A DNA stretch of 64,000 nucleotides from Owenia fusiformis (lineage: Eukaryota; Annelida; Polychaeta; Sabellida; Oweniidae). The stretch covers positions 39,397,936 to 39,461,935 of the forward strand of contig CAIIXF020000006.1 of the NCBI GenBank assembly GCA_903813345.2, read 5' to 3'. Positions 1 to 64,000 of the stretch are shown in pieces. Numbering within the stretch: position 1 is the first letter of the stretch; every line of letters starts with the position of its first letter. The notes below the pieces were generated by a model. That model saw nothing but the letters and a program-made list of their open reading frames with translations, was not told where the DNA came from and searched no databases. The position numbers and the translations under genes are program-made.

Positions 1-916
1 AACATTTATAATGACATCGTTTGGTGTTAATGTGCCAGATCTTTCAATTACACATTTATAGTGACATCTATTGGAGAAAATGCTCCATATCTTTCAATCA
101 AACATTTATAATGACATCGTTTGGTGTAAATGTGCCAGATCTTTCAATTACACATTTATAGTGACATCTATTGGAATAAGTGTACCTACTCTTTCAATTA
201 CTGATTTAAAGTGACTTTAAAGTAAACATGCCAGATCTTTCAATTAAACATTTATTGTGACATCTATTGGAGAAAATGCTCCATATCTTTCAATTAAACA
301 TTTATAATGACATCGTTTGGTGTTAATGTGCCAGATCTTTCAATTACACATTTATGGTGACATCTATTGGAGAAAATGCTCCATATCTTTCAATTAAACA
401 TTTATAATGACATCGTTTGGTGTAAATGTGCCAGATCTTTCAATTACACATTTATAGTGACATCTATTGGAATAAGTGTACCTACTCTTTCAATCACTGA
501 TTTAAAGTGACTTTAAAGTAAACATGCCAGATCTTTCAATTAAACATTTATGGTGACATCTATTGGAGAAAATGCTCCATATCTTTCAATTAAACATTTA
601 TAATGACATCGTTTGGTGTAAATGTGCCAGATCTTTCAATTACACATTTATAGTGACATCTATTGGAATAAGTGTACCTACTCTTTCAATTACTGATTTA
701 AAGTGACTTTAAAGTAAACATGCCAGATCTTTCAATTAAACATTTATTGTGACATCTATTGGAGAAAATGTTCCATATCTTTCAATTAAACATTTATAAT
801 GACATCATTTGGTGTTAATGTGCCAGATCTTTCAATTACACATTTATAGTGACATCTATTGGAGAAAATGCTCCATATCTTTCAATTAAACATTTATAAT
901 GACATCGTTTGGTGTA
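1..916. repeat. Satellite array of ~50-bp monomers with higher-order structure
   Basis: Monomers share the core TCTTTCAATTA followed by ACATTTAT and GTGACATC. At least four variants alternate: one with CATCGTTTGGTGT, one with CTATTGGAGAAAATG, one with GGAATAAGTGTACC and one with GACTTTAAAGTAAAC. The last two always occur together, near 170-240, 470-540 and 662-730, so blocks of four to six monomers were amplified as units. The array continues unchanged after the LINE at 917-2356. No spacers or cas genes are present, so it is not a CRISPR array. Confidence 0.9.
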
Positions 917-2143
917 GATATCATTGACATTTTGTATACTAATCAATTTGGATTTAGGGAAAAGAGATCAACTTTCATGGGTGTATTAACATTTATTGAA
1001 AAGATCAGAAAATCTATCGATGATGGCGAATTTACAATAGGATTATTCATTGACTTTTCCAAAGCTTTCGATACAATAGATCATAACATACTATTTGACA
1101 AACTTCAATATTATGGTATACGTGGTGTTGCTCTTGACTGGATAAAAAGTTATTTTAAAAATAGATTTCAGCAAACTTTATATAAGGAAACAATCTCTAA
1201 TCGTGAGTTGATCACTTGCGGTATTCCTCAAGGCTCAATTTTGGGACCCCTGTTTTTTATATTATATATTAATGATATTTATCTTTCTTCTCCGACACTA
1301 TTTTTCGTCTTATTTGCAGATGATACTAATTTATTGATCAAAGGCAAAAATCTACATGACCTGACAGAAACTTTAAACACTGAACTCAAACATATTGAGG
1401 AATGGCTGGTCACAAACAAATTATCACTCAATGCTAATAAAACAAAATATATCATTTTTTCCTCAAGACAAAAAAGATTTAATGCAAATAATATAAAAAT
1501 CTATCTAAATGACAAACAACTTGAACAAGTTGATCATATTAACTTTCTTGGAATAACAATAGATAACCATTTGAACTGGAAACGGCATATTGCTTCTGTT
1601 AATGCAAAAATTTCTAGGACAATTGGTATTTTATATAGAGTTAAACAACTGTTGAATATCAGCGGTTTTATGAGTATCTATTATTCACTTATATATTCCC
1701 ATCTTATATATGGCAATGTTATTTGGGGTGAAACATGTAGTTCATTAAATTCCCTATATCTTGTGCAAAAGAAATTCACCCGCATTGCAACAAACAGCGA
1801 TTATAGGGCTCATTCCCTACCATTATTCAAACAGTTAAACCTTTTGAATATTTTTGACATACACAAACAACAGAAATGTTTATTCATGTATAAATGGATA
1901 AATAAGCTTGATAACTACCAGAAAATTTTTCCTAACTTTTTCAAAATGGTCCAGGCGAGACATGATCACAATACCAGAAACAAGGATTCTTATGATAAAC
2001 CTAAAGTAAGGACGAACTATGGCATTTCAATGTTAACTTTCACGGCACCAACAATTTGGAATCAATTACCAAACAAGATTAAATCTTCTCGAAGTGTTCA
2101 CATCATGAAAAGAGAACTGAAAAAGTACTTTGTCAATAATTGA
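917..2143 (+). pseudogene. Reverse transcriptase fragment of the CR1/Jockey-type LINE
   Basis: Uninterrupted reading frame of about 408 codons lacking the N-terminal endonuclease. RT motifs are present: IDFSKAFDTIDH (motif A), IPQGSILGPLFF (motif B) and FADDTNLL (motif C with the catalytic DD). A C-terminal region with HNTRNKD and a WNQLP motif is typical of metazoan Jockey/CR1-group ORF2 proteins. The frame enters from satellite DNA at 917, so there is no authentic start: it is a 5' truncation, not a working gene. The absence of stops suggests a young insertion. Confidence 0.88.
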
Positions 2144-2356
2144 TTATCATTCGTATACTTTATATTTTGGGCTCTATGACACACAATTCATTTACCATCC
2201 ATTACAAGCATTTGCACGCAAACAGATCCCCCTCTGTTTCTATGTAGGCAACTTACCACCCTGTCGGGAATATACACAATTTGTGTCACCCGCTCATTGT
2301 ATGTATTTCAAAACTTAGCTTACTGAATAAATAAATAATAATAATAATAATAATAA
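917..2356 (+). mobile_element. 5'-truncated non-LTR retrotransposon (CR1/Jockey-group type) inserted in the satellite
   Basis: The left flank stops inside a satellite monomer at GGTGTA (near 916) and the same monomer resumes at AAATGTGCC (near 2358). Boundaries are therefore known to within two bases, and any target duplication is at most about 2 bp. The element ends in an (AATA/TAA)n tail at about 2328-2356 rather than poly(A), as in CR1/Jockey-like LINEs. It keeps the C-terminal half of the polymerase and a short 3' UTR. Clade assignment is by motif style only. Confidence 0.88.
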
Positions 2357-2580
2357 TAAATGTGCCAGATCTTTCAATTACACATTTATAGTGACATCTA
2401 TTGGAATAAGTGTACCTACTCTTTCAATTACTGATTTAAAGTGACTTTAAAGTAAACATGCCAGATCTTTCAATTAAACATTTATTGTGACATCTATTGG
2501 AGTAAATGTGCCAGATCTTTCAATTACACATTTATATTGACATCTATCGAAGAAAATGTACCAGATCTTTTAATCACACA
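2357..2580. repeat. Continuation of the ~50-bp satellite
   Basis: Four to five more monomers of the array at 1-916, starting mid-monomer exactly where the LINE interrupted it. The last ones (2500-2580) diverge, as is usual at array edges. Confidence 0.85.
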
Positions 2581-3441
2581 TAAATTGACATTCACTTTTG
2601 GTGGTGACATAAAAATAAAATAGGCCAAGCCTATTTTGCCAGTGGCTCTAAATAATTGGTGGGTAAATAAAAAACTGAACCACATAGATAAAAAGTTATT
2701 TTTGTTCTTCTGAAGACAACTGCAGTGATTTTCCATCATTATCTTATGACTCAATTTTGTAATTTTTACCTTTACTGTCTTTACATGTACATGGTTACCC
2801 AAAACTGTGCAGTAAAAAGGTCAATTATAAAGTATCACCTAGTATCTTATATCACTAATCCAAGTTTTCTATTTCCAGTGTAAGTGATCAGAATGAGATA
2901 ACGTTAGTAGATCTGCAAATGTACAGGGTGTCTCAAAATAGGTGGATCACACTTTTAAAAATCTACAGAAATTTAAAATTTGATGAATCTCCATATGGAA
3001 TTACTAGTATTGCCATTTTAACTTTCAAAATGGGAGAAGTGATAAAGCAACTTGTAAAAATCTGTTTCTTTTTATTATGTTTTCTAATTTTATTTTACTC
3101 TGTACCATATAATTTGCATGTGTGCAAATATGTTATGTTATCCTATAGACTTTATATTGTACATCTCATGATAATAAATATTGTTTTTTATTTTACAATA
3201 AAATCAGAGTATTGTGTAATATTCTGTGAGCCATCTGCTGGAAACTTAACTTATTTATATTTTTAAACACATTGATTTTACGATTGAAGATTGACTTTTA
3301 CAATTCTCTTCTAATTTATTGTAACTTTCTTACAAACTTTGAGAAAATGAATCAATGTTTACCATTTTTGTTACTTTATAATTATGCTCATAATCCAGCC
3401 ACCACAGGGGAAGTCAGGTTCTTAGATAGGTGAGGCAAATC
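2581..3441. other. Non-coding, no gene recognised
   Basis: AT-rich DNA with no domain-bearing frame. TACAGGGTGTCTCAAAAT at about 2919 resembles the left terminus of the TA-CAGGGTG elements found at 19746 and 27221, but I see no matching right end. A GGTGGTGACATAAAAATAA stretch near 2599 matches the tail of a dispersed repeat seen at 6700, 10450 and 15215. Confidence 0.5.
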
Positions 3442-3458
3442 AAGATGAGGGAGCAAAA

Positions 3459-5503
3459 AAATATTACCACTTATTATAAATCAAGATCAACAGGGCTATA
3501 TTAAAGGAAGATTTATTGGATATAATATAAGGCTAATAAATGACGTAATCAATTATGCTAATAAATATAGAAAAACATTAGATTCTGCTATTATTTTTGC
3601 AGATTTTTCAAAATGTTTTGATTGTTTGGAAATTGACTTCACTCTAGAAGCATTAAAGAAATTTAATTTTGGCAATAGTTTTATCCAGTGGATTAAAACT
3701 TTGTATAATGGAATACAAAGCTGTGTAGCTAATAATGGTCACTTATCACCATATTTTGATGTATCTCGGGGCATTCGGCAGGGATGTCCCATTTCTGCTT
3801 TGATTTATCTCATTGCAGCAGAAACAATGGCAATCAATATTAGAAATAATTCTAGAATCAATGGTATTAAAGTAAAAAACAAAGAAGTCAAAATATGTCA
3901 ACTTGCAGATGACACCACTCTCTTTGTTCATGGAAAAAACTCTATTAATATAGCTATTAAAGAAATACAGCGTTTTGGAACTGTTTCTGGTTTAGAGCTT
4001 AACTTAGAAAAAACAGAAGGTATAAAACTTGGTAACTTTAAAAATGATAATAATACTACATTTTGTAATATTTCCTGGAAACAGGAAGTAAAATCATTAG
4101 GTGTCTACTTTGGAATAGATCAAACTAAATTGCATGATCTTAATTGGAATAGTATAGCAGATAAAATGAGAAAGTCATTGTCTTTGTGGAAAAAACGCAA
4201 GATTACTCTTTATGGGAAAATAGTTATCATTAAAACACTTGCATTATCTAAACTGATGTATTTAGCAAAAAGCATTGACACACCAAATGAAACTTTTTTG
4301 AAAGAAATTACTTCAGAACTTTATTCATTTCTGTGGGATAGAAAAAGAGATAAAATTAAAAGATCTGTCTTAATTAATACTCTGTCTAAAGGTGGACTCT
4401 CAATGCCTGACTTAAAATCTAAATTCAGGGCCTTTAAAATTAAATGGATATTAGACATTGAGTATGGGAATAAACACGCAAGTTGGAATATTCTAGCAAG
4501 AGAGATATTAAGTAAAACTGGACTCCCAGATACTTTGATATTTAAATCTACTTATGGAAAACCAGAGAATATTTGTAATTTTAATATCTTGCCTCAATTT
4601 TACAAAGATTTACTCCATGCTTGGAGTATTCTTGGAGGCTCAGAATCCAAAATTGATAACATAACATTTGCAGAAATTAGACAAATGGTGATATGGCACA
4701 ATAAAGACATAACTTTCAATAACAAATGTTTGTATTTTGAAAACTGGATAAATTCAAATATATTATATGTTAATGATCTTATGTGTACCCAAGATGAAAT
4801 TCTTCATAAGCTTAAATCTAGGGTCAATTGGATGGCAGAATATATAACTGTTAAGCAATCTTTGCCATTTCAATATAGAGTTAAAATATTTAGTGAGGCA
4901 AGCAGATGTACATATGTTAATACAAATGTAAGATTAAGATTTTATGACAGTAAATTGAAGCATTATAGATTTTTGGATAAACATGCAAGTTCTAGAGACA
5001 TATATTCAATCTTGTTGGAACATATAGCAACTAAAACATATTTGGAATCATTTTGGATTAATCTTTGTGAAATTCAAAATAGTCAAATGCTGTTTCAACA
5101 GACTTGGATACTTTTAAAGCAATCCAAAAATAAAAAAGTGGCCAATTTTAAATACAAACTTTTACATTATATTTTACCATGCAAACAATTACTTCTAAGA
5201 TGGAAAATAAGTGTTAATGACAAGTGTGATATTTGTGGACAAGTAGAAGACTATAAACATTTGTTCTTTCAATGTCATAGAGTACTTAATGTAATAGACC
5301 AACTTGAAAATTATATTTTAGATCATTTTAAAATTGAATTAAGTTTGAAAAAGTATAAAACTCTTGTCTTTGGCTATAAGGTACAAGACACTAACTATAC
5401 TTATTTTAATGAATGGTTAAACAACTTATGGTACGTTATATTTGTAAACTATTGTAATAATGTTCAAGAATTGAAATTGCATCATTTTTCACAAATATTG
5501 TAA
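3459..5503 (+). pseudogene. L1-like ORF2 fragment: reverse transcriptase plus zinc-knuckle C-terminus
   Basis: The frame is open from the insertion boundary (codons from 3461) through the stop at 5503, about 680 codons, although the first ATG-like start is far downstream. Landmarks in order: NQDQQGYIKGR (RT fingers), FADFSKCFD (motif A), RQGCPISALIYL (motif B), LADDTTLFVHG (motif C with catalytic DD), and a C-terminal CDICGQ...H...C cluster matching the zf-RVT knuckle of L1/Tx1-type ORF2. No stops or frameshifts are seen, so the copy looks recent, but the truncation makes it non-autonomous. Confidence 0.9.
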
Positions 5504-5592
5504 TATTGTAAAATTAACTGATGTACTTGTATACAAAGTTATAAAATGAGAAATATATACATGATTTAAGAAAAAAAAAATAAAAAAAAAAA
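3459..5592 (+). mobile_element. 5'-truncated L1-like LINE with poly(A) tail and 17-bp target-site duplication
   Basis: The insertion is flanked by identical 17-bp copies of AAGATGAGGGAGCAAAA at 3442-3458 and 5593-5609. It ends in an A-rich tail at about 5570-5592. Flanking DNA reads continuously across the site (AGGTGAGGCAAATC... and ...GAGATAGGTGAGG). These are the marks of target-primed reverse transcription by an L1-type element. The 5' half of ORF2 (endonuclease) is missing. Confidence 0.93.
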
Positions 5593-5609
5593 AAGATGAG
5601 GGAGCAAAA

Positions 5610-6263
5610 TGAGATAGGTGAGGTGAGGCAAAGGAGTGGTATCGATATGGAGAGTGAGGCAAATTTAGGTTAAAAGAATCAGGAACAATATACAGACTTA
5701 TATATTAGCAGCCTTTCAATATTAATATAACACATTTGAAATAAGTTTGGCAACTAGAAGTTATTTTTGATACTTTTTGATCAAAGCCTGTCAGTGTGTA
5801 AATCTTCAGTTTGTTCCTTTACAAAAGTTCAGAAACTGATAACAAATTTGAGAAGTGACCCAAAAAAGGAGCTTAAAGGGGCAACAAGGACTGTACAGAA
5901 AAAATTCGAAATTTTTTACTCTTCTGAGCTATTAGGGCAACATTTGGCTTAACAACTTCTTTGGCATACCTATTTTCTTAAAATGTATGGATAAACTATC
6001 AATTTCAGAATTAAGAAGTGAAAATTTAGTTCAAAGCTTCTATAAAGGGAGTCACACTTATAGATTTTTAAGATTCATCAGGTTTCAAGAGGAAAATCAG
6101 CTGAAATAATGTTAATCCAGGGGGTTTCTTTGAAGATAACAAAAATATATGTTGGTCTTGAATGAAATATCAAACTTAAATATATTTCAACACTGGCCCA
6201 TAATCGTTGAATGGCTCCTCTGCACAAATTGGTGCACCTTTAAAACCAAACCTATGTACTTAC
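5610..6263. other. Non-coding, part of a CCDC180 intron
   Basis: Contains the pre-insertion locus sequence (GAGGTGAGGCAAAGG) and AT-rich DNA. No exon with matching phase was found on the minus strand here, so this is most simply the intron downstream of the last visible CCDC180 exon. Confidence 0.5.
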
Positions 6264-9200
6264 TGATGTAGAAGAAGCTGCACTACTAGCTCTAGAGCCA
6301 GGTCTTCCCTTGCCTTTCTTACGCCTTGCTTTCAGCACCCTTGGTGAAATGGGAGTCAAATCTTTTTCTTGTTCTAGCTTTAACTCCTCAATCTTAGCGG
6401 CTACTGCAGCTTCCTAGAAATAAAATACAAAACTATTAATTAAAAAAATTCTGGTAATAAATTTTAATCCTTGAGTTGAAATTACAGTAAAACTTGTCGA
6501 CATGGAACACCTTTGGTACCTCTAAAAGTGTTCCAATAGGTGTTTCAATAGGTGTTTCACTTATACAGGTTCATTTAACATTAAGTCAGTTGGTCTTGGG
6601 ACTGAGGTTTAACTAACAGAGGTGTTCCACTTCTAGAGGTGATCCATTTTACAGGTTCCACTGCAAAGTTGGAGACAATAATGATATGTCAGCACTTCGG
6701 GTGGTGACATAAAAAAATAACTGACCTCAAAAACCTAAACTCTTAGATGGAATGCAATTTGTACAAGTACATGAATGAGATTATGCATTTGACAGAAAAA
6801 TTACCAAAGAATGGAAAATTCCCCTATTATCATGGAAATTTCCATTGAACTTACATCTGGGTGTTGGATGGAATACAATGTACATGTACTTGAATGAGAT
6901 TGTGCATTTGACATTGTCACATCTACTCCTGCAGTTGACAAACAAAATCAACTTAACTACAGGAAAATTACCAAGAATGGAAAATCCTGCTATTAGCATG
7001 GAGAATTACCAATAAATGGAAAATTTTGCAATTAGCAAAGAAAATTACAAATTACCAATCCATGGAAAAGTCCGCTATTAGTATGGAAATTTCCATTGAA
7101 CTTACATCTGGATGTTGCCTATCCACACTGAAGAACCTACAGACTGCCTTGTCATATAGGGAGACTTCATCATTCACCATTCCTACATAGGAGTCAACTA
7201 TCTCAAGCTGTTGACTGTGGAAGTCTTCATATCTAAAAAAATAAGATATATATAGTTAAGTCCCTGGAAAAACAATTTGTGAGGAGTTGAGCAGTCCCTG
7301 GCAGTCGTAATCTTACATGTTACATACACGTTTTCTTAAAAATGTCTAGCTTTAACTCTATGTTTTTGCTAATTTGAGGCTAATTGAGAGGGGGACAGTA
7401 ATCCCTTGAGTTCATTATATTTCACATTCTTTATACACATTCTCTTGAAAATACATGTATGTAGCTTAAACGACTTTTTTTCCAATTTGAGACCAGTTGA
7501 GAGGAGGAGAGTAATTACTAGCAATCATAATATTAAACATACATGTACATGTTCCCTATAGTACTTCCACTTAGGACAGTAATTACTAGTGATCATAATA
7601 TTAAACATACATGTGCATGTTCCCTTTAGTACTTCCACTTAGGACAGTAATTACTAGCGATCATAATATTAAACATACATGTGCATGTTCCCTATAGTAC
7701 TTCCACTTAGGACAGTAATTACTAGCGATCATAATATTAAACATACATGTACATGTTCCCTATAGTACTTCCACTTAGGACAGTAATTACTAGCGATCAT
7801 AATATTAAACATACATGTGCATGTTCCCTATAGTACTTCCACTTAGGACAGTAATTACTAGCAATCATAATATTAAACATACATGTAAATGTTCCCTATA
7901 GTACTTCCACTTAGGACAGTAATTACTAGCGATCATAATATTACACATACATGTGCATGTTCCCTTTAGTACTTCCACTTAGGACAGTAATTACTAGCAA
8001 TCATAATATTAAACATACATGTACATGTTCCCTATAGTACTTCCACTTAGGACAGTAATTACTAGCGATCATAATATTAAACATACATGTGCATGTTCCC
8101 TATAGTACTTCCACTTAGGACAGTAATTACTAGCGATCATAATATTAAACATACATGTACATGTTCCCTATAGTACTTCCACTTAGGACAGTAATTACTA
8201 GCGATCATAATATTACACATACATGTGCATGTTCCCTTTAGTACTTCCACTTAGGACAGTAATTACTAGCAATCATAATATTAAACATACATGTACATGT
8301 TCCCTATAGTACTTCCACTTAGGACAGTAATTACTAGCGATCATAATATTACACATACATGTGCATGTTCCCTTTAGTACTTCCACTTAGGACAGTAATT
8401 ACTAGCAATCATAATATTAAACATACATGTACATGTTCCCTATAGTACTTCCACTTAGGACAGTAATTACTAGTGATCATAATATTAAACATACATGTAC
8501 AATTGTACATGTTCCCTTTAGTACTTCCACTTAGGACAGTAATTACTAGCAATCATAATATTAAACATACATGTACATGTTCCCTATAGTACTTCCACTT
8601 ACCCTAGTTTGATTTTATTGAGCATGTCTAAAGCTTTGTTGAGACTGTATTGAAGAGTGTCCTGACTTCCATCTTGACGCATTCTGTCCATTATTATGTC
8701 CAAGTTGGCTTCCTTATCCTGGATAATAACAAGGTAATGTTATTATATATGAATATTAAGATTATTGACAAAGTTATTGTTTCATCGATAGTATTAATCT
8801 TGAGTATGAAGATATCTAAATATTATTGTTTAGGTCAAGTATTTATTGAATACAGTTTGTTTTTTGAGGAAGAAAGAGTGTTTCCTTTTGACAAAGTTTG
8901 TAAGATCCACCAGAAATAATATACAGTAAAACCGGAAGAATCCAAACAACACTGAGAACCTGGCAAAAGTATTTGTGTTGGCAAGTGTTCACATTTCATG
9001 AATTTTTAAAATTTTGGTCTTTTAAATAATGACTGATCAAAAATGGGACCAAAAAAGAGTTCATATCTAATTGAGAAGTCTCTAACCCTCCTCATACAAT
9101 TTAGTTATGCAACATACCTGATTATGATTATCGTGCAACCTGCGAGCATTTTCCAGTTTTTCCTGTAGATGGCGCTCTTGCTTTGCGAGCCCAATCTCAT

Positions 9201-12200
9201 GGACATCCCAGACATGTGCTGCCCCCTGGCTATATTTGAAAAGTGACTTTAACTCATTGACGATCTTATTTGTGTGTTCTTCTAGTTGTTGCTGTAATGA
9301 AAGTGAATTTTTACAGATATTTATTTTTCATATAATAAATATAGACTTTTCTACAGGGTCCTGTAGTTGGGCTCAGATGCATAATTAGCCACAATTTAAT
9401 AAATTTGATATGCAAACAAATTAAGATATGCATAAAAGTTTAGGTATCGTGACTAAACCTCTCCTGTAAATATATAAGAGAATTTTCTCTTGTTCAGATT
9501 TAAGTCAGTTTATTTCAGGGTTATATTTTACCTATTTATGTGCAATATAATAATCTAAAGCAGTGACACCAGTAATAAATTTTAATTTGTATGTGTACTC
9601 ACATCCATGGTTTCTAGGCTATCTTCGAATATTTTCTGCTGATTTCCAACGAGCGGTAGACATTTTTCTGTGATGATGTATGTAGCCTTGCCAAATGTAC
9701 ACACCTCTCTGTGTATTAGATCAGTCTAAACGAAAAAAATGAAAAATATTAGTTTATTCATGTATTTAAAATGAAGAGTTTGCTATATTTAATTAGTTTC
9801 TGAGTTTTTGTCGATAACCTTGACAATAACTCAAGTAAATACAACATATACAGTATTGTATATAAGTTTGATGTTTTATTCCATAAAAGGCTGAGTTTTG
9901 ACTCAATATCATTTGCACTCCTTTTTGAATAAAATATATATAAGTTAACTATACCTTGACTTCTTCAAGTTTAGCTAAACATGCCTGGCAGACTTCCTCA
10001 TAACTCCCATAGAGCTTATTAAGAAAGGTTTGGCCCAGTTGATCAAGTTGTTTACTTATAGCAGTCAGTTGCTGATTCCACTGGTATACTGATGTTTTAG
10101 TAGAGCCAGGAGGTCTCATATCCCTGAAAAATCAAAAATCAACAAATGCATGAACACGATACCATATCCCTACATAATTCAACAAGGCATTATAACAAGA
10201 AAATGTCATCACATTGTTGCAATTATGAAAGCGCAAGAAGCTGTTAAAAACGCTGAAACCAAAATGCTTGTGAAAAAGGTGGGTTGTTTATCACCTTATT
10301 TTACTCAATCATTAAAAATGCTTAATAAATGGTGGCTGTATTAACAACAAGGCATTAATATGACAAAATGTCACCACCATAAGTTATTGAAATTTTACAG
10401 ATGCTGAAGCCCCCAAAAAGTTGGAGACTACAGCAATATGTCATCACCATGGTGACATTAAAATAATGACAATGACAATGGAGCTATTATGTTAACACAC
10501 AAAAATTTTCCCAAGCTCATCAATTATGTATATTTAAATTCTAATTTCAAAATTGAGATAAAAATCTGATCCAAGTGCCTTTCTTTAAGAGACAAACCTT
10601 ACAGAATATAACCATTGTGACCCAAAATTTACCTGAGTGATTTAATGAGGTCCAGCCTCTGTACATTGATCTGCTCCTGCTGCTCCTTCATCTCCTTAAG
10701 GATAAGGTTAACTTCCCCAGGACTTGTAACATCTTCACTCTCCATATAGGCTCTAAAGCAAAATTGATATCATATAGACATGGTACGTTTTCTAGGTGTT
10801 GTATGATTTTTTTTGGCAATCCCATAACATTGAGAACAACACCCTACAATTGTGAACCATGCCCCTAAAATGTGCACTCATAAACTGTCTCTGTTCTGTT
10901 TTGAGATTTTTAATTAACTTCTTGACTACCCAGAGTGACGAGAAATCTCGTCACCTAAGAAATGATCTTGAAACCCAGAGTGACGAGATAATCTGTCACA
11001 GAAATGTTAAGGTTTTATTTGTGACTTGACTTCTCAGAATTTTTTTCAACCAGGTGCAATTTTTCAATGTTGGTAAACTTGGCGCTCGCTGTGCCAAAAG
11101 TTTGAGGAGATCATAGCGTGATCTCTGATCAATGCATGGTGGCACACATTCAATAACTTACATAAATGGATGAACCCATTCAAAACTTACATAGATGGAT
11201 GAACCCATTCAAAACTTACATAGATGGATGAACCCATTCAAAACTTACAATGATGGATGAACCCATTCAAAACTTACATAAATGGATGAACCCATTCAAA
11301 ACTTACATAGATGGATGAACCCATTCAAAACTTACATAAATGGATGAACCCATTCAAAACTTACATGAATTCAGCTACTGCCATATCAATGTGTATATTT
11401 TTCCAGTTTGAGATTTTTAATTAACTTCTTGACTACCCAGAGTGACGAGAAATCTCGTCACCTCAGAAATGATCTTGAAACCCAGAGTGACGAGATAATC
11501 TGTCACAGAAATTTTAAGGTTTTATTTGTGACTTGAATTACAAATTTCCAGTGATCTTCTCAGAATTTTTTTCAACCAGGTGCAATTTTTCAATGCTGGT
11601 AAACTTGGCGCTCGCTGTGCCAAAAGTTTGAGGAGATCATAGCGTGATCTCTGATCAATGCATGGTGGCACACATTCAATAACTTACATAAATGGATGAA
11701 CCCATTCAAAACTTACATAGATGGATGAACCCATTCAAAACTTACATAAATGGATGAACCCATTCAAAACTTACATAGATGGATGAACCCATTCAAAACT
11801 TACATTAATGGATGAACCCATTCAAAACTTACATAGATGGATGAACCCATTCAAAACTTACATTAATGGATGAACCCATTCAAAACTTACATAAATGGAT
11901 GAACCCATTCAAAACTTACATAAATGGGTTCATTCAAAACTTACATAAATGGATGAACCCATTCAAAACTTACATAGATGGATGAACCCATTCAAAACTT
12001 ACATAGATGGATGAACCCATTCAAAACTTACATAAATGGATGAACCCATTCAAAACTTACATAGATGGATGAACCCATTCAAAACTTACATAAATGGATG
12101 AACCCATTCAAAACTTACATGTATTCAGCTACTGCCATATCAATGTGTATATTTTTCCAGTCTTCCACACGTTTCTTCCATCGCGTATGTTGTACCTTTT

Positions 12201-15200
12201 CCCTCTCAATATCAGCCATCATTAGTCTGGCGTACAGATCGCTGTAGGCCCTGCGGTTACTCAGCACTGCCTGGTTAATCAACTACAAACAGATATATTT
12301 CCTTTTATATATTTTTCAAATTTCTATACCCAGGATTACAGAGGCTAGCATTAAATACAGGATTTTGGGCATTTTTTGGGCCAGAAGTGAAAAAATTGAA
12401 CCCCCCTTAAATTTTTGGAAAAGTGAACCATTTTGTACAGTCCAGGCTATATAGTTCAGTACCTGTGTATATCATAAATGATAACAAATCATAGAAAATA
12501 AGCCTTGAATCATTCTAATAAAGTATATTTGTTTATGCATACCTGTGAATCTTTAGCAAGTAGTTTATGAAGGTGAGGGGGCATCAGATGAGCAATCTTC
12601 TCTAGAGTATGATTCATTCTAATAAAGTTTATATTGAATATGCATACCTGTGAATCTTTATCAAGTAGTTTATGAAGGTGAGGGGGCATTAGATGAGCAA
12701 TCTTCTCTAGAGTATGATTCATTCTAATAAAGTTTATATTGAATATGCATACCTGTGAATCTTTATCAAGTAGTTTATGAAGGTGAGGGACCATTAGATG
12801 AGCAATCTTCTCTAAAGTATCTGCATATGACTGGAACACCTCTTTCACCTATAAAAGTATAGAAACTTACAAATATAGCAGCTTTCTCCCTAGGATTTTT
12901 TGTCAAGGCGGTGCAAAATTCTCATTTTCACAATTCAGACCAAAATTGGTCATAAAATGCCCATTTTTCATGGTTTTTCTCATTTTCAAGTGGGTGCAAA
13001 TAGATTTTCAGGTGGGTACAAGCCTTTTTTAAAAATCTCAGGTTGGTGCTACACCCACTTGCTTTAATGCTGGGGAGATCACTGCATAGATTATAGAGGA
13101 TATCCTATGATTTATGAGTGATATGATTTTTATCCACGAATGGATATGATATCTGCACGAGCGAGCGTAGTGAGAGAGTGCAGATATCAATATCCATGAG
13201 TGGATTAATGAGTGCTGCTTTTAACAACCCCTATTCGGGGTCATAGCCACAATAACCTGTAAATATGTTACATTGATTTTAATAAAAAAAGGATTCTATC
13301 AAGATTCTATCAGAGACATAATATAAAAGGCTGGCTTTGAATGTAGGGTATAAGTACCAAGAATATAAGGTATTTGACACTAGGGCATAACATTTAAGAC
13401 CCTAGAAAGTAAGGTACAAGACCTTGGAACATAAGAAAAATGTTACTAGAACCTCGTACTAAAGTATGAGACCCAGGAACATAAGGTGAAAGGCTTTGTA
13501 ACACAAGGTATGATGTTTCTGGCAACTGATGTATTTGCAAGGTATAAGAATTCAGTGCAAGATCAGACTCAATAATCTAAGATCAGACTCAATAATCTAA
13601 GATCAGACTCAATAATCTACCCCCAGACCTACAATCCTACATTGGTTCCTACTATAACCAGCTGATTCTGGAGCTCGGCAGAGTTTGAACAACAAGTCAT
13701 ACAATTCTTTGGATAAAAATTGCATTATTTATAAGATTTCTATGAAGTCTTCGCAGTTTAATTCGTCAACCATTTTTCAAAAAATGTGAATTAAACTGAA
13801 ATAAGAATCAAAGGAGTTTACCAGGTCCATTCTATCTTCCTCTATCTGCTGTAGCTGTTCATCCATGTGTTCTATCCAACTCTGTCTAATTGAAGACTCT
13901 TTTTGCACACACTCCCATAGTTCTTCCAACTCAGACATATTGTACCACACGATATCCTGGAAAAAAGAACAACCATAAACATAGAGCTAGGAGGCAGGAG
14001 AGGCTTTTGCCTCACCAAAATAGCATAGCTAGCCTTGAGGCAGACGAGGCTTTTGCCTCACCAATGCTTTACTGAAGTTATATTTTTTGAGAAAATTAGG
14101 TCCCATAGAAGTATACTATCTGGCCTTTTGGTTAATGTTTTGCAATCAGAAACAGTGCCATGTAGTACTGTTTCAAACAAATAGTACCGAACAGCCATAA
14201 TACCAGGATTTCAAAGTGTGAATTGGAGGTGTATATTCATGAAATACTCATCATTCAAAACATCGACACTTAGCTTAGGCATGATATATTAAATTCCAGC
14301 CAATCAGAAGACAGTATTTCAAAAAACTCACATTCTTGAAATAACATTAAATGTGATAATTATTGCTAACCTCATCGGCATCTATTTTTGAGAGAAAGCC
14401 CTCAAGGAGCTTGTCATTCTGTGTGATGTGCCCTATCAGTTCATCCCCTGCTTCAGCAATACGAGGCTCCAATTCCTAAAGAAAGACAAAAACAGTGTAT
14501 TATACCAATATTATAAAATATGTAAAACACATTAACATTGTGGACATTTTGAATTCATGTACATTTGCATGAGTATAAAGTCACGAATTCAGGATGCCTC
14601 CAATTTCAACATATTTAATTAATTATTCCGATTGTTTACACAACAAGGTATTGATTGCTAATTATATTTAATGCAGAGAAAGAAATACAGGAGCTGTGAA
14701 GTATGTAAACCTGAATGATTATCGCCAATATTTTTCTATTTTTTTTATATGCACGCTTATTGGAGTCTCTTTGTACCCTTTTAAATATCACTTTGCATTA
14801 GAGAGAATATGGTATCTACAAAAAAACTTACTGAGCTTATTATGTTCAGTTCCTGGTGCATATCTTCCACTGCGGCCTCATGTCTGTAATCAGAATTATT
14901 AATGTATAAAAACTAGAAAAATAAAAAGTTCTTAAATTTGGTACTCATAGATATATTTATCTTTACTTCAATTTCTTAAAAAAGCGTTTAAAACAATGAG
15001 TACTCATATATTACCTTTGTATCACTGACTAATTCACAATTCATGACTAAAAAATAATCTTTAGTATCTAATTTCAATCAACTGTTCAACTGTAAAATAA
15101 TCATAAAACAAGGCATTGACCATGCAAAATGTCACCACTTCAAGCTGCCATTAGTTACAGACATGCTGACAAAAATTTGGAGACTGTATAACAATATGTC

Positions 15201-16420
15201 ACCACTTCAGTAGTGACATCATAACAATAAATGGACCCAGCTACATGATTGTACCTTTCTTTTCTGCTTTCTGCAATTCTCTCTATGATATCAGACCCAG
15301 TCTTAGCTGGAGCTGTAAAAAAGGATTTCATATATAGGTAAATTATGCATTAGGTTAATAACATGCACGAGCTAAGTAATTTTACTTTTTTTCAAAACGT
15401 AATAATACCAGTTATAATCTTGTATCATACACTTTTTAAAATAGGAAAAATGAAGTCATTAGTGATAACTAGTCTTAAAAACTCATTAACAAGGGAGACA
15501 TATAAAGGAATGAACCGTCCAGTTGGCTGACATGGTGAAAAGGTTTTTGGAAAATGAAGCAAAAATAGGAGCAATGGTGTAAATTACAAGCATAAACCTC
15601 AGGATTGGTTTGGATAATGGCAAAACCATCTATAAATGCTTTTGGGCGATTGAAGGGATATACATTATGGAACTTTATAATGAAATAAAAAATGTTGAAG
15701 AAATAAAAAAATGGGAAATATTTTCCATACCAACTACATCAGGGAGACCACGGACCTCCCTACTTGCGACATTTCTAGTTGGCTGCTTCATTTCATGCGC
15801 AACCATTTGTTGTAGTTGCTTGTGAACCACAGGGTTCTCTGGGTTCGATTCATTTGGGAAACTTTCAGCCCATGTTTGTTGACGACTGGTTAGAAGGCCT
15901 GCTCCTGTTTCTGACCTCCCAGTATTCACGAGGGGAGTTTTTGATGGAATTACATTGCTCTTGCTTCTCCGTACATCTTTCGATTCTTCTAATGTTTTAA
16001 CAAGTTGAACCTACAATATGAAAGAAAGACACGTATTTGTACTTTTAATAGATAGACCATATTTTTCAGTCAGATTATAAGGGAACAATACATACAATGA
16101 TAGGACCACTCTCCCTCACATTTACTAATTTATTCTAAAATGTATCACATCTTGAATTGTATGAGATAGAGTAAATTATGTGTGCATGTTCTTTCATATT
16201 GAATAGAGTCTATGTGATCATGAGTACATTTAGATTTTAAGAGTCGTTTTACAGTATTCTCAGAAATTTCTTCCATGTATGTACATGTACTGTACTTTTA
16301 GCAGATAAATGGGTACATTGAATATAAACTTTAAAACATTACCTGAGCATCAAATATTTGTCTGTAGACCTTTCCGCTGGGAACAAGTCGAACAGGATTA
16401 TTCAATTCTGTATTTGACAT
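6264..16420 (-). CDS. CCDC180: CCDC180-like coiled-coil cilium/flagellum protein, 5' portion (15 coding exons)
   Basis: Exons in transcript order: 16343-16420 (ATG), 15731-16010, 15255-15312, 14832-14883, 14371-14475, 13822-13956, 12753-12848, 12119-12282, 10633-10752, 9955-10123, 9603-9725, 9118-9291, 8603-8718, 7106-7232, 6264-6413. All introns are GT..AG and the phases chain, giving 649 codons; the rest lies left of the window (human CCDC180 is about 1,700 residues). The N-terminus VPSGKVYRQIFDAQVQLVK matches the family start. Later landmarks are RRAYSDLYARLM, FKYSQGAAHVWDVHE and GYEDFHSQQLEIVDSYVGMV, all in helical, coiled-coil-rich sequence. The last visible exon is basic and Ser-rich (RRKKGKGRPGSRASSAASS). 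The family is associated with cilia and sperm flagella; that function here is inferred by homology. Introns are rich in repeats, several beginning at splice donors. A noncoding first exon upstream is possible. Confidence 0.9.
6485..6663. mobile_element. pogo/Tigger-like MITE in a CCDC180 intron
   Basis: Ends CAGTAAAACTTGT (6485) and ACAGGTTCCACTG (to 6663) are imperfect inverted copies (CAGTRRAACYTGT), preceded by TA on the left. The interior repeats GGTGTTCCACTT/AGGTGTTTCACTT. This end sequence is typical of pogo/Tigger-type nonautonomous elements. The right TA is not conserved, so the boundary is approximate. Confidence 0.6.
6664..6722. repeat. Dispersed repeat fragment (TTGGAGACA...ATATGTCA...GTGACAT)
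   Basis: Shares TTGGAGAC(N)AATATGTCA-CACTT and GGTGACATNAAAATAA with fuller copies at about 10360-10475 and 15107-15235. Family unknown; possibly a short MITE, since the GGTGACAT and ATGTCACC pieces are inverted. Confidence 0.45.
6781..7105. repeat. Local tandem repeats duplicating the CCDC180 exon end and donor at 7106
   Basis: Units of about 40 bp built from GAAAATTACCAANGAATGGAAAAT and CTATTANCATGGAAATTTCC recur near 6797, 6960, 7005 and 7060. The unit at 6841-6870 also contains TTGAACTTACATCTGGGTGTTG. That is a copy of the true exon/intron junction at 7096-7120 (TTGAACTTACATCTGGATGTTG), so a decoy minus-strand donor (GTAAGT) plus about 10 bp of exon has been duplicated into the intron. 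Confidence 0.75.
7539..8602. repeat. 68-bp minisatellite, ~15 copies, abutting a CCDC180 splice donor
   Basis: The unit runs GTACTTCCACTTAGGACAG, then AATTACTAGCGATCATAATA and ACATACATGTRCATGTTCCC; for example the same base recurs at 7561 and 7629. Copies differ at a few sites (GTGATC/GCGATC/GCAATC, CTATA/CTTTA). On the minus strand the array starts at the donor of exon 8603-8718: the true junction reads CTTCCACTTACCCTAG and each repeat carries CTTCCACTTAGG. The repeat has therefore grown out of the 5' splice site, but its copies have lost the GT. Confidence 0.92.
10360..10475. repeat. Dispersed repeat copy in a CCDC180 intron
   Basis: Reads CAAGGCATTAATATGACAAAATGTCACCACC, then TTGGAGACTACAGCAATATG and GGTGACATTAAAATAA. 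A second copy at 15107-15235 has the same order of blocks. TGTCACCA and TGGTGACA are inverted, suggesting a short hairpin-forming MITE. Confidence 0.55.
11150..11364. repeat. 29-bp minisatellite, ~7 copies
   Basis: Unit AACTTACATAGATGGATGAA plus CCCATTCAA. Every unit holds ACTTACAT, so on the minus strand (the sense strand of CCDC180) each is a consensus donor ATGTAAGT. Confidence 0.9.
11680..12118. repeat. 29-bp minisatellite, ~15 copies, ending at a true splice donor
   Basis: Same unit as 11150-11364. The final ACTTACAT at 12113-12120 is the real donor of exon 12119-12282, so the exon's own 5' splice site is the first unit of the array. Variants read ACATAAATGG, ACATAGATGG and ACATTAATGG. 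Confidence 0.92.
12541..12752. repeat. 105-bp tandem duplication of a CCDC180 exon end, in frame
   Basis: Two extra copies of a 105-bp unit follow exon 12753-12848 (minus strand). Each includes the exon tail encoding TLEKIAHLMPPHLHKLLDKD, the donor GTATGC and 39 bp of intron. The period is a multiple of three and no copy has a stop, so the frame stays open from 12848 to 12510 through all three copies. Each copy also has CTCTAG before AGAAGATTGC that could act as an acceptor. Confidence 0.88.
12893..13085. mobile_element. MITE copy A (CTCCCCAGGATTAAAGCAAGTGGG family)
   Basis: Inverted relative to copy B at 44490-44672; both contain AAGTGGGTGCA, TTGCACCCACTTGAAAATGAG and end in TGGGGAGATCACTG. 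Terminal CTCCC(C/T)AGGATT and AATNCTGGGGAGA are short inverted repeats. No coding capacity. Confidence 0.65.
13131..13207. repeat. Foldback hairpin, ~28-bp arms
   Basis: The left arm TATCCACGAATGGATATGAT then ATCTGCAC is mirrored by GTGCAGATATCAATATCCAT then GAGTGGATTA. The loop is GAGCGAGCGTAGTGAGAGA. It is a short palindromic insertion in a CCDC180 intron, similar in organisation to the hairpins at 19247, 40149 and 42713. Confidence 0.8.
15107..15235. repeat. Dispersed repeat, second full copy
   Basis: Matches 10360-10475 in order: CAAGGCATTGACCATGCAAA, ATGTCACCACTT, TTGGAGACTGTATAACAATA, GTAGTGACATCATAACAATAA. Lies in the CCDC180 intron between exons 14832-14883 and 15255-15312. Confidence 0.55.
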
Positions 16421-16867
16421 CTTGTTAGGAACGTTTTAGGTGTCAGCTTATACAGTAATTCGTGAAATCATCTAAACGTACAGATCACTTTGATGCATGC
16501 ACCTGTTTGTCATTTCGTCCAATAGAGTGCTGTTTGTATGAACAAGATACAGTAGCATTATATTTGAACTGTCTTCGTTATATTTTAGTACTAGACAATA
16601 CTACTATTCACTAAATCAGAATTACAGTATGAACTGAGATTGGTTTGTTTGACCTGAGACTGAGAACATATTTTCAATTTCGTTTTTTCAGAAAAAAATA
16701 ATTTTACATCATCGGTTAGAAAACTATAGTTTATTTCATTTAGACGAATAGTAAAATAAGAAACAACATATACCGTATGCAAGGCTTCCTTACACTACAT
16801 CCTCGATATATATTGGAAGGGTGAAATTCATAAAATAAACAATTTTTATCGAAATTTAAAAATTTTT

Positions 16868-16881
16868 GCTACCACAGCAAC
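16868..16881. promoter_or_regulatory. Candidate RFX X-box upstream of CCDC180
   Basis: GCTACC-AC-AGCAAC fits the degenerate X-box RYYNYY(N1-3)RRNRAC bound by RFX factors that switch on ciliary genes. It lies 448 bp upstream of the CCDC180 ATG. The match is by eye to a loose consensus, so it could be chance; placement near a ciliary gene raises its interest. Confidence 0.35.
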
Positions 16882-17221
16882 AACTCTCGTTTTCTTGACG
16901 AGATCTCGAAGTACATCTTACACGCGAACTTGTTAGGTTGTTTTAGTCTGCGCTTTATCATTCTATCTCATTTAGAATATGCAATATACTTGAAATTCTT
17001 GATTCGATATCATTGAATAATCAATGAATACTCAATGCTTTTATTTTTCATTAATCGATTGGAAATTCTTAGTCTGGAAAATATGCGCCAGGAAATCAGT
17101 GTCAATCTTATAGCATTTCGTTTAGAGCAATTGTGGCTCTAATGATCTGTAATTAATTTCCCTGGGATTCCATAAATGCTAGCCGCTCCTGTGGAATAAA
17201 ACAACATTTAAATTGTGTATG

Positions 17222-17419
17222 CAGGCCCGTAGCCAGGATTTGCCAAGGGGGGGTTCATTTTTCAAAAATTTCCAGGGGGGGTTCACATTTGACAATTTTG
17301 GCCCAAATATGGCTAAAATCACTTGAGAAGTGCTCAAAATGGTGAAAAACTGCATGATTTTGAAAGAATTTTTGGCCAGGGGGGGGGGGGGGTTCGTCCG
17401 AACCCTGGCTACGGGCCTG
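17222..17419. mobile_element. MITE with CAGGCCCGTAGCCAGG termini, copy 1
   Basis: Terminal inverted repeats CAGGCCCGTAGCCAGG (17222) and CCTGGCTACGGGCCTG (to 17419). The interior holds GGGGGGTTC runs and TTTGACAATTTTGGCC. A second, inverted-interior copy lies at 62892-63047. hAT-like by terminus style; no coding capacity. The target duplication is unclear here. Confidence 0.85.
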
Positions 17420-18790
17420 GCATATGTAAGACCAATGCATTTCCAGGAAAAGCACTTAATAGGGATGATAAAATAACATGTTTTCCTGAATTGTTTTCCT
17501 GATTTTCAATCCCTTCCTCCCCTGTTTTCCTCAATTTTTGTATGAATAAAAATTTCTTAATCAAAGGTCGAAGGGTATATTGCTCTAGCACACTTAAGTT
17601 TTACATGCTATGTGCAGTCACTAACGCTAGCTCGAGGTCGCGTTAACTATTTTCAGTTTCTTTTTGTAAAGCTGAATGGCATGTAGTACATGATATTTTG
17701 ATCTGTTTGGAAAATATAAAGCATCAGGATTGTGATAAAACTAGAATTGTTCTTCAGTTTAAGTTATATAGAGGTATGTAAATCTCTCACAGAAAGTTGT
17801 ATCAAGTCCTGTTTGATCCTTACATGGGGTGTACTGAGTGTGAGGACGCCCAAAAAACTATAGAGGACCAAAAATGACTTGATTCAACTTCCAGTGGTAT
17901 TTCTCATTTTAGAGTTAAAACACAATAGGTTATTGAATGATTTCACTCTTAAAAGTTATTACTTTATATTATTTCCTTATATTGAGAAATTGTACTACGA
18001 ATTTTAAGTCAAAAATTACTTAAATAATCTTGAACTACTGAATAATTTTTAAGTAATTCATTTATGGTGAATTTACTAATGCAAGGAGAGAAATTGAAAT
18101 ACTTACTGTAGTAATTGTAATACTCATTTACATATTTAAGCAATTAAAAAACTCAAAATGACAATATAAGTTAAACCCAAGTAAAATGAAGTAAAACTAA
18201 GTATTTAACTTGAAGTAATTTTTATACTTGGGAAATACTTGGGAAATACTCAGGTAATTCATTTTTAAGAGTGTTGAAGTGCAACACAGGATCACTCTAA
18301 ATAAAAATTACTTGACAACTAGTTTAAGTAATTTAATTTATTACTAAGTATTTTACAAAATTACTTAACATGTATTATATTACTAGTGCTTACTAGGTAA
18401 TTGTTTTTTTGATGTGAATCACTAAATTCAGTAATTATTATACTATCAATGTTAATAAATTACTAATATCTGTATTTTCATTTTATTTGCATGTAATTAT
18501 ATTATTAAGTAATTTCTTCTAGATATAACTTACAACCACTCTAGATATGATTACTTAGTACTTCTGTAAGTAATTCACGTTATTACTTGTTGAATTCAAA
18601 TGCCAAATATTTTTGCATTTGTAAATTGAACCATTTCAGTAATCATAGTTCCACCGAAGTAAATTAATTATTCATACATGTTATTCACTTATAAAATGTC
18701 TTTTTCTCAGTATATTTTACAGATCACAAATCCCCTTCTTGTAATTTAATTACTAAGTATTTCAAATTACTTATAGTAGTTATTGAATTA
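17420..18790. other. Intergenic, low-complexity AGTAATT/AATTACT-rich tract
   Basis: No gene seen. From about 17925 to 18790 the motif AAGTAATT and its complement AATTACTT recur dozens of times at irregular spacing (for example 18050, 18340, 18425, 18760). This gives a tract that can pair with itself everywhere. It could be a decayed palindromic element or a slippage-expanded AT repeat. Confidence 0.5.
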
Positions 18791-18794
18791 CTAA

Positions 18795-18980
18795 CTGTAT
18801 TGTATTGTATTGTATTGCCTTTTATTCCTCCTTTTATAGAAGAGTACAATCAACGTGCAAATATAAAACTCACAATATAAAATTACATAAATTCAACAAA
18901 CATCGAACTATGTGAACCAACAATTATTATTACATGTGAACCAGTAATTAAATTACATGAAAATGTAAAAATAATACAAT
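18795..18980 (-). mobile_element. Possible LINE 3' end with (TACAA)n tail
   Basis: On the minus strand it ends AGGAGGAATAAAAGGCAATACAATACAATACAG, i.e. a 3'-UTR-like end with AATAAA and a pentanucleotide tail, the style of CR1-group LINEs. No coding remnant is visible, so this is tentative. Confidence 0.35.
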
Positions 18981-19063
18981 AACTAGTATATATTTTTTAG
19001 AGTGATATATTCTGCTCGAGAAATTCTGTGTTGGAACGAGATAATCTACGTTAGTATGTACGT

Positions 19064-19205
19064 TATAGAATGATTTAAAGTGCAACTAAAGGATATATTC
19101 TGCTCTAGATATTCTGTATCGGCACTCGACTGCGTCCCGTACCAATACGGAATTTAACAAGCAGAGTATATCCTGTATTGCGCTTCAAATCATTCAATAA
19201 CTTAT
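19064..19205. mobile_element. Palindromic MITE
   Basis: The arm TTATAGAATGATTTAAAGTG ... GGATATATTCTGCTC is mirrored by GCAGAGTATATCCTGTATTG ... CAAATCATTCAATAACTTA. The arms are about 45 bp with several mismatches, and the loop contains CGTCCCGTACC. Confidence 0.6.
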
Positions 19206-19246
19206 ATTATTATATCACTATTTAGCTAGCGACGACGACGATTTTC

Positions 19247-19339
19247 GGTGAATACCTGTAGCACTTTCACAAGGTGATATTCCACTTGCCCTTCGGGCTT
19301 CGTGGAATATCACTTGTGAAAGATGTACAGGTATTCACC
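19247..19339. repeat. Foldback hairpin, ~38-bp arms
   Basis: GGTGAATACCTGT..CACTTTCACAAG..GATATTCCAC is mirrored by GTGGAATATCACTTGTGAAA..ACAGGTATTCACC. The central loop TTGCCCTTCGGGCTTC can itself pair. Arms are nearly perfect, so the insertion is young or maintained. Confidence 0.88.
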
Positions 19340-19745
19340 TCAATAGAGTGAAATATTTGTTCAATATTGTACTCTTACCCAAAATAATCAGAATGTGTTT
19401 TGTGATTTTTATTCAGACTGTGTTGTCCTCACATCAACAATGTCAAGTAATTGTAGATGTAATTATTTATGTTGACCTGAAAACATTGCATCATTTCTAT
19501 ATTGGGTCTCCATACTTAGCAGGAAGTGGATACTTATCGCCAACCATTGTCAAAGAATGCTTGGTTTTTTACAAGATAAATGAATTGCTATATCTTTTAT
19601 TTGTTCCACATGCTGGTGAGAATTACACTAGATAATCAAGGCAAACAAATCCCAGCAAACATTGTACTGTGGATGTAACGTTAACGTACAAGCGTTAGAC
19701 AATCCGCCTATCTAAAAAAAAACTATCCTACATACAGTAGTATAG

Positions 19746-20375
19746 CAGGGTGTCCCGAAAGTATGCCACCCCTAGACAGACATATACCAAGTTCTTCATA
19801 GTATGTGTCATATATCATTTTAAAGCTTATCCAAAGTTACATTGATTTGCAAAGTATCATGGTTCAACTCCCAAATATGAAAAAATGACAGGCATTTAAA
19901 AATTTTGTGTTTTTCCATTTTACTGCAAATCACTAGTCAATATGTCCTCCCGGGCTATCTTAAAAGTAGCGAATCTTTTCAGGTCAGATGGAAGTTGAGT
20001 TAGAAAAAGAGAACGGCGAGGGTAAATATTCCAAGGAAACACTTCTGAAGTGCCTTTAGAGGTTTTAGGAGGAGTACAAAATTCCACACCCCTATTTGAA
20101 GGGTTTTTAAGGTCATATCTGAAAATAATTGCGGTGGTTCACATGGCCAAGGCAGGGCACATTGACTGGTAATGTGGTGTAAAATTTTAATTTGGTGAAA
20201 CACTACATTTTAAGATGACTGTAACTTTTCCCATTTGTGATTTGAACCATTATACTTGGCAAATCAATGTTACTTTGGATAAGCTTTAAAGTGATATACA
20301 CGTATGACACATACTATGACGACATTGGTATATGTCAGCCTAGGGTGGGTGGGGGCATACTTTCGTGACACCCTG
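19746..20375. mobile_element. 630-bp MITE with CAGGGTGTCCCGAAAGTATG termini
   Basis: Left end CAGGGTGTCCCGAAAGTATG and right end CATACTTTCGTGACACCCTG are inverted repeats. Homology of the arms extends inward about 150 bp (TTAAAGCTTATCCAAAGTAACATTG on both). The right end is followed by TA; the left TA is not intact. The terminus resembles the TA-flanked element at 27221-28710 (mariner style). It lies just upstream of the NHL gene, probably in its 5' intron. Confidence 0.8.
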
Positions 20376-20437
20376 TATATTTATTTTTTCAGGAGTTACA
20401 GTATTTTAATTTCTAATTTTGTAACTTGATATTCCAG

Positions 20438-21346
20438 ATGGCAGTTCCAGTTGTGAGGAAGACTAAGCTACAAAACGCAACATTGAAGGCCCCGGGGATC
20501 TCGTATGACATGTGTCACATGAACGAACGACTAATCATAGTAATACCTGGGAATGGAGTCGCAAGGCTTTATGATGACAACCTTAATCCTGCGGAAGGAC
20601 GCTACGAAACAGGAGTCAAGTCACCAATGAAATACACGTTTAACGTACCTAATTCACAACTGAATTATGTGGCCCAAATAAGCAATGGAAAAGTCATATT
20701 CGCTACTGACAACAAGAAAAAACTTTTGATTGTGAAAAACGTACAGGATGGCGCCAATGCTGACGAGGGTAGAGTGGAGGTCACGCTAAACTTCCTGAAA
20801 GATCCCAGAGGTTTAGCTGTGTTTCCAGGTGGAACAATTGATGACTTCAGGCTTGCTATATGTGACTGCGTGGAAAACTGTGTATTTGTAATACGTTTTG
20901 TAAATGGTATCTATGATGGTGGGGTTCCTATGGTCATTGGAAAGGGAGAGCTCGCTTCACCTAATTATGTTGCAGTTCAACAACTTGGAAATGAAGTAAG
21001 GCTGGTTGTTACCGATTTGATGAGAAAAGCTCTATTTGTTTTCCATGAGCAAGGTGCCATACGTAATACGGTTTATTCCTGTGATGGAGTAGATCTAGAC
21101 CGACCTCATGGTATTTGTATCGATAGGGGTGGCAGCATAATATTTGCAGATAGTGGTAACAACCGCGTTGTTCAGCTGAATCCAGATTGTACCTTCAACC
21201 GTGTTCTGCTCAACAAAGACAACGCACCTGACATGAACGAGCCCTGCGGCATTATGATAAAGCAGGAGACAGGCGAAGTAATGGTAGGTGATGCAAAATG
21301 TGATATTTTCACTGTTCAGTACAGAGAAGCAAATGAAAATCTATAA
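20438..21346 (+). CDS. NHL-repeat beta-propeller protein
   Basis: 302 codons, ATG at 20438 directly after a good acceptor (TTGATATTCCAG), so an upstream noncoding or short exon is likely; the frame has no earlier ATG. The protein is built of NHL-like blades: LKDPRGLAVFPGG, LASPNYVAVQQLG, LDRPHGICIDRGGSIIFADS followed by GNNRVVQLN, and MNEPCGIMIKQETGEVMVGD. There is no RING, B-box or signal peptide in this exon. NHL propellers bind protein or RNA in TRIM-NHL proteins; here the partner is unknown. It is distinct from the CARD+NHL gene at 34570-36024, to which it is only distantly similar. The substitution pattern and open frame suggest a working gene. Confidence 0.8.
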   Translation: MAVPVVRKTKLQNATLKAPGISYDMCHMNERLIIVIPGNGVARLYDDNLNPAEGRYETGVKSPMKYTFNVPNSQLNYVAQISNGKVIFATDNKKKLLIVKNVQDGANADEGRVEVTLNFLKDPRGLAVFPGGTIDDFRLAICDCVENCVFVIRFVNGIYDGGVPMVIGKGELASPNYVAVQQLGNEVRLVVTDLMRKALFVFHEQGAIRNTVYSCDGVDLDRPHGICIDRGGSIIFADSGNNRVVQLNPDCTFNRVLLNKDNAPDMNEPCGIMIKQETGEVMVGDAKCDIFTVQYREANENL

Positions 21347-21992
21347 GAACATCAAGAAAGTATTGAGACAATTTGAGAACAAATGCTCGTATACGAGTGG
21401 TGATACAAAAGTAATGGACACACTTTTATGTAAGACATATAAATATTATTCACGGATAGCTAGGCATGAAATATATCCTTGCTAATCAGAACACAGTATA
21501 GCCACCCAAGATAAGTGCTTAGGTAGGCCAAAATGTTGACCTTGCAAAAAAGGATCCTGTGTTTAGTGGTCAAAATCTTCAGCTCCTTATGTTTGAAAAG
21601 AATTAAAGCACATGGCTAAATGAATTGTGGGTAACTTAATGCACTCGTGTAATCTAATATAAACACTCGTGTCTGCTTACAAGGATGTTTAATAGCTACA
21701 TTTATTCAGACGTGTAATTTTTGGGATGTGAATTACTCTATTAAGTACATGTAATTATCATAATATAAATGTTGAAATATCACTAATGTTTGTAGTTCAT
21801 TTGTATGTGTATGTAATACATAACTCAGCAATTTCTTCTAGATATGAATTACTCTCACCCTAAAACTAATTTCTAGCAATTCTTTGTAATTATTCCAATC
21901 TTTATTTTTGAAAGTATCACTGAGCATGAGATTATCTTTTGTATTTTATCTCACTGTAGAATCTTGACTTTATATCAAACAAAGTTTGCTCA

Positions 21993-21998
21993 AATAAA
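21993..21998 (+). terminator. Poly(A) signal, candidate for the NHL gene
   Basis: First AATAAA after the stop at 21346, about 650 bp downstream, in AT-rich DNA. Confidence 0.4.
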
Positions 21999-22664
21999 AT
22001 TCCCAGGAACGATGTCGGAAAGCTAACTTACTTTCAAGGATAATGACCCCCTCCCCTCATAACTGTTCAAAAGTTTTGTGAGTGTGGTTTTTACAAATGC
22101 GATAAGCATGTTTACAAAATAGTATAGTGCAGATGATCAAATAAGCTCTCATAATATATTCATAATTATAGCAAAGTAGATCTTAGATGATTAGATAATC
22201 AGGGTGACTGACAAATTATAACGGAGGCTATATGTATAAGTATTAGATGGAAACATTTAATTTAAAATCGAATGATAGAAGAAAGCATGCTCGAAGAAAA
22301 ATGATACAGAAACAGTTGGACGGCAGTTGGAGGAAACAGTACGTTTCTGGACTCAATTGTTTCGATCGTGGTTACCATGAGAATCTTTTCGTTTTGAATC
22401 AAATATCCGTTCTAAGAAATTAGGTACAATGAGGAACAGAATGCTGTAAGTGATAAGTAATTTAAGTAAAAATAATCGAACATAATTAAGTGGATCCACT
22501 TGTCTAATTCTATGCACTGTGATAGTTAGGAAAAATACCGTAACCAGTGGCGTAGCCAGCAAATGGTGACCAGGGGTTCGATTTTCTATGTATCCACAAA
22601 TCTTCCCCTTCATCGGTGTACCTCACAAAAAAGCATTTTTTGTATTTGTCATACATACAATGTA
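21999..22664. other. Intergenic, no gene
   Basis: AT-rich. A stretch AGTGGCGTAGCCAGC ... ACCAGGGGTTCGATT near 22545-22580 looks like a decayed end of a CAGTGGCG-type element. Nothing else supported. Confidence 0.4.
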
Positions 22665-23739
22665 CACTCCTCCAAAAGTTTGGCAACAATTTGATTTTCT
22701 ACGTTGAAATAGTTTTAGGTGAATCTTTTACTGAAAAGATATTGAAATCTGGTAGCAAAATCATACATTTAAATTTTACTGCACTTGTTTAATTGTTCAA
22801 TGGAATCCAAATCAAGGGTTAGCATACATTGAGCCAACTTTTGTTAAGGGAAAATTATAACATATCTCTGAGGAACATGTTTTTGACGAGCTACCATTGA
22901 TAAATCGTCATTCCCAATTCATGTTTTAGAGTTCATTCAAAGATATTCAGATACATGCTATTTTCCCACACTTTTAGATGATTTTTGAAAAGAATCCAAA
23001 TCAAAAGAATTTGATTTATATTTCATTTTGTAAGACCTCATGAACTTACAGTTATTTACTGAAAACTAGTTTATTCATAGCAAATATTTTTGAAGAATGT
23101 AATACTTATTTAATCATGGCGCACAATAAAAGTCGTAATGGCTGCACGAATACTCTCAATTGGTACTGACGATAAAAGTGACAGATGACAAATAGTATTG
23201 TATTACATATTATGAAATGAAACATTCTATCACCGTTCCGCTGTTTTTATCATTAATGACGAGAATCATGAATCTTCTGAGAAATGAAAACATTTTAGAT
23301 GAACTTGTGAATCATTATAGACTTTGATTTGTTTTTGAGAAATTAACGTTTTATTATTTTATTCAAGAATGCTGCCAAATCTTTTTAGACACACGATTTG
23401 AAACTTGTGGTAGGCCAATCCTCTGTCTTTCTGGCAAGTACACTCCCCTCCAAAAGTTTGGCAACCTAAGCTCCCTGCCTCCTCTTTATATTTGAATTTT
23501 TATTTACATAACCTGTGGGGAAAATACTTATAATATTGATTAAAATGTAATTTGATTTCACTTCCAATGCCTCCAAATTTTCCCATTTTTTTACCTCTTT
23601 TGTTGAATTTTTTAATCCGCTGGTGATTATCAGTGGATCAGTTTTTTAGAAAATAAAAAGTGATTATCAGGAAGCAATGCATATTGGTACACCATGTGAT
23701 TTTTTGATATTTTTTATTATGAACTTTTTCCCTTAACTG

Positions 23740-24569
23740 TATGGCATTATTTTTGCTTCTTTATTCATTAAATTCAAATATATTCGATATATGAAATATT
23801 AATATTCGCTAAATCATTTTCCATTCGGTAAAAACGTTTATATGTTTGTTACAGCAAATTAAGTTTTCAAACTAGCCAATCATTTAATACCATGTGCATT
23901 AAATTACATATTTCATTCGCTAAATGATATGTTTTTTGCGTAAATTGTTAAGGTATTTCTTAAGAGTAACACATTATATGCACAATATTGAATTTCTATT
24001 TGAACCCTACCAAAATAAGTTTGCCTATATTTACCGAATGGATTTTTTTCTATGACATAGTTAATGCATTTTACCGAAAGCTAATTTGCTATTTACCTAA
24101 TGCAATAAAGTAATATTCGATAACTTTCGTTGTTGTTCGATATTTTGTCACGTGACCTCGAGATTTGCAAAATGGCCGCGCAGCTATTCTACATCGTTCA
24201 AATATATCACGTGACTGAAAGTCTCGTAGAGTATCGAAAAATAATGAAATTTAACGAATGTGGCATTCGGTATTTATCGAATATAAATAATTTAAATACC
24301 GAATGTACAAATAATTAATTGAATTATACGTGCGTTAAGGATACGCTGCATCACACAAATACATGTACACTGTGTATAAATATCAAATGTGAATGCCAAC
24401 ACAAAGAACAAGTGAAACTATTTAGCGAATATAAATTGTATAGATTATTACATTCGATAAAATAAAAAAACATTCGATAGATTTGGTAAAGGTTTGGTAA
24501 ATTGTTTTTTTTATTTGGTATTCATGGAATATTTAATGTACCGAATAAAGAAGCAGTTTAAACTCCATA
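23740..24569 (+). mobile_element. TATGG-ended element of unknown superfamily, copy 1 (830 bp)
   Basis: Ends TATGG...CCATA, flanked by the direct repeat TAACTG at 23734-23739 and 24570-24575. Inner ends share TGCTTCTTTATTC in inverted orientation (ATTTTTGCTTCTTTATTC and GAATAAAGAAGCAGTTTAAA). The interior is rich in ATTCGNTAAAT-type motifs and has two CACGTGAC boxes flanking an ATGGCCGCGCAGC start. Copy 2 (46286-47136, opposite strand) aligns over the whole length. There is no transposase. Confidence 0.85.
24130..24318 (+). other. Short shared ORF inside the TATGG element, copy 1
   Basis: An open frame of 62 codons, or 48 from the ATG at 24172 (MAAQLFYIVQIYHVTESL), lies in the only non-repetitive part of the element. 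The copy at 46537-46725 is open over the same length and differs at 7 of 62 residues. No family recognised. Similarity may simply reflect the recent common origin of the DNA. Confidence 0.4.
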
Positions 24570-25726
24570 TAACTGTGAGAATGTAATACTCATTTGAAAT
24601 AATAAATCTAGACTTATTTGATATAATCCTTCTTACGCCTTTGCTTTCCTCAGCAAAAGATGACTGCATCTGACCTTTTTATTGGACAGAACTTTCCACT
24701 GCACGTAATGTGTGTACCTTTTACACTTGTATCTAGTAACACAGACATACTCACCTAATTGCCTCCCTTAATCCATTTATTTGCGAAACATATTATAATT
24801 AATGTCATAAACGCGATCCACTAAAGTTTGATATTCTTGAAAATAGAGTAAATACTTAATACACTGAAACAGCAACATTTTAATCTTAAAATGATCTCCG
24901 AGATGAACGTGCATCTGAAAAAGCAAAACTGATTTTTTCGCAATCGATTTATTTTTCCTTAAAAAGTGATGGATAATAAATACCCATTCGATCAAATACT
25001 TGTGTTTATAAATGATACATATGCTTTTAATAATAACTCATTTCAAAATGTTTATATTATTTAATATTTGCTTTTGAGGACTTGTCAGACCCGGGGACTT
25101 AGCAAGAATTTTTTTGTTTGAAATAAAACAAAACGGAGGGGCACAGATTTGAAAGAAAATGTGTTTTCATCAGTATTAAGACAATTTGTTTATTTCACTG
25201 TAGATGGAGCAGCTTTTTATTGATTTTTTTTCTTTGCATAATGTCATAATGCTCCGGGGTCTTCCCAAAATTAAACAATCCCACCCCGTGCCTGAGGTTG
25301 CCAATCTTTTGGAGAGAAGTGTAAATTTACTATTTTTATCTACTAGTCATATAAATTGAATATATGTTATTGGTTATTGCAATGAATTTTCCACAAATAT
25401 TTTTGGGGGGAATCCCGACCGGGGGTTCGTCCGAACCCATCGAACCCCCGGTCCCTACGGCTATGGTATGCATAGTCGTCATTCTTTTGAATCTCAAGAT
25501 TTTCAGGCATTATTTCATCAACCAGAGAACCGAACAAGAAAACACATAAGACACATAAGACACCAATCATAAGAAAGACAAAGCAACGATCCCTAATCAC
25601 TCGGAATCCAACGTGAAAGAAACAATGATGTTTGTTTGTTTCTGATGTCCTTATACACAACGAAATCAAAGTACACGTTTATTTTTACATTAATTCTATT
25701 ACTTGACAGCTAGCTTGATCATTACG

Positions 25727-26460
25727 GATAAAAAATACTGTCTATTTGATTATACATAATCATTCCACCGGGAGTTGTATACATTTCCTGTAGCCTACTA
25801 ATGTTGATGAAGGATATTATTTCAGTGTTGGTATCATCTGCTATGCTTGTTGTTGGTTGAATGCTATTGCCCCGGGATCTTGAACGTTGGGGATATCATG
25901 TCTCTAAGATGATATCCTCCAATGTCAAATTAAACAATTCCAAAGAACCAGCAGTATCGAGAGGTTTCAATGATACAGCCACTTACACCTGTGTTAGTTG
26001 CCACATCCTTAGCACAATCTTTCACCTGTGTCTTTTTTACATTCACATGATCATCACGCAGCAGTGGCGGATCCACAAATAAACAAGGGGGACCCAAATT
26101 TTGAGTTTGGAAAAACCAGAACTAGGCAAAGGCAGCAGCCCCCCCCCACACACACCCCAATTAAAACTAATGCAGATGCTTTATTTTTTATTTTTCTTCT
26201 AAGATATAACTGTGCATTGTTTACAAATTGCAATTACTACGTTGAGGGACACCTATAATGCCACTGGCGATTGGGTCCCTCATGTATGATATGTACTTAT
26301 AATGATTAATGCCCCCCCCTCCCGGATCCGCCATGGCCACTGCACAGTAAGGCGTTGTTACTGCTGTAGTTGTCCTCACCACTTATAACAAAGTACATCA
26401 TCTAATAACCCGTTGAAAGGACTGCTGTCGAAAATGGCTTTATTTGTGCATTTTAACATA
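25727..26460 (-). pseudogene. NHL pseudogene related to the CARD+NHL gene, split by a MITE
   Basis: 25727-26061 aligns to 34905-35245 of the CARD+NHL gene: shared GGGAGTTGTAT, GATGAAGGATAT, TGTTGTTGGTTGAATGC and AGTTGCCACATCCTTAGCA. After the MITE at 26062-26342 the match resumes (CCACTTATAACA..., GTTGAAA/CGACTGCT) to about 26460, equivalent to 35240-35335. Frameshifts and stops break the frame. Only the middle of the propeller is retained, with no CARD. It is a decayed tandem or dispersed duplicate on the same strand as its relative. Confidence 0.85.
26062..26342. mobile_element. MITE with CAGTGGCGGATCC termini inside the NHL pseudogene
   Basis: Left CAGTGGCGGATCC and right GGATCCGCCATGGCCACTG are inverted repeats (right arm has a 5-base insertion). 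C-rich and A-rich interior without coding capacity. hAT-like by terminus style; the target duplication is not clear because the pseudogene flanks have diverged. Confidence 0.75.
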
Positions 26461-27218
26461 TTTTAAACTCAAAAACATAATATTGAAAATGTGAACATTT
26501 TGACTTTTGATATGTGTCATAAAATTTAAGAAGAAGTCGGATTGAAAAATACACAAGTAAAAGGGAAATCTAATATACCACTAATACATCACCAATTATA
26601 TATCACAAATACACCATGAAAAGTGATTTATAGTCAAGTGGTTTGTAAGTTTTTTGTAAGTTCAACTAATAAACCACCTGTTAAGTCAATGGCAAAAAGT
26701 GGTCTGTTAACGGAAATCGCCACTAACAAATCACATATAGAACATGGCATTGTTCTACTAGTTGAGTATTAGTAGTCTATTAATGTATTAGAGTGGTATG
26801 GCAAGCTGTTTTTTTCACATGGGAAGATATCAGATTTGCAATTCTGAGAAAATTTGCCATGCCAATTAATCCTCAATTTTGATACACAATATTTACCCTT
26901 GACCTCTTTTCGGGCACCATATCTGAAAACGGAATTTAGCATAAACAGCTTTTTAGTAGACTCATGAACACCAGCAAACGTGTGTGTTGTGACATATATT
27001 GACAAATAGTATTTTTTTACCCAAGTTTGCTCAACCTTTAGGCTGAGTAATAAAACAAAACTTTGAAAAGTACTCAACCATTGAACACCTTTGAATAACT
27101 TTATTACTATTTTCTTGATGCAGTTCAACCTTACCATTCATTGTGTCATGTACATTTATCTAAATTATATGAAAGCAGCAACCATGTCATACAAAATCCT
27201 TAATAGCACTGTATAGTG
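26461..27218. other. Intergenic, no gene
   Basis: AT-rich with short inverted pieces (GTGGTTTGTAAG.. and ..CTTACAAACCAC-like motifs near 26580-26740). A 122-codon minus-strand frame at 26769-27137 shows no domain and no coding-like composition; I do not call it. Confidence 0.4.
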
Positions 27219-27220
27219 TA

Positions 27221-28268
27221 CAGGGTGGTCCAAAAATGTCCATATTTTTATTTTTGTTATATCTGCTGATATGTTGGAAATATCCATAGATTATATATCA
27301 TTATATAGATTATGATTCAAAAAATACGAATGGCTATTGGTGACTTCATGATGGTTTCCATATCACATGTATCATGAGGTAGTAACAGTCGAAAACAAGA
27401 TTTTACTATATGTTTTGGCCATATTGAATAGTATCACATTGCTTAATTAATCAAAACGTTTAGGCTATTACATATAGAAAAAGTACTGGAGTTGATAGTT
27501 TGTTAGTCATTTTATAGCTCTAAAGTAATCATGTAACCTATTTCTTATGCATTGTAGTTCGTTACAAATGGTCCAAAAGAGGATTTCACGAGACAGATGG
27601 ACAAATCAATGTTAACTAAAATGGCTGAAAAAAAAAAACGGACATAATATTTTGCCAATTTTTTGTAACAAAATTATTTCATACAGCTACTTTTTACAGT
27701 AACATGGCTTTTTACAATGCAGGACAGCTGGAATTATTTGTAAAGCTAGGAAATGGGCCAAAAGTGAATTTCGCGAGACAAGAATGACGACCATTTTGAA
27801 AATAGGCGAGCTTTTGAACCAAGAGTCATAGGAGAGTTTTTTGTATTGATGTTGAACAAAATTAACTTAAAACGGGAATCCTATCGACAGAGGGTTTAAG
27901 GCAAATGGTCCAAAAGTGGATTTTTGCGAGACAGATGGACAAATCAATGTTAACTAAAATGGCTGAAAATAAGAAAATGAATATAATTTTTGCTGATTTT
28001 TCGTAAAAAAATTATTTCATACATCTACTCTTTACATTGACATGGATTTATACAATGTAGGACACTTGAAATTATTTGTAAAGCTAGGAAATGGGTCAAA
28101 AGTGAATTTCACGAGACAAAAATGGCAGCCATTTTGAAAATAGACGAGCTTTTGAACCAGGAGTCATAGGGGAGTTTTCTGTATTGATGTTGTACAGAAA
28201 TTACTTAAAACAGGAATCCTATCGACAGAGGTTTTAAAACGTGCCACTATTGTTGACGGACGGACGGA

Positions 28269-28316
<48 letters not shown>

Positions 28317-28710
28317 CGGACGGACGGACGGACGGACGGACGGACGGACAGACAGACAGACGGACAAGTGAGTGATTGTAAAAGCTCACCATGTGAGCTA
28401 ATAATCTTACAGAACTAATCCTTTTGCTGTTGTGGTAAATAATTTGATGCATAACAGCAACAGACGACGGAGTGTCAAGATGATATGAACAGGAGAAAAG
28501 AAATTATAAAACATAATTGTGACGCTGCTCCACATACCCGCGACTCCTGTTACCATAACAGCCATAACTTTTTTATTTTGAAACAATTTTTCATGACAGT
28601 TACAGGATAAATTGTTACAATGTCATTCTACAATCTGTATCAATTTCATCTCACAACAGGTAAATTTAATCAAATTAGAGCATTTGTATCTTTACTTTCC
28701 GGACACCCTG
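27221..28710. mobile_element. 1.49-kb mariner-type nonautonomous element with TA duplication
   Basis: TA-CAGGGTGGTCC at 27219 and GGACACCCTG-TA ending 28712 give inverted ends and a TA target duplication, as for Tc1/mariner elements. The interior has a direct repeat of about 337 bp (AAATGGTCCAAAAG at 27566 and 27903, each ending AATCCTATCGACAGAGG) and an (ACGC/ACGG)n microsatellite. No transposase frame. It might be a composite that captured non-transposon DNA. Confidence 0.78.
28254..28370. repeat. (ACGG)n/(ACGC)n/(ACAG)n compound microsatellite
   Basis: Uninterrupted tetranucleotides: ACGG, then about 14 ACGC, then ACGG and ACAG. It produces artefactual Arg/Val/Ser-rich open frames on the minus strand. 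A related stretch GGACAGACGGACGAGTGAGTG occurs at 38399-38420. Confidence 0.95.
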
Positions 28711-28930
28711 TATTTACCTTTCTGAATAACAGTTAAATATTACCTTAACCAAAGGGAAAAACAGATATGGAAGAAAATACAAAACAGGTTAGTTTCCTTA
28801 ATTAACAGGATGATTGAAAGACAATGTTACTGTATAGGCATATGCAAATCATGTCGTAACATTTCGGGGGTACAGTTTACAATGCATACAAATTACATTA
28901 CGGGGGTACAGTACTACAGTTTACTGTATA

Positions 28931-29804
28931 CACTCCCCTCCATAAGTTTGGCAACCTTTTTTCCCCATTGAACTACGTGTTAAAGCCTCCTTACCTTTGA
29001 CTTTTTATTTACTTAACCGGCGATGAAATAACTTATAATATTGATGGAAACGTAACTTGACCTTATTTCCAATACCTCCAAATTTTCTCAATTTTTTTCC
29101 TCAATTACAATAGGTCAAAAATTGATGATAAATTTGATGAACTTTTGAAAATCGTCATTCCCATGTAATCCAATGGGAAATGGAGGGTTCGGGGAAAATC
29201 AGAAATCAGAAAATCTTTTCAGTAAAATATTCAGCAAAAAATATTTTTATATAGAAAATTGAATTGTCTAACTTTTTAAAACATTAAGTGTTTAGTTTAT
29301 TTGATGAATATAAAAGTTACAGCGCTTCAAAGTCATTTTTGAAAATAATTTTTCGCCCCCTGTGTTATTTCAATGGGAGAGTTTTTTTGAAAAACAACTT
29401 TGACTTAAAAGCCCTATAACTTTGTTGAACATGAAGAAACATATCAATCTTTTGTTAAATAAAGTTAGCAAATTCAATTGCCTGCCTAACTCGTATTTTT
29501 TGCAAGGACTCGGATGGATGGATATTCTGTCACATGACTTGCGGCAAACCTACCATTTCCCATTGGTTAACATGGGAATGTCGATTTTCAAAAATTCATC
29601 AAATTCATCATCAATTCTCGACCTATTGTAATTGAGGAAAAAAATTGAGAAAATTTGGAGGTATTGGAATTAAAGTCAAATTACGTTTCCATCAATAGTA
29701 TAAGTATTTTCATCGCAGGTTAAGTAAATAAAAATTCAAAGGTAAGAGGCTTTAACACGTAGTTCAATGAGGAAAAAAGGTTGCCAAACTTATGGAGGGG
29801 AGTG
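28931..29804. mobile_element. Tc1-like palindromic MITE, long copy (874 bp)
   Basis: TA-flanked. Ends CACTCCCCTCCATAAGTTTG and CAAACTTATGGAGGGGAGTG are perfect inverted repeats. Arms extend about 290 bp inward (AACTACGTGTTAAAGCCTC, CCAATACCTCCAAATTTTCTC, CATTCCCATG..CCAATGGGAAATG) around a central unique part. A 358-bp derivative is at 37801-38158. Confidence 0.9.
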
Positions 29805-29904
29805 TATACAAATTATGTCATGCTATTGCGGGCTTACAGTCTTTCTGTATACTGTATATAAGCTGTGAGTTACCACCTTCTTCAATCCACCTACACTGTA
29901 ACTT

Positions 29905-30997
29905 TACCTCTAAATAGTGTTGCTTTAGCTTTTTCTGTGTTTAAAATGTCAATTTCATTGTCAAGGATTTCAATTTCATAATTTAATCTCTTTTGCTCTA
30001 TTTGGAAAGCAGCAGTTTGCTTTTGTTGATGTAGTAGAATTCTGCGGCGCATCTTGATATCAAGGTTAGTTTTTGATTCTTCTTTTTTAGTCTTGAAAAT
30101 TTGACTGTAACTTGTTTTATGTTAAGCTTTATTAACTCCCATAGCATATTTGGTTGTAGATTTGTGTTTTGCTTTGTTGTTTCTTGAATACTGTGTTTGA
30201 TAAATTGGTCATATTCTTCATCTCCAATCCATTGGTTATTCATTTTCCAAAGTCCAGGACCACATGGTTGATCTGTAAATTTTAATTTAAGGGTTATTAG
30301 TTTGTGGTCTGTAATCTTGATATATGTGTTTGGATCTATTACGGGTTTTTCTGTACATTGGAATACGTCTCCTGAAACAAGAAATTAGTCTAGTCTACAC
30401 TTGACGGTTGAATTGTTGTTTTCCCATGTATAGTCATTAATATTCTTGTTTTTCTGTCTCCATACATCTAGAAGATCGAAATCTTCGATTAGTGCATTAA
30501 TTTGTTCTCTTGTTTTTCCACGTGTTGCATCTCTTCCACCATATTTATCGATATTTGGCTCTAAAATTACACTGAAGTCCCTCCAATTTAATGATTTGGT
30601 GGTCTATATATTCTCTGAGTTTTTCGTTAAGTTTTGGATACACGATTACATTGTCATGATTGAATCCATAAACATTTATCAATAGTGTCGGCCTCCCATG
30701 CATCAGGCACTGGATAAGGATATATCTTCCATCTGAGTCTGTTTCATTTTTTATAATTTCTATGTCACTTCGATTAGAAAACAGTACTCCTACCCCTACT
30801 GCATTTTGTGAGTACTGTGAGAAAAAAGCCTTGAACTCCCATTCCTGAGACCATAATGATTCTTGCTTGGATCGACTGTGTGTTTCTTGGAGTAAGAGAA
30901 TGTCAATTTTGGCTTTTCTTGTAAGATTGACTATTTTTCTCCTTTTGATCCTATTTTGCAAACCCTTTGCGTTAAGTGATGCTACTTTAAGTGACAT
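29905..30997 (-). pseudogene. L1-like ORF2 fragment: AP-type endonuclease and linker
   Basis: The minus-strand frame 30997-30545 begins MSLKVASLNAKGLQNRIKRR and has LLLQETHS (catalytic E) and VGVLFSNRSD, the N-terminal APE endonuclease of L1-type ORF2. It shifts frame near 30550 and continues to about 29905 with GGRDATRGKTREQ, DYTWENN, ITDHKL (active-site H), GLWKMNNQ and a Lys/Gln-rich linker. It stops before the RT domain. It may be the 5' part of the same family as 3459-5592. Probably lies in an intron upstream of the first visible EF-hand exon. Confidence 0.85.
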
Positions 30998-31269
30998 TAT
31001 TATTGCTTTGAAGCTGGGTCGTACCCATGTCTCTCTCTCTCTACTCTTGCTAAATTATAAATGTTTGTTTTTGTTATCTTAGTTTTTAAAATTAATAAAA
31101 ATAGATAAAAATAAGTAAACAAAAAGAGGAACACCCTAAGGATTAAAGTCAAATGTTGCACTGACAACTCAGAAAAGGTAAAAAAGTTCTCTCTACAGTC
31201 CTTGTTGCCCCTTTGATTAAAAAACTATCGAAATATTTCTACTGCCTGTTGTTACTTTTCAATATACAG

Positions 31270-33169
31270 AAGGCGCGTCTATGTGATCTCCCTCGACTAT
31301 GGGTGAGAAAGATGGTGACTGCAATCTTTGTTCACGATTGTGATAACGATGGCCACTTTAGTTATGAAGATTCAATGACACTGGCAGACAATATTGTAAA
31401 GCTAGGTAATGTGCTCAGATTTAGTGGCATAGTATTAGTATATGCTTCATTAAGCTACGTTCACACCGACGGCGCTTTGCTTGATGGCGTTTAATGCGGC
31501 GTGCGAAGCGGCTTTGCACGTTGCATTAAAGCGCCATCAAAGCGCCGTTGGTGTGAACGTAGCTTAACAGGTTCCAACTAACCAATCACTTAATCATTAG
31601 CTACAATGGCTACACTGGCTGGAGAGCAATTTCATTGGCTCAAAATGCGTGTCAATAATAGTTTACATGTGTTTGTGTTTAAGGCTTAGTTCACACCAAC
31701 GGCGCTTTGATGGCGCTTTAAAGCAACGTGCGAAGCCGCTTTGCACGCCATATTAAAGCGCCACCAAAGCGCCGTTGATGCTTTAGAGCGCCGCGCAAAG
31801 TCGCTTTGCACGCTGCTATGCAGCGCCATCAAAGCGCCGTTGATGCGAACTTAGCTTTACCATCACATTCCAGGCTGTTTAGAAGGCAGAGCAGCTGACA
31901 AAGTATATGAATTCTGGGGGAATGCTATTGCTGAAACTGAAAAAGCAGTCCCTAATTTTCACTATGAAAAGTCATTTGTAGAACAAGTAAATCATGCGTG
32001 GGCAATGGCAGATGATCCAGAAAAGCTGAAGATCTGGATTACGTTTTGGCAAAAACAATTTCAGGTAAATTGTATTCATAAACGTAATAAGATCTATATA
32101 GCAACTAGATAACAACAGCGCCAAGGCATAGCAAACCCCATCGAAAGGCCATGGTTGTTTTTTGGAAAATATGTCCGCCAATTTAGAGCCAAATTATCAT
32201 AAGACAGTATTGCTATCCACAGTTTCGTATATATTATTTCAACAAAATAGCCGCATTTACAATACTTCCAGTTATAGCTGCAATGTAAAACAACAAAATG
32301 GATGAAAGAGTAATATGCACTTAAGTAGTCACATATAAAATGTCAACAAAATCGCTACTCTTCTAGTTAAAGTAGAAAAAAAGATGACAAACATAAACCG
32401 TCGGCCAAACCATCATCGTCAATGGTTTTCATCGTCGGCAAACATTTGGTTCATATATTATATATGACTACTTAGAAGCATATGACACTTTCTTATATTG
32501 GCTAGTACAGCGAAGAAATGGTCGAGCTAGCTATAGTAAAAAGTCAAATAACACACGTTAACATGTTTGCTATTTTGTAAAATGACCACCAACTAGACAA
32601 AATGGCATTAGAATGTGTGTCCTACTTACAAGTAATCACATATCAACCATGAACAAAATCGCCTCAGTACTTTTGTGATCAAAACATATTTATTATTTTA
32701 CACTTTTATATATTGCACCTAAAGAGCTGTAAAATTGACACTAAAAATGCAAACATTTTGAAACCAGAAGCCATTTGAAAATCGACCTTCGATCAGAACT
32801 TAAGTATAGAATAATTTCTGATACTAAAATGGTTCGGGGTTTCTTCGTCAAATTGTATTTACTAGGTGCACGGACACCGGCTACCCTCAATCTGAAAAGA
32901 TAATTTATACAGTATGTCATTGTCAGAGATAACTCATTTTACAGGTTTTGGACTTCAACTCTGATGGAGCCATCAGCTTTGAAGAGTACTTGATCTTCTG
33001 GAAAGCCTATAACCTTGATCCAAGTCTAGCAAGATTGCAGTTTGATTACATTGATATAGATCATGACGGGAAAATCTCAGAAAAGGAGTTTGTTGATGCT
33101 TTCATTGATTATTTCTGCAACCATAATGATAACGGAAATAGATCATATGGACCGTTGCTTGACTTTTAG
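31270..33169 (+). CDS. Sarcoplasmic calcium-binding-protein-like EF-hand protein (three exons, 5' end missing)
   Basis: Exons 31270-31405, 31874-32064 and 32945-33169 have GT/AG junctions and chained phases (0, 1, 0), giving 183 residues. The first visible exon follows an acceptor (CAATATACAG) and has no convincing start, so one short upstream exon is missing; an internal ATG at 31312 is less likely. EF-hand loops: DCDNDGHFSYED, DFNSDGAISFEE and DIDHDGKISEKE, all with acidic residues at 1, 3 and 12. The helical spacer with VYEFWGNAI and WITFWQKQF and the total length fit the sarcoplasmic calcium-binding protein/calexcitin group of invertebrate cytosolic Ca2+ buffers. The first intron carries two GC-rich hairpins. 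Confidence 0.85.
31450..31567. mobile_element. GC-rich palindromic MITE, AAAGCGCCGTTGGTGTGAAC family, copy 1
   Basis: TTAAGCTACGTTCACACCGA ... GGCGCTTTG is mirrored by CAAAGCGCCGTTGGTGTGAA ... CGTAGCTTAA. GC-rich against an AT-rich background. Lies in the intron between EF-hand exons 31270-31405 and 31874-32064. Confidence 0.85.
31683..31858. mobile_element. GC-rich palindromic MITE, copy 2
   Basis: Same family as 31450-31567: starts GCTTAGTTCACACCAACGGC, contains several GGCGCTTT/AAAGCGCC blocks (CATCAAAGCGCCGTTGATG twice) and ends GCGAACTTAGCTT. An extra internal duplication makes it longer. Confidence 0.82.
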
Positions 33170-33528
33170 GATGAAAAAGTGAATAAGATTATAAACATAC
33201 ACGAAGAGTCCGTGATCATGATAATGAACAAATATGTTCAATTCCTTCATATTCTTAATTTCAGTCTAGCTATAAGCCCTTGTATCCCTGTCCATTTAAT
33301 TGGCAGTAATCCCTCTTACACCTGTTGAGATTTGCAGTAAGGGGATCACAAGGGAAGGGCTTGTAGCTAAACTATGCAATTTGTTTACCAGAAAAAGTAT
33401 GTATAATATGCAAATTAACAACATGCAAAGGATTTCATTTATCATTAAATTCAGATGTTACGGAAAGAAATGAAATACCCTTGGACCAAGGATTAACAGC
33501 ATGTTATAACTATAAGATTAATAATGGA

Positions 33529-33534
33529 AATAAA
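33529..33534 (+). terminator. Poly(A) signal, candidate for the EF-hand gene
   Basis: AATAAA about 360 bp after the stop codon at 33169, the first good match downstream. Confidence 0.5.
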
Positions 33535-33779
33535 AAATGATTTAAATATGGCATCATATAGTCTGTTTACATTTATTATGCAAGCAAGATAAGTTAATAT
33601 ATTATCTTTTATTTACGCAATAACAATTAGATTATAGTAAAATGGTTGATCAAAAAGTTTTTTACAGTAGGCTCTACATTTTATAATAAGAGGAGTTGGA
33701 TGCTCAAACTTTACACGAGACAGGGTAGTTCGATTGCATGAAACTGTACGAGTTTCTGGTAATGATAAAGAGCCAATCT

Positions 33780-34339
33780 ATAAAAAACCTCCTACCTCAT
33801 ACCCACCTACCAACGTACGTGGGACATGATACAGTCTTTGATGGGTTCAGTTTTAAAGATCTTAGTTTATTAAAAAATTAGTTTATGATGAATTATAGAT
33901 GCATTTGTAACGACCCTACAAATGTTTGAAATATCAAGGAGTAATTTTTAAAAGTGACAAAGATATAAGGAAAATGCAGGGTTTCCATTTTTTACCACCC
34001 TGTAGCTAGTTGCTATTACATCCCAGCTGGGTTCGATTCCCACTCGGGGCATCGAATTTAGCACACTTTCTTTCAATTTCTTCATCTGGCTTGTTGGGCC
34101 TATGCTCCTCAGTTATTTATTCCCCTGGGGCGCCCTCGGGTCATTAAAATGCATCCATATGCCTTTATTTATGGATCTGTCATCTGTCTAGTTATAAAAT
34201 AAAGCCGGAATTGTAGATTGAAATGTTAATAATTTGAACTATTTTGTGATTTCATAATCTTTAAAATTGAACCCTTAAATGACAGTATCATGTTCCAGGT
34301 TGGTGGGAAGGTGGGTATGAGGTAGGATTTTTTTTTATA
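33780..34339. mobile_element. 560-bp MITE with TATAAAAAACCTCCTACCTC termini
   Basis: Left CCTACCTCATACCCACC at 33790 and right GGTGGGTATGAGGTAGG at 34311 are perfect 17-bp inverted copies, extended by A/T runs and by ACCAACGT/TTGGTGGG. The interior contains a tRNA-like B box. It separates the 3' ends of the EF-hand and CARD+NHL genes. Confidence 0.8.
34001..34051 (+). other. tRNA-like pol III box B (possible SINE relic)
   Basis: GGTTCGATTCC at 34030-34040 matches box B, followed by CACTCGGGGCA like a tRNA 3' acceptor strand. TAGCTAGTTG about 26 bp upstream weakly resembles box A. No full cloverleaf can be drawn, so this is not a tRNA gene; it may be a SINE head captured by the MITE. Confidence 0.35.
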
Positions 34340-34407
34340 CAAAGCCGTCAAAATATGCAAACGTTCTATGTAAAAAAGCAATAAAAAGCAAAGTTAGCAA
34401 CAAAGAC

Positions 34408-34496
34408 TCAGTCCATATACTTCACTACATACACTTTTGCTGGTAAACCTGTGCCTACTACAAGGTCTCCCTGTCTGTCCAGAGCTATATGCCATG
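34408..34496 (-). pseudogene. Duplicated last segment of the CARD+NHL coding region
   Basis: About 90 bp downstream of the gene's stop, the final blade is repeated: minus-strand ALDRQGDLVVGTGLPAKVYV then VKYMD-stop, against TLNRQGDLVICTCGPVKLFV then LKYMD-stop in the gene. Sense-strand differences are many yet the frame is intact and ends with the same residues. It could be the tail of a lost tandem paralogue or an alternative last exon. Confidence 0.7.
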
Positions 34497-34569
34497 TAAG
34501 TATGCTCGAGAGTGTTCCATGACAGAGTAACAGTTTCTTGTATAGTTAAATCATATATGGCTGTCAGAC

Positions 34570-36024
34570 TTAGTCCATATATTTCAGTACAAAGAGTTTT
34601 ACTGGACCACACGTGCATATTACAAGGTCCCCCTGTCTGTTCAGAGTTATTGCACTTGGCTTCTTTAACCCATCGCTTTCACTCATCAGGATCTTCTTGA
34701 AGTTGTCCTCTGGAGATAGGAGATGGATGTCATGATATGTTTGGTAGGCTGTAATGATATGTCCTACACTGTCTATACACACACTGCTAGGAATCTTGTT
34801 GAAACAGCCTATACCTTTATAGCATGATAGTTGATCCCCCTGCCTATTGATGATCTTTACAGAGTTATCGCCAAAGTCTGTGATTATGATATTATTCTGG
34901 TTGCTAACTCCAATACTACCTGTTTTATACGTTTCATGGCCACTGGGAGTTGTATGTACCACCTTTCCTGTATTGATGTCGATGAAGGATATCGTTTTCT
35001 TCCAATGATCTGCTAGGATAAGCTCTTGTTGTTGGTTGAATGCCATTGCCCCTGGGTCTGGGATAGTAGGGGATGTTATGTCTCTTAGATGTTCTCCTCT
35101 AATGTCAAACAACTTCACTGAACCAGCTATATCAGGAGCTTTACATGATACAGCCACTACATCTGTGCTAGTTGCCACATCCTTAGCATATCGTTCCACC
35201 AACTTCTTCTTTACATTCACTTGATCATCACATAGCAGGGCTTTTCTGCTGATAGGGTTGACCCACCCACTTATAACATAATCACCAGTTGAAACGACTG
35301 CTATTGACATTACGTATTTAAAAATGGTTTCATTTATAGGTGTATTTTGGAGGGTTTGGGGCACTTCTAGGACTCTCCTTCTAGGTAATGCGAATGTCTC
35401 TCTCTGATAGGACGAGACGGGTAGCTCTTGTTGAGGAACAACTGACAGAGTTGCCCCCATAGACCTGGGCGATGGTGGAGCGACTGTTGACTTTATGGGA
35501 GCGTCAACTTGGTCTACACTTGTTTCAGACATGTTGTGTGACAGAGTTGTTGTTTCATCGAGATTACACTTGACCATCAATTGATGTGCCATATCTCTTA
35601 TCGTCTTCAACTTTGATTTGGTGATTTCAAGTTCATCACCTTCTATCGTTTTTATGCCAGTGGGAGCAATGTCATTCGCCAGTCCAAGAATAGCCTTTGC
35701 TTGATCAAGAGTTTCTTCACAAAGTCGCTTTTGGATCTCCGTCGCCAAGAAATCATGATGCTCATACAATGCATCAACAAATGAATTGAATGCTTTTATA
35801 GGACGGCTTTCCAGTTTTCGTAAAAGCGCTCTGCATCTCTCAGAAGATGTTTTCTCTGACATGACTTCTTCAATCATTGTACTTGTTAAAATAGAATCCC
35901 GATGGCAAACATCTATTATATCTCGGACTTCCAGATTTGGAACTATATCAGGATGACATCTTTGTAATGTTCGTTTATGTACATCGGTGAGAGGAGCATC
36001 TTCTTTGACATACTTTTCAGCCAT
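34570..36024 (-). CDS. CARD plus NHL beta-propeller protein
   Basis: 484 codons in one exon, ATG at 36024; the next in-frame sequence upstream is non-coding (TTGTTATAG precedes), so a 5' noncoding exon is possible. Residues ~10-100 form a death-fold domain of CARD type: HPDIVPNLEVRDIIDVCHRD, MSEKTSSERCRALLRKLESR, then PIKAFNSFVDALYEHHDFLA. A linker (~150-225, Ser/Pro-rich) follows. Residues ~230-484 are NHL/beta-propeller blades, e.g. IPDPGAMAFNQQQELILADH, TGSIGVSNQNNIIITDFGDN, IPSSVCIDSVGHIITAY and LKKPSAITLNRQGDLVICT. CARDs nucleate apoptotic or innate immune assemblies and NHL propellers bind ligands, so a sensor/adaptor role is inferred, not shown. No RING or B-box. A pseudogene copy lies at 25727-26460. 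Confidence 0.85.
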   Translation of the reverse strand: MAEKYVKEDAPLTDVHKRTLQRCHPDIVPNLEVRDIIDVCHRDSILTSTMIEEVMSEKTSSERCRALLRKLESRPIKAFNSFVDALYEHHDFLATEIQKRLCEETLDQAKAILGLANDIAPTGIKTIEGDELEITKSKLKTIRDMAHQLMVKCNLDETTTLSHNMSETSVDQVDAPIKSTVAPPSPRSMGATLSVVPQQELPVSSYQRETFALPRRRVLEVPQTLQNTPINETIFKYVMSIAVVSTGDYVISGWVNPISRKALLCDDQVNVKKKLVERYAKDVATSTDVVAVSCKAPDIAGSVKLFDIRGEHLRDITSPTIPDPGAMAFNQQQELILADHWKKTISFIDINTGKVVHTTPSGHETYKTGSIGVSNQNNIIITDFGDNSVKIINRQGDQLSCYKGIGCFNKIPSSVCIDSVGHIITAYQTYHDIHLLSPEDNFKKILMSESDGLKKPSAITLNRQGDLVICTCGPVKLFVLKYMD

Positions 36025-36519
36025 TTTCTATAACAATCATCAATAAACATTATTATGCAATATGCATCAGTCTTAATTAGTCTAAGTTCTCCACTTGGCT
36101 GAAATATTCAACTTAGTGCTGAACGTTATATGTGTTCTAGTGAATATCTTTTTATTGTTTAAATCTAAGCTAGGAAGAGTATTGTTAAAAGAATTGACCT
36201 ATGGACCTTGGCAGTGGAAACTGTTTGTGTATGTTTTTAGCCAAGATTGCTATAAATTATTGTTTGATTTTCACATTCATTTTTAAAAGTGAATCCACAT
36301 ATAGCTAGGCAAGGTGTGTCCGATTCCAGCCAATCCGAATATAGTATTTCATATCACTGCACTATCAATAACGAATTTGATGTGTGGTTGTCAAGGTGAA
36401 AAAAGGACTCTATGCATTGAAATTGATGCTAAGCCAACTTGACCCTTGCAAAAAGTTTCAATTAAAATATTTTCTTATAGTGATGTGTGACATGATAGAA
36501 AATATTTTGCAATGTGTGA
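36025..36519. other. Intergenic / 5' region of the CARD+NHL gene
   Basis: No coding frame of note. Any noncoding first exon of the minus-strand CARD+NHL gene would fall here or further right; I cannot locate it. Confidence 0.4.
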
Positions 36520-36685
36520 AAGGAATTTAAGCCCAGGACTCAATGCATTGTGGAATGACTATTCCTTTTAGGCATTACTTCCTAAAATTAACACTCGATG
36601 CTGCGCATGTCCTGCAAATTTTGGAAAGCAACACCTCCAAAGAATGGCCATTCCACATTGCATTGAGTCCAGGGCTTAAATCCTT
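36520..36685. mobile_element. 166-bp MITE with ~45-bp terminal inverted repeats
   Basis: AAGGAATTTAAGCCCAGGAC, then TCAATGCATTGTGGAATG, is mirrored at the right by CATTCCACATTGCATTGAGT, then CCAGGGCTTAAATCCTT. A few mismatches. Confidence 0.85.
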
Positions 36686-37798
36686 AATCCACTCAATGTA
36701 ACTGATAAGTGCGAAGATTCTTAGGTTAAGATCCTAGTTGTTAACTAGGTATTGATGATATACCGATGACACAACCCCGTCTTTAGTGTTGAGAATACAT
36801 ATCTACATATTACTTACCTTCATTTCAGTTCTTAAACCTCTTAAAAGCTTGATTTCAACCTTCCAAAGCAATATTTTATGATTTTCGATCCGCATTCATG
36901 TATTCAACTTTAATTTGCTCATACGTTCCTGCAATGTGCTCTATGTAAGGAAACATTTAAAGAATGCTTTGTGTGAAGTCAGAACATATTCACTAGGGAT
37001 GTTATCAAAATCTGAATTCAATCTTTTAAAGTTCATGCCCTCATCTAATGGAAGAAGAATCAACTTCTTGTTTTTGTTAATTAAGGAATGTTGTATATAT
37101 GCTTCCTACATAGTATCTCATTGTGTTAAAGGCCATACAATACTGTTTATAGGAAAAGATTTGAGAAAAATATCATATCTTGAGAGTATCCATATTTCTT
37201 TTAAAAAAGAGTTACCAAGCAAAACATGTTCATATTACTCCGGAATAAAATGCCATTTCTGTCCACGTTTTAACACATAATTAGAGAAATTGTTTTGCCA
37301 GTTCGTGGTCTATAATAGAGGATCGTAATCATGGTAATGTTCTCTATTAATTGAAGTGCAAAAAAACAGAGAGTCCGTCTAGAGGTCTAGATATTGGACA
37401 GTTATGGTTTATAAATCAATATTCAACTGGTAATAGTTACGCTGTAGACATTTTGGGACTTCTTACAAATGTCTTTTCAATTGGTTATTAAAAAGAATCA
37501 ATATTTCAAAATTTCAATACACGCAATATTTTGTAAAGTATTGCATTAGCGACATCTATAGATACTTAGAGCAGAAGTTTTTAAAATATTATATCGTTGT
37601 GACATGTCACTTGAAGAAGACTTATCACAGACATGGCAACAAGAGTTCATCCCCCTCCCACTCATGCATTAGTTCCTACATTATACAGTGAGTGGGGATT
37701 TAAATCTTATACCTGGGTCTGTGAAACTCATAATGCACAATTGTCCAGATATAAAACTATATTCAGTATTGGGCTTTAGCAATTGGAAACTTTGCATA
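36686..37798. other. Intergenic, no gene
   Basis: AT-rich. A 121-codon plus frame at 36915-37280 has no recognisable domain and no splice context; not called. Confidence 0.4.
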
Positions 37799-37800
37799 TA

Positions 37801-38158
37801 CACTCCCCTCCATAAGTTTGGCAACCTTAACTCCCCCATTGAACTACGTGTTAAAGCCTCTTTACGTTTGAATTTTTATTTACTTAACCGACGATGAAAT
37901 AACTCATAATATTGATGGAAACGTAATTTGACTTTATTTGCAATACCTCCAAATTTTCTCAATTTTTTCCTCAATTACAATAGGTCGAAAATTGATGAGA
38001 AAATTTGGAGGTATTGGAAATAAAGTCAAATTACATTTCCATCAATAGTATACGTATTTTCATCGCAGATTAAGTTAATAAAAAATCAAAGGTAAAGAGG
38101 CTTTAACACGTAGTTCAATGGGGGGGAGCTAAGGTTGCCAAACTTATGGAGGGGAGTG
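37801..38158. mobile_element. Tc1-like palindromic MITE, short derivative (358 bp)
   Basis: Same TA-flanked ends and arms as 28931-29804, but the two arms meet almost directly at GGTCGAAAATTGATGAGAAA. This is what an internal deletion of the long copy would give. Confidence 0.9.
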
Positions 38159-38577
38159 TAGGCTAGGCCACACAAGCACAGCCTTGCCCAAGTCAGTCTC
38201 TTTTACTTATCTTGATTTCTATTATGACCGCTGGTAATAATTCAAGATCAGATAAGTCAAAGATACAGACTTGGGGCAAAGCTAACACAAGCAATATATA
38301 CTCAGTATTGAATAAGTCTACTAATTTTTTAGGGATCAGTATGTTAAGTACACAATACAACGTTGTGAGGTTTTGAGGCAAATGGATGGGCGAACGGATG
38401 GACAGACGGACGAGTGAGTGAGAGCTGTTGCTTACCATGTGATCTGAAAATTGGACTGAAAAGCGTTCACTTTGAGAACTCTTCAGATACTAGGTTTTAC
38501 AGAAATATGGGTTTATAATGGTGTATTTCATACCTACTGAGGTTCTAGGTACATAACGAGCGGGAATATATACTGTA

Positions 38578-39845
38578 CAGTGGCGTAGGAACAATGTACG
38601 CCAAAACGCCAGTGCGTAGTGTTGAAAAGTGAGAATAAAAAAAGACTTATTAATTTTCCTATGTTATTTAGTCATATTTTCTCATTGTTCATAAATTGTA
38701 AAAGTAATCTCGGGCACCCTAGCCTAAAGAAATGTTTTGTGGATACCATATCATTATTGGTCTGTCTGGCAAATATCATTTAACAGATTGAATTCCCTTA
38801 CCAACATGCTTTATTTCATGAAAATCGAGCCACTATTGACTATCTTATGAATTTTAAAAGTAAAATACAATTTCGCCAAATATTCGTGGATCGCGTTCTC
38901 TTCACGAATTTGAGAGCATGTTCCGTAATGCTATTATGCAAACTCGTATGGTATCATATAATTATAATGATGAACCTCTTTAAATTTAGATTTTATTTTT
39001 TATTCTCCCCTTCCCCGATTTTTCAATTTTACTACATCGTTTATATTCCGTTGCCAGGCAAAATCATAGACAGAAATTATAGTTAAGTCAGCAATTATCT
39101 GTTTTCTTAATAAATCACTAATTGTTATTGGTAGTACTTCTTGAAATATGAATGTTAACGACAAAAACAACTTGAAACTGCTGATTATTCACGTTCCATT
39201 GATTTCAGTTCTAGAAATTAGAAAAATAATAGATTCTTGTTTTATAACATTTTGGCACCCCCTAAGTCACGTTGACCTCGATTTGACCTTTGTGGTGGGG
39301 GTGTTTATTTGTTTCATTGATCACGAATGCGTTTCTTTATATCAATTGATCAAACTAGTTTCTTTAATCTGTACGTATTGTATTGCATGAAATCAGACAA
39401 TACTATATCTAAATTTAATTATTCGAAAATGATTAAAAAATTTGTTATTTTTTGGAAATTGGTTGTCTCAATCATTCGAGACATTTGCAAAGTGAGAATG
39501 ATTTGTGTCGAGATTTAAAAGATAGGCTTTCCAAGGTGATTTTAAAATATGAAAATCATTCGAACATTTTAAAGCACATTAAAAAGGTATCAGGGATTTA
39601 AAGCTTGCATATAAAATCGAAACGCCAACCTATACGTATGACCAATCGCCCATGCAAATGCATCGCTCAATTTCCGTTCAGATTTAGGTTGTGAAAAACA
39701 TTGCAAGCTTAAAATCTCTGTTACCATAAAATGACGTTTTACGAGCATAAAATAGGCGTTTTGATATAGAATATTGACACAATTGTTTCATATTTTTGGC
39801 GGGATTTTTGGCGTAGTGTTGAATTTACACCTTCCTACGCCCCTG
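38578..39845. mobile_element. 1.27-kb DNA element with CAG(N)GGCGTAGGAA ends
   Basis: Left CAGTGGCGTAGGAA followed by ACGCCAAAA...GCGTAGTGTTGAA; right TTCCTACGCCCCTG preceded by GGCGTAGTGTTGAATTTACA. Inverted homology covers about 60 bp. CTGTA flanks both sides (38573-38577 and 39846-39850), a possible short target duplication. hAT-like by terminus style. Interior frames show no transposase. Confidence 0.65.
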
Positions 39846-40148
39846 CTGTATCTAGCCAAGGCCCGGGGCGGGATGGATACACACTGTATCCATCCCGGTC
39901 CCGCTCCTGAAAATTGTTTACACAAATTTTTCAAATTTTTTTTTCAATTTTTTTTTCAAAATTTTTTCCCATTTTTCCATCAAATTTTATTTTTCAAAAT
40001 ATGAGTTATATGAGTTTGATAATCTCAGAAACTTAAAAAACCACTTTATAACACCAAGAAAATGCGTATCTTAAGTATATTTTTGAATTTTGGAACTTTA
40101 TAAGGTATATGACTACCTAGAACATCAGTAGGTATGAAATACATCTGT

Positions 40149-40282
40149 TATGTACGGTCGGTTTTGGATACAGGGTTTATCCCTCGAGAAATATGTGTAT
40201 ATCCCTCGGTCCCTGCGGTCCCTCGGGATATACACATATTTCCCTTGGGATAAAACCTGTATCCAAAACCTCCCAGTACATA
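40149..40282. repeat. Foldback hairpin, ~55-bp arms
   Basis: TATGTAC..GGTTTTGGATACAGG and TATCCCTCG..GAAATATGTGTATATCCC are mirrored by GGGATATACACATATTTCCC and CCTGTATCCAAAACCTCCCA then GTACATA. The loop is TCGGTCCCTGCGGTCCC. Near-perfect arms create open frames on both strands that are artefacts. Confidence 0.9.
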
Positions 40283-40378
40283 ACCCTTATGTAGCTCTAT
40301 GGGACTTTGTCTTAGATCGTGGAAACTCCCCAATACGTAATAAAAAATGACAATTGTGGACTATGGAGGTGTAAAGTA

Positions 40379-40532
40379 CAGTAAAACCTGTGTTAGTTAA
40401 CACTCCTCTCTAGTGAACACCACTTCAAGACACATTTTACACGCTCTTGTATATGACCCCCCTTTGTAGTGGACACCTACCTACGTTGAACAGTTTTTTA
40501 TGGGTCCATAGGTGTTCGCTAAATACAGGTTA
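40379..40532. mobile_element. pogo/Tigger-like MITE end
   Basis: TACAGTAAAACCTGTGTTAG at the left, GTGTTCGCTAAATACAGGTT at the right, and GGACACC/GGTGTTC pairs inside. The right terminus lacks CACTG, so it is decayed. Confidence 0.5.
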
Positions 40533-42460
40533 ATGGTAAAAAGTTGATAATAACAAGAAATAGGCATGTATTGTAAAATAATTGAGTTTATTATAATAAA
40601 TACTTTTGTAAATTGCATAGAAACTAAATTAATACAAGTAAGTGATTTGCATGCACAAATTATATAAAATATTGTTACTAATTAAAAAGAGCACATTGTC
40701 TTTCAATTACATAAAGAAATGTCAGAAAATTAAGTCTGCAAAACAGAAATACATGTAACTACATGTATGGTAATCATTTTGCTACTATATGTATGTACTT
40801 GACCAAAGTTGATATTTAAATAATATTTCTAAATGCATATGTCTTTCAAGGCTAATTATTGCATTGGATTATTAATAAACAAAACAATGCCAAGAGATTT
40901 CAACTGGCCTAATCTGAAATTTGATTTTCAATTGAATTGAGATCTTACATGTCTTAGGTACGTCTGCATGATTAATACACATGTAATTTCATGATTACAA
41001 AACTACCAAAATTTGATGAAATGGATATATGGATATTTTTACACATTATTATAAAATACAGACTTCAAAATAAAAATATTTTCTTAATATTTTGTTGAAA
41101 ATGAAGTACCATTTCCAAAATTTTTTTTTTCTGATAGTGCAGCACTACCTTAAAATTGATTCTTTTACATGAGGTATTTTTGCTATTCTTGGTTAAATCA
41201 ATTCATAATTTGACACATAAAAAGACAGATTAAAACATTACAAATGATTCAAAAATCTTGACCACTTAACTAACAACATGCTCTATTGAAAATAATGCAG
41301 CTGAAATAAGGCTGCAATAGAAATACAGCTGCAATAGTAATACAGCTACAGTTGAAATACTGCTGCAGTTGAAATACAGCTGCAGTTGAAATACAGCAAA
41401 ATATTTCATTTACCTGATACTATGCACCCATACTAAATATCTTTAGTGGGGTATGAACAGTCACTATTGCTGAAAACACAAGTAAATATGAATGATATGT
41501 TTGGATTTAAGTATTCATGCAATGTAAGGGGGGGGGGGGGGCTGAATATCAATCTGCAAAACAGATTTTGGTGGGGAATGGTGGTTAAGAGCCAAACATT
41601 TTGTTATAGAACAAGACACAGGTTGATAAATACCACACTTTAAAGTGCAAAATGGTGGCCATGTGATTTAATCAGCATGGCCAAAACCTAATCAGATCTT
41701 GACACTAGTCTGCTCTTGCAGCTGTAAAAATGTAAAAGATCAGATAAGTGGTTTGCCCAGAATTTCAATGAGAAGATTTACGTGGCTCCGAACCACCCAT
41801 CAACCCAGACGTACACAAGCCCATCGACACAAGATGGCAACAATATTCTGTAGATACACTTAATTTGGCGGTTTTGCTCAATTTCAAATATTGGCAGCTA
41901 TTTAATTTGGCGGAGTCAGGACTGAGCTCAAGTTTTTATCATTGATCTGGAAATAAGTACTTCAGATTCATGAGTTCTACTTACAGTAGGTCTTGGTATG
42001 GCACTGACATCCAAATATGAATACTTACACAAGTGAAATAATTGCAAATTACAAATACCCTGGGAATTTTTGAAAAAGATCTAAAAACTGGTGGATTTTT
42101 TCAATCCGCCAATTCGTCAAATTAAAGCATTAGCCAAATTAAGAGTATCTACAGTATTGATAAAGTAGGATAAAAAGATTGAACACTGAGTTATGAGAAA
42201 ATGTGACTTCACTGCTTGTTTAAATCTAATAAATTGAAATAATGAGTAAAGGGCTCTAAACTGCTAAAGTGTAGAGTTTGTTTCACATGAAAAACATTGA
42301 TATTTCTACCTTGCCCCCAGATATGTATTATAAAACAATATAAAAAACGACATGTATGAATTTGTACAAAATGAATTATTACCTGATTATTGGATTGGAT
42401 TTCAATTGTCGTGGTTGTTCTCAATTATTCATGATTACAACATATAATAATAATAATTAT
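40533..42460. other. Intergenic 3' of BORA, no gene
   Basis: AT-rich. Holds a 15-16-bp minisatellite at 41290-41400 (TACAGCTGCAGTTGAAA, about seven units) and a G-run at 41529. No coding sequence with domain support. Confidence 0.5.
41290..41400. repeat. ~16-bp minisatellite (ATACAGCTGCAGTTGA)
   Basis: About seven units with variants GCAATAG, ACAGTTG and GCAGTTG. The PvuII-like CAGCTGCAG core gives internal symmetry. Confidence 0.8.
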
Positions 42461-42703
42461 AACATACCTATGATGATGTATAGTGCAAAGTGTACACAAG
42501 ACAGCGGGCCAATATAAGTTTTGAAAAGCCCGCGCCCACAACTTTCTGATTGGTCAAGGCGCTGACGTCATAACCAATCAATCGAAGATAAAACTGCGCG
42601 GGCAATTTTTATAAACTCATTTCAATCATTTTCAAACCATTTGTTTGTCAATTCTATAAGAAAACGGTACTCTCTGACCAGTCTACATCATCATAGGTAT
42701 GTT
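42461..42703. mobile_element. MITE with perfect 20-bp TIRs and promoter-like core
   Basis: AACATACCTATGATGATGTA at 42461-42480 and TACATCATCATAGGTATGTT at 42684-42703 are exact inverted copies. The GC-richer interior has a CRE (TGACGTCA) flanked by CCAAT boxes in opposite orientation (GATTGGTC and AACCAATCA), paired GCGGGC/GCCCGCGC blocks and TTTATAAA. It lies about 240 bp beyond the BORA stop. Confidence 0.88.
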
Positions 42704-42712
42704 AAAAATCGT

Positions 42713-42825
42713 TTATGTCACTATCGTGGCACATATGCCCTCGGTTCTCAGAGATCAATGTCCCTCCCAAGGTCGGGCCATATATTACTGAGACCTCGGG
42801 CATATATGCCACGATAGTGACATAA
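42713..42825. repeat. Foldback hairpin, ~42-bp arms
   Basis: TTATGTCACTATCGTGGCAC then ATATGCCCTCGGTTCTCAG is mirrored by CTGAGACCTCGGGCATATAT then GCCACGATAGTGACATAA. Directly adjoins the MITE at 42461-42703, in the probable BORA 3' UTR/flank. Confidence 0.9.
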
Positions 42826-42945
42826 CCTCTAATTATGATAAATCATGGAGAAAAAATATTACATATTCTAAAATTATTCTAAAAGTGGATTATAATCTCA
42901 GTCAGTCTTTTCAGTTCAGAAACTTAATTTGGAACACCAGGTGCA

Positions 42946-45900
42946 TTATTGTATATTTCCCGTTTCCATGTCAACCTTATGAGGTGTAGATGACCCAAGT
43001 GGTTGCCATGGAAACCCTGATGATCCAGCGTTTTCAATAATCCTTGGATTAAGTCTCGCACCATGTTGCGGAACTACGCCTCTTATATTAGAATCATAAG
43101 ACGCCACTTTCGCCTCACATGTATTTACAATATCTGTATTTGTATTGATCATACCAAAGGAACGACCTAAAATGCGAGGTTTTAGGTATTTATCTTGTGG
43201 TTGATGCGATACTGAGAAATAGTTCTCTTTTTCTTCTTCAAATAGACTGTCTAGGCCAGTGTCTGAATTTGATGACATAGGGAGACCCCCCATCTGTGTA
43301 GTGAGGTCTGTGTGATGGATTCCCTCTTCATCTTGACTGTATTGTTCACTAGATTGAGAAAACTCCTGGGAGGTATTCCCATTTACTGGCTTTTGATTGG
43401 TCAAACATGTGAACTGACCTATCTCCTGATTGGCTGAATTTGAAAATTGACCCGTATCCTGATTGGTCATTTGCAGACTACATGTCTGATATCCAGTGTC
43501 CTGATTGGTCAGATTTGTGTGGCTAGCTGTATCCTGATTGGTGCATTCCATATCTGTGTTTGAGAACTCTTTGATGGTTGAAAGGCCACATGGTTTTTGT
43601 TGGGTATCTGAAGTTGAACACCTTGAGGTAGATTCATGTTCTTCATCCATATCCATCTGGACTGCATATCTGGGGTGTTCACCTTCATCTGTGAATGTAT
43701 TATTCGTGGCAGACATTTTCTCAATGCCAGGGATATCTGGAATATTCAAGAACATAAATTTGTTACTTGAGATTGTGAAATAAAAATTCTGCATAAATTG
43801 TAAATTTAGTACTAAGTGATTCATAAATCATGTATGTTCAGAGTTGGGAGGGACTTGAAGGACAGTTGTTTTGGGCACGAGTCATTCATAGAATGCATGG
43901 TTTTAGATACATATAGGAACATTCAAGAACATTTTGTTACTTGAAATTGTGAGATATAATTTCTGCATTGCTCAATATATAAATCAGTTGTATATTCAGG
44001 GGTGTGTAGGATTTGAAGGACAGTTGTTTTTTGGGGTACAAGTCTTTCATATCATATCAAATGTCAAATTCAAAAGCATCAAAATAAACTTTGCCAAAAC
44101 AAACTATTCAATACAATCAACAAGATAAATACCAGCGAACATAATGAGCCTCTCATATCTGAACATAAAACTATTTTTATTCTATAATAGTTCAATTCAA
44201 TTATATGAAATTAGAAATGTTTGAATAAAAATGTCTCTGTTTGAGTAAATTTAACAGGTAACCATGACAACCAGAGATTAGTACCACAAAATTCTAAAAG
44301 GGAAATATGAAATTAAGTTATCACTGAACTTATGATATAAAAATTAAGTGCAACTAATATAAAACATGGATAAAAAATAATTAAAAATAATATTGTTATT
44401 TCCAAGTTTTGTGCTATATCTCCAGATTTGTTTTCTCCCAATCATAAAAATTAGGTGTCCAATTAGATTCACCATGAGTATGGTACAATGGTCTCCCCAG
44501 GATTAAAGCAAGTGGGTGCAGCACCCACCTGAAATTTTACAAACAGGCTTGCACCCACTTGAAAATGAGAAAAACCTTTAATAATGGGCATATTTTGACA
44601 AATTTCAGTGTGAATTGTGAAAATGAGAACTTTGCACCTAGTCTATTTGAAAAAAATCCTGGGGAGATCACTGATGGTAGCTCTTATAGATAAGTCCAAA
44701 GTGAGTACTCACCTATTATGTTGATTCTGTTCATAGTAATGACAATTTATATTCATTATTTGTACTATGTACTTTCAAACAATATGTTTTTATTTAAGAA
44801 ATTATTCTTGCTCACTACTTTTGCATAATGTGGGGGTGCTTTAGAACTAAAAGGAGACATGATATGTACATAATGTATAATATAAATTTCAATGTATATA
44901 TTAAAACCAACAACAAAGATACATTTGCAAGGAAATCTTTAACTTCTGTTTCTAATAAGTTCAAAAATTGATTATTCCATTCACTGTATTTCATTTATAT
45001 TCACGTGTTGGATTGTGTCCAGCTATCAACATTGTGGAAATTAAAGTTGATTTTGTTATGGTTCCGCCCTCCCATAACTAAATTTGAAAATGTTAATTTG
45101 TTGATTTGATTTTCACAATCTTGCTTCATGAAGCGTCTGATGCAGTAAATGAGCGTGGGAACCAACAATACGCTTTCATTTCTAAAGTCACCATTACTAA
45201 TGAAATTATAATCATATACCCCCCCAACAAAATTAACTTCATTCTTCCGTAACTGTTGATAATTGATAACCTCCCTTAATTCATGAAAAATCAAATAAGT
45301 ATAAAACATAAACTGACCTCCGTTATCCTCATCCTTATCCTCAACCGTGAAGCTAAACTTTATCGGAGAAAGTTTGGGACTGTCTGGTCTCTGGTTCTTG
45401 TGGTCACCACCAGAGGGAGTGCACTCAAAGTTTTTACTAAGGCCTGTAGGGATTGGTGGAATTGCAAATACATCTTCACTGCCATCTATAAGCAAACATA
45501 CAGTAAATTAATTCATTTATCATTTGTAACAGTACCTTGAAAATACAATCTGTCATCCTCCGATCAAAGGGCTTCAAAAATCCAGAATATATTCTTACCC
45601 CGATTAAGAACTCGCAATATGATTGGCTGTCGCAACACTGCGACAGAAACCATGTATAAGTCATTGCGCATAATTAGATCACGTGATTCAGTTTAATCGG
45701 GCGCTTCCAAATTGGTTATAGCAGGGGGAAGGAGGTACGGATTCTGGATACCTGCTTAGTAGGATGACAATCTGTAAGATGTTTCATTTGCCATCAGCCG
45801 ACATCTTCAGCATTACCACATACTGTAAATTGCTTTAGTTTGATGGCTGTTTTAATTTAGCGGATTGATAGAAACTGCCGAATTAAGTCTCCGCAGATTT

Positions 45901-48900
45901 TTTGAAAATGAATGAATTAAATTGCGTCAAATTAAAGCAATTAACAGTAAACGAATAAGTCGACAAGATGGGATTAACATATATTTACACAGTAGTGTAT
46001 GACGCAGTTCTAGAGGGAAAAGCATAATAAAGGAAGAAGTTGGAAAATAGCAGATGACTTTACATTATTAAAAGGTACAAACAATGCATACATTATAATT
46101 CCCTGCCTAATGTACCATGTACATGCATATATATAATTATAAATTATACAACAACATTATGACCAATGGCAAAAGCAGATTAAGCAATTGCAATATATTG
46201 TAATTCTAACCTCAACAGTAAACTCCAGAAATAGTCTAAAAAATTAATTTTTTAATTTATAAGCACTTACATTAACGATATCCATTATGGTGTTTAAACT
46301 GCTTCTTTATTCGGTACATTAATATTCCATAAATACCAAATAAAACAAACAATTTACCAAACCTTTACCCAATCTATCGAATGTTTTTTATTTTATCAAA
46401 TGTAATAATCTATACAATTTATATTCGCTAAATAGTTTCACTTGTTCTTTGTATTGACATTCACATTTGATATGTATACATGTATTTGTGTGATGCAGCA
46501 AATCAGTTTGTTTTCCTTAACGCACGTATAATTCAATTAATTATTTGTACATTCGGTATTTAAATTATTTATATTCGGTAAATACCGAATGCCACATTCG
46601 GTAAATTTCGTTATTTTTCGATAATTTACGAGACTTTCAGTCACGTGATATATTTGTACGATGTAGAATAGCTGCGCGGCCATTTTGTAAATCTCGAAGT
46701 CACGTGACAAAATATCGAACCACAACGCAAGTTATCGAATATTACTTTATTGCATTCGGTAAATAGCAAATTAGCTTTCGGTAAATAGCAAATTAGCTTT
46801 CGGTAAAATGCATTAACTTTGTCATAGAAAAATAAACCATTTGGTAAATATAGGCAAACTTATTTCGGTAGGGTTCAAATAGAAATTCAATATTGTGCAT
46901 ATAATGTGTTACACTGAAGGAATACCATAACAATTTACGCAAAAATATCATTTAACGAATGAAATATGTAATTTAATGCACATAGTATTAAGTGATTGGC
47001 CATTTTGAAAACTTAATTTGCTGTAACAAACATATAAATGTTTTTACCGAATGGAAAAATGATTTAGCGAATATGAATGTTTCATATATCGAATATATTT
47101 GAATTTAATGAATAAAGAAGCAAAAATAATGCCATAATCCATAAACAGTATACTTTATTTTAATAAGGTAGGTCCCACATTCAAACACTGAAAACCAATG
47201 TGATATCATTGCTCTTATCACAGTTCAATTGGGCAATGCCATGCCATATGATCAAAATGAGCCAATCTGTATTACATTCCAAAAGATCATCATGAGATGA
47301 ATATGCCTGGGGTGAGTAAATATTAGACTTTGTCATTGACACCGGTTTGAGTTTAATTTGCTCTTGTGTGATTGCAAAAATGTTAATTTCCTTTTATTCA
47401 GGATTAAATATACAAAATATGTAGTACCTCATTGTATTTCTACGATTGACATTTAACACAACTTCGCAAAAATATGAAATGTGAAATTATTTCAGAAGAA
47501 AAGACAGCTTTCCAATATGAATATTAGAGCCTCCACATATGTTCTATTGTTCAAACCACATATAAAGCACTAATAAACATGATTATTGTATTGCAGTTTG
47601 TTTGTTTGATTGTTTGTTTAATCTTTATTTTCTCCAAAATAATGGTAGCAAAGCCCTTCAAAAGAAGAACTCAATTGGATTACCTCATATTTTGACATGT
47701 AAGATGCTTCAAAAATCTCCAAAGAAAAACGAATTATGAAATTGATATTTAAAACATGTTAGATCTAGTAAATGATTAATAAAAGAAAATGTGATGTTTA
47801 TTTTATTTGTGTAGTGCATCTGAGGTTTTAATAAAGCAATATATACACATACATTGTACATCAATAATTGGTAAATATCGCTATTGACTCACCATAATAC
47901 CATTCAAGTACGATCCAATGAATAAAATTAGTGAACTGTAATCTATATGACATGTCTGACGACTGCTTGTGTCATCAAATATTAAAAAGACCATTGGACC
48001 CTAACGAGTAAGGGGGTGGGAGCAATAAAAATCAAAAGGATGATTCTCGGTTTGGAGAACGAAGTTCATCACTCTAATTGAGCGTTATCCCTGCTTCTGA
48101 CCAATTTGATTTTTTTTACATAATATAGATTTGAATGTCTTCTTTTGAATAGTCTTAAATTAATTTGGGTAATATTTCTAGATTTTCCATCAAAAAATTA
48201 CTAGTGAACCACCCAACGTCGCTTTTATGATTCGTACCACTTTTTTAACTTGATGTATTGCATATTTCGGTGGGTCAATTTGAGAAGAAAGACAAACAAA
48301 GCGTACAGGGATATGTCATGAGCATATCATGAAAAAATCCTTTCAATATGTTTTTAAGAAACATTCGAAAATAATTCATTCTTAAATCGTGTCCCATTTT
48401 CGAGATATTCTCTGACATTTTATACACATTCATCCAATAGAGGGCCTCTCAAAAGAGCGACTTCAGATTTTTGGCATTTTACAAGTCATATATAAAATTG
48501 ATTAATCATCTATTAATTAGATGTCACCACTTGCTATGAACTATGCTAGTGGTGAATATAAGCTAGTCAATTGCTGTGAGCTGGAGAGGGTGTATTTATA
48601 TCACTTCTATCCTACCACGTGATTACGTGGTCGATGGGGATTTTCTGCTAATAATACACTGAAAACTGCCTGATGAATCTATACAATATATAGTAGAACA
48701 CTTGGAATAAACATGTATGTAAAATCTAGTATAAGCTTACATTCAGAAATATGGAAATAAACAAACGTCCTTCCTTTACAGCTTCACTGTAGCCTGTACT
48801 CCTTAAAAGGGATACATCAATGAGTTAAAAATAAAAAATCGGTGTGGAGAATGGACGGGGAATCGAAACACAATTCAGTGCGTAGGAGGTGAGGAACTTG

Positions 48901-51900
48901 CCACAAGATTACGCCTCTTTCTACCTCTCTCTTCCTGATTTAAACCTTAAAATTCGCCCAAGCATCGATCAACGTGGTTATTATAGCTATAAATAACACG
49001 TTCATTGTTCAACCAATCTCCAATAAGCCGTTGATGAGAGATAGTCTAGAGAGATTAAACAACACTTAGAAACACCTTAGAAAAATGGCGCCCGTATATG
49101 ATTTTTTGTGTTCTTTTCTGTTTATCAATACAATTTATATTTTGACACGATTGCGATAAAACGTATACCTAGAAATGTATGGCTAATTACCATAAGCGAC
49201 TGGTAAATGTAAAAGTTGTTTGGTTTATCATATAAGAATCTGTAATAAAACCTCGATTGCCAAAATGAAACCATCGATTATGTTCAGTATGTTGCTATAT
49301 ATAATAAAAGTTTCCAGTCTTTTTTCAGTTACCATTAAACAGAGTCATTAGTCATTTTGGATTTGCTAGATTGATGATGGCATGGGTTGTTCTTTTTCAA
49401 TTTCAGCAATAAGTTAATCCTTTGTTATGGACATATTGCTACCTACAACCTTTGACATCATTAATCTAGCCAATAATCAGGTTCTTTGATGTACCAAATG
49501 ATGGCAGGATTTATTGGAAAATAAACAACTTTTCATGTCCCCCATGCAGTATCGCTGAGCGTGAATTGATCACTCAAACTACGGATTTTATTTGCCCAAA
49601 TAGCCTTGGATAACTGTGGTAACTAAAGTAACTGGAAAATGTAATAACGTTTTCGAACCTTTAGTGACATGAACAAAGGATTTTTACCTTTTTCGATATA
49701 AGCTTATTCACAATTTTCAGAAATTCACATCAGTTGATTATGCTTTGCACGCCGCTTAAAAGCGCCATCAAAGCGCCGTTGGTGTGAACTTAGCTTAACA
49801 AGTTACTTGGGGGAAGGGGAACAAGGGAGGGGAGTTTGGTAGACATTTCCACCAGAATGATGAAAGTATTCATCGATGTCATATCAAATATTTATGTCAT
49901 ATTGAACATTTATCTCCGCGCTAAAATACCGACGATTGCAAAGGTAGTTTAATCCGGTAGCCGACAGGCGTTTCTTGCATTCTTGAATACAAGCTAGTCC
50001 ATTTCACTGTTGAATTGCGTCAGTAAAACCTAAAAATTAAGAAATCACAATATCATCATGCAATAATATATGGAAAAATATGTTCCTATTGTACATGAAT
50101 GACATTTGTATATCTTGGATTGCTTCTAGTTTGGCTTATAAAGTGTGTGGCCTCTTATATATGGATGCTTCTCTGCCATGTTATTTTCAATAAGATTAAC
50201 ATGGCTGAAATTCTTCAAATTACAAGAGGTCACAGTCTTATTGCACAAAAAAACGAGAAAATCTGAAATATACAAATGTCATTCATGTACAATATGAATC
50301 TACTTTTCCATATATTATTGCGCAATGGTCTCCCGATTTCTTATTTTTGGGGTTCTACTGACGCAATAAAACAGTGAAATGGACTCTAACCTTATATTCG
50401 CGAATGCAACTAACGCATCTCGGTTACCTGATTAACCCAGTATTCTATGACTAACTCATTTAAATGTGAATGGAATAGTGGCAGGTACTATTCGTATTTA
50501 CATGGGTCTCCAGTGAAATAGAAGGTTAATCCGGTAGCCGAAAGGCGTTATTTGCATTCGCAAATATAAGCTAAGACTATGATTTGGGAATGAAAGATTT
50601 CATCTACCGGATTAACATACTTTTCTATGGGCAAATCATTTAAATATTAAAAGTACCTGCCAATATTCCATTCATATTTTAATGAATTGCCCATAAAATA
50701 GTAGGTTAATCCGGCAGCCGACAGGCGTTAGTGGCATTCGCGAATACAAGATCATTTATTTTATAATTTGGGAAATATATATTTTCACAATATTGAAATA
50801 GATGGTGGTTCAAAGTGGAATACATATCATACAAAAGTGTCACAGATATGACTAGCAGGCATATACTTTTAGTATATTAGTCCATTTGTCACCCCTATAC
50901 ATCCAAAAGTGAACCTAGAATTTGTTAAAAGTACGATGTTTTATGGTCGATTTATGATAATAAGGGTTTTCTGAAGTGATTTAACTGGGTTGCCGAAAAA
51001 GTTTGTTTGGGGAAAAAATCATATAGGCTGATTAGGGAGGGGTGCAATCGCTTAACATGGCGTTGACTATTTACTTAGCGTTGGGATACCACCATATACC
51101 TGGTATGTTACTATGGTAATAGATACCAAAATTTTCCCCAAAGTTATTTTTTGGCAACCCAGCTAAATCACTCCAATAATCCCTAATGATAGTATTTACA
51201 CAGAAAAACATCATACTTTTAAATATTAATACGTTCAGAAAATGACAAATGGACTATATGGTCTTTCTTTGCATGACTTCGCAGAACATATCAAAACCCT
51301 GGGATCCACAGGGTAACAGTAACAGTAAGTACATTTCTAAGTTCATGCTTCAAAGTTGTCAAAGTTGTAAAAGGGTAATCCTTTTATGAGTACGAAAGCG
51401 TACTTTTTGTTGAATAGCCTTTCCCAGCTGCTAATCTTGTGAGTGCATCGTGCATTCAACGAATTGTATTCACTTATTAACCAATCAGTGCCAGGAACAA
51501 AATGCACGCTGACTTGTTTTATGAAGCATGCTACATACAAATGTTACGCTTTTGCTCATTTACTTTGCGAACTATTTATATAATATACATTATATATGTT
51601 ATATACTATTTATATAACATACATTACCAATTGACTGCAAGATTTGAGTGAACAAGTACCTCGTATTTTTCATTTTTCGATATTTTGTGATTTGTTGGCT
51701 GATGAGTAACTTGATATTTTATGTCTAAATGTATCAAAGTGGTTCATAGTAATAGTTTTATTGTACACCATAAACTGTTAACATTTTAGAAATAGAACAC
51801 AATATATGATTTGATAATAGGACAATAATGTAATAATATGTCTAAACTCGGTGGTTTGTTTGTAAGTTTGTTTTTCTAACACCTCAATAACTTACATTCA

Positions 51901-54900
51901 ATGCGTATCTAATCCTCATAATTTACAAATAAATCAGTTATCAAATGCCCGATTTTCGACAGGTAAAGGTAATATATCAACCCTCGGTTCCCACTGTTCC
52001 TCTTGTAGATATATTATACATGTATAACCTTCTCAGATATATCCTGTATATTAAATACATTAAATAACATATATATGTTAGTCTCAGCCTAGACAGTATA
52101 CATTAATTTTATTGGATAATGCGTAAAATTCGAATGAACTTGAAATGAAATTCAACATCCAAAATATGTTAATTTGATCATTCACCGTGTAACTCAAAGC
52201 ATATGCATGGCCTATTTGCCTTAAAATACGATTGTGATTATGATTTCTGTTCTCCACAAGTAAAATCTAGAAACATAACAGAGTTAAGTTACACGAAATT
52301 CAGCTAACTTGAACACGAAGTCTTTCAATTAACTTAAAGTGTCTGTTCGATGCTCATGGGGTCAAAATACAGTTTATACACGTTCTAAATGAAGTAAATA
52401 CCACTAACATGTCGAACCAGTAACCGTTCTTGTAAACATTTTTATAAATGTGAAATTTAATGTTCAAAATCGGGAACACAATTTCAAATCTCTAGCATGA
52501 CATCACGAACAGGACGGGTTTAGAATATGTTGTTGGAGTTCATAATCTCCGAACGTGCTTATAAAGTGTTAGTGTAATTGATCGCAACTGCATTCATTGA
52601 AGTGAGGAATTGATTCAGAGATGACTACTTTGGAGTCACGTTTTTTCCTCCGATAAACCAAAAAAAATAATACCTAAATTAGAGCCTCCGACCCAGCGGT
52701 ACGTTTTCACATAGCTAGTCATGCAGAATTACTTTCTGGCCAGTCAGAACACAATATAGAAAATAAACACGCTCAGTTGATAGTATTACCTAACATAAGG
52801 CGTCTAAAATCTTGTAACCAAAAGGCATTGAACCATGAGGTGATTTCGGTAAGTGTTACTCCTTTCTGACCAATCAGAACACGGTATAATATGAACACTT
52901 TTGAATTTACATTCGAGTTGCATAACGCATTGCCGATAAAAATCCATAACCGGTTCTGTTCGTGACGTCATGTTTTTTCCCTGGAAATCTTATTTTGCGA
53001 CTAATGAACAAATAGAATGAGTTAAGAGTCTGTTGGAATACTATTTTTACTTACCAATATCTGTTTAATCTACTGCAGTGAGAAAAAATAAACAGAAATT
53101 ACCGAATAAGCACTTTAATCGTTGATTCATTTCTATAGGTTTATTAGAATTATTACAACGATCGTTCATCAAACGAGTCCTATATTCAATATCTATTCGT
53201 TGGACCTATTCTTTAAGTGTAACTATATTCTTTAAAAGTATCTGCTTAGTGCTACGTTAACATATATTCATTATTTTTATCCACAAAAGAGTATCAAACG
53301 TTAATGCACAACTAGCCGAGACATGGCCCCCCTCGTCCAGAGTGAAACACAAGGTCCTCATTCTTTAATAATTATATTTCAATTATTTAGTTAAATGCTT
53401 AAATGTTGGAAAATGAGTCGCTGTGACGTAATATCTGGCACAGCAATTTCAGAGTCACTGCAATGAATAGAAACATCACAAGGATCTTAAGACTAAATAA
53501 ATAAGCTATTTAGGGATGAATATAACATTCGGTGAAATCCGTGATATCGTTATATCATTCGTTGATCGTCAAAGCTGCGCCCATTCGCTACCCTCATCTG
53601 TGAAACTATCGATATAGAATTGAGTCTCTATTTTCTATTTCAAAACATTGGGATTTACGCGCACAAGAGATGCTATGTAGTAGGCTATTACAAAAATCAA
53701 AAAATCGCCACCAAAATTCCTCGGAGCAGGCAGATATAAGACCAGACTGGGCATACACAAAATGTATTGTATGTGCTCCTTAGGTTGCACTCGGGTGCTA
53801 TCAAAATCGAACACACACAAGTATAAGATACACAGCATCATGATAAACCATGACATCTCATTTCTTCTCAGCCCTGAGATGTTTCAGGTGAAACAGAAAG
53901 ATGCTATGAGTATCAGAATGGATACACAGAGATAATTAAGGGATGAGTGACAAAGGGATGTTAAAAACAGGCGGCTATTGCAATTGATATTTTAATGTAA
54001 CTTCCGAATGTAAGAATCTTTTCATCGATAAAAAGAACATCTTAGATATGTTCTATGTGAGTGTATTTGAAAATGTAGTACATAGCTAGTTCCATCTATA
54101 AAGATGTCTGATGACAAAAAGCTCAATTTTCCTTGATGTCACGGTCAATGGAACTTTAACACGTGAACTAATGTTTTTTATTTTTTTGTTTTAAAGTCAC
54201 TTATAGCAAACCTAATCTAACAATTATCTCACGATATGCTTATGACATATTCATGTATACGTCGTTTGTATTTTTTTTAAATCGACCCACGAAAATATGC
54301 AATACATCAAGTTAAAAAAGTGGTACGAATCATAGAAGCGACGTTGGGTGGTTCACTAGTAATTTTTTTATGGAAAATCTAGAAATATTACCCAAATTAA
54401 TTTATGTTTATTCAAAAGAAGACATTCAAATCTATATTATGTAAAAAAATCAAATTTGTCCGAAGCAGGGATAGCGCTCAATTAGGGGAGGCATCAAAAG
54501 ATCAATGTCTGATAGAAAACTAAATAAATCTAGTTTGGGGGGGGAGGGGGTCAAAGCTATTTCAGTTTGCTATCCGACAAATTTCAACATTTAAATTTTT
54601 TTGCAATTTTGACTCGAAATGCCTTGGAATGGTTTCAAAATAAAGACTTTACCAGATGCCTTCTTCACCAAGATGCATGCAACATGGAATATTATGTCTA
54701 TTGTTGTTGGCACATGTTTTAAGAATTATAAATAAGTTATAGTTCTTCCCCCATTAAAGTTCAAAATTGAGTCGCTAAAACATTGAAAAGTCCGCAATCA
54801 ACTTTCATTGTATTTAGTTTTGAGGGGGAGGGGGGGGGGGGTCCAACTCAAAACTAGATTTATTTAGTTTCCTATCAGACATTGAACTTTTGATGCCTCC

Positions 54901-57900
54901 CCTTAGAGTGATGAACTTCGTTCTCCAAACCGAGAATCATCCTTTGGGTGTTTTTCAATTAGGAATATTCTATAAAAGCTGGGTATAACTTTACGCCTCA
55001 TATTTTGTTATATTATTTTCCTTTTCTTGCATTTTTGAAATGGCCCCTCATTAAGTTAACTTTCAATGAATGAATTGCAACTCTAAAACTACAATGCCAA
55101 TTAATTTGATATGTTGTTTTTCATACAAAATGTAATTTTCCAATCTTGAATGGATGAATGAAATCTTAAACAATGAAAACTAAATATACGTGGCATTTAA
55201 CACTAACTCGGATAATAGACAAACTGAATGACCAATTACAACAATGGACCTAAAATAATAGATGAATGAAATGAAACTGTGGCAATCTCGATGGAACTGC
55301 AAACCATTCATTCTACATGTATTGTTCACCAACTGTGTATAGGCTGCAGATAAACAATTTTCAATCATTTGAAAACTGAACATTACTCTTGAAACATCCT
55401 CAGTCACAGTAAGTAAAATATTTATTTTAACCTCTTGAATCCCAGGCTCTAAAATCAGTTGAAACCAGAGAATTTTTCATTTTTGCCACCTTTTGACATT
55501 TTACTATTTACCTATACAACTTTAGATGCTCAACTTTGTAAAATTAGATGGCAGAGATCATTTCGACATGTTTTAAAACAATTTTTGTGTAAATTGGATG
55601 AAAAATTGTTCAATTAAGAGCAATTTTAGTAGACAATTTTGTGACGGATTTTCTCATCACTCTGGGTTTCAAGCTCATTTCTGAAGTGACAGTGTGTTAA
55701 TTTCTTTGGTATATTCAGTAAAATAATTTAATCGTGCATTTAATTTGCCTTGCTATGTGTGAATATAATTTATAAATAATTTCAGTATATCACTATGATG
55801 AAATTGCACACAGCATTGGCAATGTTTTTGTTCATGACACTGTTAATACCAGCGACAGATGCCTGGTGGAGAAGGAGGTTTCCATCATTAAGTCCAGGAT
55901 GTAGGTATGCAAATGTCAGGATATGCAGTTACAAAGGGCGCTGTCGTTTTGTGAGAAAACAAATATGCGGCACAGGAAAGGTCGATATTGACACTACGGA
56001 TGATGACCTAGAGGAGGTAAGATTTCAAAATGGCAGTTTCAAAATGGCAGTTTCAAAGTGGCAGTCAATCATTTTAGTACTCCTGACGATGACATTGCTG
56101 TGATCCAAGGTTGAATTGAGGTGATTATGCCATTTCATTTCATTTTTGAGGTAAGATTTTTATAATATCTCCAAAGTAAAATAAGATAAATACACCACTT
56201 ATAGATCACATTTACGTAACGTTACAACAAAACAGTAACTGGACTTTACTGAACCTTGATCAATATAATCATAAAGGTACGAAGAAGATGAACATGATGA
56301 ATCTAATTCACATTTCTCACTGAATCTAGCACTATAGAGATGTGTACCTTATGGCCTGGGTGTATAAATTCTAATAGGAAATTTGCATTTTGTTATTCCC
56401 ACCAGTTTCAAAATGGCAGCCAATCACTTTAGTGCTTATGATGACATTGCAATGATCCAATGTTAAATTGAAGTGATTGTGCCATTTCAAGTATTTTTTG
56501 CATTTACTGAACCAAAAAAATCTGGTACATTGTGTACAAAATAACCTAATATTTACATTTTCTTAATTATTGAAGATCAGAAAAGGAAAGAATCATGCAA
56601 CCGGTATGCCAGTGGAATTCAATTTCTATGATATGAAACAAGATGGTGTGATATACCCCCAAGAAATGGCATCAACCCTTTGCATGAAGGTCAAACAAAC
56701 AAAGCAAGTTATCGATAGTTGTGATAAAGATGGTAAGTAGTGTTGTTGTGATAAAAATAGTTGTGATAAAGATGGTAAGTAGTGTTGCTGTGATAAAAAG
56801 AGTTGTGATAAAGATGATAAGTAGTGTTGTTGTGATAAAAATAGTTGTGATAAAGATGGTAAGTAGTGTTGTTGTGATAAAAAGAGTTTGTTATATTGAT
56901 AGTTGTGATAAAAATCAGGTAAGCAGTTGTGATGAAAATTAAGTAAGATTCATAATTCCAGTAATTGAGCAAATGAAGCTAAAAATAAGCAATCAAATAA
57001 CCACGTTGCAACAGTATATGAAAAAATAGAAAGAATTGTTGTACAAGATCTAACTCTTTGTTTATTTCAAATAGTTATGTTTTATATTTATTTCAATTTT
57101 AGGTGACCATGGTTTGAACAGGGGAGAATTTGAAAATTGTGAATTTGCTTTTGAAAACAGGCCATTGGACAGCGGTAGGTCCTAAACACAAACTCAGAGG
57201 TTTCATGGGAATATGGGAAAAAAGGCAAAACGCATTAACGAATATGTTTTTGAACATTGTTATTTCCAATTTTCAATTTTTGTAAGAAGAACCAGCAATT
57301 TCTTAAAAAAGAACCAGCAATTTCTTTTAAAAGAACCAGCGATTTCTTTACTAACAAGAACCAGCAATTTCTGTAATAACAAGAATCAGCAATTTCTTTT
57401 AAAGGAACCAGCAATTTTTGTAAAAAGAACCAGTAAAAACTGTTCAAACAACCAGCAATTTCTGAAAATAAACAACCAGAAAAATTTGCCTGCTGCTAAA
57501 ATTTGTCATTATCAATCTGAAATTTTGATAATCATACATATATCTGTTTCTCGTACACAGAGGGTAGTTGCACAATTGCATGCAGTTACTGCCGATTTGT
57601 GACCACTCCCCAGCATAAAAAAGATTTTACTACTTTCAGGTAAAGAACCACTATTTACAGTCGAAGGTGAAGATTAGGAATAAACCAAACCAACAAAATT
57701 AACAATACTATACAAGAAAGAAAGAACAATTAAAGATACAATGCAATATATTAAGAAACAATGAGAAACAATAAATACAAAATATGAAACATATCATAAT
57801 TCACAATGTGGATCAAAGTAATGCAAAGTGATGAACCGATTAATGCCTTAATTAATGATTCAATTGAATTAAATTGATGGTTTCAAGTATCCTGTTGACA

Positions 57901-60900
57901 GAGTTATAAATTTTTAAAGAATAGTGATTTTCTGTTCTATTTAACATTTGACCAGTAGAAACATTTGTTCATAGTGTTCATAGTTCATTTGTTCATAGTT
58001 CATTTGTCCATATACACATCAGAGATATGCTGGTTACTCAATTAGTACAAAATGAGTACTAAATTAGCACTCTGGTAAAAGCACGCTCATGAGCATTTTG
58101 TACTAACTGAGTACTCAGCATATGTATGAGTGCTCATTGAGTAATAAAAAATCAATGAAATTAATGCTATTTTATCACTAATCAGATTAGTGCTCATTTA
58201 GCACTAAAACTGCAATAAATCAGTACTCATGGCATATGTGCTCATCTAGTTCTAATATTTACTGAAATTAGTACTCAATTAAAATACCACGAGTACTATT
58301 TAAGTACTCGGCATATCTCCCTGTTTAGTGTTCACTGTTCATTGTTTATAGTTCATTTGTTCATAGTGCTCATATTTCATTTGTCCATAGTTTATTTGTT
58401 CATAGTTCATTTGTTCATAGTGTTCACTGTTCATTGTTCATAGTTCTCATAGTTCATTTTTTTCATAATTCATTGTGTTCATAGTTCATTTGTTCATAGT
58501 GTTCACTGTACATTGTTCATAGTGTTTTAAAAAGTGTGTTATTTTTTACTCACCAGAGCCAGGTGTTTTCATTTTCCTATCATGCCCTATGGGTGAGAGC
58601 TCAGGGGATGAGAAGTGATCGCCTGACCCAATTGAACATCTCTGGAAAACTGGCGTGGCCATATTACTGGCTCCTTTGTGTACTATCTTGGGACTAGATG
58701 AAAATTGCATCTGCAACAATGAATAAACAAATTTTGACCCAATAAATTTATTTTGAGGACCTGTCAAAAACTAGTCAAAATATCTCTATGATATGTCTAT
58801 AGTAAACATTTGTATATTCTAAGAAGAAACGTGATGTCATAAAAACAAGAACAATTGATTGACTAATCTATAAGCAATTTACGTGTAGATCTTTTAACCG
58901 TGGAACAAAAACTTTTGGTCATATATTGCGCCATAAATCGTAGAATTTCAGCCTCTATTCCTTAAATAATCAAACCATATCAATAATGTAGAGCTAGATA
59001 CAACACTTAAACAAAAAGCTAGCTTACTGAGTTGGGTGTTTTTGTTGCACTATACTTCTGTTGCTCTGGAGTAACACACTTCAAAGGCGAGACATTCGGT
59101 GAGTGTAACCCTTCCGATTGGTCGCTACTGATCTTCTCTTGCCTATAATTGAGATAAAATGTTATAAGTCAACTTAACAAAAATACGAGTCAGAGTGCAT
59201 GGAAAATTGTAAATCCCTCCCAAGATTTTTTCAAATAAGACATGTAGCATGTATGTAGTCCAATGGGATTCCAACAGCTTTGAATTCTAAAATTTAGTAT
59301 TTATTTGGTAATAATGAGATGACAGCAATAAGACAAAGGATATTGTTTTCCAGCATTCTTTAGAGATTCTCTGTTGTCAGTGACTTATTTGTGGTCACAT
59401 GATTCACAAGTGACAGCATGCAAAATAGTGTAAAGGACCAATTTGGTTATCATGTTACCATAATTGGCATCTCCAAGCTAAATATTTGGTCTGGAGAAGA
59501 CCATTATAGTAATATTTTTACCAAACTGTTCCCTGCCAGGCAAATGAAAATCGGGAATAAATCTTGGTTGACAATATTTCTTGAGCTTTTTAAACCAAAA
59601 AGTTTTGGATGAAACTGAGAACATACTTTTTGGAATATATGTTCACTTACTTGACCGGGCTTAGAGGTTGCGAGGTCTCTCCTTGGAAGAAGAGTTTACG
59701 ACGTAGAGAAGATGTACTAAGGACGTCTTGGCTGCCATCATCGCTGTCATTCTGTGTGTAATATTCACCTATTGATGAGAGAAGAAATTAGAATACAGGA
59801 GAAATGCCTAAAATAGTGTTCATTTTGCAAGAGCATTTCAATTAAGACATAAGACACAAACTACTAAATTGATATGTACCGGATTTTCTCGCATATAAGC
59901 CCTGGGCGTATTACTGAAAGAAGGGGTAATTTCGTCTGTTATTTTACCTCTTATTTTTCGCCCATGGGCGTATACTAGTAAGTGTACTACTTTCGATTTT
60001 TGGCCCATGAGCCTAAATTTTGAGAAAATCCGGTAACCAGGCAAGATGCTTTCCATTTGTATGAAACAAGCAGATCCATGTTTTAAATTGAAGTACTTAA
60101 TTGAAGTAATTAAACTACTTTTATTGTCTGAATACTGAATGCAGAATTTAAATAAAGGCAAAATTGTGAAGAATTAGTATAAACGATATACATGTAATAA
60201 ATCTTTGAAGTAAAATAGTTATATTTCAGTGTAGGTCTTACCCAGAATCCTTTGAAGATCTAAGTCCATTGGGATTGAAAGGGCTGTCTGACAAGAAACT
60301 AAAATAAAGCAACACAACAGAACTTTTCAGAACAAAAACAAAAGTGCAAAATTATTGACTAAATATATTGAACAATATACAAAAATACATATAATATAAA
60401 ATAAAATGATATGTGTGATCAAAATAAATTCCGATAGAACAATTTATACTAGCTTTAATAATAACATTTCTTATGAATGACAAAACTAAATTGAAACTGG
60501 TATTGAAAACAAAAATGTAGTGATAAGTTTAAGCCTTATATGGTATGTTTCATATATATATCACTTAGTGAAAGAACAAAAATAATACCATAAAAGAACA
60601 AAAATTACACTATAAAGGAACAAAAATAATACCATAAATGTAGTTAAATCTGTTTAATCCAAAAATGGGTCAAATGGGTCTGGATTAGCAAATTTTCACA
60701 TTTTAAGGAGATGAAAAAAAATGTGTACAAAGAAAAAGTTTTCACATGTTTGGATTAGACTACGAGGTGTTCGAATATACAGGTTTCACTGTATACAATT
60801 TATTTTCACTGAATAATATTAAAAATGATCACATCTTTTAAATAAAACTTACAAAATACGGGGAAATATCAGTAAGAGCACAAGGGGTGATCTTAAACAA

Positions 60901-62638
60901 AAACTGCATAGTATCAGCAATAATTCAGAATCTGTAAAAATCTTAACCATGAGCTTAACGTTCAATACTCACCACTCTTTTTCCCAGGAAGGACCAAACT
61001 TCCACTTAAGCTTGTACAAGCTGGAGAGGCAGACTTGTCTGAAATGCACAAGTTTTTCTGTATGAGAAGCTTGATAGGTGACTTAACCTTAATAGGCAAG
61101 GAAGGTGCAACACTTTAGAGCATCTAAAGCGAAATATACAAGTTTTCCTGTACAAGTTGGGAACTAGGTTTCAAACTAAGGTACAACACTTCATTATAAT
61201 TTTCTGAAATATTCATGTTTAACGAGGTGCTTACTAGATTTTAAACTGAGATGCAACACCTAATTATAATTTTACATACATATTTTACTGAACAAGGTTG
61301 GACCAAGAGGTGCAACACCTGACCATTCTCAAAAGTATAACAATATCTTGATGTACCTAAATATGTTCCGTTTTACTGTAGATGTCAGAAAAAATATCTA
61401 AAAAATATTACATCTTCAAATGACGGACAAAATAATTTTACCTTCTGAGTTGATTCCTCTTAAAACTGATCCTTTTCCTTCTTTTGCCCCTGACCAAGGA
61501 GATGGTGCGATAATACCAGATTTGAAGAAAGTGTCGATCTGACTCTGGACATTGTTCTCGGTCTCGTGATCATGCGTTATCGTGCTCTGCTGATTTGGCA
61601 TCTCATCGATATCTGCCGGATACAGGACGGCCTTCTGGTCGATATTCCATTGAAAAAGTTTGTTTGGAGTTGCCTTAAATAAGCGTGGGCTTTTAGATAC
61701 ACATACATGTAGATGTATTGTTTTTACACTCCCATAAAATTAAGTAATAAAAATGTTGATCTATCCTGTTCCCTTGATTTTAGACTTTTTAATGCAAATA
61801 AATTACCTCCTAGAATTCTACTACCCAAAATGTTATTCGTTCCCTTTCCTTTGATGTACTACATATTCAAACTTTTTGGGAATATAAGTATAAATGTATT
61901 CAGTTAAGTTAACCAAAGAGATTCATTTGGGAGGTTCTTATTCACAAATTAATTAATTGTCCTTAGACTACCTAAAAACATACAGTAAGATTTTGTCAAG
62001 TTTTATAAATGAGCTGCCTTTTGAATTTAAGCTCAAATCTGAGCAGTCTTCAAGGATAGTAAAGATCACATATATCGCAAACAATTTCAGTTTTGATTAA
62101 GACTATTTTATGACCATGTAGATGTAGACAGACATTATCTTTTCAATTCATTATCTCAAAGAAAAGTATTTCACAAAAAAGATTTCTATCAAACCTTACT
62201 TACTTTATCATCACTACTAGGCGTTGATGTTTTTGCGAAGACGTTCGGACTAAACATTGGCATGTCCATACGATCCATCAAGTGGGCTTCAAATGGATTT
62301 GGTGTCGGTCCTACGCTTGGAGTCCTATTAGCAGGTGAAGAATATTGCACACCAGATGGTGTTTTAAATATGTTTTTTGGAGTTTGTATCTTATTTGTGT
62401 TGCTTGAGTAAACAAGAGGACTCGTAGTCTTTGGTGCTCTGTTTTTGGATATAGAATCATGTAGGCCTGGAAACATCTTCACGTGGGGACTGCGGTTCAT
62501 GTTTATCGGAGTCCTTGCTAATGTTGTAGGGATGTTTGGTGAAGGGGTCTTTTGTTTGTATGGTATATGTGCCGATATGGCTGCATTAAAGTCATTGGGA
62601 CTTTTAGAACTTGTGGTTTTCCCTGGTGTGGATTCCAT
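42946..62638 (-). CDS. BORA: Bora, Aurora A/PLK1 activator (nine coding exons)
   Basis: Exons in transcript order: 62204-62638 (ATG), 61442-61673, 60973-61038, 60242-60298, 59651-59768, 59028-59142, 58554-58710, 45318-45485, 42946-43736. All GT..AG with chained phases; 712 residues (human about 560). The ATG lies 21 nt after an acceptor at 62659, so a noncoding first exon precedes it. Conserved blocks: TPNKLFQWNIDQKAV, FFKSGIIAPSPW (Ser ~203 is the proline-directed site equivalent to the one needed for PLK1 activation in human Bora), CQTALSIPMDLDLQRILG, LSTSSLRRKLFF and SPNVSPLKCVTPE. Many S/TP sites suit a CDK target. A KEN box at ~619 and DTGLDS at ~608 resemble mitotic degrons. The last exon has five TNQDT-like repeats (~515-566). 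Bora is a mitotic-entry factor in cytoplasm/nucleus. Intron 7 (13 kb) contains another gene. Confidence 0.93.
44490..44672. mobile_element. MITE copy B (CTCCCCAGGATTAAAGCAAGTGGG family)
   Basis: Counterpart of 12893-13085 in the other orientation, in BORA intron 8. Ends GTCTCCCCAGGATT and AATCCTGGGGAGATC are good inverted repeats. Confidence 0.7.
45486..46279. other. BORA intron 7, proximal part, no separate gene
   Basis: AT-rich, with a short CACGTGATTC and a GATTGGCTGTCGCAACACTG stretch near 45620 but nothing I can name. Confidence 0.4.
46286..47136 (-). mobile_element. TATGG-ended element of unknown superfamily, copy 2 (851 bp)
   Basis: Opposite orientation to 23740-24569 and homologous throughout. 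Ends TATGG...CCATA flanked by the direct repeat ATCCAT at 46280-46285 and 47137-47142. Shared features: TGCTTCTTTATTC inner ends, two CACGTGAC boxes (one as TCACGTGACAAAATATC), the MAAQLFYIVQIYHVTESL frame, and ATTCGGTAAAT motifs. In BORA intron 7. Confidence 0.88.
46537..46725 (-). other. Short shared ORF inside the TATGG element, copy 2
   Basis: Open over the same 62 codons as 24130-24318 with seven replacements (for example SLVNYRKI against SLVEYRKI). No known domain. Could be chance persistence. Confidence 0.4.
47137..48034. other. BORA intron 7, no gene
   Basis: AT-rich. GTTTGTTTGATTGTTTGTTTAATC near 47597 resembles an inverted LINE tail but has no body. Confidence 0.35.
49742..49797. 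mobile_element. GC-rich MITE, half copy 3
   Basis: GCTTTGCACGCCGCTTAAAA then GCGCCATCAAAGCGCCGTTG and GTGTGAACTTAGCTTAA: the right half of the family at 31450 and 31683, without the left arm. Confidence 0.8.
49944..50750. mobile_element. Nest of palindromic MITEs sharing GGTTAATCCGGTAGCCGA ends
   Basis: The terminus TTAATCCGGTAGCCGACAGG then CGTT...GCATTCGCGAATATAAG occurs at 49947, inverted at 50390-50440, again at 50530 and 50705, with a fragment inverted at 50612. Arms of about 150 bp (CCATATATTATTGC, CATTCATGTACAAT) pair 49985-50135 with 50230-50395. At least two overlapping palindromes result. Confidence 0.75.
50878..51256. mobile_element. 379-bp palindromic MITE (TAGTCCATTTGTCA ends)
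   Basis: TAGTCCATTTGTCA ... AAAAGTACGATGTTT ... GATTTAACTGGGTTGCC ... GGGGAAAA is mirrored by TTTTCCCC ... GGCAACCCAGCTAAATC ... AAACATCATACTTTT ... TGACAAATGGACTA. Arms are about 120 bp. Confidence 0.85.
51257..52495. other. BORA intron 7, no gene
   Basis: AT-rich. A partial palindrome AATATATCAACCCTCGGTTC ... TAGATATATT near 51970-52015 resembles the CCCTCGG hairpins. Otherwise nothing supported. Confidence 0.35.
52496..52972. mobile_element. 477-bp MITE with CATGACATCACGAACAGGAC ends
   Basis: Left CATGACATCACGAACAGGAC and right GTTCTGTTCGTGACGTCATG are inverted with two mismatches. The interior has AGAACACNATATANNATAAACAC twice (52746 and 52887). No coding capacity. Confidence 0.8.
52973..54214. 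other. BORA intron 7, no gene
   Basis: No supported coding or mobile feature; a 73-codon minus frame at 53635-53856 looks random. Confidence 0.35.
54485..54902. mobile_element. PIF/Harbinger-type MITE with TTA duplication
   Basis: GGGGAGGCATCAAAAGATCA ... AAATAAATCTAGTTT and its mirror AAACTAGATTTATTTAGTTT ... TTTTGATGCCTCCCC. Flanked by TTA at 54482-54484 and 54903-54905. The uninterrupted sequence GCTCAATTAGAGTG is preserved in the partner arm at about 48073-48086, so the empty site is known and the 3-bp duplication is firm. G-runs mark the middle. Confidence 0.9.
54946..55794. other. BORA intron 7 and 5' region of the nested EF-hand gene
   Basis: 55430-55690 is an inverted, diverged copy of the repeat in 10901-11040: AACCTCTTGAATCCCAGG, then GACGGATTTTCTCATCACTC, TGGGTTTCAAGCTCATTTCT. 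The acceptor ATAATTTCAG at 55786 suggests that the nested gene has an upstream noncoding exon. Confidence 0.5.
55795..57677 (+). CDS. Secreted EF-hand protein nested in BORA intron 7 (four exons)
   Basis: Exons 55795-56016, 56576-56732, 57103-57174 and 57640-57677 with GT/AG junctions and chained phases (0, 1, 1) give 162 residues. Residues 1-23 are a signal peptide (MMKLHTALAMFLFMTLLIPA then TDA), followed by WWRRRF and a short Cys-containing segment (CRYANVRICSYKGRCRFV, RKQIC). Two EF-hands follow: DMKQDGVIYPQE, and DKDGDHGLNRGE, whose loop is split by the second intron. The C-terminus is EGED. It encodes a small secreted Ca2+-binding protein; exact family unknown. It is transcribed opposite to BORA. 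Exon 1 and exon 2 donors are each tandemly duplicated into the following intron. The start could equally be the next codon, ATG at 55798. Confidence 0.85.
56017..56480. repeat. Duplicated exon-1 donor region of the nested EF-hand gene
   Basis: TTTCAAAATGGCAGTTTCAA repeats right after the donor at 56017. The block GGCAGTCAATCATTTTAGTA...GACATTGCTGTGATCCAA, then GAGGTGATTATGCCATTTCA, recurs at 56413-56500, and TTGAGGTAAGATTTT at 56146 copies the donor GAGGAGGTAAGATTT. Confidence 0.7.
56718..56900. repeat. 42-bp tandem repeat spanning the exon-2 donor of the nested EF-hand gene
   Basis: GTTGTGATAAAGATGGTAAG starts at 56718, 56760, 56802 and 56844. The first is real: GTTGTGATAAAGATG is exon (encoding SCDKD, the start of EF loop 2) and GTAAGTAG is the donor. 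Three later copies lie in the intron, two with intact GTAAG and one mutated to ATAAG. Confidence 0.93.
57286..57470. repeat. ~24-bp minisatellite (AAGAACCAGCAATTTCTTTT)
   Basis: About nine units in the last intron of the nested EF-hand gene; gives artefactual open frames on both strands. Confidence 0.88.
57770..57775 (+). terminator. Poly(A) signal, candidate for the nested EF-hand gene
   Basis: AATAAA 93 bp after the stop at 57677; another AATAAA at 57679 is probably too close to the stop. Confidence 0.5.
57959..58520. repeat. GTTCATAGTTCATTT minisatellite split by a MITE
   Basis: Units of GTTCATAGTGTTCATAGTTC and ATTTGTTCATAG at 57959-58015 and 58322-58520, interrupted by 58019-58321. Confidence 0.8.
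58019..58321. mobile_element. Palindromic MITE of GAGTACTAATTAG motifs
   Basis: Ends AGAGATATGCTGGTTACTCA and TTAAGTACTCGGCATATCTC are inverted. The interior repeats GAGTACT/AGTACTC and GAGCACT. Inserted in the GTTCATAG minisatellite. Confidence 0.6.
59879..60033. mobile_element. 155-bp mariner-type MITE with TA duplication
   Basis: TA-CCGGATTTTCTC at 59877 and GAGAAAATCCGG-TA ending 60035: inverted 12-bp ends and TA on both sides. The interior has inverted GGGCGTAT/ATAAGCCC-type pieces. In BORA intron 4. Confidence 0.82.
60641..60795. mobile_element. Decayed pogo-like MITE in BORA intron 3
   Basis: The right end GAATATACAGGTTTCACTG fits the CAGTGAAACCTGTATATTCG terminus style. The left end TTAAATCTGTTTAATCC is only a weak inverted match, while GGATTAGC and GGATTAGAC/TTTAATCC pair inside. 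Confidence 0.4.
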
Positions 62639-62891
62639 TTCTATATGTAAGTGGATTTCCTGAAAGAAATATAGGAAAAAAAGTTCAGTGAAAAAATGTA
62701 CATGAGAAAAATCGAAGAAGTCATTCAAATATGAGTCAATTTTAGATAATTTTCTCAATATTTACATGTTATTTTGGAGATGGTACAGACACAGTGGTTT
62801 TAAAGCATAGGTTGGACTGAAACGTAGACAGGGCTGCCCCCACTCTGATGAGTTGGCCTATCAGAGTTTTGACTTATACATCAGAATACCT

Positions 62892-63047
62892 CAGGACTGT
62901 AGCCAGGGGGGGGGGGGGGGTTGATGGCCAAAAATTCTTTCAAAATCATGCAGTTTTCATCATTTTGATTTTTTAAGTGATTTTCGCCATTTTGGACCAA
63001 AATTGTCAAAATTGAACCCCCCTTGGCAAATCCTGGCTACGGGCCTG
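62892..63047. mobile_element. MITE with CAGG..CGTAGCCAGG termini, copy 2
   Basis: CAGGACTGTAGCCAGG and CCTGGCTACGGGCCTG ends, with AATTGTCAAAATTGAACCCC inside as in copy 1 (17222-17419) but reversed. TACCT lies on both sides (62887-62891 and 63048-63052), a probable short target duplication. Confidence 0.82.
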
Positions 63048-63052
63048 TACCT

Positions 63053-64000
63053 TCTATATTAATACTACACTACAGGTGCATCATGACTCTCGAGGCAGAC
63101 CGATATCTGTAATGCACATGTAAGCACGTAACAGGATCTGGAACGATGTCCCATTTATATCTGTAGGTTATATCTGTACCAGAGATTCAGATGATTGGTT
63201 TAAACATAAACTTTGAAACATTCGGAATTGGATGTCAACAATACGATGCTAGGCAACAAAAATGCACATTATTTTCTTGAGTAGATCCTAGACATGGGCG
63301 TAGCGCTATTTTTATGAGAAGTAAGCCATTCTGGGAATACTAGTTGAGCGAAGCAAAAAACAAGCATTCAGGGGCCTGGGTGGGGAGAAAAATTTTGAAT
63401 TTTGGTTGTATTTGGAAGTAGATTCTATTTGCAACCATCTTGTACGCCTGTAAGTACCTACTTACCAGGCCCTACACCGATGCTAGATCTATTTCAAGAT
63501 GATTGATTCTTAATCTTTTGCCTTTAGAAGACATAATTTTCCCCTTAATCTTAGCCTAGGAATATTACGAATGAAATCATCCCCTGCTGACTTAGCAAAG
63601 CAGATGAAAAATCATTTTATAGATCTAATTTACAAATGTGCAGAACATAGGCCAAGGGAAAAGAGATGGTGAGTTGTTTATAGAAGAGCTTGCTATTGCA
63701 TTGCCTTTGGTCTATGGTGCAGTCTGAAGTGCACCCCAAGTAAAAAAATCAAAAAAAAGAATGGGTTCAAATGTACCAATAACGATTGAGGATGATTTGT
63801 GCGATATAAATGCTAATGTACTTTACCTTGGATAATCCTGTATATAAGTACTTGATGATGTGAATGTACCTTATCTCAAAATGTCGTGAAACCGACGAAA
63901 ACCAATCATTTGTGTCCTTGTTTTCAAAGTGTTATTTTTGAAAATTTTCACACTTTTCGAATGAGCCAATGAAAACGCCGGAAATATTTAGTGCACATAC
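63053..64000. other. Upstream of BORA, no gene recognised
   Basis: A noncoding first exon and promoter of BORA should lie between 62660 and here or beyond, but no TATA, CpG cluster or clear donor stands out. AGACATGGGCGTAGCGC near 63292 resembles a hAT-like end without partner. Confidence 0.4.

Follow-up and report, generated by a model that had tools for sequence, protein, structure and literature searches.

Four 5′ splice sites in a 64-kb window of the Owenia fusiformis genome (the whole stretch analysed, 64,000 nucleotides) carry mirages, i.e. minisatellite-like tandem duplications over the exon-intron boundary. They are those of exons 12753-12848, 12119-12282 and 7106-7232 of a CCDC180-like gene, and donor 56732 of an EF-hand-like gene. 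In our judgement, these donor-side mirages are likely to result from tandem duplication of the ordinary kind, with splicing as the filter: the copies are probably confined to intron starts because spare start signals are harmless, and not because such sites are targeted. All features are listed in Table 1.

The CCDC180-like gene lies on the minus strand (6264 to 16010), where 11 exons were located, with neither the start nor the end of the gene among them. The reading frame stays open across all 11 spliced exons. The product matches the DUF4455 profile with E=2.7e-110, 404 residues being aligned to 404 profile positions with no net gap, as well as solved CCDC180 (9ijj, E=8.2e-64) and solved FAP76 (7n6g, E=4.7e-22). 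The four exon ends assigned earlier in this gene are upheld by the open frame, the DUF4455 alignment and the match to solved CCDC180. Gene models beyond CCDC180 were built from open frames and splice motifs, with Pfam matches in addition for Bora and the SCP-like gene.

Table 1. Position, strand and basis of the features discussed
Feature	Position	Strand	Basis
CCDC180-like exons 1-4, transcript order	15738-16010, 13822-13956, 12753-12848, 12119-12282	-	open spliced frame and homology
CCDC180-like exons 5-8, transcript order	10633-10752, 9955-10123, 9603-9725, 9118-9291	-	open spliced frame and homology
CCDC180-like exons 9-11, transcript order	8603-8718, 7106-7232, 6264-6413	-	open spliced frame and homology
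105 bp x3 array crossing donor of exon 12753-12848	12506..12820	-	tandem repeat listing and frame reading
29-bp minisatellite, x15.6, from last two exonic bases (AT/GTAAGT) of exon 12119-12282	11673..12120	-	tandem repeat listing
Further copy from ~507-bp duplication: intron block, 29-bp array and exon-tail copy	10900..11406	-	
68 bp x16 array from intron position +2 of exon 8603-8718	7505..8601	-	tandem repeat listing
First copy of the block duplicated at the donor of exon 7106-7232 (12 exonic bp, donor and beginning of the intron)	7049..7117	-	
Second copy of that block, inside the intron	6798..6866	-	88% identity to 7049-7117
Insertion at donor 56016 between 12-bp direct repeats GAGGTAAGATTT (56014, 56148)	56014..56159	+	
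42 bp x4 array crossing donor 56732 of EF-hand-like gene	56715..56888	+	tandem repeat listing
Additional array in a 13-kb intron, 25 bp in from the donor of a Bora exon (exon end 58554)	58293..58528	-	

At exon 12753-12848, the 105-bp unit is made of ~68 bp of exon and 37 bp of intron, and the array holds three identical CAG/GTATGC donors, one per unit. The unit amounts to 35 codons, in frame and stop-free over all three copies. Together with the identical donors, this open frame would suit a coding array, in which later in-frame donors add 35 or 70 residues in some transcripts, and human paralogs can retain exon-intron boundary repeats in the transcript, according to the available part of one study (PMC2812944). 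We nevertheless regard a coding array as unlikely. Neither the DUF4455 profile nor the two solved relatives have an insertion at that point, and the longer form of the exon (last donor used) breaks the DUF4455 match into two stretches, despite a slightly higher total score (154 vs 145 bits). An open frame through 12 intronic codons is, by a rough estimate, not rare, and such coding would concern only 1 of the 6 sites in contact with a repeat.

At exon 12119-12282, GTAAGT is found in 24/24 units of two 29-bp blocks: 16 in the main block, real donor included, and 8 in the second (11147-11370). Copy number differs between the blocks (single haplotype). Almost every position of the unit is invariant, and the donor motif is not singled out. 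The same donor underwent a second, larger duplication (positions 10900 and 11407, spacing 507), with a junction near 11405-11410. The two copies at exon 7106-7232 are 251 bp apart, the second lying later in the transcript. At donor 56732, three of the 42-bp units read GATGGTAAGTAG and one reads GATGATAAGTAG, without GT. The exon bases copied into the intron are 68 bp at 12753, 2 bp in the 29-bp array and ~42 bp of exon tail in the 507-bp block at 12119, 12 bp at 7106, and 18 bp of exon tail at 56732.

Two further donors touch repeats of another kind. In the 68-bp array at exon 8603-8718, 15 of the 16 TAAGTGG sites read CCTAAGTGG, and GTAAGTGG occurs in the real donor only, which means that the array abuts the donor without copying it. 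Later units read CC/TAAGT; the array also holds 16 unrelated donor-like CAT/GTATGT sites. With neither an exon base nor the donor GT duplicated, we rejected it as a donor copy: it is a plain intronic minisatellite adjoining the donor, not a mirage. At donor 56016, 14-bp repeats start at +7 and the donor recurs once, within the 12-bp direct repeat; the sequence inserted there has an 81% relative at 56403-56500. A tandem donor copy was set aside in favour of an insertion flanked by direct repeats. This site is not counted as a mirage; a bare 12-bp two-copy duplication may be present. The initial annotation had described donor copies at four CCDC180 exons and near 56017 and 56733 in an unrelated gene. 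Those at exons 12753-12848, 12119-12282 (a consensus donor in each unit) and 7106-7232 were recovered, as was that near 56733; the array at exon 8603-8718 does lie at its donor but leaves the donor GT uncopied, and the claim near 56017 fell.

Boundary minisatellites are already known from lancelets and, judged by sequence, the present sites are a further case. Human IFI6 (6-16) also has a minisatellite that gives several donors at one exon end. The likeness lies in the multiple donors offered; alternative donor use is a feature of IFI6, the donors here being predicted from sequence. Lancelet mirages, tandem minisatellites over the exon-intron boundary of Adh3, the globins BflGb6 and BflGb9, troponin C and PGBD5, are described in the available parts of two papers (PMC3087553; PMC3902484) as having units of about 10-160 bp, many copies containing splice signals, and regular splicing. 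The duplications in Owenia resemble them in being minisatellite-like and crossing the boundary. Our unit lengths of 29, 42 and 105 bp fall within the published range, and the 251-bp and 507-bp spacings fall outside. Amphioxus mirages occur at both intron ends, acceptor side included, whereas 6/6 contacts here are at donors. In the open-licence literature searched, an entry on pines aside, boundary repeats bear the name mirage in the lancelet papers only.

Tandem repeats sit at exon-intron boundaries in human genes as well, where they are retained in the transcript or spliced out (De Grassi and Ciccarelli 2009, PMC2812944). They came from a comparison of human paralogs and were tied to novel introns, with no donor preference in the parts of that paper covered. 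In potato RdRp, a tandem duplication across the 3′ end of intron 1 led to intron gain (PMC4974935, available part; Rogers model). That duplication likewise lies over one intron boundary, but no new intron is evident here, and the CCDC180-like product has no net insertion against DUF4455. In C. elegans, minisatellites occur near alternative exons, and boundary-crossing arrays are not the topic in the parts covered (PMC4039745).

Placement of duplications was tested within the window, on 21 donors and 22 acceptors (23 before removal of one Bora acceptor without AG; the weak and uncertain donor of exon 15738-16010 was retained). A 24-mer was called locally duplicated if 20/24 positions matched within 1,300 bp, as holds for 8.8% of window positions. 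Such 24-mers lie just inside 6/21 donors vs 0/22 acceptors (circular-shift P 0.017), and stricter cut-offs of 21 and 22 of 24 gave 5/21 donors (P 0.037 and 0.026). Duplications spanning the boundary were found at 4/21 donors vs 0/22 acceptors (P 0.14, small sample). For CCDC180 alone, with 33% of its intron bases duplicated, the position-based P was 0.29 for duplications just inside and 0.69 for those across the boundary (10 donors, that of exon 6264 being lost off the edge in the shift test). The window has 55 duplicated segments, 38 of them within annotated introns once two pieces at exon 7106 are taken as one. Counted as events, donor contact occurs in 4/8 segments of CCDC180 (P 0.0004 to 0.022) and in 2/30 beyond this gene (P 0.06 to 0.45).

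Merging three SCP-like intron pieces left nine duplication complexes of at least 100 bp in annotated introns (the event-level test had earlier used ten unmerged segments). Six of the nine touch a donor and none an acceptor. Under a symmetric placement null, the donor count has P 2.5e-5 to 0.0017, or 0.0002 to 0.0085 without 56016. With a 50-bp acceptor keep-out, finding 6/9 at most 10 bp from a donor has P = 0.03 if arrays may overhang the exon by 70 bp (0.12 with 56016 left out), and P = 0.0006 if they may do so by 12 bp (0.006 without it). Under the keep-out null, 8/9 complexes at most 50 bp from a donor gave P ≤0.0005 (≤0.002 without 56016), for a distance picked post hoc; the SCP complex nearly fills its own intron, so that chance alone makes it almost certain to lie within 50 bp of the donor. 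Donor-minus-acceptor differences had P ≤0.022 in every version with CCDC180, and 0.04 to 0.19 without it. For the six donor contacts among these nine complexes, the placement nulls together span P 2.5e-5 to 0.12, according to the placements allowed and whether 56016 is counted. We conclude that donor-side placement above chance is present in this window in most, but not all, tests.

Under the splicing filter, the duplications would come from tandem duplication of the ordinary kind and from unequal exchange, in an animal genome rich in repeats. Where they cover a 5′ splice site, the donor at the true exon end is the outermost one; it would be made before its copies and would be the one used, a step that published reporter assays support: of equal tandem donors the first is predominantly used, while tandem acceptors show no preference (PMC6783452, available part). 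Later donor copies would then remain intronic and, because the first donor is used, the mRNA would stay normal and the duplication survive. Over a 3′ splice site the extra acceptor would also be used, and such duplications would be lost more often, as would arrays reaching the branch point and polypyrimidine tract. Survival bias could in this way produce the donor/acceptor asymmetry without seeding. Donor copies are identical to the real donor at 12753, at 7106 and in 2/3 extra copies at 56732; the real donor, if used, is therefore chosen by order. First-donor use would fit the homology to DUF4455 and the solved relatives. Some points weigh against the filter. The donor excess persists under the acceptor keep-out null (P ≤0.0005 to 0.12 across versions), which may leave part of the preference for donors without an explanation. 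Acceptor-side mirages exist in lancelets, so the filter is not absolute. Tandem donor spacings here are 29 to 251 nt, vs 2-77 nt in the reporter contexts (PMC6783452, available part), and the slightly higher DUF4455 score of the longer exon 12753, albeit in two stretches, also counts against it.

The donor excess could instead reflect seeding, in which a transcription-linked process such as an R-loop, a nick or U1-linked pausing would initiate duplications with a preference for 5′ splice sites, array expansion following. The symmetric-null count of complexes, the CCDC180 events, the fact that the 12119 donor was duplicated at two distinct levels and the additional array near the Bora donor all favour it. 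We find it quite improbable, as lancelet mirages sit at both boundaries (PMC3087553; PMC3902484, available parts), the position-based test of CCDC180 gave P = 0.29, four of the six affected donors belong to this gene with its many duplicated intron bases, and the pattern was spotted before being tested. No support for an R-loop signature came from the GC skew of exon ends or units: the 50 exonic bases before affected donors (n=6) have a mean skew of 0.06, vs 0.11 before 15 others, and units are 29-35% GC with G runs of at most 3; the 42-bp unit, however, contains 12 G and lacks C altogether. The interpretation in the initial annotation is partly supported: donor-side placement holds in most tests, and the seeding process is no more than a candidate. 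Equally doubtful is the broader idea that 5′ splice sites in this genome are preferred duplication starts through a transcription- or splicing-linked lesion; new donor-side minisatellites would then form continually, and exons could be extended from them, exon 12753 with its three in-frame donors being an example.

Chance combined with choice of examples, whereby arrays of a repeat-rich gene happen to finish at donors and are noticed afterwards, also seems to us a poor prospect. The spanning and CCDC180 position-based values, the P = 0.12 of the keep-out null with 70-bp overhang and without 56016, and the segments outside CCDC180 agree with chance; the donor-minus-acceptor values, at least in all versions with CCDC180, do not. 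Selection for functional decoy donors, kept as extra U1 sites that help define or regulate the intron, is very improbable and found no support overall: GTAAGT in every 29-bp unit would favour it, as would the strand bias of donor-like sites (41 sense vs 4 antisense over those four tandem arrays of CCDC180 that contain any), but among the five tandem cases (56016 aside) the 68-bp array has no donor copy (15/15 later units without the real donor GT), one of four 42-bp units lost its GT, and the 29-bp unit is constant at nearly all positions beyond the motif, so that homogenisation suffices for GTAAGT retention and selection on the motif is inseparable from it.

With several boundary-crossing repeats in 64 kb, all at donors, one can test concretely whether the rules of splicing influence where in genes minisatellites survive. 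First-come donor choice, if true, predicts a genome-wide excess at donors over acceptors; a donor bias present already among young duplications would instead point to mutagenesis at splice sites that is linked to transcription. Since the copies offer consensus donors, gene models at such sites are also at risk of error.

Other searches of the 64-kb window gave no tRNA (ARAGORN, bacterial code) and no Rfam match reaching gathering score; as expected, the array had no match when searched against phages. Mean GC of the window is ~33.5%, vs ~41% for lancelet genomes. The best solved relative of the SCP-like protein is 1q80, an annelid protein.

In this AT-rich animal DNA (30-37% GC per 4 kb across the window), 11 exons of the CCDC180-like gene were identified on the minus strand, from 16010 to 6264; their phases agree, and the frame is open once they are spliced. 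The product matches Pfam DUF4455 (E = 2.7e-110; residues 94-497 on profile positions 62-465, equal lengths), the solved CCDC180 chain 9ijj (E = 8.2e-64; a one-residue gap near residue 92, then gapless as far as exon 7106-7232 extends) and FAP76 (7n6g, E = 4.7e-22). Because of these alignments, which support placement to the residue, the donors of exons 13822-13956 to 8603-8718 appear well positioned, that of exon 7106-7232 less firmly. The open frame and the alignments thus bear out the four CCDC180 exon ends of the initial annotation, with the same reserve for exon 7106-7232. The EF-hand-like gene listed below has an N-terminus that looks hydrophobic on visual inspection, and its SPARC Ca-binding match scores under the curated cut-off.

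Other gene models and long retroelement-like ORFs in the window
Feature	Position	Strand	Remark
Bora gene model	42946-62659	-	BORA_N match for one exon
EF-hand-like gene model	55.8-57.2 kb (55780-57173)	+	antisense within a Bora intron
SCP-like EF-hand gene model	31.3-33.2 kb
Reverse-transcriptase ORF	890-2140	+	RVT_1; starts where array 1-916 ends
Reverse-transcriptase ORF	3449-5500	+	RVT_1 and zf-RVT

Duplications copying the donor had been described at exons 12753-12848, 12119-12282 and 7106-7232, and unit anatomy agrees in all three. At exon 12753-12848, a 105 bp unit (~68 bp of exon tail and 37 bp of intron) is present three times, giving three donors, all CAG/GTATGC. The unit equals 35 codons, and the frame stays open across all three. 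Use of the last donor would add 70 residues absent from the DUF4455 profile and from solved relatives; in this longer form the DUF4455 match breaks into two stretches that together score slightly more (154 vs 145 bits). At exon 12119-12282, the first unit of a 29-bp array opens with the final two exonic bases (AT/GTAAGT), and the main block holds 16 GTAAGT, real donor included. A second, larger duplication there, whose copies at 10900 and 11407 lie 507 bp apart, holds a second array (8 GTAAGT) and a copied exon tail of ~42 bp. At exon 7106-7232, a 69-bp block, reaching from 12 exonic bp across the donor into the beginning of the intron, is repeated 251 bp away with 88% identity. Two donors of the unrelated EF-hand-like gene had also been proposed, and only donor 56732 stands: 42 bp are repeated four times with 18 bp of exon tail, the donor being intact in three units and changed from GT to AT in one.

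Two of the six cases were reclassified, the remaining anatomy being mostly as first described. The 68-bp array at exon 8603-8718 starts at the second base of the intron and does not copy the donor: CC precedes 15 of its 16 TAAGTGG sites, and G precedes the real donor only. It also carries 16 copies of an unrelated donor-like CAT/GTATGT. At donor 56016, the 12-bp GAGGTAAGATTT at 56014 is repeated at 56148. The two repeats flank a sequence that has a relative of 81% identity at 56403-56500, an arrangement resembling that of an inserted element with a duplicated target site.

Judged by their sequence, the other four cases (exons 12753, 12119 and 7106, and donor 56732) belong with an already known kind, the mirages of lancelets. 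These are described as minisatellites that cross exon-intron boundaries, donor as well as acceptor, in genes for Adh, globin, troponin C and PGBD5; published units measure about 10-160 bp, and splicing is reported to be regular (PMC3087553, PMC3902484).

Placement was compared with chance in tests that are all post hoc, the pattern having been seen before testing and the 50-bp distance picked late. Each position's 24-mer was scored against the best same-strand 24-mer within 1,300 bp; 8.8% of window positions reach at least 20 of 24. Just inside the intron, duplication was found at 6/21 donors versus 0/22 acceptors (Fisher 0.009; 5/21 donors and 0.021 with stricter cut-offs), and spanning the boundary at 4/21 versus 0/22 (0.048). 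Circular shifts, which preserve the clustering of duplicated positions, gave P = 0.017 just inside the intron and 0.14 across the boundary; no shift, to four decimals, matched the donor-minus-acceptor difference just inside. Shifts within CCDC180, where 33% of intron bases are duplicated, gave P = 0.29 and 0.69, respectively.

Counted as events, 38 segments lie in annotated introns, six contacting a donor and none an acceptor; the donor count has P = 0.043 and the donor-acceptor difference P = 0.009. Both values fall with tighter exon-overlap limits and, under the loosest limits, rise to 0.09 and 0.02 once 56016 and its relative are left out. Segments of CCDC180 alone are at a donor in 4/8 cases (P 0.0004 to 0.022), those outside it in 2/30 (P 0.06 to 0.45). 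Merging duplications into complexes of at least 100 bp in annotated introns left nine, 6 within 10 bp and 8 within 50 bp of a donor; the corresponding acceptor counts are 0 and 1. P ranges from 5e-6 to 0.002 and reaches up to 0.0085 when 56016 is omitted. Taken alone, the five outside CCDC180 gave P = 0.19 for the 10-bp distance and 0.001 for the 50-bp distance. We read these results as a donor-side tilt within this window, partly what a splicing filter would yield, i.e. survival of donor-side duplications and more frequent loss of acceptor-side ones.

A donor requires just ~6 intronic bases, an acceptor a branch point and a polypyrimidine tract. After tandem duplication of a donor, the real exon end would stay the first donor and the mRNA normal; a duplicated acceptor would often give a wrong mRNA. 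That donor duplications would be harmless and acceptor ones often not follows from a large reporter study, which describes predominant use of the first of two consensus 5' splice sites and no preference among tandem 3' splice sites (PMC6783452). Such a filter predicts the direction of the observed asymmetry. Under a filter-like null, with arrays excluded from the final 50 bp of the intron and a donor overhang of up to 70 bp allowed, the 10-bp distance gave P = 0.03 (0.12 if 56016 is omitted) and the 50-bp distance 0.0005 (0.002 with the same omission), all lower with a 12-bp overhang; some donor preference may therefore remain beyond the filter. Whether donor-only placement reflects survival or preferential seeding at donors is a question now posed in testable form. 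The initial annotation had named R-loops as one example of a seeding process, and base composition gives nothing in favour of R-loop seeding. Selection maintaining decoy donors, its other proposal, finds no support in the variation among repeat units.

Several other repeats and ORFs were observed. A tandem array at 58293-58528 lies in a 13-kb Bora intron and starts 25 bp from the donor, which adds one donor-side case to those of the initial annotation. The first found intron of the SCP-like EF-hand gene is almost filled by local repeats (31452-31861), which leave 46 bp free at the donor side and 12 bp at the acceptor side. The 50-bp units of array 1-916 are nested in longer periods, one of 196 bp and one of 296 bp. 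Of two long uninterrupted ORFs, 34573-36027 (-) and 20417-21343 (+), one has a CARD domain with a weak NHL match and the other an NHL repeat. Finally, at 27565-28365 a tandem duplication of 338 bp precedes a run of ~28 GACG tetranucleotides.
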